A stretch of DNA of 64,000 nucleotides from assembly GCF_040359615.1 (NCBI RefSeq), contig NZ_CP132942.1, forward strand, positions 4,278,001 through 4,342,000, read 5' to 3'. Positions within the stretch are counted from its first letter, which is position 1, and every line of letters begins with the position of its first letter. The notes beneath the pieces are model-generated. The model saw nothing but the letters and a program-made list of their open reading frames with translations. It was not told the origin of the DNA and did not search any database. The position numbers and the translations under genes are program-made. Source of the stretch: Tunturibacter psychrotolerans. GTDB lineage: Bacteria > Acidobacteriota > Terriglobia > Terriglobales > Acidobacteriaceae. Shown one piece after another: positions 1 to 64,000 of this stretch.

Positions 1-962
1 TAGAAGAAAGTTTTGTCCCGGAATATTGGGCCGCCAATGCTGGCACCATATTGATTCTGGCGCAACTCGGGTTTGTTGCCTGTCGACTGAAAAAAATTGC
101 GAGCGTCAAAGATATCGTTACGAAAATACTCGTATACGGAGCCATGAAACTGGTTCGTCCCAGAGCGAGTGACGATGTTGATGACACCGCCGGCAGTACG
201 TCCAGCCTCTGCAGCGTAGCTATTCGTCTGAACAGTGATCTCCTGAATACCTTCTACATTCGGCTTGACTCCGATAGTGCCTATGATGCGTTCGTTGTCA
301 TCGACTCCATCGACCACCCAATTGTTGAGGGTATCGTCCTGACCGTTAACGGAAAGACCGGCAGCATTTGTTCGGCGGTCATCAGGGCGGCCACCGCTGC
401 TCAGCCCATTACCTGGACCTTCGTTAGCGCCCGGAACAAGTTGAACGAGCTGAACGAAGTTACGGCCATTGAGTGGGAGGTCCTGCACCGCTTTGGCAGT
501 AACGGTCGAACTGACTGTTGCGTTATCAGCCTGGAGTAACGGAGTACTGGCGGTAACTTCGACAGTGGTCGATTCTGATCCGAGTTGTAGATGAACGTCT
601 TCACGTGCGCGGTCGCCCGCTTCCACTGCCAGATCTCTGGTGATAGACACCTGAAAACCTCCTGCCTTTACGGTGACGGAGTAATGTCCGACTGGAAGGA
701 GCGTGAAGTTGTAATCGCCAGAACTGTTCGACTGTGTAGTGCGCTTTTCATTTGTACCGAGGTTGTTCAGGGTCACTGTTGCGTTTGGCACAACAGCGCC
801 AGTGCTATCAGTCACTGTTCCGAGAATGTCGGCGGTTGTGAGCTGTCCTACAGCGGGAATTGTGAAGAGTAATGAAAATGTTAGTAGGAAACCTAATCGG
901 CTTCCTTTCTCGAACATCGCGCGTCCGCACTGGCCTATGCGGTTCATCAGACTGCGTTTCAT
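1..962 (-). CDS. TonB-dependent receptor, Oar-like, N-terminal part (runs off the window)
   Basis: The reading frame begins at an ATG at 962, with a GAGGAT Shine-Dalgarno a few bases upstream, and stays open to the window edge (320 codons seen). The protein starts with a signal peptide (about residues 1-39). A carboxypeptidase regulatory-like beta-sandwich follows (about 42-125, with GTVTDSTGAVVPNATV). A TonB plug region comes next (about 130-290, with LPLNGRNF, VNGQDDTLNNWVVDGVDDNE and RTAGGVINIVTRSGTNQFHG). This is the architecture of the large outer-membrane receptors expanded in Acidobacteriota, which are thought to import polymers or to act like Oar. The substrate cannot be told from this part. 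The barrel lies outside the window, so intactness is unknown. Confidence 0.9.
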   Translation of the reverse strand, partial: MKRSLMNRIGQCGRAMFEKGSRLGFLLTFSLLFTIPAVGQLTTADILGTVTDSTGAVVPNATVTLNNLGTNEKRTTQSNSSGDYNFTLLPVGHYSVTVKAGGFQVSITRDLAVEAGDRAREDVHLQLGSESTTVEVTASTPLLQADNATVSSTVTAKAVQDLPLNGRNFVQLVQLVPGANEGPGNGLSSGGRPDDRRTNAAGLSVNGQDDTLNNWVVDGVDDNERIIGTIGVKPNVEGIQEITVQTNSYAAEAGRTAGGVINIVTRSGTNQFHGSVYEYFRNDIFDARNFFQSTGNKPELRQNQYGASIGGPIFRDKTFF

Positions 963-1363
963 AGTTAATATCCTCAGTGCTTTTGCGAGAGACTCTTTTC
1001 TCGATAAGCACGAATCAACCTTAGAAGCAGTCTCCGCGAAATCACAGGTCCACGTTGGATTACTTTGACATGGCCATTCTCACTTTTGGTTCTTACTCGA
1101 CTAACAACTCCTAATAAAACTAGCTAACCTTTCCGAGCTTTCAAAGGTCTCACTAAGTTGCGATCTTTGTTGGTAGCTCTTAAATACGTAACGCATCCAT
1201 CGTGTTACGACTTTTGCCCTCTAAGTCTCCAAGCTGGAGATATGGCAGCGGCTAGCAAGTGTGATATTTACTGAGTGACGCAGAATAGTGCGAGAGTTTG
1301 ATAGCGCGCTCAATGACCGGATGCGCAAAGTCCCTTCCATTCCAAATTTTCGCCGTTTGACGA
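963..1363. other. Intergenic region between divergent genes, no gene seen
   Basis: About 400 bases separate the receptor start from the fur-like gene. The stretch is AT-rich next to the receptor and should hold its promoter. I see no convincing coding frame or RNA gene. Confidence 0.5.
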
Positions 1364-1380
1364 ACGAGAATTATTATCGT
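1364..1380. promoter_or_regulatory. Putative Fur/PerR operator upstream of the perR-like gene
   Basis: ACGAGAATTATTATCGT is an imperfect palindrome with ACGA/TCGT outer arms around an AT-rich core. It lies 13 bases before the start codon of the Fur-family gene. Fur-family proteins often bind such AT-rich inverted repeats and repress their own genes. The assignment rests on position and symmetry only. Confidence 0.4.
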
Positions 1381-1393
1381 TTACTAGTTCTTG

Positions 1394-1840
1394 ATGCAGC
1401 ACTCTCCCAGCGTCGAGACTCGTCCCTTCCGTGAACTTTGCGCGGATCATGGGCTTACCGCGACCCATCAGCGCCAAGTTCTCTACGAGGTCATGCAGAC
1501 GATGCCTGGCCACCCCAGCCCGGAAGAGGTCTACGTGCGAGTCAAAAAGCGCATACCCGCAATCTCCCTCGCGACGGTTTACAAAAACATTCATCTCTTC
1601 GTTGAACGGGGCGTGCTAAAAGAAGTCAGCATGCATCACGGTTCCCTTCGAGTCGAGTTGAATAACCATCCCCACCACCACATGGTCTGCTCGCATTGCA
1701 AGGCCATCACCGACATCAGGGAAAAGGATCTTGGCGTCCTCCCGACACTACAACGGTTGCCCGGGGGCTTTCAGGTGGAACGCTACGCTATCGACGTTAT
1801 TGGAATCTGTGCCGCGTGTCAGAAAGCAGAACGCAGCTAA
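1394..1840 (+). CDS. perR: Fur family regulator, PerR-like
   Basis: 148-residue Fur-family metalloregulator, normal length for the family. The N-terminal winged helix (about 10-85) contains TATHQRQVLYEVMQ and ISLATVYKNIHLFVERGVL, the recognition-helix signature. The C-terminal dimer domain has the regulatory metal motif NNHPHHHMVCSHCK and a second CxxC (GICAACQ), so a structural Cys4 zinc site is likely. A TTG lies one codon upstream of the chosen ATG. The intact katG about 170 bases downstream on the same strand is the standard PerR target. I infer that it senses peroxide and represses katG and itself. Fur proper or Zur cannot be excluded from sequence alone, but the katG neighbour favours PerR. 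Confidence 0.85.
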   Translation: MQHSPSVETRPFRELCADHGLTATHQRQVLYEVMQTMPGHPSPEEVYVRVKKRIPAISLATVYKNIHLFVERGVLKEVSMHHGSLRVELNNHPHHHMVCSHCKAITDIREKDLGVLPTLQRLPGGFQVERYAIDVIGICAACQKAERS

Positions 1841-1870
1841 CACCGTCCACTCGCTAACCGAACTGGATAA

Positions 1871-4249
<2,379 letters not shown>

Positions 4250-4280
4250 TTCGTCGGTTGTACCTCAACTCCGCAAATAA

Positions 4281-4306
4281 AGGGGGCTACCACAGGGTAG
4301 CCCTTC
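4281..4306 (+). terminator. Rho-independent terminator of katG
   Basis: GGGCTACC (4284-4291) pairs perfectly with GGTAGCCC (4296-4303) across an ACAG loop, followed by a short TT-containing tail. It lies 35 bases after the katG stop. Confidence 0.8.
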
Positions 4307-5430
4307 TGCATATGCAGCCTTCAGGACAGGAGGCAACCGCCGATCATTGAAGCCTCGCGTACACTGCCTTGGCTGTTTCAGGCGGTCTGAGTGCTGCATC
4401 TGCGTCAAAATGACTAGCGTTCGGCAAATGCCGCATCAATTAGGCACCGCTTGTCGGATTATCTGACGAGTTAGGTCGCAACCTCGGGTTAGGTTGGCAT
4501 TTGGGCGAGAATAGAAAGGACCCAATAGGTGAATTTAGATTGCAGGGAGTTGCAATGAGATTGGATCAGGTGCGCGCGAAGTACACGGAGCTTCAAGGTG
4601 CGGGGTTGAAGCTGGATTTGACGCGGGAAGCCTTCGCCGGAGCGGGGAGATGGTGTAAGAAGTTTGAATGAAAGGCGAGTTTTTGGCCTTGAACATGATG
4701 CAGAATCCCAGGTATGTCGCCTAGAACGCCAGCGCGCTGCGCTTCTTTGAGCGGCTGAAGAGCACAACCACTCACATGTTTGTCGTAGATGAGTATGGTT
4801 CGCTGCTGGCTTGGTGACGTTTGCCGATATGCTGGCAGCTCTTGCGGCAGATCGGAGCGAAGTAACCGAGGAGAAAGAACGTCCGCTCCAGCATGAGAGT
4901 CACAGCAACTATCTCATCTCGAGGGGCTATCCCGTGGATGACGTTGTCGAAGCCATGTTGCTGCCCAACCGGGCCGAGCAGAATTACAAGATTGCGGCGG
5001 GTCTCGTTCTCGATCATCTGAGCCGTCGTTCGGCCTTAGGGAGAAGTCATCCAGCTGCTTACGCTTCGGGTCGAGATCGTCAGTCTACCAACAACTGACC
5101 TCGAACACAGCAATTAATCTTCGCGTGATCTTGGATATCCTTCTGTGCGACCCTTCGTCAGTAATGCCGATTGTAGAGGAAACCTAGCTTCTGCTGCATT
5201 GCAACTACGCTTACCTGAAGCCACTCTTGATAAAGGAGATCACCAAGCTGAGTGGGACTTGCCGTTGCCGAAACAACTGACTCCGCCGCTCTCGCAACCC
5301 GCGTCGCCGGTGAGGGATGCGGCTGCCATGCTGATAAATGATTTGGTGCTCTGGTAGTACTTTACTGGACGCTGTCGTCGGTATGGAACCGGGTGAGGCT
5401 GGATACGCCAAGAGCGTCCTCGCCGTAGTC
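4307..5430. other. Decayed intergenic stretch with gene scraps
   Basis: About 1.1 kb without an intact gene. At 4555-4671 a frame with a GGGAG ribosome site reads MRLDQVRAKYTELQ then AGLKLDLTRE. This resembles the first residues of a class I aminotransferase-like family, but it ends after 38 codons. Frames further on (4639-5098) are open but I do not recognise them. The stretch fits the general decay that continues to 16 kb. Confidence 0.35.
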
Positions 5431-5437
5431 GTGCTGG

Positions 5438-6035
5438 TTGCCCACAATCGACCATCTGCACATCGTGGACCCGCTCGGAGGCAACCCTTTCTTTCTGGCG
5501 CTGACCAGGGAATACTCATCGGAAGCACGAAAACATTGTCCTGGCGCATTGCCGTCAACAGTTTTTCTTGCTGGTTGCGACGTATTTTGTCCGGACTTAC
5601 GTGCTCGCCTTTTTTGGGATTTCGCCGCCAGGAGTCCAGGTGGGCGGAAGTCTGATCGTCATTGCGACAGGATGGACGCTGCTAAAGCAGCGAGACGACG
5701 AAAAACAGGACGTACAGAAAGCCGTCCAGCCACAGGACACAATCCGCCGGGTATTTTATCCCTTGACATTGCCATTGACCGTAGGCCCTGGATCAATCTC
5801 CGCGGCGATTACGCTGGGCGAGAACGCGGCTCACCATCAGCCGTACCATTCTTTTGACAATCTTGGCGGCACTCTTTGGATTGATTCTGATCGCGATCAG
5901 AATCTTGCTCTGTTATGGATTTACCGATCGGCTGGCGCGAATCCTAGGAGCAACGGGGGATGACGGTGATCACGCATTTGTCGTCCTTTTTCCGGTGTGC
6001 AGATCGCTTGGACCGGGATTAAAGCCTTCCACTCG
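5438..6035 (+). pseudogene. Broken MarC-family membrane protein gene
   Basis: Pieces of one MarC-family integral membrane protein appear in order in different frames. IVDPLGGNPFFLALTREYS starts near 5461. LVATYFVRTYVLAFFGIS, GGSLIVIATGWTLLKQRDDE and FYPLTLPLTVGPGSISAA lie at 5568-5840. LFGLILIAIRILLCYGF and ARILGATG lie at about 5854-5960. The tail near 5995-6025 reads QIAWTGIKAF in a third frame. At least three frameshifts are needed to join them. MarC-family proteins have six transmembrane segments and poorly known function. The copy is non-functional. Confidence 0.75.
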
Positions 6036-6121
6036 CACGCAGAAGACTGTAAACGCGAGGCCGAAAATACTTCGAGTGCGGCCCAAGTCGCATCTCTCAG
6101 ATCTCGGCCGCTGCCCGAGTG

Positions 6122-7170
6122 TCAGGCAGTGAGCTCATTCAAGCGGCGGCTACTGGCATTTCGGCAGAGGAATGTCGGATCATCCTTGCCGCGCAGCGCA
6201 AGGTCCTCCAGCGCATCGATGAGAAGACTGGAGTCGTTAAGGCTCTCAGCGCGAATCAACTTCAATCCGAGGTTTCTTGCTGTCTACTGGAACGCGATGT
6301 CGATGTCGTAGAGGGCTTCAACGTGATCGCAGAGAAAGCCGACGGGCTGGATTACAACCGTTCCATAACCATCGGCCTTCAGCTGCGACAAGGTGTCCTC
6401 GACGGTGGGACCAATCCACGGGCCGCCGCTCATGCCCTGACTCTGGAACGCAAAGTACCAGCCATCGGGGCTTAGGCTATCCTTCAACTCTCCGGCGACC
6501 AACGGTGCTGTTTCTTTGCAGTCATCCGCATAGCAGTCGGGACCGTTCGCGAGGATCATCCCGTGGTATTCAACTGGAGACTCGGAGGGTTCAATAGTGC
6601 GCGCCGGAACTGAGTGCGCGATGAACAACACGGCGACACGGCCACTACGTTTCGATCGGGCGGTACTCAACGCTGCCTGCATTCTCTGCGCGAAGGCTTT
6701 GATGAGCATCGGGTGGTCGGCCCATCCTGCGACAAAGTCGACGTGGAACGATCCAGCAACCGCATTCTCGACTGCACGTTTGAACAGACCGACACTGGTC
6801 CGCGAGTTCTGAGGCGCCAGGCAAATCGCCGTTATATTTTCGATCCCGACCGACCTAATGTCATCGACGACGTCGCGGATGAACGGCTTCCATTCCGCAT
6901 TCCTACATATACCGGGCAGTCCATGCGCTCACGTAAACGGCCTGCCTGCCGCATCGGCCAGCGTGTCAGATGCGGACCTGCGATCGAGGGTGTGTTACGC
7001 AGCCCGATTGCGGCATAGCGTTCCTGAAGCTCATGCACTACCTGAGGCGGAACACCGCGTCCACCGATGACAAGACGGAGGTATTCTTCCATCTCTCCGA
7101 GCACGTCTGGTGTTCCGTGCGCGAGCAACAGGACAGCTTCTTTAGCGTTAGCTTCATTTTCCTTTTTCAT
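6122..7170 (-). pseudogene. hemH: Broken ferrochelatase gene
   Basis: The start is the ATG at 7170 with AAGGGAG upstream. The N-terminus is ferrochelatase-like (KEAVLLLAHGTPDVLGEMEE, then VPPQVVHELQERYAAIG, then CPVYVGMRN). The frame is lost near 6900. The middle resumes in another frame (FIAHSVPARTI, PDGWYFAFQSQGMSGGPWIG, VVIQPVGFLCDHVEALYDID), and the frame changes again near 6285 before the tail (RAESLNDSSLLIDALEDLAL). Ferrochelatase inserts iron into protoporphyrin to make haem. Here it sits beside remnants of two haem catalases, a known partnership. At least two frameshifts inactivate it. Whether the genome carries a second intact hemH cannot be told from this window. Confidence 0.85.
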
Positions 7171-7223
7171 CTCAACTCCCTTCACCACGAGCTCGGTGCA
7201 TACCGTTTACTACAGTCGCATCT

Positions 7224-7764
7224 TCAATCGGCCTTCGGGGTCTGCTTCAAAATCCCGAGTATCTCCGGATCGTCTAATTGCTCGGCAAGATAGAAGGCGT
7301 CGAAGCCCCGCATGTCCTTGATGCTGGGATCGGCGTTCCTTGCGATCAGTAACTTGACCCCCGATTTGCGGCCAAACTGCACGGCGTAGATGAGCGCAGT
7401 TGCTCCATTCACGTCCGCCATTGATCTTTGCACCGTTATCGAGGAGGATGGCGGCACACTGCTCGTCGCCCTGGAACGACGCACCCATCAGGGCCGTGCG
7501 GCCAGTCGCGTCTCCAATCTCAGCATCTGCGCCATGTTTCAGCAGCAGCTCAGCGACGTCGGGGCTCTAGTTGTAGGTCGCAAGAATGAGCGCGGTATAT
7601 CCACGCTCGTCCTTCTGGTTTATGTTGATCTTCTGGTCGATCAAAGTCTGGGCGATCTTGACTTTGTTGCTCCTCGCCGCGTGATAGAGATCCTGAGATT
7701 ACCCATGCAGGAACGAGGTCAACGCAATCATGACGAAGAGGACGGCAATTAGTCTGACTTTCAT
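7224..7764 (-). pseudogene. Broken ankyrin-repeat protein gene, copy 2
   Basis: ATG at 7764 with GAGGAG upstream starts a signal peptide (MKVRLIAVLFVMIALTSFLHG) that runs directly into a TAA stop. The same frame continues as SQDLYHAARSNKVKIAQTLI and DERGYTALILATYN, then meets a TAG. Later ankyrin repeats (VAELLLKHGAD, GRTALMGASFQGDE, ATALIYAVQFGRKSGVKLLI) need at least one frameshift. Periplasmic ankyrin proteins next to catalase genes (AnkB-type) are known to support catalase activity. This copy is paralogous to the one at 7790-8264. Confidence 0.8.
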
Positions 7765-7789
7765 CGTGAGATTCTCCTCTGGCTGCGAC

Positions 7790-8264
7790 TCTTACTTGGT
7801 ACTTGAACCCTGTGTTGTCGTCGACTTTGCCGCTCCCCCCTGCGCGAAGCACACGGATGACCGAGATCCTCCCGAACATGACCGCATACATCACGCTGGT
7901 CAGCCCCTTGGAATCGACCGCATTGGCGTTTGCTCCGTTGTCGAGAAGAAGTCTGACGTCTCTCTCATTACCCTTGAAGGAAGCACCCATCAAAGCTGTC
8001 CCTCCTGAGTGGTCTTTGATCTGTGTTCGCCCCGTGCTTCAGAAGGAGCTGGGCGACCTTGAAGTTATCGTTGTAGGTTGCAAGGATGAGAGGAGTGTAG
8101 CCCTCATCGTCCGTTTGATTCACGTCAGCTTTTGCACTGAGTAGCGCCTTCGCCAAATTCACATCGTTATGGCGCGCCGCAGTAAAGAGGTTGAGAGTCT
8201 ATGCGGAGGCTAAGTTTAATGCGCTGGCCACAGCAACGAAAATAATCAGCAGTTTAGTCTTCAT
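7790..8264 (-). pseudogene. Broken ankyrin-repeat protein gene, copy 1
   Basis: ATG at 8264 begins a signal peptide (MKTKLLIIFVAVASALNLASA) followed at once by a TAG (8199-8201). In frame after it come TLNLFTAARHNDVNLAKALL, DVNQTDDEGYTPLILATYND and VAQLLLKHGANTD. A frameshift near 8020 precedes MGASFKGNERDVRLLLDNGA and GLTSVMYAVMFGR. The end merges into the leader of copy 2 without its own stop. It probably once encoded a four-repeat periplasmic ankyrin protein of about 160 residues. Confidence 0.8.
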
Positions 8265-8282
8265 AACATACTCCAGAGGCGA

Positions 8283-8310
8283 GGTGCGGGTTCCATGTGA
8301 AACCCGCACC
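8283..8310 (-). terminator. Terminator-like hairpin after the secreted-catalase remnant
   Basis: GGTGCGGGTT (8283-8292) pairs perfectly with AACCCGCACC (8301-8310) over an 8-base loop, just past the stop of the catalase remnant and before the ankyrin gene. It could terminate or attenuate transcription from katB into ankB. Confidence 0.65.
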
Positions 8311-8317
8311 ACTCGGT

Positions 8318-9613
8318 CTACAGCTTGGCGGCGCGCGCCTCAATCTGTTGCAGGTTGAGGTGCAAAGCTTGGGCGAGGCGGGTTCCGTAGCTGACATCCG
8401 CTTTGTAGAAGTGACTCACCATCTCCAACACAGTGTCTGGGTTGGTCACCTGCGACAGGTCGCCTAAGAGATTCGTATGAGATCGTCCTGATCCTGCTTG
8501 CTGACGGAGCGATACAAATCGCCCGCCTGACGATACTCGTCCCTGATGCGGATGGGGTGATGCACCGTGGTTGCGCCCAGTGCCGCTTGCGAGTAGTCGA
8601 AAGCCGGGTTCTCGACCATCGTGTTCGGCGAGCGGTTCGGCTGGTAGTTATCTTCTCCGTGCGTCTCGCGGGTGTCCATTGTCCGTTCTGGTTGTAGCTG
8701 TTCACCGGCGAGACCGGCCGGCTGATCGGCAGCTGCTGGAAGTTAGGTCCGATGCTGATCCGGGGTCACGATCTGCACGCTCAACTCCCACGCGGGGAAG
8801 TTACCCTTGCCGACCTCGCGATATAGGTTGTCTGTGGCTCCCTGGGGTCCTTCACCAACTCGGCAGCAACGGTGCGCGGGTTGGTGTTCAGATACCCCTG
8901 CATCGAGGTCCATTTGTACTTGACGAACATAACCTTGCCCTGTGCATTCACCCAGCGGAACGCGTGTACGCCATATCCGTCCATCTGGCGATAGTTCTGC
9001 GGCGTGCCGCTATCGAGGTACATATAGGCATCATGTTGGTCGATTCCTTCTCCAACGAGAGGAAGTCCCACTGACGAGTCGGGTCTTGGCGGTTAGTCAC
9101 CGGCGAAGCTTTCATCGCGTGGACAAAATCCGGAAACTTGATCGCATCGCGGATAAAGAACACTGGCTGGTTGATGCCGACGATATCGTAATTACCCTGC
9201 TCGGTGTAGAACTTTGTCGCGAAGCCACGCGGATCGCGAGTGCCCTGCTCCGGCGAGCCGGTGGCGGGCATCACTGTCGAGAAGCGAACGAAGACAGGAG
9301 TCTCCTTGCCCTTTTGATTCGGGAAGGCGGCCTTCGTGTACTGCGACTGATCGCCGTAGGAGACGAAGACACCATGTGCTCCAACGCCGCGAGCATGGAC
9401 CGCGCGCTCTGGGATGCGCTCACGATCGAATGTTTGCAGCTTGTCGATCAGATGGAGGTCTTGCAGCAAGACCGGTCCATTCTCACCGGCTGTTAGAGAA
9501 TCCTGGTTATCAGCTACCGGAGCGCCTGCGTTTGTGGTGAGAGTCTTAGTCTGCTGCTGTCCATAAACGAGGCTTCCAGAAAAAAGAAGTGCAACCGCCA
9601 ATTTTGTCTTCAT
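8318..9613 (-). pseudogene. Broken secreted monofunctional catalase gene
   Basis: ATG at 9613 (GAGAATAGG upstream) opens a signal peptide ([20 protein letters not shown]) and a good clade-III-like catalase N-terminus ([77 protein letters not shown]). The frame shifts near 9065. It continues as [57 protein letters not shown] and, after more shifts, LEMVSHFYKADVSYGTRLAQ. Three or more frameshifts inactivate it. A signal peptide implies periplasmic peroxide removal, as for KatB-type enzymes paired with ankyrin proteins. Confidence 0.85.
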
Positions 9614-9760
9614 CCTATTCTCCACTTTCGCGTCGGCTCTGCGTGGTTCAACGAAACATCTTGAGCGTATCGTCTCAGCAAGCGTAGAGGTAGATCGTGC
9701 GGACTATAGTTGATATTGCATTTTCAGAATAGCTGCGAAGTGCGCAATTGACGCTAGTTT

Positions 9761-10625
9761 CTATGCGTCTAGCTTTGCGATCTGTTCCGCTACGGTTCGC
9801 AACCACTTTGTAAATGCGATCAGCGTCTTGAACCTGGCGCTGCTCTTCAGGCGTGCATAGCCAATGCGCCTCGATTGCTCCTTAGGCAATGGCATGACAG
9901 CACAGCGGTCTGCATGGATTGCCGCCATTCGTGGCGCGAAGGTTATTCCGGCTCTCGACGCTACCAGAGGGAAGATGGATCCAAAGTGATCGGACTCGAA
10001 GACGGGTGTCATCTTCGCGCGGCCTCTCCTGCAGGCGATCAGCATGTCGTCCCTGAAACAATGACCTTCCTTCAAAAGAAGTAGCCGCTCACCGGAAAGA
10101 TCTAGTGTGGCGGGTTGCGCCTGACAAAGTGTGTGGTCCTTTGGAGCAACAAGAACGAGTGGCTCACGTAATAATTCGCTACAGGCTCACAATGATCACG
10201 TCTATATCGCCTGCCCGGAGCTTATCGACAAGCTTCATTGTGACGTCTTCCGTCAGAACAATGTCGACCTCTGGATACAGGATCCAGAATTCGGGAAGGC
10301 GTGGCGCGAGCAGGTATGGAAGGACCGTCGAGATAACACCGATCCGAAGCGGTCCACGGATGCCATCTTCCAGTTGCCGAACTTGCGACTCAGCAATCTT
10401 GGATCTGTTGAGTATTTCCTTTGCGTGCGAGTAAAAGATTTCACCGGCGTGAGTCAACCGTACTGACCTGACCAGCCGTACAAAAAGGGTAGATCCAACC
10501 GATTTTTCTAATCTGCGAATCTGTAGAGAGAGCGTCGGCTGAGCTATCCCTTCCTGCTCCGCAGCCTTGGTGAAGCTGCCATATCGAACGACCGAACAAA
10601 AGGACCTTAGTTGTTGGAGTTCCAT
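9761..10625 (-). pseudogene. Frameshifted LysR-family regulator, OxyR-like
   Basis: Start at the ATG at 10625 (MELQQLRSFCSVVRYGSFTK). The N-terminal LysR helix-turn-helix is complete (AAEQEGIAQPTLSLQIRRLE). The effector domain begins normally (GPLRIGVISTVLPYLLAPRL) but runs into a TAG near 10169. Shifting frame restores ELLREPLVLVAPKDHTLC, LDLSGERLLLLKEGHCFRDD and the tail ending at 9761. The LLLLKEGHCFRD cysteine and the neighbouring catalases suggest an OxyR-like peroxide sensor. A single frameshift separates it from an intact gene, so it may be a recent loss. Confidence 0.8.
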
Positions 10626-10806
10626 CGCATTTCTATGATCTCGGTCTATGCAATTTGGCGAATTAGCGATTGGGAACTCGCGAGACTTTTTTGAGCAGGC
10701 CTGCAGTCGCGTCGAGGCTATAGATCTCAATGAATAATGGCTCCGCGACAGACTTGTTACGGAGCCACATTCGGCAATTTACCGGATAAAGGAGATCGCC
10801 GCCGCG

Positions 10807-11842
10807 TTACTTGTGCTCCGCCAGGAAAGCTTCAAGAGCCCTTGCAACACCTTCGCCGTAAGCCGCATCGGCCTTGGTGCAGTTCGCAACATGGCGATCC
10901 CGGACAACTTTAGAGGCCGGACCGAGAGCTCGAGCGGTGTTCTCAAGCAGACGCTGCTTTTCCTCCGTGCTGAACATACGGAAGAGGTTGCCCGGCTGCG
11001 AGTAGTAGTCGTGATCGTCCTCACGAAAATCAAACTTCTGTGCGTCTCCGCTGATGGCCAATGGCGGCTCCGAGTAATCGGGCTGCTCCTGCCACTCGCT
11101 ATGACGGTTGGGCTCGTAGCTGGTGGTGCCGCCATAGTTTCCGTCGACGCGCATCGCGCCGTCGCGATGGTAGGAGTGGAACGGGCACTTGGGCGCGCTG
11201 ACCGGAATCAAAGAGTGATTGACTCCGGGCGGTAGCGCTGTGTGTCGCCGTACGAGAACAGGCGTCCCTGAAGCATCCGGTCCGGTGAGTAGCCGATTCC
11301 CGGGATGATGTTCGTTGGAGCAAAGGCGCCCTGCTCGACATCCGCGAAGAAGTTCTCGGGATTTCTATTCAGTTCGAGGACGCCGACTTCGATCAAAGGA
11401 TAGTCGGCGTGAGGCCAGACCTTGGTGAGATCGAACGGATGGACGTGGTAGGTATTCGCATCCTCCTCATTCATGATCTGCACATACAGCGTCCAGCGGG
11501 GGAAGTCGCCCCTCTCGACTGCCTCGTACAGATCGCGCTGATGAGTCTCACGGTCCTTGCCCATCAGGGCTTCGGCTTCCTGATCCGTGAGGTTCTGGAT
11601 GCCCTGCTGGGTCTTGAAAGTAAACTTCACCCAGAAGCGCTTGCTCTCAGAATTGATGAAGCTATACGTGTGGCTGCCAAAGCCGTGCATATGGCGGAAG
11701 GAGCGTGGGATTCCACGATCGCTCATGACAACGGTGACCTGATGCAGAGCCTCCGGAAGGTTTGTCCAGAAGTCCCAGTTGCTGTCCGCGCTGCGCATGC
11801 CGGTTCGGAGGTCGCGCTTGATGGCGTGGTTGAATCCAACCA
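10807..11842 (-). pseudogene. katA: 5'-truncated cytoplasmic catalase gene
   Basis: Monofunctional catalase of the KatA type without its first ~130 residues. The remaining part reads [75 protein letters not shown] (with the proximal haem Tyr in [11 protein letters not shown]), then a frameshift near 11215. It finishes as [20 protein letters not shown] to the stop at 10807. The catalytic His region is missing, so it is dead. At 11842 it abuts a ScyD-like fragment on the opposite strand, which marks a rearrangement joint. Confidence 0.85.
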
Positions 11843-12325
11843 TGGCACGATCACAGCGACCTTCGGACATGTCGTTCCCACATCGATCGCGGCCAATGAA
11901 AACAGTCTATTCATCGGCAACCTTGGGCAATTTCCCATCACCTCCCAGTGGGAACGCGTCACCACGCTGTCCTGGGATATCGGATTCCACGATCCGACAC
12001 CCGGCCTGGGCAACAGACCGGAGGGCCTGAATCAGCTCCGTATCGCAGGATCCCGGGCAGGATCTACTACCGTCGTCGCGCTGAAACTTGGCCCCGATGG
12101 CCTGCTCTATGCCCTGGAGCTCTCCGACACTCCCGGGGGTTTTCCGAATCCCGGCGACGGCAAGGTCCTGAGGATCAACGCCGATGGCAGCATCCAGACC
12201 GTGGTCACAGGTCTGACCCTGCCCGGAAGCATGGCCTTCGGTCCAGACTACTCGCTGTATATCACGAACAATGGCGACCTTGGACCAAGGGAAGGGTCAG
12301 GTTCTTCGTGTCGATGTCCCAAGGT
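11843..12325 (+). pseudogene. ScyD/ScyE-like beta-propeller protein, C-terminal fragment
   Basis: The fragment reads [33 protein letters not shown], then after a shift TTVVALKLGPDGLLYALELS, GGFPNPGDGKVLRINADGSI and GLTLPGSMAFGPDYSLYITN. These are the NHL-like repeats of the ScyD/ScyE family, secreted proteins of unclear function. The N-terminal piece of what looks like the same gene lies downstream at about 13120-13262, so the gene is split and its halves are in reversed order. Confidence 0.6.
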
Positions 12326-12465
12326 AGGCTTTGGTAAGTCCTCATCTGCGGTTTGGGCCTTTCCGGCTGATTGCCGTCCGGGGACCCCTGACCGCAGATG
12401 CCGCATCACAGAACTACGCCCTTCGAAGCATCTCGCGTTCCATGGACAGAATCCATGCCAAGGGT

Positions 12466-13110
12466 CTACTGCACTAGATTCATCCGCCGCAAAAGTTCGT
12501 GAAAGCGAGGATCGCTACGGATTTCGTCGTGTCTCGGATCTGCGTTCAGTGTCATCATGAAGATGCAGCGCTTCTCGAATGCACGATCGAACCAATCGAA
12601 CGCCTCATTCACCCTGCCAAGTACTACCCGATAGTCTTCTGCAATGTCATACAAAGTGCAGGGATAGCCATTATGTGAGAGTGAATACTGAAGGTGGCCC
12701 TCACGATAGCCCTTCCACCCGTTCTTCTCGTACTCCAAGCGCAAAAGATGGACCTGCTGCGGAGAGGCATGCGTCTCGATTCCCTTGAGTTCAGCAGCGA
12801 CCGACTGATCGTACTTGCCCTCAGCTTCATAAACGTAGGACACCCAGCCTTGAACGTTACTCACCCCGTCTGGCGCTATTTCACTTGCGCGCACTAGCGC
12901 TGCCAGCGCTTCGTCGTAGTGTCGGCCGTAATAGAGCGTACTCCCCAGGTACCGGTTTGCAAAGAATGATAGCCGATCCAATTCCACTGCCTTTCGCATG
13001 TGGGCAATGGCCTCCTCAGTGCGAGTTCTTACAGTCAAATAAATTGCATAGCGGATCTCGGCAAGAGCGCTGTTTGGCTGTCGCCTGCGCCGCAGGCCTC
13101 GCCAGTATAG
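12466..13110 (-). pseudogene. TPR protein, C-terminal fragment
   Basis: About 210 residues of tetratricopeptide repeats (EEAIAHMRKAVELDRLSFFA, YLGSTLYYGRHYDEALAALV, ASEIAPDGVSNVQGWVSYVY). The tail (VNEAFDWFDRAFEKRC, then DPRHDEIRSDPRFHELLRRM) is typical of winged-helix/TolB/TPR signalling proteins common in Acidobacteriota. No N-terminal DNA-binding or beta-propeller part is present. The 5' side ends at the ScyD-like N-terminal scrap, so this is a truncated copy. Confidence 0.65.
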
Positions 13111-13119
13111 TGCCGGCGA

Positions 13120-13262
13120 GGGTCCCACGCGCAGCTTTCCTCCAAGTTCCAGGTCTACGCGTCCGGATTGACGGGCCGCGTGGCCTCGAATTTGACCCTG
13201 ACGGACAACTTTACGCCGCCGAAGCCTCAACCGCGCCAGCGAGATCGAAGACGTAGTTACCG
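13120..13262 (+). pseudogene. ScyD/ScyE-like protein, N-terminal scrap
   Basis: FQVYASGLTG in one frame continues as PRGLEFDPDGQLYAAEAST in the next. Together they read like the first propeller blade of ScyD/ScyE proteins. The frame ends at 13258. The matching C-terminal fragment lies 0.8 kb upstream with a TPR fragment of opposite strand between them. Confidence 0.5.
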
Positions 13263-13324
13263 GGCCATTCGCTCAGCCCAGCAAGGATGTCTGCGAATGC
13301 GGGGCAAGAGTTCTGGAACTCTTT

Positions 13325-13603
13325 AGGTGTAGACGATGTGTAACGCTACCATCGTTCGAGGTCGGGGTTGATCGCTCTATCCGCCCCGGCGACGACCATG
13401 CAACTCGGTTTTTCTCTCCATGCAGGGGAGGTGATGACTGCCTTGAAATTGTCCGCGGCGTTGGGTAGCTGCGATCGCGCATGAAAGCAGTCGCTGCGCC
13501 GTTTGGGATGGGACAGATCAACTCTGAAGTTGCTTGTTCCCAACGAAAGGAAAATTTGGAAAAGGTCGTCCTTTGGATATCCAACAGCAATGTTTTGCAG
13601 CAT
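13325..13603 (-). pseudogene. Alpha/beta-hydrolase remnant A
   Basis: Reads NAADNFKAVITSPAWREKPS and CMVVAGADRAINPDLERWY, the segment of an alpha/beta hydrolase that carries the catalytic Asp loop. The upstream part is scrambled. Remnants B (14605-14905) and C (15600-15830) encode the same segment, so the family was once amplified here. Confidence 0.55.
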
Positions 13604-13729
13604 GGATGGCTCTGGAAAGGAGGTCTTTCTCGTTGGTTGATCCGTTGGACTTCATCATTACGGTAAACAATGGCATAGAGCCGCCTCCTGAATGTTGGAT
13701 ATTTCTGCCTCCAGACATTTCAGGAGCGC

Positions 13730-14593
13730 CTATCTATGAGCAGTTCGCAGATCCATTGCCACAGATCTCGAAGCCGGCTCTACTACTCTTAGGTCTTCTA
13801 AAATTAAAGATCTGTTTTTCGTTAGGGTCAGCGTGAATACTGTCGTTTCTCGATTTGATTTCTCGAGGCGGACGCTGCCACCGTGCTCTTCAGCCACTCG
13901 ACGAGCGAGGGTGAGCCCAAGGCCTGTTCCGTTCGGTTTTCCTGCGGTCACGAACGGCTCGAACAACGTCCTCCGGACAGAGGCAGGTATACCGAGGCCA
14001 TTGTCCACAATTGTGACGTAGATCCGTTCATCGACCTCCGTAAGGTGGACCTTCACCTCAGGCACGCGAGTCGAGTGTGTCGCAGCCTGACAGGCATTGA
14101 GCAGCAAATTATAGATGGCACTTTCAAGATTCCTCGTATCGATGTCTGCTTCCGCCGGCGGGAACTTGCCGACTGTGATGGACACGTTCCGCCCATCTGG
14201 ATGAAACTTCACTGCCGCAACGGCTCTATCAACAACCAGAGAAACGCGCTCATGGACAAGCGGGCTTTTCCGTCCGCTACTACCGAATTGCAGTAGTGAA
14301 TCAATGCGCTCTGTCATCTCGAGCACTGCTTCTTGAATTTCGAGCAGCAGATCGGCCCGCACACTCGCACAGATATCGTGGCGCTCGAGGAACTCGGCGT
14401 TCGCGTAGATCGCCGCGAGCGCGTGGCGCATATCGTGTGATATCGAACACGCCATCCTACCGATTGCCGACATCCTCTCTGCCTCTATCGGTTGGCTTGG
14501 TGCACGCCACTGAGGGTCGTCTCGCAGGTCCAGATCAACGTCTTTCTCATTGCCGAGATCCGAACTCTTTGTTTTTCTACGATGCGTTCTCAC
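13730..14593 (-). CDS. Sensor histidine kinase (cytoplasmic, HisKA-HATPase)
   Basis: 287 residues. The GTG start at 14593 has AGGGGGA upstream. After about 40 variable residues comes the HisKA dimerisation domain with the phosphoryl His in ACSISHDMRHALAAIYANAE (about 45-110). The ATPase domain (about 140-255) has an N box (NLLLNACQAA), G1 (DNGLGIP), F box (LFEPFVTAGKPNG) and G2 (GTGLGLTLARRVAEEHGG). No sensor or transmembrane segment is present, so input must come through a partner or the N-terminus was lost. No response regulator is adjacent. The first codons also occur as a duplicate at 15520-15585. It appears intact among pseudogenes. Confidence 0.8.
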   Translation of the reverse strand: MRTHRRKTKSSDLGNEKDVDLDLRDDPQWRAPSQPIEAERMSAIGRMACSISHDMRHALAAIYANAEFLERHDICASVRADLLLEIQEAVLEMTERIDSLLQFGSSGRKSPLVHERVSLVVDRAVAAVKFHPDGRNVSITVGKFPPAEADIDTRNLESAIYNLLLNACQAATHSTRVPEVKVHLTEVDERIYVTIVDNGLGIPASVRRTLFEPFVTAGKPNGTGLGLTLARRVAEEHGGSVRLEKSNRETTVFTLTLTKNRSLILEDLRVVEPASRSVAMDLRTAHR

Positions 14594-14604
14594 TGTTCCC
14601 CCTG

Positions 14605-14905
14605 CGTTCTAGTGACATAGGTATCGAAGGACTGGCGCCTGCGACTTCCATTGTGAGGCTCCCGGCGCGTGCGGCCACCGTTCAAGGTCGGGTCGACCGT
14701 TCTATCTTTTTTCGCTACAACCATCTAATTCGGCTTGCTCCTCCACGCAGGCGTAGTCATGACTGCTTTAAAATTGCTAGCTGCGTTGAATACCTGCGTT
14801 TCGTGTCATAAAGACGGCCGATTCAACAAGCAAATCGGCTACAAATACAAGCTCGCGCAATCTTATCCGTGGCTGGGCCACCATGAAATTCGCGGGTCTT
14901 TGTAC
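14605..14905 (-). pseudogene. Alpha/beta-hydrolase remnant B
   Basis: Reads FVADLLVESAVFMTRNAG, then in a shifted frame NAASNFKAVMTTPAWRSKPN, a TAG, and MVVAKKDRTVDPTLN. This is the same hydrolase segment as remnants A and C, with a nonsense codon and frameshifts. It ends directly upstream of the histidine kinase at 14593. Confidence 0.55.
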
Positions 14906-14937
14906 TATTTCTGGCGATTCTCCCAGACTAAAGATAC

Positions 14938-15429
14938 CTATGCGTCATAACAACCTGTCGCTTCTGAGATAGGCGGAACAACGCTGAGACGATCAATCGC
15001 ATGTTTGACAAGTCCTTTCACCTCAGATGGTGATACGCCGAGAAACTTTGCAACCTCGGCTTCAGATGAACGGATTATCAATCTCAGCATGAATGCCAGG
15101 CGGGGGTGATCGGGCAAACTGCCAAAGGGCTCCGGCCGAAAAAAACGGTTCTCATTTTCCTCTCTGCGCGCGTCCGACAGTACAGCAATCGCCTGCGCGA
15201 TGAGAACATCTTTAGCTTGACTGTAAGCGAGTGCGGGAATGGAAGATTCAAATGCAGTCATATAAAGCTTCGCTATCGTGCGCACGAGCGTATCTTCGAC
15301 GAGCTTGCCATCTGCTACGAGATACCATGCCAGCGTCGCGAATTCATCCAAGTGCTCGAGCAGCAGGAAGCACCATGATGCGCTTCGCGGTGATGGGGTA
15401 AATGATACAGATGCGAATGAAGTTACCAT
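14938..15429 (-). CDS. Sigma-70-like regulator (ECF-like), divergent
   Basis: 163 residues from the ATG at 15429; GTG and TTG codons further upstream would add a poorly conserved leader. The N-terminal helical part (FLLLEHLDEFATLAWYLVAD, VEDTLVRTIAKLYMTAFESS) could correspond to a divergent sigma region 2. The C-terminal part (LPDHPRLAFMLRLIIRSSEA, EVAKFLGVSPSEVKGLVKHA) matches the shape of sigma region 4 and its helix-turn-helix. The usual region-2 core-binding motif is not evident, so it may be a sigma-like regulator rather than a true sigma factor. The frame is intact although both neighbours are remnants. Confidence 0.5.
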   Translation of the reverse strand: MVTSFASVSFTPSPRSASWCFLLLEHLDEFATLAWYLVADGKLVEDTLVRTIAKLYMTAFESSIPALAYSQAKDVLIAQAIAVLSDARREENENRFFRPEPFGSLPDHPRLAFMLRLIIRSSEAEVAKFLGVSPSEVKGLVKHAIDRLSVVPPISEATGCYDA

Positions 15430-15519
15430 GGTTGTCACTCCTAGCTTTGTAATTCCGCAGCGCGTTTCAAAGGCCAAGAACCGTCACTGCTGATGAGGCT
15501 CTCATCCAAATCAACACCC

Positions 15520-15585
15520 TTTTCAAACGTGAGGATATTGCCGCGGCCTGAACCTTTGTTTTCCTACGGTGTGTTCTCACTGTTA
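15520..15585 (-). repeat. Duplicate of the histidine-kinase 5' end
   Basis: On the minus strand a GTG at 15580 reads MRTHRRKTK, identical to the first nine residues of the kinase at 14593, then diverges through a frameshift. With the hydrolase scraps next to it, about 115 bases (15555-15675) repeat 14570-14690. This marks a tandem duplication of the hydrolase-kinase junction. Confidence 0.6.
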
Positions 15586-15599
15586 CCCCTATGATCTGA

Positions 15600-15830
15600 A
15601 AACGTAGATCGAAGGACTGGCGCCTACTACTTCAATTGTGTGGCTTCCGGCTCGTACGACAGGCCACCGTTCGAGACCATAAAGGCAGCCGGCTCAACAG
15701 GCAGATCGGCTGCAAAGTAATCATGTAACTGCGTGGGGTCGAGATAAGTAAACCCGTCTACCGCCGTGTTTATTCCAATAGATTTGCCGAGATCATTTGG
15801 GAAGCGTCTTATACCAGCAGCAGCGGTAGG
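15600..15830 (-). pseudogene. Alpha/beta-hydrolase remnant C, internally deleted
   Basis: Reads LGKSIGINTAVDGFTYLDPT and QLHDYFAADLPVEPAAFMV. It then jumps to the region equivalent to LERWPVVRAGSHTIEVVGAS, losing the roughly 35 residues that remnants A and B still carry. The segment probably contained the acid residue of the triad, so it is dead. Confidence 0.55.
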
Positions 15831-15889
15831 ATGCTGCATAGCAGGGCTCATCCGAGGGCCGTCCGCGACCGAACCACTATCCTGTCTCG

Positions 15890-16147
15890 GCGCCTGATCT
15901 CGATTTGTGTGTATTTGTTCCTTGAACCACGGCCGCATGCTGAACGCGTATACGCAGATGCAAAACAAGTTTGCCGGATAAAGCCAAGCTGTGACGTTCG
16001 CAATCCGATTGCACAGACGATCAAGCTGTTGACAATTGCGACAAGGAGTCCGATCCAGGATTTTCGCGCGAGCAAGATTGTCGCTAGGATGGTGAGGAAA
16101 CAAGAAAGATAGCCCAAATGGAACATCGCAAAAACCGAACCTCCCAT
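15890..16147 (-). pseudogene. Small multi-pass membrane protein gene, frameshifted
   Basis: ATG at 16147 begins MGGSVFAMFHLGYLSCFLTI, LATILLARKSWIGLLVAIVN and SLIVCAIGL, which look like two or three membrane segments. A frameshift near 16000 is needed to continue as RIANVTAWLYPANLFCICVY and AFSMRPWFKEQ, another membrane segment. I do not recognise the family. It then runs into hydrolase remnant C. Confidence 0.45.
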
Positions 16148-16359
16148 TGAAGCTTCCTCCGATTCAGAGAATTAGTGATTCGTAAGTCTCTGATCCGTCT
16201 TCCGTGCTCGATCCTGTTGAAGTGACTATGAAGGAAGACTCGGATGATTGCATCCCGCAAAGGAAGGTATTTTCAACGCTAGTAACTGGTCCGCATCCGA
16301 CACCACTATTGAGGGAGGATTTAATGCCCCAAGGGTATGCACAACTGTTGCGTGCAATC

Positions 16360-16847
16360 TCAATGAAGTGCGGAATCTTCGTTGGAATCATGGACGAGGT
16401 GAACGCGGCCCTCAGGAATAATGATTTCGCGACGACCGAAGAGCCGCGCATCAAGTGAAAAGGCGCCCGGGCCAAGCAAGACAAGCGCGGCGGATATCGC
16501 AGCCAGATTGAAGGCAGCTAACGCACTGATGTGGTGGTTGTTGGCTTTAGTCATCAAAAATGAAGAACCTCCCGTCATGAGATAACCAACTGTCGCCGCG
16601 GCATTTGCAGCAGGTGTAAGAAAGCCGACGAAAATCGCCGATCCAACAGCGATTGCGAGCGATCCAACTGCCCAAACGCTAATCGAGTGACTGTTGGGTC
16701 CATCGAGCGCGTCAATTCCGAAAATGATTGCATTGACAGCAACTGTAAGCCGCAGAAAGATGAGACCGATGCCTGGCCAACCCTCCGGGAAGCTGGAAAA
16801 GAGTCTTTGCAGCGGATGCCTCCTCGGGACACAAAACGTGCCAGCAA
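16360..16847 (-). pseudogene. DoxX-family membrane protein, damaged start
   Basis: A continuous frame encodes a complete DoxX-like body: FSSFPEGWPGIGLIFLRLTV, GSLAIAVGSAIFVGFLTPAA, ATVGYLMTGGSSFLMTKANN, and LAAISAALVLLGPGAFSLDA followed by RLFGRRE. That is four membrane segments, about 140 residues. There is no ATG, GTG or TTG in this frame upstream of the first segment. A plausible start (TTG at 16847, LARFVSRGGIR) is in a neighbouring frame, so a frameshift early in the gene is likely. DoxX proteins are small membrane proteins, some linked to redox or quinone metabolism. A rare CTG start cannot be excluded. Confidence 0.6.
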
Positions 16848-16948
16848 AGAGACTAGCTTCTTTCGCCGCGAATTGGACCCCCAGATCGAGTGCTTTTCTT
16901 GGACTACTCGCAGACTCTTCGTACTTTCTTTCTGGAGTGTGGGTTTAG

Positions 16949-17578
16949 CTAGAGATGTATTATTCCGCGTCTAATTCCGATAGCGACGGCCTCGGTGCGA
17001 TCGCTTGCACCGAGTTTTTCCATGATGTGCTTAATATGTCCCTTTACTGTTTCCTCAGAGATGAAAAGGAGTGCTGCGATGTCGCTGTTTCGATTTCCTC
17101 CGGCGACCTTCTGAAGGACCTCAACCTCTCGCTTGCTCAACGTTTCAGCCCCAAGATGCTCAATGAGCTGAACTGCGACCTCGGTAGGGATCTGTTTCTG
17201 CCCCGCATGCACCTTGCGGATCATATCTACGAGCTGTTTTCGGGGCATGTTTTTGAGCATGTAGCCTTGCGCTCCCGCCTCCAGAGCGCGTTTAATCTCG
17301 GCGTCTCCTTCAAACGTCGTGAGCATGATCACACGGGCATTCGCGAACTCTGTGCGAATGGAGTGCAATGCGTCGATGCCCCCCATATCCGGCATCCGGA
17401 CATCCATAAGTGTCACGTCAGGCCGATGTTCACGAAATCCCCGGATGGCATCGTGTCCAGTTGACGCCTCCGCAACCAATTGCATGTCGGGTTCATTTCT
17501 GATGACGGTCGCAATGCCTTCCCTCATGAGAGGATGATCGTCAACGCAGAAGACTCGAATTCTGGGGGGCGCGCTCAT
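16949..17578 (-). CDS. NarL/FixJ-family response regulator
   Basis: 209 residues. The receiver domain (1-125) has the acidic pair in VFCVDDHPLMREG, the phosphoacceptor Asp in DVTLMDVRMPDMGG, Thr in VIMLTTFEGD and Lys in GYMLKNM. The C-terminal LuxR helix-turn-helix (about 145-205) reads TLSKREVEVLQKVAGGNRNS and SEETVKGHIKHIMEKLGASD. Its ATG overlaps the last codons of the upstream kinase (ATGA at 17575-17578), so the two are translationally coupled and form a two-component pair. Confidence 0.93.
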   Translation of the reverse strand: MSAPPRIRVFCVDDHPLMREGIATVIRNEPDMQLVAEASTGHDAIRGFREHRPDVTLMDVRMPDMGGIDALHSIRTEFANARVIMLTTFEGDAEIKRALEAGAQGYMLKNMPRKQLVDMIRKVHAGQKQIPTEVAVQLIEHLGAETLSKREVEVLQKVAGGNRNSDIAALLFISEETVKGHIKHIMEKLGASDRTEAVAIGIRRGIIHL

Positions 17579-20500
17579 TTATGTACTCGTTTCTCTTTTT
17601 CATGCTTCGGCGTCTCGAGCCTCTCTCGGCTGAGCCAACGGAACCACCGCGATATAGGGTCATTCGAACCTTTTTCGAATGCGATCGAGCCTGGAACGGT
17701 CAGGTCCACTTCAGTTCCTGCGCCAATACGGCTCCGAAGTCTTAAATTAGCGCCAATTCTTTTCGAGCGCTCTCGGATGCCGACGAGTCCCCAGTGCCCC
17801 TCAAGACCTGAATGTAGCACCCGAGAATCGATTCCACGGCCATCGTCGCGCACCAATACTCTAAGATGTCTGCTCGCATATTCTACTTCGACTTCGATAC
17901 GGTTCGCATGCGCATGCATAAATGCATTCAATAGAGCCTCGCGGCCAATGCGGTAGACTTCATCGCGGATTAGCGGCCGCAAAGGACGCGTAACACTGTC
18001 AACGATAACGCGGTAGTTAGTGTTTCCGTCGAGGGGGAACTCCTGCCGCAGTCGGGAGAAGGCCGTCTCAAGGTTCTGGTCGGGCGACTCCGTTGTGCGT
18101 AGCCCGCGCAGCGCATTTCTACCTTCCTCCGTGACTGTACCCATCAACTGCAGAATCCGTTTCAAGAGGGGTTTGGTAGGAGAATCCTCTGGGAGTTGAT
18201 CTTCCGCTACATCAAGCTGGAGAGAGGCGCTCAAAACACCTTGCAGCAGCGTGTCGTGCAACTCCTGCGCAATCCGCGTACGCTCAGCGATCCGCTCTTG
18301 GAAACCAACATTCAATCGTTTCGTCAAGTGATGAATACGCAAACGATGAACGGCAAGAATCATCAGGCAACATCCTGCAAGACAAGCAATTCGGAACCAC
18401 CACGTTTGCCAGTACGCGGGTTCGATGACGAAAGGTACTGACGTCTCCGGGCCATTCCACAGGCCGACATTGTTCGAAGCAACAATACGGAAAAGATATG
18501 TACCAGGACCCAGATTTTTATAGACAACCTGCCTAGACGCAACGGAGTCGCTCCAACCTTGATCGGAGCCATCGAGCTTATAGCGAAAACGGATGCGCTC
18601 CGGCACAGCCAAGTTCGTGCTCCCGTAGTTCAAGGTAATGGTCTGAACTCCAGAGGGAATCTTGATGGAGTTCTGCGCATTCACCGGACTTCCGCCGGCC
18701 GACATAGATTCGATTCGCACCGTGACTGGAGTCGAATTTTTGGAGATAACGATCGGATCGGCCATGGACAAGCCCGACTTGCCTGAGATCCAGATGCGGC
18801 CTTCACGATCTGCCACTACAGGGCGGTCGCGACCCGCGCCATCCACTCCCGGAAGGCCGTCGTCGATTCCGTAGCTTTGAACATCTGTTTCAGAAAGCGA
18901 ATCGCTCAGAAGCCGATCGTGGTTCACCCGAAGTACATGATCGGAAGTGATGAACCACAACGAACCCATCCCATCCTCTGCAACTCCCAGAATTTGTTCC
19001 CGTAATGCCTCCGGCAGCCTTACTGGAACTCTGATCTTTCCAGAGGATAGGTACACCAGACCGTCGGAGGTTACGATCCAGAGAACATGCTTTGTATCTT
19101 GAAAAATCGTTCTTACGATTGACGAGGGTAAGCCATCACTAGCTGTGCGATTTTTCCAATGTCCATTCGCGAACGAAGCCAGACCGCTTGGAGTAGCCAC
19201 CCATGTTGTCCCATCGAAACCTTCGACTATGGAATTAACACCATTTGACGGGAGTCCGCTGGAGTCCGAATAGTTGGTAAATTTCCCGCCATTCAGTCTA
19301 CTTACGCCAGCGCTCACAGTCCCAGCCCAGATCGTCCCATCGCGATCACGGTGCACGGAATAAACACTGTTCTGCGCAAGGCCATCCGCCTGTGTATAGG
19401 TCCGGGCTGTAAATGAATCGCCTTTTCCGGTCAGCACCGTGAGACCGCCATGTTGCCTCCCAACGCATACTTCACCATTGCCCCCGCTGATGGAATACAC
19501 AACATCGTGCTCCAGTCCATCGACAGTTATATGGCCAACTTGCCCTTCCTTCATCCAGTAGAGACCACCGGAGAGCGGCGCGAACCAAATCCGATCCGTA
19601 GAGTCGGCATAGACTGATCCAATACCGCTTGAAGGAAGACCGTCAGAAGTCGAATACGTCGTGAGCGTTCCATTTCGCAGTCGCTCGATTCCTCGCGAGC
19701 CGCCGAACCAAATATCTCCGTCAAGGTCTTCATAGATTGCTGTTACCTCGAACCCAGGTTTTGGGTTGAGTTGGTCGAGCGAAACAGCGCCGGATGGAGT
19801 GATGCGCACGATGCCATGGTTCGTTCCAACCCAGATGTTCGCGGCACTGTCTCTGGCCATCGTCAGGATCTGGAGTTGCTTAAGAGAAGAAGGCAGATTG
19901 AGCGTGGCCAGTACGCCGCCCTCCCACAAATGAATCCCATCGTCGCTTCCAATCCACAAGCCGCCGCTCTCCGCGGGCAAAAGGGCATTAATCTTAGAAT
20001 CTTTGAGTTCTTGGGCAACCCTTGAAATGTGCCCTTGGCTCAGGCGAAACAGACCGTTGTCTTGTGTGCCGAGCCAAATACTCTGGTCTCGCGTTGCAGC
20101 AAGTGAAATGACATTGCCGGGACTTTGCTCTGCGCTGACTATCGTCTCCATGCGTCCATTCTGGTATCGGAATGTCCGGTCCCCTAGTCCGGAGAGAATG
20201 ACGCCGCCCTCATAGTCGGAAATGGCCGCTGTGAAGGTGATGTCCTGGAGATCGAACCGCGCATATGGATCCTCGAACCTCCCGTCACGATAAAGAAGCA
20301 TGCGGGGGCCCTCGAGACGAATCCAGAGTTTCCCGCTGGCGTCGGTAACAAGACCGCGGACGCGATTAATCAAAGGCGAGTTCGGAAGAGGCCGCTTAAT
20401 CAGGGTGAAATTGGACCCGTCGAAACGGACCAGACCTCTTTCGGTTCCAATCCACAGATAACCATCGGCCGATTGACGAATGGCGTAGATTTTTCCTCCA

Positions 20501-20643
20501 AGGAACCCTTTGTCCTCTCCCCATTTGTCATGTACGTATTGTGAGATTTTTCGGGCAGGGTCTAATCCAAAAGCAGCATTCACGAGACACAAGAGCGCGA
20601 TTCCAGTTATAAGTCTTTTAAATAGCCGATGCCTCTGCACCAT
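17575..20643 (-). CDS. Two-component propeller sensor histidine kinase
   Basis: 1022 residues from the ATG at 20643; a TTG at 20673 would add ten residues that overlap the previous gene. Signal peptide about 10-27 (LITGIALLCLVNAAFG). Two periplasmic seven-bladed propellers (about 35-650) are built of repeats such as YLWIGTERGLVRFDG, SIWLGTQDNGLFRL and DIWFGGSRGIERL. A Y_Y_Y domain follows (about 660-730, RFRYKLDGSDQGW). One membrane helix lies near 750 (FRIACLAGCCLMILAVHRL). HisKA_3 has the phosphoryl His in RIAQELHDTLLQGVLSASLQ. HATPase shows REALLNAFMHAHANRIEVEV and RDDGRGID. Such sensors often detect sugars or glycan products. It is co-transcribed with a GH16-like lipoprotein and a NarL regulator, which suggests a role in carbohydrate sensing. 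Confidence 0.93.
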   Translation of the reverse strand: MVQRHRLFKRLITGIALLCLVNAAFGLDPARKISQYVHDKWGEDKGFLGGKIYAIRQSADGYLWIGTERGLVRFDGSNFTLIKRPLPNSPLINRVRGLVTDASGKLWIRLEGPRMLLYRDGRFEDPYARFDLQDITFTAAISDYEGGVILSGLGDRTFRYQNGRMETIVSAEQSPGNVISLAATRDQSIWLGTQDNGLFRLSQGHISRVAQELKDSKINALLPAESGGLWIGSDDGIHLWEGGVLATLNLPSSLKQLQILTMARDSAANIWVGTNHGIVRITPSGAVSLDQLNPKPGFEVTAIYEDLDGDIWFGGSRGIERLRNGTLTTYSTSDGLPSSGIGSVYADSTDRIWFAPLSGGLYWMKEGQVGHITVDGLEHDVVYSISGGNGEVCVGRQHGGLTVLTGKGDSFTARTYTQADGLAQNSVYSVHRDRDGTIWAGTVSAGVSRLNGGKFTNYSDSSGLPSNGVNSIVEGFDGTTWVATPSGLASFANGHWKNRTASDGLPSSIVRTIFQDTKHVLWIVTSDGLVYLSSGKIRVPVRLPEALREQILGVAEDGMGSLWFITSDHVLRVNHDRLLSDSLSETDVQSYGIDDGLPGVDGAGRDRPVVADREGRIWISGKSGLSMADPIVISKNSTPVTVRIESMSAGGSPVNAQNSIKIPSGVQTITLNYGSTNLAVPERIRFRYKLDGSDQGWSDSVASRQVVYKNLGPGTYLFRIVASNNVGLWNGPETSVPFVIEPAYWQTWWFRIACLAGCCLMILAVHRLRIHHLTKRLNVGFQERIAERTRIAQELHDTLLQGVLSASLQLDVAEDQLPEDSPTKPLLKRILQLMGTVTEEGRNALRGLRTTESPDQNLETAFSRLRQEFPLDGNTNYRVIVDSVTRPLRPLIRDEVYRIGREALLNAFMHAHANRIEVEVEYASRHLRVLVRDDGRGIDSRVLHSGLEGHWGLVGIRERSKRIGANLRLRSRIGAGTEVDLTVPGSIAFEKGSNDPISRWFRWLSRERLETPKHEKEKRVHK

Positions 20644-20647
20644 ATTT

Positions 20648-21733
20648 TCACGGTAGGAATTCGAATTTTTCAATCACAACCTCGACCGGTTGTTGAGATG
20701 AGCTCTTCGAGTGTCGATAACTGTACAAACCCATGTGAGCCGTTTCTTTGGCGGGAATCGGAATCCCTGAGGTAAAGATATGTTCACTGATGGTTGACCC
20801 TGGGCCGACCATCGATCCGCGAACCGTCTTGAAGGAAGCGCGCTCGGACTCCCAACGTAACATATGGGTCAGCACTCCGGCGGGGGCCATGAATCGAGAG
20901 ACGTTTTCAGGGATATAAAAAGGTTGGACAACATATTGTGCATTCTTATTGTCTGCGATTCCCCAACGGCTCAATTCGATGTCAAGTTCACTGCGAATGT
21001 CATCCGTTCGAAAGTCGTCATTTGTATACAATCCTAGAGCAGCAGACGGGCCCAAATGACCAATATCTTGAACGACAAAGATGTACGAACCATAACCCAG
21101 ACTGCGGGTTAAGCTCACCTCCGCACATGTCCATACGCCGTCATGCTCTTCCATACGAAGGTGCAGATAGCCGTTCTTATCGATCCACACATTTGAGGGA
21201 TCATAGGAGTTGGGTTCCCCTCCTCGGTCGCTTGCAGCGTTACGCACCCTCCAGTCATATCCACTAAAGTGAATGACCTTAGGAACGATAGGTGCAACAA
21301 ACTTACCTTTCGAAGTAGCGATGGCAATCACGCCGTTGCCTTCTGCGGGCAAAGTCGGAAGCTTTGTAGCAGGGTGAAAGCCGGGCTCAACTAGCAAGGC
21401 TGCATAATCAGTGCCGAGGTGGGTCGAATTCCTCCACGTCGAGTCGGGCTGAATTTCCGTAAAAGGCTGATTCGCAAAAGGTTGAATCCACCAAATGTCA
21501 CTGCGAGCGTAAAGGACGATTCGTTGGCCGGGCTCCACGCCGCTCGCCCGTCCTTCAATGAATTCCAGTTGTACCGGACCTCCAGGATTGGCGGCGGGGA
21601 CTAGAGTGATTTGAACATTTGGCTTGGGAGGTACCCTACTCGAATTGCAGGCAGAGAGAAGGGCGCTGACGAACACGAGAAGGATACTCGATCGGTGCTT
21701 CTTGAAGGAGGAAGTGCAAGGGCCAGCTTTCAT
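20648..21733 (-). CDS. Lipoprotein with GH16-like concanavalin fold
   Basis: 361 residues. The ATG at 21733 has an excellent GGGAGGA site, so I prefer it to starts up to 34 codons upstream. The N-terminus is a lipoprotein signal (SSILLVFVSALLSACNSS, lipobox LSAC). Residues about 45-160 may form an Ig-like domain (GRASGVEPGQRIVLYARSDI). The second half (about 175-361) looks like a GH16-type beta-jelly-roll (NVWIDKNGYLHLRMEE, LTRSLGYGSYIFVVQDIG), with SELDIELSRWG close to the family's ExDxxE region but lacking a clear second Glu. It is the first gene of the operon with the propeller kinase, so it may bind or process the glycan that the kinase senses. Enzyme activity is unproven. Confidence 0.6.
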   Translation of the reverse strand: MKAGPCTSSFKKHRSSILLVFVSALLSACNSSRVPPKPNVQITLVPAANPGGPVQLEFIEGRASGVEPGQRIVLYARSDIWWIQPFANQPFTEIQPDSTWRNSTHLGTDYAALLVEPGFHPATKLPTLPAEGNGVIAIATSKGKFVAPIVPKVIHFSGYDWRVRNAASDRGGEPNSYDPSNVWIDKNGYLHLRMEEHDGVWTCAEVSLTRSLGYGSYIFVVQDIGHLGPSAALGLYTNDDFRTDDIRSELDIELSRWGIADNKNAQYVVQPFYIPENVSRFMAPAGVLTHMLRWESERASFKTVRGSMVGPGSTISEHIFTSGIPIPAKETAHMGLYSYRHSKSSSQQPVEVVIEKFEFLP

Positions 21734-22138
21734 ATTCCTCCCAATGTTCGCAATATTTTGACTTTTAGCGAAGCCCATTCCTCTTTCCGAGTGGCAGAAA
21801 TGCAGAGGGCCACGGGATCGACCTAAAAACGTCACTCCGTAAGCAAAAGATTACACAATCTACTAGTTACCGCACCAGGTTTTTGGATTGTCGTAGCGTT
21901 GTTCTCAGACGCCAGACATATATATACGCGTCGCCTGGGAATGCCGATGCGATCTATGGGAAAACTATAGCGGTGTTCTGATGATAATTCGACATTCCGC
22001 TCGGATATCTAAGTCCGGAATTCAGAGTCGCTAACCTACGCGCCTGCGTTTCACGTTCGCGGCCTCTTTTGATCGGCCCCGGTAATTTTGAGCCAGGAGA
22101 AATGTTAGTCTTCGGCAAAATCTCAAGGGAGATTTTGC
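21734..22138. other. Promoter region of the lipoprotein-kinase operon, then unassigned DNA
   Basis: About 400 bases upstream of the GH16-like gene up to an IS3 remnant. It is AT-rich near 21850-21930 and should hold the operon promoter. No gene is recognisable. Confidence 0.4.
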
Positions 22139-22535
22139 ATGAGAAGAAGCTTTTCGGTGAAGAGATTGTGCCCGTACTGAAGCAGGCAAAACTGGGAGTG
22201 CCTGTGGCGGAGGTGATTCGCAAGGTTGTGATCAGCGAGCAGATCTTTTGTGGATGAAAGAAGCAGTACGTTGGCATGGAGACCGATCAGGCTCGGCAGA
22301 TGAAGCAACTGCAGGAAGAGAACAGCCGGTTGAAACAACTAGTTGCAGATTTGAGCCTGGATAAGACAACGCTGCAGCATGTGCTGAGAAAAGTTCTGAA
22401 GCCCTCGGGGGTGCCGTCCGATGGTCGATCATTTACGCGACCGGTATCGGGCGAGCGAGCGACATGCCTGCCGGGTTCTTCGGATGGTGCGAGGCACGTA
22501 TCGCTATCAGAGTCGTCAGGAACCATGGGACGGAG
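22139..22535 (+). mobile_element. IS3-family remnant (orfA plus start of orfB)
   Basis: The orfA part reads EEIVPVLKQAKLGVPVAEVI, RKVVISEQIFCG, a TGA in place of the usual Trp codon, then KKQYVGMETDQARQMKQLQE and SLDKTTLQHVLRKVLKPSG. That is the N-terminal helix-turn-helix and leucine zipper of IS3 transposases. After a shift orfB begins (MVDHLRDRYRASERHACRVL, RMVRGTYRYQSRQEPW) and stops before the DDE domain. Dead 5' fragment. Confidence 0.85.
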
Positions 22536-22892
22536 TTGCGGATACCAGATGCCACCACTTGAATGGTTCGTAGCGTTTCCAAACGGGGTCTAACGAATCG
22601 ATTAAAAACCGTTCGTTAATGGATAATAACGTCGGCCATCATCAGGAAGATGTATCCAAATACAAACTTCCACCGCAACCGGCTTCTTTTCATATGCTCT
22701 CTTTCGTTTGTAGATGAAACACCGTTGTTACTTTGTTTATTCACAAATCAACGGCAGGGCCACGGAGATTACAGGCCATTCTCCAATCTAGCGAATGGAA
22801 CCGCAGTGGCACCACGCGAATGTCGCAGAGCTAATGACGAATCTAAGGCGTGTCACACTCTTGCAAGGATCTTTTGTTGATCTCAAGACAGG
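22536..22892. other. Unassigned DNA between two IS remnants
   Basis: No gene recognised. Short open frames here have no family resemblance or ribosome site. Confidence 0.4.
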
Positions 22893-23449
22893 ATGGAGAT
22901 TACAGAAGAGCAGTATGAGCGGATCAAGAATGCTTGCCGGTGCAGCGTGGGAATGTGCGCTTAGGCAGTTGCAGTCGGAGCAGACCGTGCGGATCAAGAT
23001 GCATCCGGACGGCACCGGCGCTCTAAAGGAAACGGATCTCAAGCCATGGGCAAGTCGCGCGGCGGATGGAACACCAAGGTTCATCTGGTTGCCGCGAAGG
23101 CATGACCTTCGCGCTGTGCCCGGCCATGCGCACGATGTTCCCGAAGGTGCTCTCTGCTGGCCGAACTGCGGCCCGATGCGGTTGGACTTTGGCGGAACGA
23201 CCGGGCCCATGCCAAGCGCCAGTTGCCTGCTTTGGTCCCCCCCTCGTGGGCGCGATCCATCAACAACGGCAAGCTTTCCGGCATCGAGCCCGGGGAATAC
23301 GACCGCGCTCTCTACAAGAAGCGCAACGAAATCGACTCAAAGGCTTCCGCAGACCTTCTCTCGCTTCCAGAAACTCGATGTCCTCTTCCTCGGATTCCTC
23401 AACTTCGCCCTCATCATCGAAGCCCTTTGCAGGGGGAACACGCCCTAAT
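22893..23449 (+). mobile_element. IS5-family (IS427-like) transposase remnant with internal inversion
   Basis: Begins MEITEEQYERIK at 22893, then loses about 60 residues. It continues HPDGTGALKETD, RRHDLRAVPGHAHDVPEGAL, and after a scrambled patch EYDRALYKKRNEI and SRFQKLDVLFLGFLNFALII. The patch at about 23174-23286 makes sense only on the minus strand, where it reads MPESLPLLMDRAHEGG and GPVVPPKSNRIGP, the exact missing middle of the transposase. A segment has therefore flipped inside the gene. Confidence 0.8.
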
Positions 23450-23888
23450 CGCGGCGTTAGAAGGGCCTTACGCTGGCTTACTCGGCTTTTGTTTACAAAT
23501 CGTCATTTCACATGGGCGATTAACCGGCTATCGTGGACCCGTAACCAACTCCTGCGTTAGTCGGCAAACCGCACCTTACTCTCCTGAGCGAACCGGACGT
23601 CGTACTGATCGAACCGCAACCGCGGCACCTCAAGCCTATAACCCCAATCACCAATACCGGATGTCCCATCTTCGCCGCTGCAGGCTAAGGTACGCAAGCC
23701 GAAAACAGGCAGCATCGACTTCTCCTTCCGACCCCAACCCGACACAGAGCCAGGAACGGCTCACTCAAAGTGCGAATAGAAACACGGCGGAGAATAAAAA
23801 CGCGGAACAACCATAACAAACAACAACAAAGGCAAAGACGTTATGAAGGGAAAAACAAAAACCACTTGACGCCAGTGACCTGCTCATA
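23450..23888. other. Unassigned DNA downstream of the IS5 remnant
   Basis: No gene recognised. The stretch 23740-23870 is A-rich and low in complexity compared with its surroundings. Confidence 0.4.
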
Positions 23889-23910
23889 GAAACCCGACTT
23901 TCAGGGAGCT
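23889..23910 (+). repeat. 22-bp direct repeat, left of the glycosyltransferase gene
   Basis: GAAACCCGACTTTCAGGGAG followed by CT; matches 26844-26865 at 19 of 22 positions in the same orientation. The two copies bracket the TPR-glycosyltransferase gene and a small IS6 fragment. Confidence 0.55.
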
Positions 23911-23914
23911 GCGC

Positions 23915-26467
23915 TCAACGGATTTCCTCGTTCAATGGGACCCCGGTTTCCGGTTCTAGCGCTGCGGCGCACCAGCTTCGCCACATCTGGCGAAAGGCGA
24001 CGGAGAGGCCCTGGGCGACGATGGCTGGCTGGCCGATCGGCGACTGGAGGAAGCGTTCCCGCAGACCTGCGCGGAGCCGGGCCAGCGATTCCAGATTCCG
24101 CGCCCAATAAATGCCTTTCTCCACAAACTCCTGCGGGCTGCGGGCGACAAAGTCTCCGAGACCAGCGTGGTGAAGCAGAACGGGGCCGAGTCTCCCCGGC
24201 ACGGATTGGCCGGTGAGGGTCAGGGTGGGCACGCCCATCCACAGGGCGTGGCTGGTGGTCGTGGCTCCGGTAAAGGGGAAGGGGTCCAGACAGAGGTCAA
24301 CCTGATGATGGAGTGCAAAGTAGCTCCGGCTGTCGCAGCGCGGGTGAAACTGTAGGCGTTCGGAGGCGATGCCCTCGTCATGGAACCAGCCGCTGAGCGA
24401 TTCATAGCGGCCGTCGCGGGGCATTCCGGCGATGAGCATCTGCGACTCCGGCAGGCCGCGTAGCAGCTGCGACCATAGAGAGATAACGGGGCGGCTGAGC
24501 TTGGAGAGGCGACTGAAGCTGCCGAAGGTGAGGTGGCCGCTCTCCAGCGCCGGGAGCGGATTGACGGCAGGCGCGTCCGGATTGGGCTGGAAGGGCGCGA
24601 CCGCCGGCAGGTAGACGATCTTCTCGGTGAAGTAGCGGTCGAACTCGCCGGGTGGAAGAAAATCGCGGTCGGCGAGGTAGTAGTCGATGCTCCGGAGGCC
24701 GCTGGTGCCGAGGTACCCGATCCAGCCACACTGCACCGGCGCGGGTTTGCGGGCAAAGGCCAACAGGCGGTTGCGGGCGGTGTGGCCGGTCAGGTCGACC
24801 AGAATATCGATGCCGTCGGCGCTGATCTTCGCGGCCAGAGCAACGTCGGAGAGGGCGAAGATCCGGTTCCAATGGGGCACGTGGCCGCGCAGCCGATCGG
24901 TGACGGTGTCTTCGGCGGCGTGATTGGAGTAGACGTGGAGCGACAGCCCGTCATCGGCCGCCAAGTGTGAAAACAGAGGCTCGATGAAGTAGGCCAGAGC
25001 GTGCTGGCGAAGGTCGCCGGAGACGAAGCCGACTTGCAGACGACGGTTGGGCTCACGGGAGTTTTGGTGGCGCGGCCATGCGGAACGCAGCGGGGTCTCG
25101 AAGCGTTCGGCGAAGCGAAGATGCTCAGCAAAGAGAGCCTCGGGCTCGACCCCGTCGCTGTGGCTGAGACAGAAGAGCAGGCCGTGATGTGCGACCTGAA
25201 GATCGGGCCGGATCTCGAGCGCGCCGCGGTAGCTGTCTGCCGCCTCCGCCAGCCGCCCCTGATCCTGAAGCGCGGCTCCAAGATTGCAGAAGGCCTCCGC
25301 AAAACGAGGGGTCAGTTCGAGTGCCCGGCGGCTACTGGCCTCCGACTCCCCCGGTCTTTCCTGTCGCGTGAGTGCAACCGCCAGATTGTTGTGCGCCTTC
25401 GCCAGGTCGGACTGAATCTCGATCACCCGTCGATAACACGCCTCCGACTCCGCGAAGCGGCTCTGCAGATCGAACACTTCCCCGAGGCCGTAGTGGGCTG
25501 CGAGGAAGCCAGGATAGAGTTCGAGCGCCCGCCGATAGCAGCCCTCGGCTTTTGTGAGGTCCCCGTGTTCCTGGAGTATGCGCCCGAGATTGAAGCAGGC
25601 CTCGACGCAATCGGGGTCGGCCTCAAGGGCTCGCCGGTAGCAGGTCGCCGCATCGGAGAAGTTGCTTTTTCGCTGCCGCACCGCGCCAAGCATGTTCCAG
25701 CCGTAGCCGGACTTCGGATAGCGCTCTGTGAACGACCGAGCAAGGCTCTCCATCTCCTGCTCACGGCCCTGCTCGAAGAGGGAGAGCAACAAGGCGGTCT
25801 CGGCCGGTTCGGGAACGTCTGAATTGAAGCTGGCCTTTTTCTGTCCGTTCTTCGCGGACTGTGCGGCTCTCCGTCCCCTTGCGCCCTTGCCACCAGCAGG
25901 TGTTCGGTCTGGCCCGTCAGATGATTTAGCGTCTAATGCGGCAATCGGTGCTGCATCCGATCCGGCGGATGCCTCTGACGCGATGTGCTCCAGGCGGTCG
26001 CGCAGCGTGTGGACGGCGTCGCCGCGCAAACCGCTTCGCACTCCAATATTCATCATCTGTCGTGCTGCTTCTGCCTGGCCGATTTGGATGAGGGCGTCGA
26101 TGCAGCTCAGCCAAAACTGGCCCTGGCCGGGGTCAGCCCGAATCGCTGCCTGGAAATACTGCAGCGCCGCGGCGGCGTGGCCGGTCGCGATGGTCAGAAC
26201 GCCGAGGTTGTGGTTGGCATCCGCGTGATCGGGCCATTGGGAGAGTATGGCGCGATAGCAGCGCTCCGCTTTGAGGAGGCTGCCAGCCCGATGATGATCG
26301 ATCGCCTGCTGAAGCACACGCTCCACAGGCTGCCGGACAGCGGTCTCGTCGGTCGGTATCTCTGATTGCAGCGTGGGCGTAGGCGATTGTGGCAAAACGT
26401 GGGCTCCTTTCACGACAAACTGCGGCAGTCCGTCAGGTTCACTCTGCAGGAGCAAGCGGCGCACCAT
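23915..26467 (-). CDS. TPR protein with SPINDLY/OGT-like glycosyltransferase domain (GT41)
   Basis: 850 residues from the ATG at 26467; a later start near residue 20-25 is possible because AAGGAG lies there. Residues about 45-130 and 220-420 are TPRs (for example AERCYRAILSQWPDHADANH, ATCYRRALEADPDCVEACFN, GRLAEAADSYRGALEIRPDL). They are separated by a low-complexity linker. The C-terminal half (about 450-830) is a family-41 catalytic region: RLQVGFVSGDLRQHALAYFI, DILVDLTGHTARNRLLAFAR, PVQCGWIGYLGTSGLRSIDY, FGSFSRLSKLSRPVISLWSQ, DLCLDPFPFTGATTTSHALW and MGVPTLTLTG. Relatives transfer GlcNAc or other sugars from nucleotide sugars to Ser/Thr or Asn of proteins. No adhesin or flagellin partner lies next to it. 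Frame intact, flanked by IS remnants. Confidence 0.9.
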   Translation of the reverse strand: MVRRLLLQSEPDGLPQFVVKGAHVLPQSPTPTLQSEIPTDETAVRQPVERVLQQAIDHHRAGSLLKAERCYRAILSQWPDHADANHNLGVLTIATGHAAAALQYFQAAIRADPGQGQFWLSCIDALIQIGQAEAARQMMNIGVRSGLRGDAVHTLRDRLEHIASEASAGSDAAPIAALDAKSSDGPDRTPAGGKGARGRRAAQSAKNGQKKASFNSDVPEPAETALLLSLFEQGREQEMESLARSFTERYPKSGYGWNMLGAVRQRKSNFSDAATCYRRALEADPDCVEACFNLGRILQEHGDLTKAEGCYRRALELYPGFLAAHYGLGEVFDLQSRFAESEACYRRVIEIQSDLAKAHNNLAVALTRQERPGESEASSRRALELTPRFAEAFCNLGAALQDQGRLAEAADSYRGALEIRPDLQVAHHGLLFCLSHSDGVEPEALFAEHLRFAERFETPLRSAWPRHQNSREPNRRLQVGFVSGDLRQHALAYFIEPLFSHLAADDGLSLHVYSNHAAEDTVTDRLRGHVPHWNRIFALSDVALAAKISADGIDILVDLTGHTARNRLLAFARKPAPVQCGWIGYLGTSGLRSIDYYLADRDFLPPGEFDRYFTEKIVYLPAVAPFQPNPDAPAVNPLPALESGHLTFGSFSRLSKLSRPVISLWSQLLRGLPESQMLIAGMPRDGRYESLSGWFHDEGIASERLQFHPRCDSRSYFALHHQVDLCLDPFPFTGATTTSHALWMGVPTLTLTGQSVPGRLGPVLLHHAGLGDFVARSPQEFVEKGIYWARNLESLARLRAGLRERFLQSPIGQPAIVAQGLSVAFRQMWRSWCAAALEPETGVPLNEEIR

Positions 26468-26508
26468 AATCCCGCCGCGCAGATGTGAAAGTACTCATCC
26501 AGAGGGCA

Positions 26509-26775
26509 TCGTCAACTTAAGACGTTGAGGGACATCCTGAACTGGGAAGGCTGCGTGTCTTGCGCTCGCTTAAGCCGCGGCGAATGATCGCGATCGCAGG
26601 AGCCGGTGATTGCTAGACCTCAATAAGTGTCGGCCCACTCGGAACAGATTTTGGACGGCATCATGGAGGGAGAGAAAACGTTGTGCGTGCCTGGCAGATT
26701 TGAATCGGCGCATTGGCCGTGCCGTTGGCCCGTCGGCTGATGCGAGGCTTCGACGCGATTGTTGGCGTACCGCAC
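26509..26775 (-). mobile_element. IS6-family 3' fragment
   Basis: On the minus strand this reads KVRYANNRVEASHQPTGQR and, after a shift, MMPSKICSEWADTY, the C-terminal end of an IS6-type transposase. The terminal sequence GTCAACTTAAGACG near 26511 matches, inverted, the right end of the larger IS6 copy at 37614-37627. Only about 270 bases remain. Confidence 0.75.
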
Positions 26776-26843
26776 CTTACCCTTCCAGCGCCTGATCTGA
26801 CCACGTCCTGTGGACCCGGAAACGCCTAAACCATCGAACATGC

Positions 26844-26865
26844 GAAACCCGACTTCTAGGGAACT
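26844..26865 (+). repeat. 22-bp direct repeat, right of the glycosyltransferase gene
   Basis: GAAACCCGACTTCTAGGGAA followed by CT; partner of the repeat at 23889-23910. Confidence 0.55.
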
Positions 26866-26913
26866 CCGATTCAATAACTAAACACGAGCGCGTTTCTCAG
26901 TACGAATGTGCCT

Positions 26914-27480
26914 TCACGCGGGAAGCAATCCTGCGGCACGGTAGCCGTCAATCAGGCTGTCGTAGAGAGAGATATCTGCGCGGCTCCTTGCCATCAGTTG
27001 AGCACCAACGATTCCAGAGTAGATCGCACGTGCTCGTTTCTCGGCTTCTTTGGGGCTAGCAACCTTAGCGGCGACCAATGTCTTTCTTAGCCAAGCAACG
27101 TTGACGTCGGTGAAAGCTTGAACTTCCGTCTTCACTACGTCAGGCAGGTCGTCGAATTGCGCAGACATAAAGCTGCAAAGGCAAATGCGATTGTCGTTCT
27201 CTAGAGCCCAGCGAAAGGTCTCCGGATAACGCCGCAGCGCATCCAGCGGCTTCGGTGAGTTCTGCAGCAGAGACTCAAGATAAGCTGCAGCATCCTCCCA
27301 ATAGCGCTTCGCCACCGCCGTAGCCAGTTCGGCTTTGCTCGGGAAGTGATAGTAGATACTTGCGGCTTTGATGCCGACCTGTTCAGCCAAATCACGGAAG
27401 TTCAACCCTGCATAACCGTGAGCTTGAGCAACAAGCTTCGCGGCGGCCAGGATGTCTTCACGAGCGTTTGCACTCACCAC
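26914..27480 (-). CDS. TetR-family repressor, divergent to amidase
   Basis: 188 residues, normal TetR length. GTG start at 27480 with GGAGGAG upstream. Helix-turn-helix at about 10-55 (REDILAAAKLVAQAHGYAGL, FRDLAEQVGIKAASIYYHFP, SKAELATAVAKRYWED). The C-terminal ligand domain is of the TetR_C type with LENDNRICLCSFMSAQFDDL. It is divergently transcribed from an amidase gene 106 bases away, and two matching inverted repeats lie between them. It therefore probably represses both genes and responds to an amide or related small molecule. Confidence 0.9.
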   Translation of the reverse strand: MVSANAREDILAAAKLVAQAHGYAGLNFRDLAEQVGIKAASIYYHFPSKAELATAVAKRYWEDAAAYLESLLQNSPKPLDALRRYPETFRWALENDNRICLCSFMSAQFDDLPDVVKTEVQAFTDVNVAWLRKTLVAAKVASPKEAEKRARAIYSGIVGAQLMARSRADISLYDSLIDGYRAAGLLPA

Positions 27481-27522
27481 ACTCCTCCACTAATAGTTGA
27501 AAAAATCTCTCGATTTCTGAAT

Positions 27523-27574
27523 CTACCATGTGGCAGGTAGAATCTCAACTATATACCTACCAAGCGGCAGGTAG
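27523..27574. promoter_or_regulatory. Paired TetR operators between tetR and amidase
   Basis: CTACCATGTGGCAGGTAG (27523-27540) and CTACCAAGCGGCAGGTAG (27557-27574) share CTACC-N4-GGCAGGTAG. Each is an inverted repeat (CTACC/GGTAG), and their starts are 34 bases apart, close to three helical turns. The second lies just before the amidase ribosome site. This is the expected site layout for the divergent TetR. Confidence 0.75.
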
Positions 27575-27586
27575 AGAGGGCACACA

Positions 27587-28996
27587 ATGAGCACTGAACT
27601 GATTTATTCCGACGCAACGAAGCTGGCCGAACTGATCCGCACACGCGAGGTCTCTCCGGTTGAAGTCATGAAGGCACACCTTGATCGCATCGAGGCCGTC
27701 AACCCCAAGGTGAATGCGATCGTTACGATTGCTGATGGTGCCCTGAAGTCCGCCAAAGATGCAGAAGCGGCGGTACTACGGGGGGATGAACTCGGCCCCC
27801 TTCACGGTGTGCCCTTCACTGTGAAGGATTCGATCGACACCGCGAAGATACTGACCCAACGTGGATCGCCGATCTTCAAAGGACGCACGCCCGAGACCGA
27901 TGCGACCAGCGTCGCGCGCATGAAGAAAGCAGGGGCTCTTCTGCTTGCGAAGACCAACCTTCCTGAGTTCTCCTACGGGATTGAAAGCGACAACCTGCTC
28001 ACCGGTCGGACGAAGAATCCCTGGAATCTGGACCTGACGCCGGGTGGCTCAAGCGGTGGTGAGTCGGCGGCGATCGCGGCGGGCATGTCTCCGCTTGGTC
28101 TTGCTACCGATCTTGCAATCTCCGTCCGTGGTCCGGCTGCCCACACCGGCGTTGTGTCGCTCAAAGCGACCCACGGACGCGTGCCCATGACAGGCATCTG
28201 GCCGCGTGAGCCGCGCCGCTTCTGGCATGTGGGCCCGATGGCCCGGAGTATTCGCGATCTGTCGTTGGCGTTTTCGCAGCTCGCTGGGCCCGACGGACAG
28301 GACGGCTACTCCAGCAGCGCCGTCCCATTTGATGCCGGAGTTGGTATTGCCAACGAGCGTCCTCTTCGTGTGGGCTGGCTTGTAGAGCCCGGCTTTGGAC
28401 CGATCGACCCGGAGACTACTTCAACGGTGCAAGCTGCCGCGGAAGCACTCAGAGGCCTCGGTCACACCGTCGAGTCCATACGCATCCCTGCACTTGAGCG
28501 CGACTTTGGGCTCGAGGTGTTCAGCCGTCTACATGTCCTGGAGATGAAGCCTGGATTCGTGAAGGCTACGGCCGGCCGTAGCGAGGATGAGATCTCCTAC
28601 ATGGCCAAATTCATGCTCGGGCTGCCCGATACACCGGCGGCGGACTACATCGATGCAGTGCAGGGAGCGGAGCGGCTAAAGGATGGCTATGCCGAGTACT
28701 TCCAAAAGCACGACGTATTGCTCACCCCAGTACTTCCAACTCCATCCTTTAAGCATGGCCAGGAAGAGTTGCTGATCAACGGTCAGACTATTGGCGCCAT
28801 GGGCATCATGAATATCACATCGCACTTAAGCGTTACCGGTCTGCCGGGCGTTTCCATGCGGTTCGGCACGAGCAAGGAAGGAATGCCGATCGGTGTACAA
28901 ATCGTCGGCAGCTGGCAAACCGAGTCCACGATTCTTCACATCGCTTCGCTTCTGGAGCAGGCTAGCCCTGTGCGCGATCTACACCCGAATCTCTAA
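27587..28996 (+). CDS. Amidase-signature family amidase
   Basis: 469 residues, typical length. GAGAGGG lies about 7 bases before the ATG. The Ser-cisSer-Lys triad of the amidase signature is visible: Lys in GVPFTVKDSID, cis-Ser in TPGGSSGGESAAIAAGM, and the nucleophile position in LATDLAISVRGPAAHTG. There the usual GGS before Arg is AIS. The C-terminus has GLPGVSMRFGTSKEGMPIGV followed by QIVG. It hydrolyses amides or short peptides in the cytoplasm; no signal peptide is seen and the substrate is unknown. Its promoter overlaps the two TetR operators, so expression is probably inducible. Confidence 0.92.
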   Translation: MSTELIYSDATKLAELIRTREVSPVEVMKAHLDRIEAVNPKVNAIVTIADGALKSAKDAEAAVLRGDELGPLHGVPFTVKDSIDTAKILTQRGSPIFKGRTPETDATSVARMKKAGALLLAKTNLPEFSYGIESDNLLTGRTKNPWNLDLTPGGSSGGESAAIAAGMSPLGLATDLAISVRGPAAHTGVVSLKATHGRVPMTGIWPREPRRFWHVGPMARSIRDLSLAFSQLAGPDGQDGYSSSAVPFDAGVGIANERPLRVGWLVEPGFGPIDPETTSTVQAAAEALRGLGHTVESIRIPALERDFGLEVFSRLHVLEMKPGFVKATAGRSEDEISYMAKFMLGLPDTPAADYIDAVQGAERLKDGYAEYFQKHDVLLTPVLPTPSFKHGQEELLINGQTIGAMGIMNITSHLSVTGLPGVSMRFGTSKEGMPIGVQIVGSWQTESTILHIASLLEQASPVRDLHPNL

Positions 28997-29012
28997 ACCG
29001 CGCCAGTCATGA

Positions 29013-29056
29013 GGGAGCAAAACAAAGGCGGACGAGCTGCTCCTGTTTGCTCCCTT
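29013..29056 (+). terminator. Terminator-like hairpin after amidase
   Basis: GGGAGCAAA (29013-29021) pairs with TTTGCTCCC (29046-29054) over a 24-base loop that itself contains GAGCTGCTC, 16 bases after the amidase stop. Confidence 0.55.
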
Positions 29057-29586
29057 CCATCCGGAGCGGAACGTCGGCTACGGGGCTTTGGGAAACTACC
29101 CCATCGCCCCTGGTGACAGCAATGTTGGGTTTATCCCTTGTTGGGAATACCTATTGTTGAAGAGAGCTGTGATGTCCGTGGACCGTAACATATTTCCTTG
29201 GATTATCACGCGTGAAAATTGTTTCCCAAAAAATCGTTCGCGGACTCTTTGCACTTTTGCGGGAGTTGTGTACTTTAGGGTTCGTCTCCCAGTTTTCCAC
29301 TTCTTGTCTTTGGCCTGTCTTTAGGCGTGTTACGTTTCAATTTTCGGTTCCCTGAGGTTTTTCGAACGTGAGATGTCTGCTGCGCCATTTCTGCCCCCCT
29401 CGACACGACTCTTTTATGTTCTTCATTTACACACTCCGTCCTATGCGTGCTTTTGATTGCTGCGTTTGTTCGCCGTGTGTCTCGCCTATGACTTGGACAT
29501 GGCTTCTGGTTGGTCAGCGTGCACTTCCCCCTAAAGCAGTTCGTGACAATCGGGTCGGAAATGCCATAGATAATCTTCTGACGAAA
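29057..29586. other. Unassigned region before the lipoprotein gene
   Basis: About 530 bases of T-rich DNA. A frame continuous with the lipoprotein opens at 29368, but its residues are not protein-like (Cys- and Phe-rich) before the lipoprotein signal. Probably promoter or leader. Confidence 0.4.
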
Positions 29587-30249
29587 ATGGGGCGCTGCGC
29601 TTTTCTGCTTGGAACTGTGTCCCTCGGTTTGTCTCTCATAACAGGTTGCGCGAGTGGAACCTCCTCGGGTGGCAGCACAACCCCACCGATGACGGAAGCG
29701 GTGACTCCGACGGTAACAGTCTCGGCGTCGCCTTCAGGAAGCATCAGCACCGCGCAGCCTCTGAGCGTCTCGGTTGCGGTGGCGTCGAGTGCAGGGGTGC
29801 CTGCGGGCTCGGTGGTTTTGAGCAGCGGAAACTACACTTCGTTTCCTTTTTTGGTAAGTGGCGGACAGGCGGTGGTGAGCGTGCCTGCGGGGCTGCTGAC
29901 GGCAGGAACGGATACCTTGACGGCCAATTTCACGCCTGCGAATACGGCTTCGTACTTGAACGCGGCGGGCACCACGAATGTGACGGTGTTGGCTTCAGGA
30001 GCGGCGACGCCGGTGGTGACGGCCTCCAGCGTTACTTATTCGACTGGCGGTTATGGCAGTCCGTTTCGGGCGCTGCCGCAGGCGTCGGGCAATGTGCTGG
30101 TGTCGGTCTCGGCTTCGACCTCCGGCATGCTGGTCTTTGGGCCGGTGACAGGCGGCGGATTGCAGCTTGATCCCGCACATCTACTCGGGCCACTGAACAT
30201 CTATTTGAGCCACCAGATATCTATTCGTGCCACTATTGTGGCGCCTTAA
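29587..30249 (+). CDS. Surface lipoprotein with Ig-like domain, truncated
   Basis: 220 residues from the ATG at 29587, which begins a lipoprotein signal (GRCAFLLGTVSLGLSLITGC). A Ser/Thr-rich linker and one bacterial Ig-like repeat follow (TVTVSASPSGSISTAQPLSV, GSVVLSSGNYTSFPF, GTDTLTANFTPANTASYLNA), plus the start of a further segment. Near 30175 the frame enters a 20-bp tandem repeat and ends with LYLSH-like residues that do not belong to the fold. Acidobacterial proteins of this kind are usually far longer, so I think a mobile-element end has cut this one. Start codon support is weak (no clear ribosome site). Confidence 0.5.
   Translation: MGRCAFLLGTVSLGLSLITGCASGTSSGGSTTPPMTEAVTPTVTVSASPSGSISTAQPLSVSVAVASSAGVPAGSVVLSSGNYTSFPFLVSGGQAVVSVPAGLLTAGTDTLTANFTPANTASYLNAAGTTNVTVLASGAATPVVTASSVTYSTGGYGSPFRALPQASGNVLVSVSASTSGMLVFGPVTGGGLQLDPAHLLGPLNIYLSHQISIRATIVAP
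30179..30238. repeat. Three 20-bp tandem repeats, possible transposon end
   Basis: Three consecutive 20-base units begin ATCTACTCGGGCCACTGAAC, ATCTATTTGAGCCACCAGAT and ATCTATTCGTGCCACTATTG. They share ATCTAYTYGNGCCACY with exact 20-base spacing. Multiple short repeats at this spacing are typical of IS21-type ends. No transposase is adjacent. Confidence 0.6.
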
Positions 30250-30575
30250 GAATGACAACTATTGTGGATATTTCTCTGCTCTAAACCATTGAAATGACGC
30301 GGTTCGAAATTGAAAAAACTCTGACTATGGATACTTTCGACAATTTCTTCAACCCTCGGGTCTGTTTGCGATGCTTGCCGTTTCGAAATGCGAATTTGGT
30401 CGGAAGAAGCAACGCCGCCTACACTCGTAATCCGTGGGAACTCCAGCCCGCCTCGCCTGACCGATTTCTGAAGGCAGTTAGAAGCACGGAGTTAAAGTAC
30501 TGCTACATCATCATCATGCCCATGATGTATAAGGATTTCAGGGCTTGGTTAGTTAATGTGTCATTAGACTACGCA
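30250..30575. other. Unassigned DNA
   Basis: About 325 bases between the truncated lipoprotein and the flavoprotein stop. One short open frame is present without family resemblance or ribosome site; no gene is called. Confidence 0.4.
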
Positions 30576-31838
30576 CTATCGCCCTAGAGGTTGGTGTTTC
30601 ACGGAGATCAGAAATTGATGAGCCATAGAAACTGCGGCTGCACCGTCTCCCGCTGCTGCAGCGCACCGTTTCGTAGAGTTATGGCGGACATCTCCGGCAG
30701 CAAACAGGCCTGGAATGCTTGATTCCATGAAGAGTGGCGCTCGACCATCCCTCCACATCTCCGCTGACAGGCTCGACCGGTCCAGATCCGGGCCCGTTAG
30801 AATGTAGCCCGCTGGGTCGCAATGGAGCACCCCAGGTTTTGCCCAGTCGAGGCGAGGCTTGCCTCCAATACAAACGAAGACGCTATTCGTCTCGATGGAT
30901 GCAGTGTTGCCAGCTTCATCGCGATACATAATTCTCTCCAGCGCATCATCTCCTTCGAGCTTAGTTAACTTGGTCCTTGTCAGCACCGTAATCGACGAGG
31001 TGTTTTCGATGCGCTCCAGCAGGTACGTCGAAAGCGTGTCCTTCAAGCACTCCCCTCGGACGAGCATTGTCACCCGCGTCTGCCGCGCGAAGTTCAATGC
31101 AGCCTGCCCAGCAGAGTTTCCACCACCCACAATCACCACATGCCCCTTGCATATCTCAGCTTCGCTGGAGCCCGCACCGTAGTAGAGACCGCGATTCAGA
31201 AAATAATCCTCTCGTTCAAGGCCAAGTCGTGAGTACTCGATGCCAGTGGCGCAGATCGTAGCCTTCGAAGCGATCTGCTCGCCACTGGCGAACCAGCTAA
31301 ACTGCCAGCCGTCCTGATGCTCTCCTGCTACTCCTTCGAGGCCTACGATGATCTCTGCTCCCAGTTTTATTGCCTGTTGACGTGCCCTGCTTGCAAGCTC
31401 CCATCCGCTGATCCCATCCGGAAACCCCATATAGTTCTCAATCTTCGAGGTGCTGCCAGCCTGCCCACCGACGGCGATCTTCTCGACAACTATCGTGCGT
31501 AGCCCTTCAGAGGCCCCATACAGAGCGGCACTCAGACCCGCCGGTCCCGCACCAAAGATCGCCAGATCGTAGCACTCGTACTTAGGTCCTTTGAACCACT
31601 CCAGAGCCATCGCCAGGTCGCGCAGACTAGGACAATAGAGTTTCGTATTTTGACTAAGAACGCAGACAGGAAGTCGAGGGTCTGTGGCGCCTGAGATTCC
31701 TGCCAGCTTCCGGGCCTCCTCATCCGTATTCAGTTCGACCCAGTCATACTCAGTGCAGTTACGGGTCAAGAAGTCGCGTATCTTGTAACCCGCGGCCGAA
31801 TTCGCGCGCCCATAGATGACTATCCTGCCGTTCAACAT
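30576..31838 (-). CDS. Thioredoxin-reductase-like flavoprotein with N-terminal glutaredoxin-like domain
   Basis: 420 residues. ATG at 31838 with GAGGGAGAAG upstream. Residues 1-85 look like a glutaredoxin fold (GRIVIYGRANSAAGYKIRDF, DWVELNTDEEARKLAG) but with no CxxC at the usual place (RANSAAG). Residues 95-410 are a class II pyridine-nucleotide disulphide oxidoreductase. The FAD site is DLAIFGAGPAGLSAALYGAS, followed by VGGQAGSTSKIENYMGFPDG. The NAD(P) site is HVVIVGGGNSAGQAALNFAR and the second FAD motif is IPGLFAAGDVRHNSTKRCAA. Where thioredoxin reductase has CxxC the sequence reads LYYGAGSSEAEICKG, so the redox-active pair is missing. It is probably an NAD(P)H-dependent reductase of another partner rather than a thioredoxin reductase. 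Confidence 0.8.
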   Translation of the reverse strand: MLNGRIVIYGRANSAAGYKIRDFLTRNCTEYDWVELNTDEEARKLAGISGATDPRLPVCVLSQNTKLYCPSLRDLAMALEWFKGPKYECYDLAIFGAGPAGLSAALYGASEGLRTIVVEKIAVGGQAGSTSKIENYMGFPDGISGWELASRARQQAIKLGAEIIVGLEGVAGEHQDGWQFSWFASGEQIASKATICATGIEYSRLGLEREDYFLNRGLYYGAGSSEAEICKGHVVIVGGGNSAGQAALNFARQTRVTMLVRGECLKDTLSTYLLERIENTSSITVLTRTKLTKLEGDDALERIMYRDEAGNTASIETNSVFVCIGGKPRLDWAKPGVLHCDPAGYILTGPDLDRSSLSAEMWRDGRAPLFMESSIPGLFAAGDVRHNSTKRCAAAAGDGAAAVSMAHQFLISVKHQPLGR

Positions 31839-32025
31839 CTTTTCTTCTCCCTCAAACCTGAATCATTCAAACCGAGATCATTCATTGAGTTCCTCCTTCG
31901 ATTCCTCTTTGATCCAAGAGCAAGACGAAAAGCGTCGGCAAAATCTCCAGGCGCTCTATCTTCATTGCTTAGATCACGGGCAACTCGATTACGACAGAAG
32001 CGCGACGATAAAATCTATTGGACGA

Positions 32026-32400
32026 AAATATCGATCAATACTAAGGTGCAGGTTGGACACATCAGGCGGGTCGCCTCGTCTTCCTCCAAGTGGGCGAATG
32101 GTGCCTGCAAAGCTTGTGAAATCGGACCCGGTCAGCGATATGGCTATGCTCGCCACCGATACTGGAGAATCATTTGCCGCGCTCGATCTCAGTCCCGCGA
32201 AGCCGGATCTTGGAGACGCAGTGGTGGCGTTACTATATGACCTCGATGGAAACTTCAGGCTGCAGCTTGGTACGTTTGTCGGAGTCATGGAGCAACGTGG
32301 CCCGCAGGGAGAATCCCTAAGTCGCATTGCGGTTTCAATGCCAGGTATCGAGCTGGGCTCCAGCGGCACCTCCTTGTCGATCGTGAAGGAAGATTCTTAG
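32026..32400 (+). pseudogene. Trypsin-like protease scrap
   Basis: The frame reads AKLVKSDPVSDMAMLATDTG, DLGDAVVALLYDLDGNFRLQ and IELGSSGTSLSIVKEDS. This resembles the middle of a DegP/HtrA-type domain, with the Asp of the triad plausible in DPVSDMA and a degenerate GNSGGP (GSSGTS). The His-containing N-terminus is absent or in another frame. Divergent from the flavoprotein gene. Weak assignment. Confidence 0.35.
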
Positions 32401-32699
32401 GACTTATTCAGTCAATAGATTCTACCGACAAATTGACGTTCCTCATCCCCGCTGAGGAAGCACTTAACTTTGAGAGCCCTGGCAGTGGGCATCGATATTG
32501 AGCCGGGGTTTCGAACCGGCGACACTTTGGTTTGATGTATGTCGGAGGTACGGAGTGGCATTCCATCTGCCGAACTCATCCGCACCGCAGTTCGGTCGGC
32601 AAGGAAAAATGAATGCATAGAACAATGAAGCAACTTTCACTCGTAATTGGCTCGTCTCTTCACGCACATGGCGTGAGGTTACCGCCTAACTTGAGGGAC
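32401..32699. other. Unassigned DNA
   Basis: About 300 bases with no recognisable gene between the protease scrap and the hydrolase pseudogene. Confidence 0.35.
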
Positions 32700-33150
32700 A
32701 GTTCAGGACAGTGGCCTATAACGCGCGTGGCTGGGGGAAGTCCGACAAGACCTTAGCTGGCTACAAACTGGCAGATCTTGCGGACGAAGCTCTCTCACTC
32801 GTCAAAGCGCTGGGAATCAAACAATATGTCCGGGTTGGACATTCGATGGGAGGCAAGGTCGCGTAGCTCGCCGCATCGCGGAGGCCGGAGGGTCTTTCAG
32901 GCCTCATTCTAGTGGCTCCTGCAAAGCCAACGCCTCGGGGCAATCCTGAAGAGATGCGTCAAGGACAGCTTCATGCGTACGACAATCGTGAGAACGTTCT
33001 TAAGACCTTGGCAGTGGCAATCTGACTGCTCGTCCTCCTTCGCCAGAGATTCTAGAGCAGATTGTCGAAGACAGCATGTCCGGCTCTCGTCGAGGCGACG
33101 ATGGCATACCCGTCAATACTTGAGGACATCTCGGCCGAGGTCCTGCGAAG
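32700..33150 (+). pseudogene. Alpha/beta-hydrolase pseudogene
   Basis: One frame reads VAYNARGWGKSDKTLAGYKL, KALGIKQYVRVGHSMGGKVA, a TAG, then PEGLSGLILVAPAKPTPRGN. After another stop and a shift comes PPSPEILEQIVEDSMSGSRR. The nucleophile elbow GHSMGG is intact, but a nonsense codon follows it directly and the N-terminus is missing. A functional relative would be an esterase or peroxidase-type hydrolase of about 270 residues. Confidence 0.75.
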
Positions 33151-33175
33151 ACAAGTCCGGAGGAGTGCCAAGAAG

Positions 33176-35896
33176 TCATTCGGAGTGGAGTGTAGTGATT
33201 GGATCGAGGCGCATGGCCCGCAGCGCCGGGATATAACTTGCGGCGAGCGCGACAGTGGTAAGGACAAGGGTGACGCCAGCGAAGGTGGGCAGATCGGTAG
33301 GCGACACGCCGTAGAGCAGTCCGGTCATGAGATGAGAGACGATGAGCGCACCGGCCACACCCAGCCCGGCGCCAGCGGCGGCTAGACCGAGTCCACGGCG
33401 CAGGACCATCTTGAGGATATTGCCTCTTTGAGCTCCCAGCGCGAGACGAACGGCGATCTCACGTCTTCGTTCATTCACAACATAGGAAATAGTCCCGTAG
33501 ATTCCAAGCCCGGCTAACAGCAAGGCAGTCGCTGCAAAAAACGCAACCATTTCCATCGAGAATCGCCTAACGGAGAGCGAGGTGGAGAGCACGTCACCCA
33601 GCGCCTCCGCACGGAAGACCGGAAGTTCCGGATCGACAGCTTGGACCTGGCTTCGCTCCTGTTCGAGGATGGTGCTGGGATCGAGTTGTCCGCGAAGAAA
33701 GATGGCCAGGCTTTTGGCTGGGTGCTGGTATACGCTGCGGTAGATCTGCGGAGTTGCCACGTCCGCCAACGATTCCGTGCGGGCATCCGCAATCACGCCG
33801 ACGATCGTGGTCCAGGCTGGCTTGGCAGAGTTCAACAGCTCTCGGGCATCCAAGTGCAAGCGGACGCGTTTGCCAAGCGGGTCCTGGTTTGGCCAGTAGG
33901 TGCGAGCCGCGGCCTGATTGATGACCGCAACCTGGGGCGTGTCCTCAAGGTCTTGGTCGCTGAAAAGGCGTCCGCGCAACAGCGGCATGCCTAACAGGTG
34001 GAAGTATTCGGGCGAAACGATGGGACTATGGATCACAGGAGCCTGATTGTCCATCGTCTCGATGCCTTCGCGGATCAATGGCAGCGTGCCTGGATTGCTG
34101 TGGCCCAGGGGAAGAGCATCCACGTCGCCGATGGCCGCCTCTTCTACGCCCGGCAGGATTCGGCTGCGGCGAAGAACCTCGCGCAGCAAGACCGATTCCT
34201 GAGTCGCGGTTCGGTAGATATCCTGACTGGGATCGTTAGGCCCCGGAAGCCAGGTTTGAATGGCCACAACGCGGTCAGGATTGAAACCGGGCTGCACCTT
34301 AAACAAGTCCCAAAAGCTGCGCAGTAGAAGACCCGCGGCGACCATGAGCACCAGCGAGAGCGCCAATTCACTGATGACCAGAATCTGGCGGGCGCGTGTG
34401 CGTCCATGTGAACCTACGGAGCCGCGGCCTTCCTGCCTGAGGGTACCGATCAAATCGACACTGCTCATAAGCCAGGCGGGAGCAAGCCCGAAGATGGTTC
34501 CTGCCGCGACGGAGACTGCGAGAGCGAACGCCAGAACGCCCCAGTTGATCGATATGTCATTCATGTGCGGGAGGCTCTCCGGAACCAACTGCAGCAGGAA
34601 TTTCCTCGTGAAGAAGAGAATCGCACAACCGGCGATCCCGCCAAGCAGGAAGAGCAGCAGACTCTCGGTCAGAAGTTGACGGATGAGGCGCGTTCTTTGC
34701 GCTCCCAGAGCGTGGCGAACCGCGATCTCGCGGCCTCGCACGCTGGCCCTGGCGAGCAAGAGATTGGCGACGTTGACGCAACTGATCAGGAGGACCAATC
34801 CTACGGCCCCGAACAGCAGAATGAGAGATTGTCGAACGCTGCCGACCACGCTTTCGCTCAGCGGAGTCAGGCGCACGGTCCACGCAGCCTGTGACGGATA
34901 TTCCTCCGGATATTGCTTTTTCAGCGATTCAACCAGCGCATCGAGGTGCTCCTGTGCGGCCGCAATCGAGAGACCGGGCTTCAGGCGCGCGACCGCTCGA
35001 CTCTGCAGACGTAAACCACGCCGTGGGGGCGGAAACGGCAGACCGGCCATGCCGGCTCCCAGCCATACTTCCGTATTCCGCTCCTCGCTGGTTGAGCCCA
35101 AATCGCGAAAGCCGCGCGGCATGACGCCCACGACGTGATAAACGTCGTTGTCCAGGCGCAGCGCTTTGCCGACAATGTGCGGGTCGGCTCCGAATTCCCT
35201 CCTCCAGAGCCCATCGCTGATCACGGCCTCCAGGTTGAAGCCGGGAGTCGCATCGTGCGGATCGAATGTTCGACCCAACTGCGCGTCTACACCGAGGACC
35301 GTGAAGTAATTCGGCGTAGCGTGCTTATAGCTGAGACGTTCGGGCTGTGCACTGCCGGTCAGGTTCACGTCTGCGCCGGTGCCGGAAACCGACACGGACT
35401 GGAATATCCCGGCACTCTCGAGGTCTCTCCACTCAGGGACGGAGATGCCGACATCCTGCGCGCCTACGCCGGGAAGGTCGTCCATAACGCGCACCAACTC
35501 GGCAGGGTTTGGGTACGGCAAAGGGTGCAGCAGCGTGGCGTCGATCACGCTATAGATCGCAGTGGTAGCTCCAATGCCCAGCGCGATCGTGGCGATGGCA
35601 ATGAAAGAGAATCCTGGAGATCTCAAAAGCATGCGAACCGCATACCGCAGGTCGAAGAGCAGATTCTCGATGAAGGGAATGCTTTGCTCGGCGTGGTGGC
35701 GTTCCCGGATGGCTTGAGCCGGCCCGAACTTGAGTGTCGCTTGCCTCCGCGCCTCAGACGGCGTCATTCCGCCGCGCATGTTCTCTTCTGTCTGTAAGAC
35801 GAGATGTTCGGCGATCTCTTCCTGCAGGCGCTGGTCGGTACCGCGTTCTGTGGCGAGGTTGGATAAGCGTATGAAAAAGCGTCGCAGGATTTTCAC
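33176..35896 (-). CDS. ADOP-family ABC transporter permease (MacB/FtsX type)
   Basis: 906 residues. I choose the GTG at 35896 (GGAGGA 6 bases upstream), although the frame is open further upstream. An N-terminal cytoplasmic region (about 1-75, ERGTDQRLQEEIAEHLVLQT) precedes the first membrane helix (FSFIAIATIALGIGATTAIY). A large periplasmic MacB-like domain follows (about 120-330), then three helices with an FtsX domain (LFGAVGLVLLISCVNVANLL, LARASVRGREIAVRHALGAQ). A second periplasmic domain and a second FtsX block complete it (YVVNERRREIAVRLALGAQR, LTGLLYGVSPTDLPTFAG). This duplicated layout without an ATPase gene is the Acidobacterial duplicated orphan permease. The substrate is unknown. 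Its start overlaps the stop of padR by four bases, so the pair is coupled. Confidence 0.92.
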   Translation of the reverse strand: MKILRRFFIRLSNLATERGTDQRLQEEIAEHLVLQTEENMRGGMTPSEARRQATLKFGPAQAIRERHHAEQSIPFIENLLFDLRYAVRMLLRSPGFSFIAIATIALGIGATTAIYSVIDATLLHPLPYPNPAELVRVMDDLPGVGAQDVGISVPEWRDLESAGIFQSVSVSGTGADVNLTGSAQPERLSYKHATPNYFTVLGVDAQLGRTFDPHDATPGFNLEAVISDGLWRREFGADPHIVGKALRLDNDVYHVVGVMPRGFRDLGSTSEERNTEVWLGAGMAGLPFPPPRRGLRLQSRAVARLKPGLSIAAAQEHLDALVESLKKQYPEEYPSQAAWTVRLTPLSESVVGSVRQSLILLFGAVGLVLLISCVNVANLLLARASVRGREIAVRHALGAQRTRLIRQLLTESLLLFLLGGIAGCAILFFTRKFLLQLVPESLPHMNDISINWGVLAFALAVSVAAGTIFGLAPAWLMSSVDLIGTLRQEGRGSVGSHGRTRARQILVISELALSLVLMVAAGLLLRSFWDLFKVQPGFNPDRVVAIQTWLPGPNDPSQDIYRTATQESVLLREVLRRSRILPGVEEAAIGDVDALPLGHSNPGTLPLIREGIETMDNQAPVIHSPIVSPEYFHLLGMPLLRGRLFSDQDLEDTPQVAVINQAAARTYWPNQDPLGKRVRLHLDARELLNSAKPAWTTIVGVIADARTESLADVATPQIYRSVYQHPAKSLAIFLRGQLDPSTILEQERSQVQAVDPELPVFRAEALGDVLSTSLSVRRFSMEMVAFFAATALLLAGLGIYGTISYVVNERRREIAVRLALGAQRGNILKMVLRRGLGLAAAGAGLGVAGALIVSHLMTGLLYGVSPTDLPTFAGVTLVLTTVALAASYIPALRAMRLDPITTLHSE

Positions 35897-36240
35897 GTTA
35901 GATCCTCCGCCTTGACGTTGAAGAAGCGCGCGATGATGGCCGCAGTCTGCTCCCAATCGCGGGCCTCCGCCTGGAGTTGCTTCCGGCCGGCCGCAGTAAG
36001 CCGATAGAAGCGCGCACGGCGGTTGTTTTCCGATACGCCCCACTCGGAGGCGATTGAGCCTTCATGCTCGAGTTTGAGCAGCAAGGGATACAGCGTGCCC
36101 TGGTTGACAGCCAGAAGGTCTTCGCTGATCTGCTCGATGCGCCGCGCGATTCCCCAACCGTGTTGCGCCCCCAGGACATCCAGCGTCTTGAGCACCATCA
36201 GCGTGAGGGTTCCCTGCAATACATCCGGCTTTTCCTTCAT
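35893..36240 (-). CDS. PadR-family transcriptional regulator
   Basis: 115 residues. The winged helix reads VLQGTLTLMVLKTLDVLGAQ, HGWGIARRIEQISEDLLAVN and QGTLYPLLLKLEHEGSIASE. The wing and dimer helix read GVSENNRRARFYRLTAAGRK and QLQAEARDWEQTAAIIARFF. This is the short PadR type regularly paired with ADOP permeases. Its TGA overlaps the permease GTG, and the palindrome at 36281-36297 is a likely autoregulatory site. Confidence 0.93.
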   Translation of the reverse strand: MKEKPDVLQGTLTLMVLKTLDVLGAQHGWGIARRIEQISEDLLAVNQGTLYPLLLKLEHEGSIASEWGVSENNRRARFYRLTAAGRKQLQAEARDWEQTAAIIARFFNVKAEDLT

Positions 36241-36280
36241 CGGAGATTCACCTTTAGGTTTCCAACAGGAATCTTGACAT

Positions 36281-36297
36281 GCTTCCTTTTGGAAAGC
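36281..36297. promoter_or_regulatory. Candidate PadR operator
   Basis: GCTTCCTTTTGGAAAGC is a near-palindrome (GCTT.CC/GG.AAGC) located 41-57 bases before the padR start in an AT-rich promoter-like stretch. Confidence 0.4.
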
Positions 36298-36503
36298 AAC
36301 AGGAGATTTTAAATTTTCTTTTCAACGAAAAATCCAGAAGAGTTGTCGTGAAACCGCCGGCATACTTTTCATTGAAGACGGCGTAGATTGATTCCGAATA
36401 AAGCGACAAGTGTCGAGAGATCTGCAAGCAGTTCCGACCTCAACTGTTGACTTCAGGCCAATATACTCATCGCACAGTATTTGAATCGACTCCGAAGGCT
36501 GCC

Positions 36504-36823
36504 TCAGCACTTTTCTCCCGCAATGTAGTTGTCGACGCTTGCTCTCGATATGCCAAACTCCTTTGCGAGTGTCGTCTTCCCTTCCCCTGCTTTGACTCGT
36601 GATCGCAGTAATGCCATCTTCTCTTTTGTAAGACTCGGCATTCTTCGCTGATACACATTTCCTTTCGCCTTGGCTAACGCGATGACCTCTCGCTGCCGCT
36701 TTTTGATGAGCTCGCGTTCGAATTGCGCGACAGCCCCCAGCATCGTGAGCAGCAAGTTTGACATCGGGTCTTTTCACCTGTGAAGGTGAGATTTCTTTTG
36801 GAATCGTACTTGGACTCCGCAAG
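36504..36823 (-). pseudogene. Serine resolvase/recombinase, C-terminal remnant
   Basis: The minus strand reads ESKYDSKRNLTFTGEKT, a one-base loss, then MSNLLLTMLGAVAQFERELI, REVIALAKAKGNVYQRR and AGEGKTTLAKEFGISRASVD. That is the end of the catalytic domain, the long helix and the helix-turn-helix of a Tn3/Hin-type serine recombinase. The catalytic serine half is gone, cut off exactly where the IS6 copy begins. It is the remains of a mobile element or plasmid. Confidence 0.8.
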
Positions 36824-37627
36824 GGCATTGTCAACTTGCGCACGAAACTTGAAAACACTGGTGCCATGAAGAGTGATTGCTTTCGTTACTCCGGCTATCG
36901 TTTCCCTTCCCAGATCAGCTATGCGGTGTGGACTTATCATCGCTTCTGCCTGAGTTTCCGGGATGTCGAAGATCTTCTGGCCGAGCGCGGCATCATCGTA
37001 TCCTATGAAACGATTCGGCAGAGATGTGTGAGAAGCTCGGTCTCGACTATTCTCGGCGATTGAAGCTACGAGAGGACGGCTGGGAGACCACTGGCATTTG
37101 GATGAAGTATTCATTCGAATCAACGGCCATCAGAGGTATTTGTGGCGCGCCGTGGATCAGGGCGGCGACGTGATCGACATTCTGGTCCAGCCGCATCTGA
37201 TCAGCGCGCCGCAGAGCGTTTTTTCGAAAACTCTTGCGTGGCCAGGGTTCGGACCCACTGCAGATCATCACCGACAAATTGAAGAGCTACTTCGCTGCCA
37301 TGCGAGGCATCTTCAGCAACGTAACTCACAGGGTGGAGCGGTACGCCAACAATCGCGTCGAAGTTTCGCTTCAGCCGACGCGCCAACGGCAACGACCGAT
37401 GCGCCGATTCAAATCTGCCAGACACGCACAACGCTTTCTCTCCCTCCATGATGCCGTCCGAAATCTGTTCCCAGTGGGCCGACACTTATTGAGGTCTAGT
37501 AATCACCGACTCCTGCGACCGCGGTCATTCGCGGTTTGGCGGGAAGTGACCGCGGCCTAAGCGAGCGCAAAAAACCCGCACCGTTCCCAGCTCAGAATGT
37601 CCCTCAGCGTCTTAAGTTGACAATTCC
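36824..37627 (+). mobile_element. IS6-family insertion sequence, decayed
   Basis: About 800 bases, the normal IS6 size. The left end GGCATTGTCAACTT (36824-36837) matches the inverted right end, whose complement reads GGAATTGTCAACTT (37614-37627). It contains one broken DDE transposase gene. It has inserted into the serine recombinase gene on its left. Confidence 0.75.
36866..37560 (+). pseudogene. IS6-family transposase pseudogene
   Basis: Pieces in order: FRYSGYRFPSQISYAVWTYH and VEDLLAERGIIVSYETIRQ, then CEKLGLDYSRRLKLRED, then WHLDEVFIRINGHQRYLWRA with the first catalytic Asp and VDQGGDVIDILVQ with the second. Then come GSDPLQIITDKLKSYFAAM, and RYANNRVEVSLQPTRQRQRP with the Glu region, and the tail MRRFKSARHAQRFLSLHDAV. 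At least three frameshifts or stops. Transposase of the IS26 class, inactive. Confidence 0.85.
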
Positions 37628-37850
37628 TTTTCTGGGTTTCCGTCTCAGATCAGCGATGAGTTGTCGGAAAGGGAGTCACATCTTAAAGGTGTCTGCCGAT
37701 GTACACGTGGAACCGATTGCGCCTAGGACACATCAAAATCTCTGCATTGTAGATATGTTCTGCGCAAATCCCCTGCAGGCGACCGTACAACCCTCGTGAG
37801 AAGACGCAAGGCGATGGTCCCCGCAGTCGCTGGTGCGTAAACCTAGGGGT

Positions 37851-38113
<263 letters not shown>

Positions 38114-38251
38114 TCTTTTGGAGCCCAATTCTTGTTAAAAACAACAAAACCGACAGTCGAACGGCGTCCAGGGGTCATCGGCAAAATGCATCTTTCCGAC
38201 GGTCCTTCCCGTTAGGCCCGGTAACACGCCCACCGCAGTTCCCTTCCCCAT

Positions 38252-38473
38252 TCAAGGAAAGTCAGTGAATAGATCCCGCGTGGGAATTGAGAGCGCCTTC
38301 GCCAACTTGACGATGTTTTCGAGGGCGATGTTGCGTTCTCCCCGTTCTACTCCGCCGACATAATTGCGATGTAGCCCGGCGCGCTCCGCCAGTTCTTCTT
38401 GAGAAAATCCACGGTCATCGCGGAGGCTCCGTATTCTTGAGCCGAAACGAGACTTAATGGAAGTAGGAGGCAC
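38252..38473 (-). CDS. Small XRE-family DNA-binding protein
   Basis: 73 residues with a GTG start at 38473. One helix-turn-helix domain fills it: GSRIRSLRDDRGFSQEELAE, RAGLHRNYVGGVERGERNIA, ALENIVKLAKALSIPTRDLF. Single-domain regulators of this type commonly control transfer or excision genes of integrative elements. A perfect 14-base inverted repeat spans the start codon. Confidence 0.85.
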   Translation of the reverse strand: MPPTSIKSRFGSRIRSLRDDRGFSQEELAERAGLHRNYVGGVERGERNIALENIVKLAKALSIPTRDLFTDFP

Positions 38474-38479
38474 ACCTCC
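38466..38479. promoter_or_regulatory. Inverted repeat over the XRE start, possible operator
   Basis: GGAGGCACACCTCC is a perfect inverted repeat (GGAGG/CCTCC, 4-base spacer). It lies in the 17-base space between two divergent genes and overlaps the XRE start, so repressor binding there would block both. Confidence 0.4.
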
Positions 38480-38490
38480 ATACTTCGATT

Positions 38491-38787
38491 ATGACCACTA
38501 TGAGTCTACACACGATGAGTGTGATAATGGCCAAGTCTGTACCAAGTGCGGGTAGTGCGGAGAGTCTGGAAATGCCTGAAGACATCATCGAGTGCACTGA
38601 AATCGTCGGTAAGGTTGTGAAATGTTTGAAACTATATCGAGCTGAGCCAGACGGCGCCGAGTTGCAGATCGACTTCGAGGATGGCACCTCGTTCTCGTGC
38701 ATTTTGGAGAGCAAACCCTCGGTCAAAGCCAGTCTCATTCAGACTGGAGTTGGTACCCCAGAAGTGCTTCGCCACTACATCGCATAG
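38491..38787 (+). CDS. Hypothetical protein, divergent from XRE gene
   Basis: 98 residues, not recognised. An acidic core (MPEDIIECTEIVGKVVKCLK, LQIDFEDGTSFSCILESKPS) suggests a small all-beta cytoplasmic protein. No clear ribosome site precedes the ATG, and an internal ATG at residue 4 or 9 is possible. It is divergent from the XRE regulator with 17 bases between starts, so the two are probably co-regulated. It lies inside the integrative element. Confidence 0.55.
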   Translation: MTTMSLHTMSVIMAKSVPSAGSAESLEMPEDIIECTEIVGKVVKCLKLYRAEPDGAELQIDFEDGTSFSCILESKPSVKASLIQTGVGTPEVLRHYIA

Positions 38788-39022
38788 CAACCACTATTCC
38801 CTCTTGGAATAACGGTGTTCCTAAAAGTTATTGGACTCGGTTGATTGGGTCATTCTAGTTTTGCGCCATGCTGACGCACCCGGTCAGCGGAGGTGCAATG
38901 TGGACCAAATCCTACCCGTCCTTCGATCGGATAAGTCATCCGTTCGGTTGCCTTTTACCCCTGGCCCTCCCTCGACAAGAGGAACCTCCATCTGGAGGCC
39001 AACAACCGCTCGAAAAGAAACC

Positions 39023-39322
39023 GTGCGTCGGGCCGTACGCGCCCTCGCACCCGCTCTTGTGGCGCTCTCATTTGCCACAGTCGCACATGCCCAAGGAACG
39101 ATGGACTTCTCGGGGGCTCAGACCCTCATGGGAACGTTCAAGACGTTCGCCATCTACGCGGGTGCTGTCATCTGCTTTGGCGGTCTCATTTTCGCCGGCA
39201 TTCGGATGATGAGCGGTCGCTTTCAAGACGCCATACCGGGCCTCTTCGGTGCGCTATTCGGTGCGGGCGTACTCGGATGGGGTGCTGGCTGGATCGGGTC
39301 TCTGACCGGCCAGTCAATGTGA
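39023..39322 (+). CDS. virB2: VirB2/TrbC-type pilin subunit
   Basis: 99 residues from a GTG at 39023. The frame opens at 38831, but residues before the signal peptide are not protein-like. Signal peptide RRAVRALAPALVALSFATVA then HAQ. Mature part is short with two hydrophobic helices (KTFAIYAGAVICFGGLIFAG, IPGLFGALFGAGVLGWGAGW), the shape of the conjugative pilus subunit. It is the first gene of the type IV secretion cluster, 7 bases before the virB3-like gene. Start uncertain. Confidence 0.75.
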   Translation: MRRAVRALAPALVALSFATVAHAQGTMDFSGAQTLMGTFKTFAIYAGAVICFGGLIFAGIRMMSGRFQDAIPGLFGALFGAGVLGWGAGWIGSLTGQSM

Positions 39323-39329
39323 GGGTGCC

Positions 39330-40502
39330 ATGCACACGACCAAGCGGGGAGAACCGTTACCAATCAACCAAGCGCTGAATCGACCGAGGGCCAAACTTGG
39401 CCTGGATCTCTCGGCATGGATGGCGATCACATTCGTCACGGTAACGGTTTTCCTCGTTGGGTTCCGAATGATTGCCGTATTCAGTTTCCCAATGATGGCG
39501 GGCGGCGCGTGGCTTATCGTCCGCAAACACCCAAAGATGTTCCAACTGTGGGGCCTGATCTACGGCGATAGCCCCAATGCTCCGACTCAGACGTCAAACG
39601 CGTCTCAAGTCCAGGCCGAGGCCAAACAAAGGGCGCTTGCTCGCGAGAAGCAGCAACAGGACGCTATCAATAGCGATACGGTCGCCATCGACTTTGCGCA
39701 CGCAGGAGGAGCGTCTTCAGCCTCCAGCCAGGCACCTACTGTTGTGCTTGGGCAACGAGAAGAAGCTCCCGTCAAGATGACAGGAGAGACGGCCACTCCG
39801 TCTGACGCCGGTAGTGGCGAAATAAGGCGGAGTCCTTCGCAGACCGCTTCTGACCAGCCTGCCAAGGCCGACGTCAAGACCAATCCGTTGGCCGGATATG
39901 ACTTCGACGCTTATCAGGGGCGCTTATACCGAGTCTTCGAAGGAACTGTTTTCGAGGGTGTCGTCACGAATCACATCGACGGTGGACTGACTGGACCGAT
40001 CTTGATCATGCTGACGACCGATTATTACTCCCACGACCATCAGCAGCTTCTTATGCCTCAGGGCACCAGGTTGATAGGCACCGTTCAGAGTGTCGGAAGC
40101 GCCCAGCAGCGAAAGATGTTCGTCACCTTCCATCGCGCCGTCTGCCCAGATGGATTCTCGTTGGATTTCGATAAATACATCGGCCTCGATCCGCTTGGAA
40201 CAACGGGCTTAGCCACTAAGGTCGACCACGGCTACCTACAGGCATTTGCCGCTGCTGCCGCGCTCGGCGGATTGGGCGGACTCGCACAAATCGGGAACGA
40301 CGGCAGTATCCTCTCGCCCTCCACCCAGATTCGCAATGGGATCTCCGGGCAAATGGCCGAAGAGGGGGAGCAGGTCCTCAATCACTTCCTGAATCGCCTA
40401 CCCATCATCACTCTCAAAGAGGGTTCCCGTGCCCGCGTGTATGTGGGGAGAGACATCTTGATTCCGTCTTACGCGGAACACCGCGTCGACTCAACCCTGT
40501 AG
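39330..40502 (+). CDS. VirB3-VirB10 fusion protein of type IV secretion
   Basis: 390 residues. Residues 1-85 look like VirB3/TrbD: PINQALNRPRAKLGLDLSAW, two membrane helices (FVTVTVFLVGFRMIAVFSFP, MMAGGAWLIVRK), then KHPKMFQLWGLIYGD. A Gln/Ala-rich linker (about 95-190) follows. Residues 190-390 are a VirB10/TrbI C-terminal domain: YRVFEGTVFEGVVTNHIDGG, LLMPQGTRLIGTVQSVGSAQ, FHRAVCPDGFSLDFDKYIGL, LNRLPIITLKEGSRARVYVG. VirB3 is an inner-membrane partner of the VirB4 ATPase and VirB10 spans both membranes. Fusing them and skipping virB4 to virB9 is unusual. No frameshift is seen, so it is either a true fusion or an in-frame deletion product. Confidence 0.75.
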   Translation: MHTTKRGEPLPINQALNRPRAKLGLDLSAWMAITFVTVTVFLVGFRMIAVFSFPMMAGGAWLIVRKHPKMFQLWGLIYGDSPNAPTQTSNASQVQAEAKQRALAREKQQQDAINSDTVAIDFAHAGGASSASSQAPTVVLGQREEAPVKMTGETATPSDAGSGEIRRSPSQTASDQPAKADVKTNPLAGYDFDAYQGRLYRVFEGTVFEGVVTNHIDGGLTGPILIMLTTDYYSHDHQQLLMPQGTRLIGTVQSVGSAQQRKMFVTFHRAVCPDGFSLDFDKYIGLDPLGTTGLATKVDHGYLQAFAAAAALGGLGGLAQIGNDGSILSPSTQIRNGISGQMAEEGEQVLNHFLNRLPIITLKEGSRARVYVGRDILIPSYAEHRVDSTL

Positions 40503-40562
40503 AGCGGATGGATCCCACCAGCTCTGAATGCTGCTAACCCCAACCCGATGTCAGGAGCCCGT

Positions 40563-41348
40563 ATGAAATTAATCAAGACAAAGAATAAGAAGTACCTCAT
40601 CGTTGGAAGCTTGGTTCTGGCTACGGCCACCCCCAGCTTCGCGATCTTCGGTGTAGGCGACATCGTTTTCGACCCAACCAGTTATGCCAGCCTCGTCTCA
40701 CAGGCGACAACGGCTCTCAACCAGCTCAAAACCATTCAGAGCAACATCGAGCACTTTTCGGTAAAACAGCAGTGGCAGACGGCTCTCACCAAGCTCGAAA
40801 ACATGAACGTCGCTAGCATGTTCGGCGAGACGGCGGGAATCAACATTGCGTTGAATGCCAACTCGCCGTCGGCATCGCTGACAGGGTGGAAGACCGCCAC
40901 AATGCCGATGAGTGGTAGTACGTCAGCCTACCTCCAGGGGCAGAACGTCAATAGTGCGCAGCGTGCCCAGCTCGCGATGATCGAAACCTCGGATGCGATC
41001 TCGCCCGATTGCCTTACTGCAGTGGGTACATATCGAAGCGGTCGCAACCAGAACTCCAACGCCAACTCGCTCCTTGCCCAACAGCAACTCGATATCACGT
41101 CTTCGACGAACAGTGAGATCGAGCAACTCAACTTATTGAACGCGGCAGAAGCCCAAAGAATGTCGGAGATGCAGGCGCAAGGTACGCTGCAGGCTTGTCT
41201 TGCCGCTCAGATGACGGTCGCCAACATGCAGGAACGTAACGCTGCTGTACTAGACCTGAACACAGCCGCTACAGTCCAGCAGCAGCGCTCGACGAACGAT
41301 ACCAGCGCTGCCAACGAATCGAATACTTGGCAGACCTATCTTCCTTAG
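40563..41348 (+). CDS. virB5: VirB5/TrbJ-like type IV secretion protein
   Basis: 261 residues. ATG at 40563 with AGGAG six bases upstream; an ATG at 40548 lies before that site. Signal peptide KYLIVGSLVLATATPSFA. The mature part begins IFGVGDIVFDPTSYASLVSQ, then ALNQLKTIQSNIEHFSVKQQ and other long helices, as in the minor pilus proteins VirB5/TrbJ. The C-terminus ends SAANESNTWQTYLP, almost the same as the tail of the next small protein. It sits between the virB3-virB10 fusion and virB6, its usual place. Confidence 0.8.
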   Translation: MKLIKTKNKKYLIVGSLVLATATPSFAIFGVGDIVFDPTSYASLVSQATTALNQLKTIQSNIEHFSVKQQWQTALTKLENMNVASMFGETAGINIALNANSPSASLTGWKTATMPMSGSTSAYLQGQNVNSAQRAQLAMIETSDAISPDCLTAVGTYRSGRNQNSNANSLLAQQQLDITSSTNSEIEQLNLLNAAEAQRMSEMQAQGTLQACLAAQMTVANMQERNAAVLDLNTAATVQQQRSTNDTSAANESNTWQTYLP

Positions 41349-41365
41349 GGCGGAGTTGATTCCCA

Positions 41366-41614
41366 ATGCCGAGTGCGATCAATACGAAGATCCTACTTGC
41401 GATCCTTGCGGCACTGACGGTCATCGGCGGTGCCGCGATCTATCAACGTCGCGCTGCCGAGAAGGCAGCCGCCATTCTCCAACAGCAACAGCGCGACGCC
41501 GAAGAACAGAAGAAACGAGATGAAGCTTTCCGACAGCAGGTAGAGAAGGACAAGAAGAAGCACAGCTCCTCCGCTGCAAACGAAGGCAAGACTTGGAAGA
41601 CCTACGTCCCCTAA
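41366..41614 (+). CDS. Small membrane-anchored protein sharing the VirB5 tail
   Basis: 82 residues. One N-terminal membrane helix (ILLAILAALTVIGGAAIYQR), a Gln/Lys-rich helix (AAAILQQQQRDAEEQKKRDE), and the tail SSAANEGKTWKTYVP. The tail aligns with the VirB5-like protein's SAANESNTWQTYLP just upstream. It occupies the position of the small VirB7/entry-exclusion-type genes in conjugation clusters but has no lipobox. Function unknown. Confidence 0.65.
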   Translation: MPSAINTKILLAILAALTVIGGAAIYQRRAAEKAAAILQQQQRDAEEQKKRDEAFRQQVEKDKKKHSSSAANEGKTWKTYVP

Positions 41615-41629
41615 TGAGAGAGTGTCCCG

Positions 41630-42556
41630 ATGGCATCGATAACTTTGTTAGCCCAAGCTCTACCAAGCGCGAGTTCCGGCGTGAACTGGCTTTACCAGTT
41701 CACGAATAACCTCACCAATCTGACGACGCAAAACGGCGGAGCGCTGACCCAGCTTGGACTCACGGAACTAAGCGCCATCTCGCTCTTTGTGCTCATCAGT
41801 ATGGTCATCAACTGGAATACCACCGGCATGACCCTTCGTTTCCACACACAGCCGGTACGCGTTGGCGATATGACCAACTTCCTCTTGCGGCTGATTGTCT
41901 GCTGCCTGCTCGAAAACTATTGGGTCAATCCGTTTCCGGGAGCCAGCTTCGGCATCAATCACTTCTTTTCCTACATCGCTCAGTCAATGGTGGCCGTCTT
42001 CGATCAGAATTCTCTCGACAATCTGCTTCAACTGGTTAAAACGGCTGGAGACAACACGGCGATGCCGTCGATCACGGCACCCACTCAGATCCTTTGCTAT
42101 ATCCTTGTGCAGATTCTTCTCGGTCTGGCTTCCGCAATCCTTTTTGTCATCAATTGCAGCTCATTCATCCTATACGGCGTAACCGCGCTCTTCGGGCCGA
42201 TCTTTGTACCTTTGCTTATGACGAAGACCTTCCAATCGAAGTTCTTTCACTTCCTAGACGTCCTAATAGGTTTCGCCATGATCAGGGCTGTTGCCGGCGC
42301 CTTCATCTTCGTGTGGGCCGGCTTTATGAACGCCTTCATTCAACAGACGTTCAATGGCAACTATTCGATGGAGATGTGGCTTGCAAATCTTATCCCTTGC
42401 GTGATGGTTTTCATCGCGTTCATCATTAATATGCTCTTCATTCCGAGTATGACGCAGGCCATATTCGGTGGAGCGGCTGGACTAGTTTCGGCTGCCCCCG
42501 GAGTGGCTGGAAGCATCGGCGGCATGGCCCTCATGAAGAAGGCTGGAGGTGCATAG
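41630..42556 (+). CDS. virB6: VirB6/TrbL-type polytopic membrane protein
   Basis: 308 residues, typical VirB6 length. At least five membrane helices: LGLTELSAISLFVLISMVIN, MTNFLLRLIVCCLLENYWVN, LCYILVQILLGLASAILFVI, FILYGVTALFGPIFVPLLMT and CVMVFIAFIINMLFIPSMTQ. The central FGPIFVPLL stretch and the Ala/Gly-rich tail fit VirB6/TrbL. It forms part of the inner-membrane channel for DNA transfer. Followed by a small gene one base after its stop. Confidence 0.85.
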   Translation: MASITLLAQALPSASSGVNWLYQFTNNLTNLTTQNGGALTQLGLTELSAISLFVLISMVINWNTTGMTLRFHTQPVRVGDMTNFLLRLIVCCLLENYWVNPFPGASFGINHFFSYIAQSMVAVFDQNSLDNLLQLVKTAGDNTAMPSITAPTQILCYILVQILLGLASAILFVINCSSFILYGVTALFGPIFVPLLMTKTFQSKFFHFLDVLIGFAMIRAVAGAFIFVWAGFMNAFIQQTFNGNYSMEMWLANLIPCVMVFIAFIINMLFIPSMTQAIFGGAAGLVSAAPGVAGSIGGMALMKKAGGA

Positions 42557-42557
42557 C

Positions 42558-42755
42558 ATGTGGAACTTCTTATTAGCCCTGTTCGTCGGGACTGCTGCAG
42601 GTAGTACTCGCACCGCGCAGCGATCCGTGAGGCCCATCTTGGCCCTACTCGCAATTGGAGTCATCGTCGCTGGTTTGATCTACGCATGCGTTATCTTCAA
42701 GGCCGTCTCGGAAAGGAGCAGCAAACCCCATGTCAGCACACACAGCACGCATTGA
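42558..42755 (+). CDS. Small single-pass membrane protein
   Basis: 65 residues from the ATG at 42558, which follows the virB6 stop by one base and uses GGAGG inside its end. A hydrophobic N-terminus (WNFLLALFVGTAAGS) and one membrane helix (ILALLAIGVIVAGLIYACVI) are visible. It overlaps the virB8 start by 26 bases. No family recognised; likely a T4SS accessory. Confidence 0.6.
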   Translation: MWNFLLALFVGTAAGSTRTAQRSVRPILALLAIGVIVAGLIYACVIFKAVSERSSKPHVSTHSTH

Positions 42756-43536
42756 AACCACCCTTACTCGGGAGCACGCGCTCCTCGCCGACAAGATCGG
42801 CAATGAGGTGTATGCCTCGCACTATGCTGAGCGGAAAGCCTATCGATTTGCACTTGGATGTGGGGCCGTTGCGCTCCTGGCCTCCATCGGGATGAATGTC
42901 TCGCTGGCTCACCGGCCGATGGCGAATCGGTACATCCGGATAGACGAGATGGGACGCGCTCAGGCCATCGCTTACAGCGACCTGAATTACAGCCCGCGCG
43001 AGGGTGAGGTTCGCACTTATCTGACCGATTGGGCCAACTACCGGTACACGATAAGCCGCGATACGGTGGCCAAGAAGTACCCCCTGAATTACTATTTTCT
43101 CTCCCAGACGTTGGCCTCCCAGTTGATGACCGATGACAACGCAAATCACTTCGTCTCCCAGGTCGTGGGAGGCCAAATCGAACAGAGCGATGTGGAGGTG
43201 AAGAATGTCACGATCACCTCTATGTCTGAGGAGACTGTTCAGGGAGCCAGAATCGCACGTGGGAATGCCCTGATTACTCTCGACAAGCTCTACTCGCCCC
43301 ACAACTCGCGGGAGCCGAGAACCGAGCACTGGGCGATGACAGTGACCTATTACCTCAACCCAAAGCAGGTTAGCGATCAGGCGAAGATCTTTCCGCAGTT
43401 CGAGACGATCAACCCCCTCGGCTTGACCGTCACCGAGTTTCACGAAAACCGGCTCTCGGTTGATCTGATCGCCCCCGGAACTACCGGACCACTGCAGTCG
43501 TTCCCCAGCCAAGTTCCGGCCGGAGGTTCCCGATGA
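42730..43536 (+). CDS. virB8: VirB8/TrbF-like type IV secretion protein
   Basis: 268 residues. A short cytoplasmic N-terminus precedes one membrane helix (FALGCGAVALLASIGMNVSL). The periplasmic VirB8 domain has NRYIRIDEMGRAQAIAYSDL, VRTYLTDWANYRYTISRDTV, KKYPLNYYFLSQTLASQLMT and EHWAMTVTYYLNPKQ. It ends with NPLGLTVTEFHENR. VirB8 nucleates assembly of the inner-membrane complex. Its last four bases overlap the start of virB11 (ATGA). Confidence 0.87.
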   Translation: MSAHTARIETTLTREHALLADKIGNEVYASHYAERKAYRFALGCGAVALLASIGMNVSLAHRPMANRYIRIDEMGRAQAIAYSDLNYSPREGEVRTYLTDWANYRYTISRDTVAKKYPLNYYFLSQTLASQLMTDDNANHFVSQVVGGQIEQSDVEVKNVTITSMSEETVQGARIARGNALITLDKLYSPHNSREPRTEHWAMTVTYYLNPKQVSDQAKIFPQFETINPLGLTVTEFHENRLSVDLIAPGTTGPLQSFPSQVPAGGSR

Positions 43537-44501
43537 GTTATCACCTGATTTTGCCGTTTTTCCCCGAGGAGTTGCGCGAGCTGTTGCTTGACCCGTCTAT
43601 TTCGGACCTGATGATCAACGGCACCACCGGCGTCTTCGCGGACCGGAACGGCGTGGTCCAGCATATTCCTCTTGCTTCGCCCTATTCCAACGATCGGCTG
43701 CAGGCGGCAATCGAGCGTGTGGCCCGCATCCTGGGGCAAGATCTTTCGTCCCAGAATCCGATCCTTAACACGCGCTTGCCGGACGGCTCCCGCGTTGCCG
43801 TGGTTGGTGCCCCATCATCCATCAACGGCCCGACCCTTACCATCCGCAAATTCAACCGCTGGTATACCTCGGATGAGCTAATCGCATCGGGCAGCCTACC
43901 GTCGCACGTCAGAAACGAAGTAGTAAGCCTAATGAACGCCAAAAAGAACGGCATCATCAGCGGCGGAACCGGCTCAGGGAAAACTACCTTAATGAAGGCG
44001 CTCCTCGACCACGTACCCAGGCACGAGCGTCTCGTCGTAATCGAGCAACCCGCGGAGTTGAAGGTGTCTCATCCAAATGCAGTTCGCTGGGAGGCTGTAG
44101 AGGCGATTCCGGGGCAGGTAGCCATTACTTCAAGCCAACTTCTGGCCGCCGCTCTCCGCCATCGTCCCGACCGAATCATCATGGGCGAAATCCGCGATGA
44201 GTGCGGCTACGACCTGTTGCAAGCTATGAATACTGGCCACGGCGGAACACTTTCGACCATCCACGCAAAGTCTGCGTGGGATGCCCTTAATCGCCTATCT
44301 GATTTGGCCCTGAGTGCGAGGGCAAATCTGAACCATGCGTTTGTGCGTTCTGAGACCGCAGAAGCGATTGACTTCGTCCTTTATTGCGAACGCGACCATA
44401 CCGGCCGCCGTCGAGTTCGCGAGTTGGTGAAAGTGAACGGTTACACCCATGCGGACCAATCCTTTCAGACGGAGGACATTTATCGTGCTTCCGCCGCCTG
44501 A
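43533..44501 (+). CDS. virB11: VirB11/TrbB-type secretion ATPase
   Basis: 322 residues. N-terminal domain (LRELLLDPSISDLMINGTTG). RecA-like ATPase with Walker A GIISGGTGSGKTTLMKALLD, an Asp box (VVIEQPAELKVSHPNAVRWE), Walker B RIIMGEIRDECGYDLLQAMN and a His box (TGHGGTLSTIHAKSAWDALN). Hexameric motor that powers pilus assembly and DNA transfer from the cytoplasmic side. In most trb/virB clusters virB9 and virB10 stand between virB8 and virB11; here they do not. Confidence 0.93.
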   Translation: MSYHLILPFFPEELRELLLDPSISDLMINGTTGVFADRNGVVQHIPLASPYSNDRLQAAIERVARILGQDLSSQNPILNTRLPDGSRVAVVGAPSSINGPTLTIRKFNRWYTSDELIASGSLPSHVRNEVVSLMNAKKNGIISGGTGSGKTTLMKALLDHVPRHERLVVIEQPAELKVSHPNAVRWEAVEAIPGQVAITSSQLLAAALRHRPDRIIMGEIRDECGYDLLQAMNTGHGGTLSTIHAKSAWDALNRLSDLALSARANLNHAFVRSETAEAIDFVLYCERDHTGRRRVRELVKVNGYTHADQSFQTEDIYRASAA

Positions 44502-44988
44502 ACGCAGGCAATCCAGCTAAGAACCCAATCCGAATCTGAGGTCACTTCGATGTCCGATCAAGCTGCCAATATGGCTGCACAGCCCAACTCGTCTCAAGAA
44601 GCGCGTAGCGTGCCCATACCGAGCCGCGAAGGACGCGACAGGCACAGTTCGAAGCCATCCTCAATCGGAGTCTCAGCCCGCCCGAGATGGGCCGCAGTTC
44701 GGACGAACTTCTATCGCCGAGACGTGAAGAGTGACTTTGGTGCATTGAGAGTCTTTCCGCCTCGTATCCCGTCCTCTACTCGGGATCACGCTTCGGGGCC
44801 TATCCGGCGCCCAGCGGCTCGGCGCTCTTCTGCTTCGGCTTCGCCGCCCTACGGGTTACGGTTTCCGTCTACGACCGACCCTCCGCAAATGCAGAGCTTG
44901 GCACTTGGGAGCCGGGCCCGCTCGCCAGGCTTTGCCGGGAGTGACCCGAGCAAGATACGGGAAATTCAACGAAACGGAGAACACCATC
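44502..44988 (+). other. Leader region before ssb, no convincing gene
   Basis: A long frame opens at 44550, but its Ser/Arg/Pro-rich content has no domain and it overlaps the ssb start region. The stretch probably acts as the ssb leader and promoter. It contains GCGCTC- and CCGGCG-rich runs. Confidence 0.35.
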
Positions 44989-45372
44989 ATGTACCAGAAC
45001 AAAGTTACCCTCATCGGCTTCCTCGGCAACGACGCAGAGGTTCGCTCCAACGATAACCGCAGCCTGACCACCCTCTCGCTGGCAACCAAGAGCTCTTACA
45101 AAAAGGACGGCAAGTACATCGAACATACCGAGTGGCACCGTTGCGTCGCTTTCGGCAAGCTCGGAGAGTTCGCCAGCACGCTCAAGAAAGGCGCTCATAT
45201 ACAGGTCGAGGGCGAGCTGCGCAGCCGGAAGTATGACAGCAAGAAGACGAATTCAGAGCAGACCGTTTGGGAGATTCGGGTCAACTCGATTCTCAAGCTG
45301 GATCGCGCCGCCAAATCGACGGCTGAGGAGCAGGAAGAAGACGATACTCCGCAGGAGGACGCGGCCGCATAG
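44989..45372 (+). CDS. ssb: Single-stranded DNA-binding protein (element-encoded)
   Basis: 127 residues. ATG at 44989 with GGAGA upstream. The OB fold is clear: MYQNKVTLIGFLGNDAEVRS, TLSLATKSSYKKDGKYIEHT, EWHRCVAFGKLGEFASTLKK and GAHIQVEGELRSRKYDSKK. The acidic tail (EEQEEDDTPQEDAAA) lacks the canonical hydrophobic DDIPF tip. It is a plasmid/ICE-type SSB protecting the transferred strand, and fits with the primase and MobC-like genes that follow. Confidence 0.92.
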   Translation: MYQNKVTLIGFLGNDAEVRSNDNRSLTTLSLATKSSYKKDGKYIEHTEWHRCVAFGKLGEFASTLKKGAHIQVEGELRSRKYDSKKTNSEQTVWEIRVNSILKLDRAAKSTAEEQEEDDTPQEDAAA

Positions 45373-45439
45373 GCCGTTTCTTCATTACTTTCACGGAAGC
45401 TCGGCTAGCGCCGGGCTTCCATCACTGTGAGGCTTCGCA

Positions 45440-46402
45440 ATGAACCTGAAATCAGCCCAAGAGTTCTTGACTCGGTGCTTTGCCCCGGAAGAAACGATCG
45501 CCCTCCTATTGCGCTCCGAAGCGACCGCCAGGGTCACGCAACGGATCGTGACCGTGAAACAAGCAACTGGTCTTCGATATCTCGGATGGCTCGCCTACGA
45601 AAACACCACCGGCGCGAACATCTATGTAGCGGCGAATCCACTTCGTTCAGGCAGCAGGAAGCGCACGAAAGAAAGCATCGCATCGGTACGCCATATCTAC
45701 ATTGATATCGACACAGACGGCGAGGCTCGAATCGCGACGGTCCGGTCCACCGAACTTATACCCGCACCTACCGTCATCCTGTCTACATCGCCCGGCAAGT
45801 ATCAGGCTCTTTGGCGTGTTGACGGCTTCGATTTGGTGAGTCAGGAAGATTTGCTCAAGCATCTCGCAATCGCTTTCGGTGGCGACCCAGCTTGCACCGA
45901 TTGCAATCGTGTACTTCGAATACCCGGCTTCCTGAATCGCAAATACGATCCAGCTTACCTCGTGAGCGCTGAGTATTTTGGCAATTCGGTACATAAGCCG
46001 ATTGACTTTCTGTTGCCGATAGCTTCCGTCGGCACTGCGCTCTCTGAGTGCTTAGACCTGACTCCGAAAAGACCTGGGCTGCACAGCACATCGGAGAGCG
46101 ATTGGGCTTGGGTCTCTCAGGGACTCGCTGACGGCCGGGATGCCGCGAAACTGACTAAAGAACTAGCTTCCCGTCGTGCTGATAAGCCCAATCCTCTCTA
46201 CTATGCGCAACGAACGGTTGACGTCGCATCCGCTCGGCTTTGGATGCTCGAGGGAGTTCCTCACGAAGACATCGTCACCATGCTCGAATGCCGCCGTCGC
46301 TTCGAGATTTCGACCACACTTTGCTCGGCTCGTGCGCGAGAGATTACTGCAACCGCAGCGCGCATGATCGTCCCGCAGAAGAATTGCCTAATACAAACCT
46401 GA
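45440..46402 (+). CDS. RepB-type primase-like protein (AEP superfamily)
   Basis: 320 residues. Motifs of the plasmid RepB'-like archaeo-eukaryotic primase fold are visible in order: VRHIYIDIDTDGEARIATVR (the paired acidic metal ligands), ILSTSPGKYQALWRVDGFDL, and the Cys/Arg motif ACTDCNRVLRIPGFLNRKYD. A helical C-terminal region follows (SDWAWVSQGLADGRDAAKLT). No helicase domain is attached. It may prime the complementary strand after transfer or element replication. Start has GAGG seven bases upstream. It lies between ssb and a small gene, 12 bases from the latter. Confidence 0.75.
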   Translation: MNLKSAQEFLTRCFAPEETIALLLRSEATARVTQRIVTVKQATGLRYLGWLAYENTTGANIYVAANPLRSGSRKRTKESIASVRHIYIDIDTDGEARIATVRSTELIPAPTVILSTSPGKYQALWRVDGFDLVSQEDLLKHLAIAFGGDPACTDCNRVLRIPGFLNRKYDPAYLVSAEYFGNSVHKPIDFLLPIASVGTALSECLDLTPKRPGLHSTSESDWAWVSQGLADGRDAAKLTKELASRRADKPNPLYYAQRTVDVASARLWMLEGVPHEDIVTMLECRRRFEISTTLCSARAREITATAARMIVPQKNCLIQT

Positions 46403-46414
46403 CAGGAGAACATA

Positions 46415-46741
46415 ATGCCATTACTCGAAGTCATCCAGACCAAACAGATCAGCGCCTCTATTCGCCTATCCGATACGACCGCCACACAGGTCGACCAGTA
46501 CGCGGCTTTCATTCGTGCTTGCGCCGACGATGTCGTGGAGCAAGCCCTGTCCTATGTCTTCTCGAAAGATCGCGACTTCCAGGAGTTTCTGAAGACCCCA
46601 GAGGCGCGACAAGTTGCTTCCACACTTCGAATCCGAAAGGCGCCTGCTCCGGAAGCAGTCGAGTCAGCGGGAAAGAAGCCCATTTCCGCGCTTGAATCCT
46701 TATCTATTCCCACACCAGTAGCGGCAGGATCAAAGGCATGA
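46415..46741 (+). CDS. Small element protein of unknown function
   Basis: 108 residues with a good GGAGAA site. Starts with a beta-strand then helices (TKQISASIRLSDTTATQVDQ, YAAFIRACADDVVEQALSYV), which fits a ribbon-helix-helix-like dimer, and has an Ala/Pro-rich tail. It is probably co-transcribed with the primase and may be a partition or copy-control protein. Not assigned to a family. Confidence 0.55.
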   Translation: MPLLEVIQTKQISASIRLSDTTATQVDQYAAFIRACADDVVEQALSYVFSKDRDFQEFLKTPEARQVASTLRIRKAPAPEAVESAGKKPISALESLSIPTPVAAGSKA

Positions 46742-46789
46742 TCCTCCATTCAAATCCGTCGCAGGACCACAACGGTGCTTCGCACCGGA

Positions 46790-46915
46790 AGAATGTTGAC
46801 ACTCCACCCCTGATAGGGAGCTGTTTAGCTCCCTGCGGGAGCTAATGGGTTCCCACTGAAACGCCAGCACTTAGCAAATTGCCGGGAGCCGATTAGCTCC
46901 CTGAGTTTTCGGAAA
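46790..46915. other. Candidate oriT: repeated hairpins before the MobC-like gene
   Basis: GGGAGCTGTTTAGCTCCCTG (46816-46835) and GGGAGCCGATTAGCTCCCTG (46884-46903) are direct repeats at 18 of 20 positions. Each forms a hairpin (7 of 7 pairs in the first) with a four-base loop. A third GGGAGCT at 46837-46843 can pair with the first AGCTCCC instead. They lie in the only sizeable gap of this gene group, directly before the MobC-like accessory gene, where transfer origins usually are. Iterons or attenuators are alternatives. Confidence 0.5.
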
Positions 46916-46930
46916 TGGAGGGCGATAACG

Positions 46931-47305
46931 ATGCCGACTTTAGATACAGAACGGCCAGCGAAACGAGGCTCGCTGCGGGGTCGCGAGAGCCGCAATCAGA
47001 CGCTCAGCACCAAGCTCACGGAGACGGAATATCGCACCGTCGAGAGGGCGTCGTCTGCCGATGGCAAGACGACCGGGGAGTGGCTTCGCGACCTTACTCT
47101 CCGTAGCCTTCGCAGCGGAGCGAACGACACCGAACTCATCGCCCTGTCTGAGATCGTCGGCGTTCGGCTCCTCCTGGTCAACGTCCTCCGTTCACTCGGA
47201 ACTGGACAACGAATGACCGCTGAAGCGTTCGACAAGTTGGTGAATGAGATCGGTGCGACCAAGTACGACCTTGCTGCCAAGCTCATCGCAGAAAGGCGGA
47301 GGTAG
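46931..47305 (+). CDS. MobC/TraJ-like ribbon-helix-helix relaxosome accessory protein
   Basis: 124 residues; ATG with GGAGGG nine bases upstream. The basic N-terminus is followed by LSTKLTETEYRTVERASSAD and GKTTGEWLRDLTLRSL, the ribbon-helix-helix typical of MobC/NikA-like accessory proteins. A helical tail follows (LLLVNVLRSLGTGQRMTAEA). Such proteins bind oriT and help the relaxase nick. A relaxase gene is expected nearby but is not present. Confidence 0.65.
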   Translation: MPTLDTERPAKRGSLRGRESRNQTLSTKLTETEYRTVERASSADGKTTGEWLRDLTLRSLRSGANDTELIALSEIVGVRLLLVNVLRSLGTGQRMTAEAFDKLVNEIGATKYDLAAKLIAERRR

Positions 47306-47307
47306 TC

Positions 47308-48128
47308 ATGGCAAAGACTGTTTGGGGTCGAAAAGAGACTGTCATCTGGCCGCGCCACATGCCGATCTACACATATGCAGTAGCCTTTGGCGTCGCGTTT
47401 CTTACCTTCATCGCTGTCTGCGTTCGCATCCATTTGGCGACACCCTTGGAACGGTATTGCCTTCCCGCCTACGAGCGTTCCTCGGCTTTCGGCTCTGTCA
47501 TGAAGAGCCACAAAAGCACCTATCGTCTGCTCTTCGTCGGTGGTCCGCGAAGCACTCCACGTCCTGCCATGAACGATGACGTAGTTCTCGGCAAGACTGA
47601 GGACTCGGGCGGCCAACTCATACCGCTCGCTCTTTCCGCAGACGCTCGCGATCGCGGCTATTCGCTCCTGTTTCGGGCACCCGCCAGGAGCTATGTGGAT
47701 GCCCGGTTCAGCCTCTATCTGAAGGGTGTTGTCTTCGAAGGGAGGACGCTCTTCGCATTCTTCCGGCCCCCTGTTCTTGGCGGCGGAGGTTCATTCCTGG
47801 TCCTATTGCCGATCGCTTGTTTCAAGGATGTTCAACGCCAGAAACAGTTGAAGTACGGGCGTCGCCTCAAAGGCCCGGAGATGCTGACGCCGCAACAATT
47901 CAACAAGACCGTGAAGGGCGACGGCGTCGGCTTCAAGACGAACGACATGACTCCTATGCTCCGCATCCCCATGCGTGCCGAGGCGCAGCACATGCAGATA
48001 ATCGGGGACACCGGCGCTGGCAAGTCCGCGCTCATGTTTCAGGTGCTCCGTCAGGTACAAAGCCGTGGCGATGCGGCCATCGTGTATGACCCTGCCCGCG
48101 AGTTCGTGAAGCGCTTCTATAGCGTTTC
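47308..48128 (+). pseudogene. Type IV coupling protein (VirD4/TraD-like), truncated after Walker A
   Basis: About 270 residues remain. An N-terminal membrane helix (IYTYAVAFGVAFLTFIAVCV), a periplasmic insert, and a second helix (FFRPPVLGGGGSFLVLLPIA) are followed by LKGPEMLTPQQFNK, RIPMRAEAQHMQIIGDTGAG then KSALMFQVL (Walker A), and AAIVYDPAREFVKRFY. The homology then stops abruptly at about 48128. The Walker B and the rest of the motor domain (300 or more residues) are missing. Coupling proteins bring the relaxase-DNA complex to the channel, so transfer by this copy should fail. Start overlaps the mobC stop region by spacing of two bases. Confidence 0.8.
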
Positions 48129-48130
48129 CA

Positions 48131-48574
48131 ACCAATCCGCCCCACGTCGAGTATCTCGTTCTGATCCGTGATGCCAAAAAGGTGTCGGCTGGAATCGATC
48201 ACAAGGCCTTGCTCGTTTCCAAACACAACGAGATCGTCAGCAGTTACGCACTGTTCGCAGACGCACTTGAACAGAATGAACTCGATTCCATTACACCCAA
48301 TCGGGCACTCACTCCTATACGACGGTCATTGGTGAGCTGTTACTCAAATCGATCATCGGGGGTAAAGGACCTAAAGAAAGCGATCTCTTCGACACACGGC
48401 CTTAGGGTCTTGAAGTACTGTCCTATGTGCGGGGTCACGTCTCCATCTACTTACGATCACTACCTTCCGTCGTCTAAATTCCCAGAGTTTGCCGTTCACC
48501 CTGTAAATCTCATCCCTTGCTGCTCAATTTGCAATTCCACCAAGGACGACGAGGTGATCGACGGCATCCGGTAG
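48131..48574 (+). pseudogene. HNH-endonuclease-like protein, fragment
   Basis: The frame runs from the coupling-protein break point without its own start; GTG at 48182 is the first possible one. It reads HVEYLVLIRDAKKVSAGIDH and KHNEIVSSYALFADALEQNE, then the HNH/zinc region LKYCPMCGVTSPSTYDHYLP, SSKFPEFAVHPVNLIPCCSI and CNSTKDD. CxxC, DH and N-PCC-CN are all present. After residue ~145 it runs into dehydrogenase DNA in antisense. Such HNH proteins occur in defence and mobile loci. Both ends look truncated. Confidence 0.65.
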
Positions 48575-49424
48575 CGCGTTGAAACTGTATCTGGCATCGT
48601 CTCGCGAGCCGACGCTAACGCCCTGAAGTCGTACAGTTTTGGCGATCGCGGCCAGAATCGAAAATGTCGTAGAAGGACGATCCATGATGCCGATCAAGGC
48701 AATATGTCCTCCCCTCCGATGACATCGAGGACGTGGTCGACACCGCGTCCATGGGTGAGCTCGAGTACAACCTCATCCCATGTTGCGTTCGTACTCGTAT
48801 CAATAACCTCTACCGCTCCCAATTGTTTCAGGCGCGCAATCTTGCCTGGGCTTCTGGAAGTTACGAACACGTGAGCGCCATGTGCCACCGCCAATTGCAG
48901 AGCAAATAGCGAGACACCGCCGCTTCCCTGAAGCAGAACCGTCTCTCCCGGCTTCAGATTGCCATGCTTGAACAACGCAACCCAAGCAGTAATTGCAGCC
49001 ACCGGCAGCGTTGATGCTTCTTCCGGTTTCAGATAATCGGGATAGACAAGCGCCTTGTTCAGACAGCAAGACAATATTCGGCGAGCACGCCCGGGAGTGG
49101 GCCACCGAGGTTTTCGCGCATCGCCTCGGGCGAAGGCACTCCACGGAGCCACTTCGGCCTAAAGAGAGAAATTACCTGGTCGCCCACTTTGAGGCGAGAT
49201 ACTCCGGAACCGACTGCGACAACTTCGCCCGCCAGGTCCGATCCAGGCACCAGAGGGTACAACATGGGCACTGGATATTTATCTTCAATGACGAGCTTAT
49301 CGCGATAGTTCAGTGATACGGCCTTGGTGCGAACCAGAACTTGGCCAGCCTGCGGCTGGGGCGTCGGACTCTCGATAAGGTGAAGGTTTTCGTTTCCGCT
49401 TTTCTTCAACTGCCAGCTCTTCAT
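48552..49424 (-). pseudogene. Zinc-type alcohol dehydrogenase (MDR) pseudogene, copy 1
   Basis: Close relative of the intact gene at 60929-61936. It starts MKSWQLKKSGNENLHLIESP at 49424 and is good to LGGPLPGVLAEY near 49065, where it shifts frame. It resumes YPDYLKPEEASTLPVAAITA, KPGETVLLQGSGGVSLFALQ and DHVLDVIGGED, then has deletions and a scrambled end near 48552-48700. Against the intact copy it lacks roughly 35-40 residues of the C-terminal half in two deletions. The high similarity shows that it is half of a locus duplication. Confidence 0.88.
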
Positions 49425-49543
49425 ACAGTTCTCCGATGATTGAGTTATCGTTCGAATTGATCCTGATCGCAGGGCACTATTCGACTCTTTGCCCCAGAGA
49501 GGAAGGTTGTTTCATAGGTTGCGATAAAAAGATCGCGTATGGT

Positions 49544-50986
49544 TCAGGGTCTTCCGCCTCTCGCAGCCGGAGGAAGAGTTTGCGGCCATCCGCCAGCAAG
49601 CGATTTGTACAGTAGAACGGCAGAGAGGGCGCTGTTGGAATGGCTTTCCGCATAAGCATCTGCGGCCTGCAGTTCAACTCTCTGCGCGTCCAGCAGGTCC
49701 AGTAAGCCGGTCGCCCCATTCTTGAAACGAACACTGGCAAGATCGGCTGCACGTTTACTATCCTCGGCAGCGAGCTGGAGTTGAACGTCACGGTCCTGCG
49801 ACCTTGCATAGCTCACAAGAGCGTTCTCAACGTCCTCGAGAGCCAAGAGAACCGATTGCTGATACTGGGCAAGTTGCGCATCGCCATCGGCTCGGCTTGC
49901 CGCGATTCGAGCGCGAACTCTTCCTCGGTCAAGAAAGGACCAATCGATGTTCAATTCCGCCAGGTTCACAGCACTGACTCCGTCAAATGGCGTATCCCCA
50001 TGAATCTCGTTCAGTCCAATAAGGCCCGCGAAGTTGACACGTGGGAAAAGGTCCGCAGTGGCAATACCGATTTGTTCCGTCGCGGCATGCAGGCGTTCCT
50101 CCGACGCGCTTACGTCGGGGCGGCGGCGTACAAGATCAGCTGGTGTTCCGGGAGTGATACGCTCAGGTAGGGCGGGTAGTGGCCTTGCCACTTCAAGCTC
50201 AGAGACGAGAGTATTTGGGGAAAGCCCGCATAGCACGGCAAGGCGATGTTCATCGAGTGCGATCGCAGCGAGCAGTTCCGGAATGCGAGAGGTAGTTGTC
50301 TCGAGAAGAGCACGTGCTCTCGCCGTATCGAACTGTGTTCCTCTACCAGCCGAGTAAGTCGCGTCAACTAGCCTTACTGTCTCCTGCTGGTTCGCAACAT
50401 TCTCCCGCGCTACCCGAAGAAGTTCCTGCCGTCCACGGAGGTCTATATAAGTACTTGCAACGTCGCCAACCACGGTAACCTGCATCGCAGCAAGATCACT
50501 TGCATCCGCAAGAGTCCGCTGGCGTTGTGCCTCTATGTTGTGACGAACGCGACCAAACAAATCGAGCTCCCAACTTGCATTGATCTCTGGGTCGAAAAAG
50601 CGACTATTCCGAGGATAGCCGAGCGCCTGGGCTGCACTGAGTTTTTGCCTACCCACGCTCGTGCTCATCGTTACCGTGGGATAACGATCGAACTTTGCTT
50701 CATGCAATAGGGCATTAGCGCTGTCGTAATGGGCAAGCGCGGCGCGCAGATCGTTATTCGCGGTAAGCGCGCGCTGCACAAGCGAGCTGAGTTCTGGGTC
50801 ATGAAAACTATGCCAGAACTCCGGATCGTTCGCGTCCGCATGGGGACTGACGTCAACGGAAGCTGTATCGGGGGCGGTGAACTGCTGCGGAAGCGCAAGC
50901 GTTGGCTGTTTGTAACGGGGACCAACGGAACATGCGGTAAGCCCAAGAGAGAGCACCGTCGCCAGAATTGATTTGCGATTAAGCAT
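49544..50986 (-). CDS. RND efflux outer-membrane lipoprotein (NodT/OprM family)
   Basis: 480 residues; ATG at 50986 overlaps the RND gene's stop region and has AAGGAGGAG just upstream. Lipoprotein signal KSILATVLSLGLTACSVGPR. Two TolC-like repeats follow: EFWHSFHDPELSSLVQRALT, NNDLRAALAHYDSANALLHE, SWELDLFGRVRHNIEAQRQR, TPADLVRRRPDVSASEERLH, and RFKNGATGLLDLLDAQRVEL. It forms the outer-membrane exit duct of the tripartite pump encoded just upstream. Intact and last gene of the operon. Confidence 0.94.
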   Translation of the reverse strand: MLNRKSILATVLSLGLTACSVGPRYKQPTLALPQQFTAPDTASVDVSPHADANDPEFWHSFHDPELSSLVQRALTANNDLRAALAHYDSANALLHEAKFDRYPTVTMSTSVGRQKLSAAQALGYPRNSRFFDPEINASWELDLFGRVRHNIEAQRQRTLADASDLAAMQVTVVGDVASTYIDLRGRQELLRVARENVANQQETVRLVDATYSAGRGTQFDTARARALLETTTSRIPELLAAIALDEHRLAVLCGLSPNTLVSELEVARPLPALPERITPGTPADLVRRRPDVSASEERLHAATEQIGIATADLFPRVNFAGLIGLNEIHGDTPFDGVSAVNLAELNIDWSFLDRGRVRARIAASRADGDAQLAQYQQSVLLALEDVENALVSYARSQDRDVQLQLAAEDSKRAADLASVRFKNGATGLLDLLDAQRVELQAADAYAESHSNSALSAVLLYKSLAGGWPQTLPPAARGGRP

Positions 50987-53900
50987 TGCTCTCCTCCTTT
51001 TCCTCGTGAACCTCTTCCCATTCTTCGCGAAACTCTTTCTTCGTCCATGTACGCAGAGCAACATAGAACACCGGAGTCAGGAAGAGACCAAATAACGTCA
51101 CACCGAGCATTCCAGAGAAGACTGTGATGCCAGTCGCGGCGCGAACTTCGCTGCCGGCGCCGTGCCCCAGAAGCAATGGAACCGAACCGGCGATAAAGGC
51201 AATCGAGGTCATCACGATAGGACGCAGGCGCATGCGACAGGCTTCGAGCGCAGCTTCAACGATGCTTTTGCCTTGCATCTCCAACTCTCGAGCGAACTCG
51301 ACGATGAGGATCGCGTTCTTGCAAGCCAGGCCCATCAAAACCACCAAGCCCACCTGCACAAACACATTGTTGTCGCCACCTGTAAGCCACACGCCAAGGA
51401 GTGCCGCGCACATGCACACAGGCACAATCAAAATTACCGCCAGCGGTAGCGTCCAGCTCTCATAAAGAGCGGCAAGCACAAGGAAGGCCAGCATCACAGC
51501 AAGTGGAAATACGACAGCGGCTGCGTGGCTTTGTGTCACCTGCTGATAGCTCAAGTCTGTCCACTCGAGTACGATGCCACGGGGCAGCACCTTGTCGGCG
51601 ATCTCCGTCAGTTTTGTAACAACCTGTCCAGATGAGAGCTTTTTGGGATCGGAATCGCCGATAAGATCGGCAGCCGGGTAACCGTTATAACGCATAACCG
51701 GATCAGGTCCATAGCTCGGCACTACCGTCACGATCGAGCCTATAGGAACCATTTCACCGCGCGCATTGCGCACACGCAGATTGCCGATGTCCTCGACTCG
51801 CTGGCGATGGGTACTATCGGCCTGTGCCATGACCCGGTAGACGCGTCCGAATACATTGAAGTCGTTGATATAGACCGAACCAAGATAGGTCTGCAGGGTG
51901 TCAAATAAATCGGATAACGCAACCCCCTGCGCCTTAGCCTTAACCCGATCCACCTTCACTTCGAGTTGTGGGATGTTGGCCTGGTAGGAACTGACGGGAA
52001 AGGTCATTCCCGGTGTTTGTGCGACGGCGCCCTGGAAGGCGCTCAATGCATTCTGCAGAGCACCATACCCGAGCCCTGCTCGATCTTCCAAATAAAGCGA
52101 ATAACCCGAACCGTTGCCGAGACCTTGAATGGGTGGCGGCATCAACGCGTAGGAGTAGCCATCCTTGATGTTCGCAAACTTGGCGTTAAGTTCTGTGTTG
52201 ATCTCCGCTGCACTCCGACGGCGCTCATCAAACGGCTTGAGGATAACGTAGGCAACTGTATTATTGGGTGTATTGATTTGCTGCAAGCCGTTAAAGCCTG
52301 AGAGGTCGACCACCATATCGACACCATCCACGCTGTGTGCCACGTCGATCAGTCTGCGTGACACCGCGCCGGTACGGGCATGCGAAGCGCCTTCAGGCAG
52401 CTTGGCCCCGGCGAAAAGATAGAGTTTGTCCTGGGTTGGAATGAATCCTCCCGGCACTTTGATGAACAACAGTGCGGTCGCGGCGAGCAGAACCGCATAG
52501 ACCGCGAACACGACTCCTCGGTGACGTAGAGTGCGCCCCACCGTACCGTGATAGTTCTCCGAACTACGCTCAAAGAAGCGATTGAATGGATGAAACAGCC
52601 AGCCGAACGTGCGTTCGATGCCGCGCGCCAGCACATCTTTGGGCGCATCGTGCCCTTTGAGTAACTTTGCTGCGAGCGCTGGCGACAACGTCAACGAATT
52701 GATCGCAGATATCACGGTCGAGATCGCGATGGTTACCGCGAACTGTCTGTAGAACTGGCCGGTGACGCCGGAAAGGAAGGCCATAGGCACGAACACCGCG
52801 CAGAGCACGAGCGCGATCGCAACGATGGGACCTGATACCTCTTTCATCGCCTGGTGGGCAGCGTCCCGCGGACTTAAGCCCTCATGGATATTGCGCTCGA
52901 CATTCTCGACCACAACAATGGCGTCGTCGACGACGATGCCGATCGCAAGTACCAGGCCGAACAAGGTCAGTGTGTTAATCGAGTAACCCAAGAGATATAG
53001 AAACGCGAATGTGCCCACCACCGAGACTGGCACCGCAACGAGCGGAATGATGGAGGCGCGCCAGGTCTGCAAGAACAGAATCACTACCAGCACCACCAAC
53101 ACTACGGCCTCGATCAATGTATGCTCAACCGCACGGATCGATTCGCGCACGAATACGGTTGGGTCCCAGTTTGGCTTGTAGACCATGCCGGCAGGGAACT
53201 CTGCAGACAACTTGTGCAACTGTGCATACACCGAAGTGGCAACCCCTAAAGCATTGGCTCCGGGGGTAAGAAATATCCCGATTGCCACACCCTTTTTGTT
53301 GTCGTGGTACATATCCATGGTGTAGTCGCTGGCGCCAAGTTCCACCCGTGCAACATCGGAGAGGTGTACGATTTGGCCGTCCGCACCATCTTTGAGCACG
53401 ATGTCGCCAAACTCCTTTTCGCTGCGGAGGCGTCCTTGCACGTTGATCGGAATTAGAAGCTCGGTGGTCTTCGGCGAGGGCTCGGCGCCGAGCTGTCCTG
53501 CTGACACTTGCACGTTCTGCTCACGTACAGCGTTGACCACGTCGGCGGCGGTAAGACCGCGCGAGGCAAGTTGGTTCGGGTTGAGCCAGAGACGCATGGC
53601 ATAATCGCCAGAACCTATCAACTGAACATCACCAATACCGGGTAGGCGCGACAACTCGTCCTTGATATGCAGGACCGCGTAGTTGCGCAGGTACAGTGAG
53701 TCGTAACGATTGTCGGGAGAATACAAGCTCACGTACATGAGCGGCGTGGGCGATTGTTTCTGCGTGGTTACGCCAAACTGGCGCACCTCATCAGGTAACC
53801 GAGACAGTGCCTCACTGACCCTGTTTTGCACACGTACGGCCGCAGTATCGGGATCGACCCCAGGCCGGAAGGTGACCACGACCTGAAGACTGCCATCGGA

Positions 53901-54155
53901 GCCGGCGACAGACTTCATGTACATAATGCCTTCCACACCGTTGATCGCCTCTTCAAGCGGCTCCGCCACCGACTCGGCGATCTCTTTCGGATTGGCGCCG
54001 GGATAGGTGGCACGGACGACCACGCTCGGAGGGACCACTTCGGGATATTCCCCGGATGGAAGGAGAGGAATGGCAATCAATCCGAGAGAAAAGATGATGA
54101 TGGACAGGACGATTGCGAAGATCGGCCGGTCGATAAAGAATTTTGAGAAATCCAT
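50979..54155 (-). CDS. RND multidrug efflux pump, HAE1 family
   Basis: 1058 residues, full length. Twelve membrane helices with two large periplasmic loops. N-terminal helix FIDRPIFAIVLSIIIFSLGL and pore-domain motif YPGANPKEIAESVAEPLEEA. The proton-relay Asp pair is in LAIGIVVDDAIVVVENVERN, the Lys in TM10 region GLACKNAILIVEFARELEMQ, and the GXXXD motif region in LRPIVMTSIAFIAGSVPLLL. HAE1-type pumps expel hydrophobic drugs, dyes or solvents using the proton gradient. It is translated between the MFP and OMF genes, with only 14 bases from the MFP stop to its start. Confidence 0.96.
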   Translation of the reverse strand: MDFSKFFIDRPIFAIVLSIIIFSLGLIAIPLLPSGEYPEVVPPSVVVRATYPGANPKEIAESVAEPLEEAINGVEGIMYMKSVAGSDGSLQVVVTFRPGVDPDTAAVRVQNRVSEALSRLPDEVRQFGVTTQKQSPTPLMYVSLYSPDNRYDSLYLRNYAVLHIKDELSRLPGIGDVQLIGSGDYAMRLWLNPNQLASRGLTAADVVNAVREQNVQVSAGQLGAEPSPKTTELLIPINVQGRLRSEKEFGDIVLKDGADGQIVHLSDVARVELGASDYTMDMYHDNKKGVAIGIFLTPGANALGVATSVYAQLHKLSAEFPAGMVYKPNWDPTVFVRESIRAVEHTLIEAVVLVVLVVILFLQTWRASIIPLVAVPVSVVGTFAFLYLLGYSINTLTLFGLVLAIGIVVDDAIVVVENVERNIHEGLSPRDAAHQAMKEVSGPIVAIALVLCAVFVPMAFLSGVTGQFYRQFAVTIAISTVISAINSLTLSPALAAKLLKGHDAPKDVLARGIERTFGWLFHPFNRFFERSSENYHGTVGRTLRHRGVVFAVYAVLLAATALLFIKVPGGFIPTQDKLYLFAGAKLPEGASHARTGAVSRRLIDVAHSVDGVDMVVDLSGFNGLQQINTPNNTVAYVILKPFDERRRSAAEINTELNAKFANIKDGYSYALMPPPIQGLGNGSGYSLYLEDRAGLGYGALQNALSAFQGAVAQTPGMTFPVSSYQANIPQLEVKVDRVKAKAQGVALSDLFDTLQTYLGSVYINDFNVFGRVYRVMAQADSTHRQRVEDIGNLRVRNARGEMVPIGSIVTVVPSYGPDPVMRYNGYPAADLIGDSDPKKLSSGQVVTKLTEIADKVLPRGIVLEWTDLSYQQVTQSHAAAVVFPLAVMLAFLVLAALYESWTLPLAVILIVPVCMCAALLGVWLTGGDNNVFVQVGLVVLMGLACKNAILIVEFARELEMQGKSIVEAALEACRMRLRPIVMTSIAFIAGSVPLLLGHGAGSEVRAATGITVFSGMLGVTLFGLFLTPVFYVALRTWTKKEFREEWEEVHEEKEESNA

Positions 54156-54169
54156 GATCTGCCTCTTCC

Positions 54170-55459
54170 TTATTTCTGCGCTTCTTGAGCGGGAGTGGGG
54201 GTAATGCTGGCAGTTACCGGTCCCATTGCGACTTCTGTGGGAGCGACAGGGGCGCCGGGGAAGTAGATTTGCTGCAATCCGCTGACGATCACTTTGTCTC
54301 CTGGAGAAAGACCGGTTCGAATCAGGCGCAGACCGTCCGCCATGCTTCCAGTTACGACATCTTTGCGCTGCGCCACATTACCTGGGCCGACCACGTACAC
54401 ATACTTCTGGTCCTGATCGGTAAGAATCGCTCTGTCATCCACCAGAAGCGCCTGTACGGCGCCGGAGCTTTCAAGCTGAACGCGCGCGTAGAGGCCAGGA
54501 GCGAGAAGGTGATCAGGATTGGGGAGCACGACGCGGGCGCGAATTGTTCCAGTCGATGGAGTGACCTGGTTGTCGAGAAAATCAACCCTGCCGACATGGG
54601 GAAAGCCGGTCTCATTCGCCAGAGCGACACGCACGGGGTTCGCCGAACTCACTCCGCTTCCGCGATGAACTCTCTCCTGAAAGCGCAAATAACTCTGCTC
54701 ATCGCAATCGAAGTACACATAGACAGGATCTTGTGACACGACGGTGGTCAGCACCGTTTGATCGGCTTGTGCAAGATTTCCGCGCGTGAGCTGGGCTCGG
54801 CTGGTTCGTCCATCAACCGGTGATCGTACTTCCGTAAAGGACAGATTGAGCTCTGCCGTTGCAACGGCAGCTTCTGCTTCATGCACGCGAGCAATGCTCT
54901 GAGAGAGATCAGAGTCACGATTCTGATATTCTTCCTGCGAAATCGCGTTGGAAGCATTCAGTGTTTGCGCCCTTTTCGCCTGAATATTGGCGAATGCCGC
55001 CGCTGCCTTCTCTCGTTCCAGGCTTGCCTTTGCACTATCGAGAGCATCGCGGTAAGGCCGCGGATCAATGACGAAGAGCAGGTCACCGCGCTTTACGCTG
55101 TCTCCCTCTCGATAGGCAACGTTATCCACGTAGCCTGTTACCCTGGCCCGCACATCTACGGAATTGATGGATGCGATACGGCCGTTGAATTCGTCAGACA
55201 GATGAATTGGCTTGGGCACAACCGCCGCAAATTCTACTGCCGCCGGTGAAGATGGTTTCTTGTCTGCTGCTGACTTACATCCCGCAAGAGGGATTGCCAA
55301 AGTCGCCACGCACATGCAGACAAGCAGAAAATGCCTGGACAGAGTTCGACGTGCGAAGAAACCCGATTCGACCAGGCGACTTGCCGTGTCGGAGGCAATT
55401 CCCGAGGAAATGCCTGTCACGACCGTGGTTCCTTGCTGTTTTGCATTCAACTTGCTCAT
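54170..55459 (-). CDS. RND efflux membrane-fusion protein with short-chain-dehydrogenase-like N-terminus
   Basis: 429 residues from the ATG at 55459 (GGAGG six bases upstream). The HlyD-type adaptor begins at about residue 38 with a lipoprotein signal (FLLVCMCVATLAIPLAGC). A barrel-sandwich follows (VRARVTGYVDNVAYREGDSV, KRGDLLFVIDPRPYRDALDS), then an alpha-hairpin and NLSFTEVRSPVDGRTSRAQL. A beta-barrel and a membrane-proximal domain complete it (SPGDKVIVSGLQQIYFPGAP). The first 34 residues (KQQGTTVVTGISSGIASDTA then SRLVESGF) look like the TGxxxGIG Rossmann start of an SDR enzyme. The gene therefore seems to be an in-frame joint between an SDR start and an MFP. Secretion may use the internal signal after an internal start. 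Confidence 0.9.
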   Translation of the reverse strand: MSKLNAKQQGTTVVTGISSGIASDTASRLVESGFFARRTLSRHFLLVCMCVATLAIPLAGCKSAADKKPSSPAAVEFAAVVPKPIHLSDEFNGRIASINSVDVRARVTGYVDNVAYREGDSVKRGDLLFVIDPRPYRDALDSAKASLEREKAAAAFANIQAKRAQTLNASNAISQEEYQNRDSDLSQSIARVHEAEAAVATAELNLSFTEVRSPVDGRTSRAQLTRGNLAQADQTVLTTVVSQDPVYVYFDCDEQSYLRFQERVHRGSGVSSANPVRVALANETGFPHVGRVDFLDNQVTPSTGTIRARVVLPNPDHLLAPGLYARVQLESSGAVQALLVDDRAILTDQDQKYVYVVGPGNVAQRKDVVTGSMADGLRLIRTGLSPGDKVIVSGLQQIYFPGAPVAPTEVAMGPVTASITPTPAQEAQK

Positions 55460-55493
55460 TGCCTGCCTCCTCTGGAGCATCAACCTTGGCGCT

Positions 55494-55540
55494 ATACAAG
55501 TAGATACTTGTATGCAAGAAAAGATGCAAGTATTTACTTG
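55494..55540. promoter_or_regulatory. Two TetR operators in the tetR-efflux intergenic region
   Basis: ATACAAGTAGATACTTGTAT (55494-55513) is a perfect palindrome with 9-base arms. CAAGTATTTACTTG (55527-55540) is a second perfect one with 6-base arms. Centres are 30 bases apart, close to three helical turns. Both contain AAGTA-N2-TACTT. They lie between divergent tetR and pump genes, so this is the probable repressor site. Confidence 0.8.
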
Positions 55541-55613
55541 GAAAATGTGAGAGTATCAAGACAGGTCAGTTTTTGCCCCAGATCGAAAGCGAAACGCTCG
55601 GGGAGAACGCCGT

Positions 55614-56192
55614 GTGACAAGTCTGCTCGATGCGGCGGGCCGCATCTTCGGAGAACTTGGGTACCACGCGGCAACCACGAACGCCATTGCTGCTGAAGCA
55701 AAGGTTGCCCCGGCTACGCTCTATCAGTTCTTTCCAAACAAGGAAGCCATCGCCGACGCGCTCGTGATCCACTACGCGACGGATCTGGCGAAAGAGGAGC
55801 GAGCTGCGGACGTGCAGGAACTTGCGTCAGCGCCTTTGGAAGAGGCCCTCCGGGAAGTCACCGGGGTCGTGATCGAGTTTCATCGGAAGCATCCTGCATT
55901 TGCGACTCTGCACGCAGAGGCTCCCCTTTCGAAGGACGCTGCCGAACAAAAACGCCTCCTCTCTCAAACTTTCATCGACCACCTCTCCGAGGTGCTGCGT
56001 GCGAAAAGCCCCAAACTCGACAAGCAGGACGCTTGCTGGAGCGCCAAAATTGTCCTGACCGCCTTGATAGGTTTCCTGCCTGCTTTGGAAGGCCGCAATA
56101 CATCGGTTCGGTCACGAACAATCGACGCCTTGAATCAAATGCTGGTGCGCTACCTGGAGCCTGTGCTCAGGGCGCGCCTCCGTCCCGAGTAG
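55614..56192 (+). CDS. TetR-family repressor, copy 1 (efflux locus)
   Basis: 192 residues from the GTG at 55614 (GGGGAG eight bases upstream). Helix-turn-helix: SLLDAAGRIFGELGYHAATT, NAIAAEAKVAPATLYQFFPN and KEAIADALVIHYATDLAKEE. The C-terminal ligand domain is close to copy 2 (62154). In copy 2 the homologous frame begins 17-20 codons earlier at an ATG; here that codon is AGG at 55564, preceded by an in-frame TGA, so only the GTG is possible. It faces the pump operon over two palindromes and presumably represses it and itself. Confidence 0.88.
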   Translation: MTSLLDAAGRIFGELGYHAATTNAIAAEAKVAPATLYQFFPNKEAIADALVIHYATDLAKEERAADVQELASAPLEEALREVTGVVIEFHRKHPAFATLHAEAPLSKDAAEQKRLLSQTFIDHLSEVLRAKSPKLDKQDACWSAKIVLTALIGFLPALEGRNTSVRSRTIDALNQMLVRYLEPVLRARLRPE

Positions 56193-56655
56193 CAGAATCT
56201 CGCAACACTTTGGGCCCGGAGAACGCTTCTCTAAGAACTGAAGTTCATGTCCTTTCTCTCGATTCTTCGGCATCATGTACTCTCTGTTTGCGTGGACCAC
56301 CTCGTACTAATGCAACTCGATGGCCATTCTCAATTCCATGAGGAGATTGGACTTAGATTTGACGCCAATCCTAAATTTTGGGGAATTCCTGTTTGGTTAG
56401 AGAAACGCGATAACTGTGGTCGCAGGAAGCAATAGAGATCGGGCGGGTACGGGAAGACGCGGAGGGTTGCAAGTGCGTCACATTCGAATTTCGGGGTTGG
56501 GTTAGATCGACGAGCGACTCCCCCGTGTGCCGTCGAACTCTGCAAGTTCGTTGTCTTTCAATCACATGGGGTGGTTGGACTATTATCCCATTTCGGGTGC
56601 GTCGCGGTTTGTGATTGTGCGATACTTCTGGGGATCGTGGCTAGGCGGCTTTATC
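56193..56655. other. Intergenic region before the sigma-54 activator gene
   Basis: About 460 bases without a recognisable gene. The activator's frame opens at a GTG at 56527, but no ribosome site supports it. Promoter of the activator is expected here. Confidence 0.4.
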
Positions 56656-59412
56656 ATGGCGGACGCCCGAACGTCGACATCCCGACCGGGCCAGACGCCC
56701 AAATCGCCCACTCCCGTGGAAACACTGTCCAGTGAGGCGGTGCTCGATGCACTGAGGATGATCTTCCTCGATGCGTCCCTGGACGAAGTTCTGACGAGTA
56801 TCATCCGCCTGATCGAAGCACACAGTAACGGAATATTGTGCTCGATTTTCCTTCTCTCGGAGGATGGTGTGCACCTGAAATGTGCCGCCGCCCCAAGCCT
56901 GCCCGAGGCATACCGCGATGCGATCGATCGATTGGACATCGGTCCTACTGTCGCGTCGTGCGGCACGACCGATTACCTTAGACAGCCGGTCTTCGTTTCT
57001 GACATCGCTTCTGACCCAAAGTGGGCCAACTTAAAGGGCCTTGCTCTACCGAATGGCGTGCATGCCGCCTGGTCGAGCCCCATCATGTCGCACAGCGGCA
57101 AAGTCCTGGGGAGATTTAACATGCATTATGGCGAAGTTCGGCATCCGGGGCATAGCGCAATCCAGTTGATCGATTGCGCGAGCCGCGTTGCCGGAATCGC
57201 TATCGAGTCCAAACGAACACACGTTGCTCTTCAAAACGCCCTCGTCGAAATCAAGAGCAGCGAAAACGGACTTCAAATGGCAATCGATACGATTCCAGCC
57301 CTAGCCTGGTCCGCTCGCCTGGACGGCTCGGCGGAATTCTTCAACCAGCATTACCTCCATTATGTGGGTCTCCCCGCGGAACAGGTGACAAATTGGGGTT
57401 GGACTGTTGCGGTTCATCCGGACGACCTTAACAGCCTGGCTGGGTCGTGGCAATCCATTATGGCTTCTGGTAAGCAAGGCGAGAGCGAAGCGCGCCTGCG
57501 CCGCTTCGACGGCGAATATCGATGGTTCTTGCTTCGTGCTAACCCGTTACGCGATGAATTCGGAAACGTCGTCAAGTGGTTCGGGATAAACACTGACATC
57601 GAGGACCGGAAACGCGCAGAAGAAACCCTGCGGCGGAGCGAACATGATCTGCTTGAGGCACAGAGGATAAGCCACACAGGTAGTTGGAGATACCAAGTTA
57701 GATCGCGGAGAGTCACAGTCTCTCCGGAAATCTTTCGAATATTCGATGTCAAGCCGGATGAGGACATCTCGGCTCCTGATTTTTGGCTAAGCAAGAGTCA
57801 TCCCGAGGACAAGGAGCGCATTCAAGAGTTCGTTGAAAGATGCGAAACCGAGAAAAAAGATTATGAGGCGGACTACCGCATTGTTCTTTCCGATGGAGCG
57901 ATCAAGCATCTCCATGCTGTAGGCCATCCAATCTTGAACGAGTTGGGCGACGTCGTGGAGCTTATCGGGACTACTGTCGATATCACCGAGCACAAGGAGG
58001 CGGAAGAGAAACTCCGACAAAGCGAACGGGAAGCGCGACAACTCCTCGACCTCGCTCCGATACACTTCTCCGAAATTGGGCCTGATGGAATTCCTCTCTA
58101 TAACAACCAGGCCGCGCTCGCATATCACGGGATTACCCTTGAGGAGTGGAAGAGTACTAGTCATCGGTGGTGGTCGGTCCCGTCGGAGCAGAATATGCGG
58201 GTTCACCGACAGGACGCGGAACGCTTTTTGAGCGAAGTCCCAAACAAATTCTTGGCTGGATCCCCGTTCGAACTCGAAGTTCGGCTAAGAAGAAAGGACG
58301 GACAGTATCGCTGGTTTCATTTTCGTATTAATCCAATGCGGAATGAACAAGGGCGCATCACACGGTGGTATTCCGTGGGAACCGATATTGATGATCGTAA
58401 AAAAGCCGAGGAGAGGACACGCAACGAAAACCTGGCGTTGCGGGAGCAGATCGATCGTGACTCGATGTTTGAGGACATCGTCGGTTCGTCTGAAACCCTG
58501 GGTAAGGTGCTCGGCCAGGTGACCAAGCTGGCAGCTTGCGATTCCACGGTTCTAATCTTAGGCGAAACCGGCACGGGAAAGGAGTTGATTGCGCGCGCTA
58601 TCCACAAGCGATCCAACCGGGCGAAACGAGCATTTATTGGTGTGAATTGCGCGGCAATCCCACCATCATTGGTTGCTTCAGAGCTCTTCGGTTTCGAGGA
58701 GGGCGCCTTCACAGGTGCGACACAAAGGCACGTGGGGCGTTTTGAGTCGGCGAATGGTGGGACGATTTTCCTGGATGAAGTCGGCGACCTACCACAAGAA
58801 GTCCAAATCGCACTATTGCGGGTGCTGCAAGAGCGTGAAATCGAACGCGTCGGCAACAACAAGCCAACTCCGGTTGACGTGAGAGTGCTGAGCGCCACCC
58901 ACCGCGATTTAGACGCGCTCGTGGCCAAAGGCAAGTTTCGCCAAGATCTTCTGTACAGGCTGAATGTCGTGCCTATTGAGATGCCTTCGTTGCGTGAACG
59001 TGTGGCTGACATTCCCTTGCTTGTCGAGTACTTCATTGATCGCTTTGGGAAAAAAATGGGAAAGAAGTTCAGAACAATCGATAAACAAACCCTTACATTG
59101 CTTCAAGCTTACGGCTGGCCGGGCAACGTTCGGGAGCTACAAAATGTAATTGAGCGAGCCATTATCCTGAGCGACAGTGATACTTTTTCTGTGGATGAGA
59201 CATGGTTCAAACGCGAACCCACAAGCCGCGTTGCCGGTCCCACAGTCGCACTGGGGGACGCCCTTCTTAGCCAGGAAAAGGAAATGATTGAAGGCGCGCT
59301 CGCAGAAAGCCGCGGCCCTGCTAATCCACCCGCATTTTCCTCAACAGACGGCAATTCCTCAAAATTCAGGACCAGCGGCAACTCGAAGTCGCATTCTTTC
59401 AGCGAATCGTGA
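56656..59412 (+). CDS. GAF-PAS-AAA+ sigma-54-dependent activator without visible DNA-binding domain
   Basis: 918 residues; ATG at 56656 with AGGCGG seven bases upstream. GAF domain about 35-180 (SIIRLIEAHSNGILCSIFLL, CGTTDYLRQPVFVSDIASDP). Three PAS/PAC units follow at about 200-330, 340-450 and 455-590 (LAWSARLDGSAEFFNQHYLH, WFGINTDIEDRKRAEETLRR, SVGTDIDDRKKAEERTRNEN). The AAA+ domain (about 605-845) has Walker A LILGETGTGKELIARAIHKR, the sigma-54 contact loop FGFEEGAFTGATQR, Walker B GGTIFLDEVGDLPQEVQIAL and arginine region HRDLDALVAKGKFRQDLLYR. After ALAESRG, where a Fis-type helix-turn-helix is expected, the sequence is Ser-rich and unlike any such domain. It may act from solution, or the end is frameshifted. 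Confidence 0.9.
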   Translation: MADARTSTSRPGQTPKSPTPVETLSSEAVLDALRMIFLDASLDEVLTSIIRLIEAHSNGILCSIFLLSEDGVHLKCAAAPSLPEAYRDAIDRLDIGPTVASCGTTDYLRQPVFVSDIASDPKWANLKGLALPNGVHAAWSSPIMSHSGKVLGRFNMHYGEVRHPGHSAIQLIDCASRVAGIAIESKRTHVALQNALVEIKSSENGLQMAIDTIPALAWSARLDGSAEFFNQHYLHYVGLPAEQVTNWGWTVAVHPDDLNSLAGSWQSIMASGKQGESEARLRRFDGEYRWFLLRANPLRDEFGNVVKWFGINTDIEDRKRAEETLRRSEHDLLEAQRISHTGSWRYQVRSRRVTVSPEIFRIFDVKPDEDISAPDFWLSKSHPEDKERIQEFVERCETEKKDYEADYRIVLSDGAIKHLHAVGHPILNELGDVVELIGTTVDITEHKEAEEKLRQSEREARQLLDLAPIHFSEIGPDGIPLYNNQAALAYHGITLEEWKSTSHRWWSVPSEQNMRVHRQDAERFLSEVPNKFLAGSPFELEVRLRRKDGQYRWFHFRINPMRNEQGRITRWYSVGTDIDDRKKAEERTRNENLALREQIDRDSMFEDIVGSSETLGKVLGQVTKLAACDSTVLILGETGTGKELIARAIHKRSNRAKRAFIGVNCAAIPPSLVASELFGFEEGAFTGATQRHVGRFESANGGTIFLDEVGDLPQEVQIALLRVLQEREIERVGNNKPTPVDVRVLSATHRDLDALVAKGKFRQDLLYRLNVVPIEMPSLRERVADIPLLVEYFIDRFGKKMGKKFRTIDKQTLTLLQAYGWPGNVRELQNVIERAIILSDSDTFSVDETWFKREPTSRVAGPTVALGDALLSQEKEMIEGALAESRGPANPPAFSSTDGNSSKFRTSGNSKSHSFSES

Positions 59413-59461
59413 ACGGCCCATTGGTTGCATTGGCATCTGTGGGCTTGGCTTACAGAGATCC

Positions 59462-59722
59462 ATGACGCTAAGAATTGAACGGCTTTCTGGTAGACGCAGA
59501 ACGCAAATCCGGCTGAGCGGTGAGCTTCGGGCTGAGCAACTCGATCAGTTGAAGGATGAGATCGAGCGTGCCGGACCACGAGTAGCTTTGGATTTGGAAG
59601 AGGTGCATCTCGTGGATATCGAAGCCGTTCGTTTTCTGAACGCCTGCGTGGCGCACGGCCTCGCGGTGCTGCACGGTTCGCCTTATATCAAGGAGTGGAT
59701 GTTCCGGGAACGAGGGTCCTAA
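59462..59722 (+). CDS. STAS-like small protein (possible anti-sigma antagonist)
   Basis: 86 residues from the ATG at 59462. TLRIERLSGRRRTQIRLSGE, LRAEQLDQLKDEIERAGPRV, ALDLEEVHLVDIEAVRFLNA and CVAHGLAVLHGSPYIKEWM match the strand-helix pattern of STAS domains. The usual phosphorylatable Ser position (DxSG) reads DIEAV, so Ser control is lost. It lies 49 bases after the activator and 180 before an ECF sigma factor, which suggests a shared regulatory unit. The ribosome site is weak. Confidence 0.6.
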   Translation: MTLRIERLSGRRRTQIRLSGELRAEQLDQLKDEIERAGPRVALDLEEVHLVDIEAVRFLNACVAHGLAVLHGSPYIKEWMFRERGS

Positions 59723-59906
59723 AGGACGCACCCATTAGGGGGCGGCCTCTTCTGGGAAGGTCATAGTCGAATTGCTTGGGGACGGCGAGATTGTGTCCGC
59801 GTCAGCATTTGTGAGTCAAGTTTAGTGGCACTGACATTGAATGTGTGGATCAAGCTACGCCCAAGAAACGCTTTCATTGCTGTTACCTCGGAGGATGGAC
59901 GACTCA

Positions 59907-60527
59907 ATGAACCTACCAATCTCCACAAATAGCGGCGCTTTCCTGAGCCACACTCTAAAACAGATGAGCGACGAATGGCTGGTCTTGGCGGCAAAAGACG
60001 GTGACGTCAATGCCTTCGTTGAACTCAGAGACCGTCACTCCCCTAGAATTTTGTCGACCGCATATCGAATTACCAGAAACTGGGAAGATGCGGAGGATGC
60101 TCTCCAAGATACCTTTCTCAAAGTTTTTGTCCATCTCAATAGGTTCGAAGGTAGATCCAGTTTTTCGACGTGGGTCACCAAAATCGTGATTAACACGTCG
60201 CTCATGATTTTGAGGAAAAAGCGCGCAAACAAGGAGCTTTCGATCGACGCTAGTGGCGATGACTTCATATCTGATGACAGGCGGGAACTGCCGGACTGCC
60301 GGGAAACTCCTGAGCGCGGCTATGTGCGACACGAAAGATCGGAACTGCTCAGGAAAGCAATTCGTCGGCTGCCTCCGGTTCTCCGAGGTGCTCTAGAGCT
60401 TCAACAGGCGCAGGAATACTCCATACAGGAGATAGGTAATTCTCTCGGAATTTCGTCGGCCGCCGCCAAATCGAGACTCCTGCGTGCGAAGGTTCGTTTG
60501 CAAACCCTGCTACAGAATAAAACCTGA
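59907..60527 (+). CDS. ECF-family RNA polymerase sigma factor
   Basis: 206 residues from the ATG at 59907; an ATG at 59895 and a GTG at 59841 are alternatives. Region 2: DEWLVLAAKDGDVNAFVELR, DRHSPRILSTAYRITRNWED and AEDALQDTFLKVFVHLNRFE, then SSFSTWVTKIVINTSLMILR. Region 4: LPPVLRGALELQQAQEYSIQ and EIGNSLGISSAAAKSRLLRA. No adjacent anti-sigma gene is visible, although a STAS-like gene precedes it. Its TGA is followed directly by DNA copied from a tetR gene. Confidence 0.9.
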   Translation: MNLPISTNSGAFLSHTLKQMSDEWLVLAAKDGDVNAFVELRDRHSPRILSTAYRITRNWEDAEDALQDTFLKVFVHLNRFEGRSSFSTWVTKIVINTSLMILRKKRANKELSIDASGDDFISDDRRELPDCRETPERGYVRHERSELLRKAIRRLPPVLRGALELQQAQEYSIQEIGNSLGISSAAAKSRLLRAKVRLQTLLQNKT

Positions 60528-60529
60528 AT

Positions 60530-60808
60530 CCTGCATTTGCGACTCTGCACGCAGAGGCTCCCCTTTCGAAGGACGCTGCAAAACAAAAGCGCCTCCTCTC
60601 TCAAGCTTTCATCGACCACCTCTCCGAGGTGCTGCGTGCGAGAAACTCCAAACTCGACAAGCAGGACGCTTGCTGGAGCGCCAAAATTGTCCTGACCGCC
60701 TTGATAGGCTTCCTGCCAGCCTTGGCAGGAAGCAAGACATCTGCCCGATCGCGGACAATCGACGCCTTGAATCAAATGTTGGTGCGCCACTTGGAGCCTG
60801 TGCTCTAG
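60530..60808 (+). pseudogene. TetR C-terminal fragment (third copy)
   Basis: Reads LHAEAPLSKDAAKQKRLLSQ, FIDHLSEVLRARNSKLDKQD, ACWSAKIVLTALIGFLPALA and RTIDALNQMLVRHLEPVL. This is nearly identical to residues 95-190 of the tetR at 55614. It starts two bases after the ECF stop without any 5' half, so it is a direct repeat of about 280 bases left by a duplication. Confidence 0.85.
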
Positions 60809-60893
60809 CCGCCTAACGCTAGGGACCGGTTCTTCACGCTGGCCGAGATGAGCGCTTAATTTGAGCAAATTCTGTCTACGCGATCTGGAAAAT

Positions 60894-60918
60894 CGGCCAT
60901 TCGCAATGCGAATGGCCG
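60894..60918 (-). terminator. Hairpin terminator at the end of the dehydrogenase gene
   Basis: CGGCCATTCGC (60894-60904) pairs perfectly with GCGAATGGCCG (60908-60918), 3-base loop, 11 bases past the dehydrogenase stop. An AT-rich tract precedes it only weakly, so it may act from either side. Confidence 0.65.
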
Positions 60919-60928
60919 GGTGATCCGC

Positions 60929-61936
60929 TCAATTGATTTCCACGACAACCTTGCCAAATGGACCGCGATCGAGGTGATCGAGGGCATCGGGCAATGCGTC
61001 GAAAGTGTATCTGGCATCGATGATCGGTTGAATTCGATGCTTTTCCGCGAATGCCAGCGATTCTTCCATGTCGGCTCGCGAGCCATGGCTCACACCCTGA
61101 AGTCGCAGATTCTTGACCATCACATTCGGAATCGAAATCGTCGTAGAAGGACGATCCATGATCCCGATTAGGGCAATATGTCCTCTCCACGCTGCCGCCT
61201 CGATGGACCGGGGTACAGCGTCTCCTCCGATGACATCAAGGATATGGTCGGCGCCCCGTCCGTCGGTGAGGCGAAGTACGACCTCATCCCATGCCGGGTT
61301 CACACTCGCATCAATAACCTCTGCGGCGCCCAATTGTTTCAGGCGCGCAACCTTGCCTGGGCTTGTGGAAGTCACCAGCACACGAGCGCCATGCGCCGCC
61401 GCCAGTTGCAGAGCGAACAGCGAGACGCCGCCGCTTCCCTGAAGCAGGACGGTTTCTCCCGGCTTCAGGTTGCCGAGCGTGAACAACGCAACCCATGCGG
61501 TAACCAAAGCCACCGGTAGCGTTGACGCTTCTGCCGGCGTCAGATAATCGGGATAGGCGAGCGCACCTTGTTCAGAGAGCAAGACATATTCGGTGAGTAC
61601 GCCTGGAAGTGGACCACCAAGGTTTTCGCGCAGATCCTCGTGCGAAGGCACTCCACGGAGCCACTTCGGCCTGAAGTGCGAAATCACCTGGTCTCCCGCC
61701 TTAAAGCGAGAAACCCCAGAACCGACTGCGACCACTTCGCCCGCCAAGTCCGATCCAGGCACCAGAGGGTACGAGATGGGTAGCGGATATCTGTCTTCAA
61801 TAACGAGTTTGTCGCGATAGTTCAGCGATACTGCCTTGGTACGAACTAGAATTTCGCCGGGCCCCGGTTGGGGTGTAGCACCCTCGACAAGGTGAAGGTT
61901 TTCTCTTCCGCTTTTTTTCAACTGCCAGCTCTTCAT
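60929..61936 (-). CDS. Zinc-type alcohol dehydrogenase family (MDR) oxidoreductase, copy 2
   Basis: 335 residues, normal length. ATG at 61936 with AGGAG six bases upstream. GroES-like N-terminal half (VLVRTKAVSLNYRDKLVIED, LVPGSDLAGEVVAVGSGVSR) and Rossmann half (GETVLLQGSGGVSLFALQLA, RVLVTSTSPGKVARLKQLGA, DHILDVIGGDAVPRSIEAAA). The catalytic zinc Cys of classical ADH (GxDxxG...C) is replaced (AVSLNYRDK), so it is probably a zinc-free quinone-oxidoreductase-like reductase despite its family name. Probably translated after the leader at 61946 and under the TetR copy 2 operators. Confidence 0.93.
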   Translation of the reverse strand: MKSWQLKKSGRENLHLVEGATPQPGPGEILVRTKAVSLNYRDKLVIEDRYPLPISYPLVPGSDLAGEVVAVGSGVSRFKAGDQVISHFRPKWLRGVPSHEDLRENLGGPLPGVLTEYVLLSEQGALAYPDYLTPAEASTLPVALVTAWVALFTLGNLKPGETVLLQGSGGVSLFALQLAAAHGARVLVTSTSPGKVARLKQLGAAEVIDASVNPAWDEVVLRLTDGRGADHILDVIGGDAVPRSIEAAAWRGHIALIGIMDRPSTTISIPNVMVKNLRLQGVSHGSRADMEESLAFAEKHRIQPIIDARYTFDALPDALDHLDRGPFGKVVVEIN

Positions 61937-61945
61937 GTATTTCTC

Positions 61946-62038
61946 CTATGATTTATGTCTCTGTTCGATTCGTACGGTTCCCGACGAAATGCCCGTCACG
62001 ACCGCGGTTCCTTGCTGTTTTGCATTCAACTTGCTCAT
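61946..62038 (-). CDS. 30-codon leader: SDR/MFP N-terminal scar upstream of the dehydrogenase
   Basis: ATG at 62038 with GGAGG upstream reads MSKLNAKQQGTAVVTGISSG then TVRIEQRHKS and a TAG that overlaps the dehydrogenase ribosome site. The first 20 residues equal the start of the membrane-fusion gene at 55459 with one change. The original gene body has been deleted here, and the remaining short frame now leads into the dehydrogenase, which may make it a coupling leader peptide. Confidence 0.6.
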   Translation of the reverse strand: MSKLNAKQQGTAVVTGISSGTVRIEQRHKS

Positions 62039-62087
62039 TGCCTGCCTCCTCGCCTGTCTCCTCTGGAGCATCGACCCCTGCGACATA

Positions 62088-62131
62088 TAAGTAGATACTT
62101 GCAATCGAGAAAGGATGCAAGTATTTAGTTG
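62088..62131. promoter_or_regulatory. TetR operators, copy 2 (partly decayed)
   Basis: AAGTAGATACTT (62089-62100) keeps only 5-base arms of the perfect palindrome in copy 1. CAAGTATTTAGTTG (62118-62131) has one mismatch. Spacing is the same as at 55494-55540. Confidence 0.65.
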
Positions 62132-62153
62132 GAAAATGTGAGAACATCAATAC

Positions 62154-62771
62154 ATGTCAGTTTTTGTCCCAGATCGGAAGCGAAACGTTCGGGGAGAACG
62201 CCGTGTGGCAAGTCTGCTCGACATGGCCGGCCGCATTTTCGGAGTGCTTGGCTACCACGCGGCAACCACGAACGCCATTGCTGCCGGAGCGAAGGTTTCC
62301 CCGGCAACGCTGTATCAGTTCTTTCCAGACAAGGAAGCTATCGCCAATGCGCTCGTGGCCCGCTACGCGATGGATCTGGCGAAAGAGGAGCGAGCTGCGG
62401 ACACACAGAAACTTGCGTCAGCGTCTTTGGAAGAGGCCATCCGGCAGGTCACCGGAGTCGTGATTGAGTTTCATCGGAGGCATCCTGCATTTCGTACTTT
62501 ATATGCAGAGGCTCCTCTTTCGAAGGACACCGCCGCACAAAAGCGCCTCCTTGTTCAAACCTTTATCGACATCGTTTCCAAGATGCTAAGTACAAGAAAT
62601 CCAAAACTCGATAGGCAGGACGCTTTGTGGAGCGCAGAAATTGTCCACACCGCCTTGATAGGTTTCCTGCCCGCCCTGGCGGGTCGCAGGACCTCTGACC
62701 GGTCGCGAATGATCGACGCCTTGAATCAAATGCTGGTGCGCTACTTGGAGCCTGTGCTCAAGTCGCCTTAA
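62154..62771 (+). CDS. TetR-family repressor, copy 2 (dehydrogenase locus)
   Basis: 205 residues from the ATG at 62154, or about 185 from the GTG at 62214 that has GGGGAG upstream and corresponds to the start used by copy 1. Helix-turn-helix: SLLDMAGRIFGVLGYHAATT, NAIAAGAKVSPATLYQFFPD and KEAIANALVARYAMDLAKEE. Paralogue of the repressor at 55614, with more divergence in the ligand domain (FRTLYAEAPLSKDTAAQKRL, HTALIGFLPALAGRRTSDRS), so its inducer may differ. Divergent from the leader-dehydrogenase unit. Confidence 0.88.
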   Translation: MSVFVPDRKRNVRGERRVASLLDMAGRIFGVLGYHAATTNAIAAGAKVSPATLYQFFPDKEAIANALVARYAMDLAKEERAADTQKLASASLEEAIRQVTGVVIEFHRRHPAFRTLYAEAPLSKDTAAQKRLLVQTFIDIVSKMLSTRNPKLDRQDALWSAEIVHTALIGFLPALAGRRTSDRSRMIDALNQMLVRYLEPVLKSP

Positions 62772-63087
62772 ACGCTAAAGGCCGGTGATCCGCTCAGTTG
62801 AATCCTTCAGCTGTTACCAATGGGGCAATGCACTCATTGAGTCCTGTGCCGAGAGCCTTGTGAGTTCCTGATCGATTGCGAACCGTCCGGATCTGTCTGG
62901 TTCGGACTAGTTCGAATGGCCAGTTGTAGCAGTGTATGAAAACCGGTGGATTTGAGGCGAGTTAGAATCTGCCACACACACGCGTCAGCGTGGATGAGAT
63001 TGTGAACACTCAGCCGAGAAACCAATCAAGTGGCGGCATTACGTTGCATTCGTTGGCGACATAAGGTTGTCATGGGTGGCGGAATGA
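62772..63087. other. Unassigned DNA before the ParB-like fragment
   Basis: About 315 bases, no gene recognised. It probably holds a junction, as the next gene lacks its N-terminal half. Confidence 0.4.
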
Positions 63088-63798
63088 TTGCATCCGGCGG
63101 CAAACTCAGACCACTCGCCGTGCAGCTCTAAAACGAAGCTCTTCCACATTGAGTTCTCCTATCTCCATGTCTCGAAAGAAGACTCTATAAAACCCTGGTG
63201 TGATCAGCTCGAATGCCAACTCTTCGAAGCGGAATACCTCGCTGATGAAGACTCTGTTCTTGTGCCAACTGATGTCGCCGCTATTGTTGACCCGTCGCAG
63301 AAGGAGAACCGTGACGATGCGAAATGGAAAGCTGAGCAGGAAAAGCAACGCAAGGAGCAAGCCATCGCCAACACCACGGGCATTCGCGTCTTGAAAGCCA
63401 TCGGGGATGCAGTTCCAGTACGCCTGATGAAGCGCGATTTGCTATTTGTCCTCATGCAGACGTTTCCGCTCTTGAACGAGTGGCAGCTGCAAACACTGGC
63501 GCGACAGCATGGCATCCGCAAAGACCGGGAAACAGACATGCTCGACAAACTGTTTGCTGCTTTCCTGCGTCGTGCTGACGAAGGAACGCTCTCTCGCTTG
63601 CTTGTCGAGGTTAGTGTCCTACTTGCATCGGGGCGGAGCAATGGATCGAGCGCTCTGCGCGACGCGGCAATGACTTACAAGGTCGATACCGATCTTATCG
63701 GTCTAAGGGTGAAGCAGGAGTTCGCCGCCAAAGAGAAGGCGAAAAAGTCAGTAAGACCCGAACCGAAGCCAGCTGCCAAAGCTAAGAAAGCTGCCTAG
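63088..63798 (+). CDS. ParB-like partition protein, C-terminal part
   Basis: Recognisable from about residue 45: EAEYLADEDSVLVPTDVAAI, DDAKWKAEQEKQRKEQAIAN, TTGIRVLKAIGDAVPVRLMK and RDLLFVLMQTFPLLNEWQLQ. A Lys/Ala-rich tail follows. This resembles the C-terminal half of long ParB/RepB/Spo0J-like proteins of acidobacterial plasmids and integrative elements. The N-terminal nuclease-like and helix-turn-helix domains are missing, and the first 40 residues match nothing. The TTG start at 63088 has no ribosome site. I treat it as a truncated gene that still has its terminator. Confidence 0.5.
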   Translation: MHPAANSDHSPCSSKTKLFHIEFSYLHVSKEDSIKPWCDQLECQLFEAEYLADEDSVLVPTDVAAIVDPSQKENRDDAKWKAEQEKQRKEQAIANTTGIRVLKAIGDAVPVRLMKRDLLFVLMQTFPLLNEWQLQTLARQHGIRKDRETDMLDKLFAAFLRRADEGTLSRLLVEVSVLLASGRSNGSSALRDAAMTYKVDTDLIGLRVKQEFAAKEKAKKSVRPEPKPAAKAKKAA

Positions 63799-63814
63799 GT
63801 TCCTCGCGCGTGGA

Positions 63815-63845
63815 ATGGGGCTGCCTACCGGCAGCCCCATTTTGT
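63815..63845 (+). terminator. Strong rho-independent terminator
   Basis: ATGGGGCTGCC (63815-63825) pairs perfectly with GGCAGCCCCAT (63830-63840) over TACC, followed by TTTTGTT. It lies 17 bases after the ParB-like stop. Confidence 0.92.
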
Positions 63846-64000
63846 TGCATCTCGCCCGAGCCCTTCGCAGGCGGCAGGAGACTTTCCCCCTCCTGCACCT
63901 TCCCCTTTTATTGCGACAATCAATCCGCTTAGAACTTAGGTCTTCGACTCGGGAAACCGAAGCGCCGAGAGAACGAATTCGCCAACGAGCAGGCTTGGAA
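63846..64000. other. Window end, no feature seen
   Basis: The last 155 bases contain a CCCCTCCTGCACC-type pyrimidine-rich stretch and no recognisable gene start. Confidence 0.4.

Follow-up and report, generated by a model that had tools for sequence, protein, structure and literature searches.

An in-frame virB3-virB10 reading frame in Tunturibacter psychrotolerans, very probably the scar of a deletion in a decaying conjugative element

The window analysed here, a stretch of 64,000 nucleotides from Tunturibacter psychrotolerans (contig NZ_CP132942.1, positions 4,278,001 to 4,342,000), contains an uninterrupted open reading frame in which the N-terminal part of VirB3 is joined to a C-terminal part of VirB10. 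Taken together, our results indicate that this frame very probably marks the place where an integrated conjugative element, now in decay, lost about 3.6 kb through one in-frame deletion. The original prediction had offered two explanations, a deletion product or a slimmed-down machine with a dual-role protein. The former is favoured by the comparison with relatives, as their virB4-virB9 segment is missing here and other parts of the element are likewise cut or missing.

The reading frame and its joint

The frame shows neither a stop codon nor a frameshift across the virB3/virB10 joint, and it keeps its start codon as well as a GAGG-like ribosome site. Employing hmmscan, the Pfam family PF05101 (VirB3) was found at residues 10-79 (67.5 bits, cut-off 23.9), spanning profile positions 3-72 of 84, and PF03743 (TrbI/VirB10) at residues 202-376 (143.5 bits, cut-off 35). 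The claim of an in-frame VirB3-VirB10 fusion, which had been made from the sequence of the window, is thus confirmed by an open frame of 390 codons with both domains above the cut-off. In contrast, the extent of the two parts had to be corrected: VirB3 had been assigned to the first ~85 and VirB10 to the last ~200 residues, whereas the VirB3 part comprises residues 1-76 and the VirB10 part all 314 amino acids from residue 77 onwards.

The position of the joint follows from the alignment with the full-length VirB10 protein P0002, as residues 77-390 of the fusion are 96% identical to residues 128-441 of P0002, which places the joint between residues 76 and 77. Correspondingly, residues 2-74 of the 87 amino acid VirB3 protein encoded at locus L022 align to positions 39339-39557 and residues 128-445 of the L022 VirB10 to 39558-40499; the match to the relative's VirB3 therefore ends directly where the match to VirB10 residue 128 begins. 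In addition, the VirB10 half matches the solved TrwE protein of R388 (2.3e-10). The VirB3 part has lost ~13 residues of its tail and retains the entire hydrophobic region (residues 23-64). The first 127 codons of virB10 are absent, including the hydrophobic stretch at residues ~20-51 of P0002 that forms the N-terminal anchor, and the fusion has neither the N-terminal tail nor the single inner-membrane anchor proper to a VirB10 protein. The features of the locus are compiled in Table 1.

Table 1. Coordinates of the fusion frame and of neighbouring genes in the window.
Feature	Position	Strand	Basis or remark
virB2-like pilin ORF	38831..39322	+	PF04956, 25.5 bits, just below the cut-off of 27.9; same place in relatives
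virB3-virB10 fusion ORF	39330-40502	+	390 codons, no interruption
virB3 part of fusion	39330..39557	+	residues 1-76; PF05101 match, L022 VirB3 alignment
Putative deletion joint	39556..39559	+	comparison with relatives and nearest DNA
virB10 part of fusion	39558..40502	+	residues 77-390; P0002 identity, PF03743, L022 VirB10
virB5-position ORF, open	40548..41348	+	position conserved in relatives
Small conserved ORF, 82 aa	41366..41614	+	position conserved in relatives compared
virB6/trbL, open	41630..42556	+	PF04610, 26.1 bits (cut-off 25.9)
virB8, open	42730..43536	+	PF04335, 9.7e-12
virB11/trbB-like ATPase, open	43533..44501	+	PF00437, 4.4e-43
Single-strand binding protein gene	44905..45372	+	PF00436, 2.1e-21
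RepB-like primase-domain gene	45440..46402	+	PF16793, 3.5e-45
Small conserved ORF, 108 aa	46415..46741	+	position conserved in relatives
NikA-like mobilization accessory gene	46931..47305	+	PF21983, 20.1 bits, below the cut-off of 27
traD/virD4 coupling-protein gene, 5' fragment	47308..48171	+	PF10412; cut at residue 274 of 664
Truncated HNH gene abutting traD break	48131..48574	+	PADLOC PDC-M01B, 7.4e-34; PF01844 below cut-off

Compared to the relatives, the ~3.6 kb absent at the joint correspond to the 3' end of virB3, to virB4, to virB9 and to the missing virB10 codons. At the 64 loci where it could be measured, the distance between VirB3 codon 74 and VirB10 codon 128 has a median of 3638 bp and a range of 1062-3963 bp, the two shortest spacings being those of L056 and L075. 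When compared with the nearest DNA available in place of the true parent sequence, the two inferred parental ends have ~2 bp (GA) in common, and this near-zero homology would be consistent with an illegitimate deletion. The region 36000-50500 was searched for direct repeats of at least 15 bp as possible att or recombination sites, which yielded no family; the four inverted pairs in this region are all located away from the joint.

To estimate the age of the event, we compared the VirB10 part with its sister P0002, taking the state shared by most of the remaining full-length relatives as the ancestral one. The 12 differences comprise five derived in the window, three derived in P0002 and four ambiguous ones. 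Since there is no clear excess of derived substitutions relative to P0002 and no sign of long decay, the deletion is probably recent; an equal substitution rate in both proteins is likewise expected under retained function.

Gene order, related deletions and rarity of the fusion

When genome contigs were scanned, a relative of the fusion was found to be encoded on 137 stretches. We kept the 80 best, which represent 74 distinct loci and carry acidobacterial names, except for one labelled Verrucomicrobia. All nine genes, partial matches included, are present at 55 of the 74 loci, and all 55 show the order virB2-3-4-9-10-5-6-8-11, while the remaining 19 lack one or more of the genes, mostly on short contigs or through missing genes. 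The impression of a reordered cluster with a misplaced virB10 gene is thus not upheld, as this order is normal for the acidobacterial relatives. Judged by alignment coverage, virB3-4-9-10 is complete at 58 of the 74 loci, a few of them frameshifted (L046, L052). Nine further contigs are too short upstream for a judgement, and two loci (L102, L103) contain virB3 and a cut virB4 gene and no virB10 on the stretch. The other five comprise three with a deletion or absence, namely L038, where nothing of virB2-4 or virB9 is present, and L056 and L075 with internal deletions, and two (L098, L099) where the contig ends inside virB10. Hence, the relatives contain separate virB3 and virB10 genes with virB4-virB9 in between, the very arrangement named beforehand as speaking against a real fusion architecture, which is thus not supported. 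Moreover, five congeneric loci (L107, L108, L109, L111 and L112) show virB3 remnants, mostly accompanied by virB2, in which virB4 is cut and virB10 is missing from where it would be expected; remnants of this kind seem to be common.

The nearest known system is the VirB/Trb-type conjugative type IV secretion system (T4SS) of acidobacterial elements (Granulicella, Edaphobacter, Terracidiphilus and others), which is also present on plasmids of Granulicella tundricola and Acidisarcina. The window has the same gene order on either side of the joint, and the nearer relatives show ~60-90% protein identity in virB5, virB6, virB8, virB10 and virB11. For NikA and TraD the identity is ~30-65% at most loci, but 93-97% in L040 and L064. 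In contrast to these systems, the window is devoid of virB4, virB9, the virB3 tail, the 5' part of virB10, most of traD, the relaxase and the integrase.

Three other loci have lost DNA in the same interval. The deletions extend from virB4 codon ~79 to virB10 codon ~274 in L021, from virB4 ~350 to virB10 ~134 in L056 and from virB4 ~349 to virB9 ~218 in L075, and all of them are out of frame. Including the window, one of four is therefore in frame, in a set biased to the virB3-virB10 interval by scans anchored on the fusion protein; this is about chance level and renders a single in-frame join unremarkable. L021 was considered as a further VirB3 fusion and rejected, as the VirB3 stop codon is kept and virB4 is joined to virB10 out of frame. 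In L056 (~9996) and L075 (~9440) different deletions break virB4 at nearly the same codon (~349-350), either by chance or due to a fragile spot, and a further deletion in L056 (13650-13950) joins virB8 to the RepB-like gene with removal of virB11.

A search with the complete fusion protein yielded matches at E <= 1e-25 in 45 of 62 congeneric genomes. Among the matches listed, where a fusion joined at quite another point might be split into two entries, a one-piece match over residues 1-390 was found in the host's own genome and in none of the other 61. The recurrence across related genomes that the original prediction had put forward as a check was therefore not observed. In the best 120 of 2858 proteins (E <= 0.001), both domains are present in one, P0018. 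A search with residues 1-80, covering proteins of 0.55-1.75 times the query length among relatives with common short exact words, yielded 17 proteins from 49 candidates, and again P0018 alone also contains PF03743. In others of the 17 the VirB3 part is joined to an integrase, a single-strand binding protein (SSB), a VirB4 P-loop domain or a LytTR regulator; these joins look like debris. Several proteins of ~220 amino acids from this search were rejected as fusions, being merged virB2-virB3 readings. Searches of this kind detect in-frame joins only and are uninformative on the frequency of in-frame events.

P0018 is a metagenomic protein of 390 amino acids encoded on a contig of 6423 bases. Like the window fusion, it begins with the N-terminus of VirB3 and continues in frame into VirB10, with both Pfam domains above the cut-off. 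However, its joint connects VirB3 residue ~48 to VirB10 residue ~100, and it retains one membrane segment instead of two. As the joint differs from that in the window, P0018 probably arose by a separate event, which suggests independent accidents and not an architecture that the two have in common. Among the papers listed, no title or abstract start describes a VirB3-VirB10 fusion; where 'VirB3-VirB10' is written, a range of proteins is presumably meant. A keyword search for acidobacterial conjugative T4SS found no paper.

Missing components and remaining genes

To follow the missing components beyond the window, the host genome (5.64 Mb, 99% complete, two contigs) was searched. There were no matches to PF03135 (CagE_TrbE_VirB) for virB4 or to PF03524 (CagX/VirB9) for virB9. 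The VirB4 protein of a relative likewise yielded no match in the host genome, and matches in five of five other genomes in the same search. The claimed absence of virB4 and virB9 is therefore borne out genome-wide in the profile and protein searches run, although both genes might reside on a plasmid that was not assembled. VirB4 is the partner docked by VirB3, and VirB9 is the partner of VirB10. The VirB3 part adjoins no virB4, none being found in the genome, and the VirB4 ATPase and VirB9 expected of a VirB/VirD4-type T4SS were not found in these searches. The same holds for the relaxase and full coupling protein expected of a conjugative element: PF08751 gave no match in the host genome in a search directed at TrwC-type relaxases, and TraD in the window is a fragment. 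This fragment shares 95.6% identity with residues 1-274 of the TraD encoded in L040, the remainder of which is without match in the window, and the NikA-like gene shows 97% identity with its L040 counterpart. The ORF following traD in L040, which by its sequence we take to be a MobF-type relaxase, has no match in the window.

Upstream of virB2, the relatives contain an integrase-like ORF and an ORF for a LysR-like regulator, both named here by sequence appearance. The former was seen at 8 to 19 of the 74 loci, according to the query used, and the latter at 29, many of the 74 stretches being too short to show either. The integrase queries yielded no match in the window; of the four LysR queries shown, three gave no more than a weak match at 10182-10631 (28-29% identity), ~28 kb from virB2.

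As to the genes that remain (Table 1), the true start of the virB2-like ORF is probably downstream of the listed TTG. The virB5-position ORF matches no Pfam family above the cut-off, and its name is our assumption from position. The virB11/trbB-like ATPase also matches TIGR02788 and TIGR02782, under their curated cut-offs. The HNH gene at the traD break encodes 147 amino acids in the reading used, compared to an open frame of 306 amino acids in G012. There, at locus L120, the full gene comes after an ATPase-like ORF, a pairing presumably reminiscent of Septu-type defence; PDC-M01B is a PADLOC candidate family. An RND efflux operon (49544-55483, minus strand) encoding an outer-membrane factor, an AcrB-type pump and a membrane-fusion protein is located ~1 kb past the remnant.

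Origin of the fusion and predicted behaviour of its product

We propose that an element with the gene order of the relatives would have integrated at this locus. An illegitimate deletion relying on ~2 bp of homology may then have removed the virB3 tail, virB4, virB9 and 127 virB10 codons, leaving the reading frame intact by chance, and the integrase side, the relaxase and the bulk of the coupling protein would have gone in further deletions. That the remaining tra genes are still open is probably due to the recent date of the damage. We infer that the function of the machine is lost, although these genes, the start codon and the ribosome site are intact.

The maintained frame, the open state of the other virB genes and the existence of P0018 are also what a slimmed-down machine would show, in which one protein at the VirB3 position bridges the envelope like VirB10. 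Given that VirB4, VirB9, a TrwC-type relaxase and a complete coupling protein were not found, that the joints of the two fusions differ and that one of 62 congeneric genomes has a one-piece match, we regard this dual-role alternative of the original prediction as hardly credible. That repeated copies of the element were collapsed or misjoined during assembly is conceivable inasmuch as such elements are multicopy in many relatives; however, with one match to the fusion protein and none to VirB4 in its own genome, no second copy seen and an assembly in two contigs, an artefact is extremely improbable.

The fusion might also be retained as an interfering subunit that jams incoming related conjugation machines, a very unlikely reading, as are the routes it could take, such as titration of VirB8 or VirB6 or a poisoned VirB10 ring. 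In the genus, related elements are widespread and often present in several copies, in-frame fusions are known from at least two independent cases and the other tra genes of the window are open, but no sign of selection was found, the deletions in L021, L056 and L075 hit the same interval out of frame, and the debris-like joins of the VirB3 part to unrelated sequence (integrase, SSB, LytTR regulator) argue against it. Similarly, we attach very little weight to the broader idea that VirB3-VirB10 chimeras arise repeatedly in acidobacterial elements and are kept for poisoning related machines, thereby protecting the host or the relic.

As the very probable scar of a deletion, the window fusion is largely ordinary, the curiosity being that there are apparently two independent in-frame VirB3-VirB10 chimeras. 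It illustrates that a two-domain fusion may be in frame and make biological sense and yet be nothing more than the debris of a deletion. Debris and architecture can be told apart by the gene order in relatives and by the genome-wide absence of the partners, further checks being additional breaks within the element and deletions of the interval that are out of frame. Fusions of VirB3 with VirB4 are known, as stated in a passage of PMC4643968 for CagE and Campylobacter and in part of PMC12102498. VirB3 is N-terminal in these proteins as in the window fusion, but their partner is VirB4, the neighbour docked by VirB3. In the window, VirB4 is absent and the partner domain is TrbI/VirB10, probably joined by deletion, which sets the fusion apart from this group.

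If translated, the product of the deletion would be an inner-membrane protein held by the VirB3 hairpin and incapable of forming an outer-membrane core. PMC9259494 describes VirB3 in the R388 structure as possessing two membrane segments, and a passage of PMC12857230 gives it short cytoplasmic extensions at both ends; together with the retained hydrophobic region, this topology predicts the VirB10 part of the window fusion on the cytoplasmic side, in contrast to the periplasmic location expected for the C-terminal domain of a VirB10 protein. One passage of PMC2653234 (2009) holds the older, contrary view of VirB3 as an exported outer-membrane protein, while another raises an inner-membrane role instead. 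A structure model of the fusion, built on a 14-row alignment, was too poor for use (mean pLDDT 41.7, pTM 0.23). In P0018, which retains the first membrane segment only, the VirB10 part could be located in the periplasm, and comparing the two fusions would be a natural way to ask how the topology in the membrane constrains VirB10 function.
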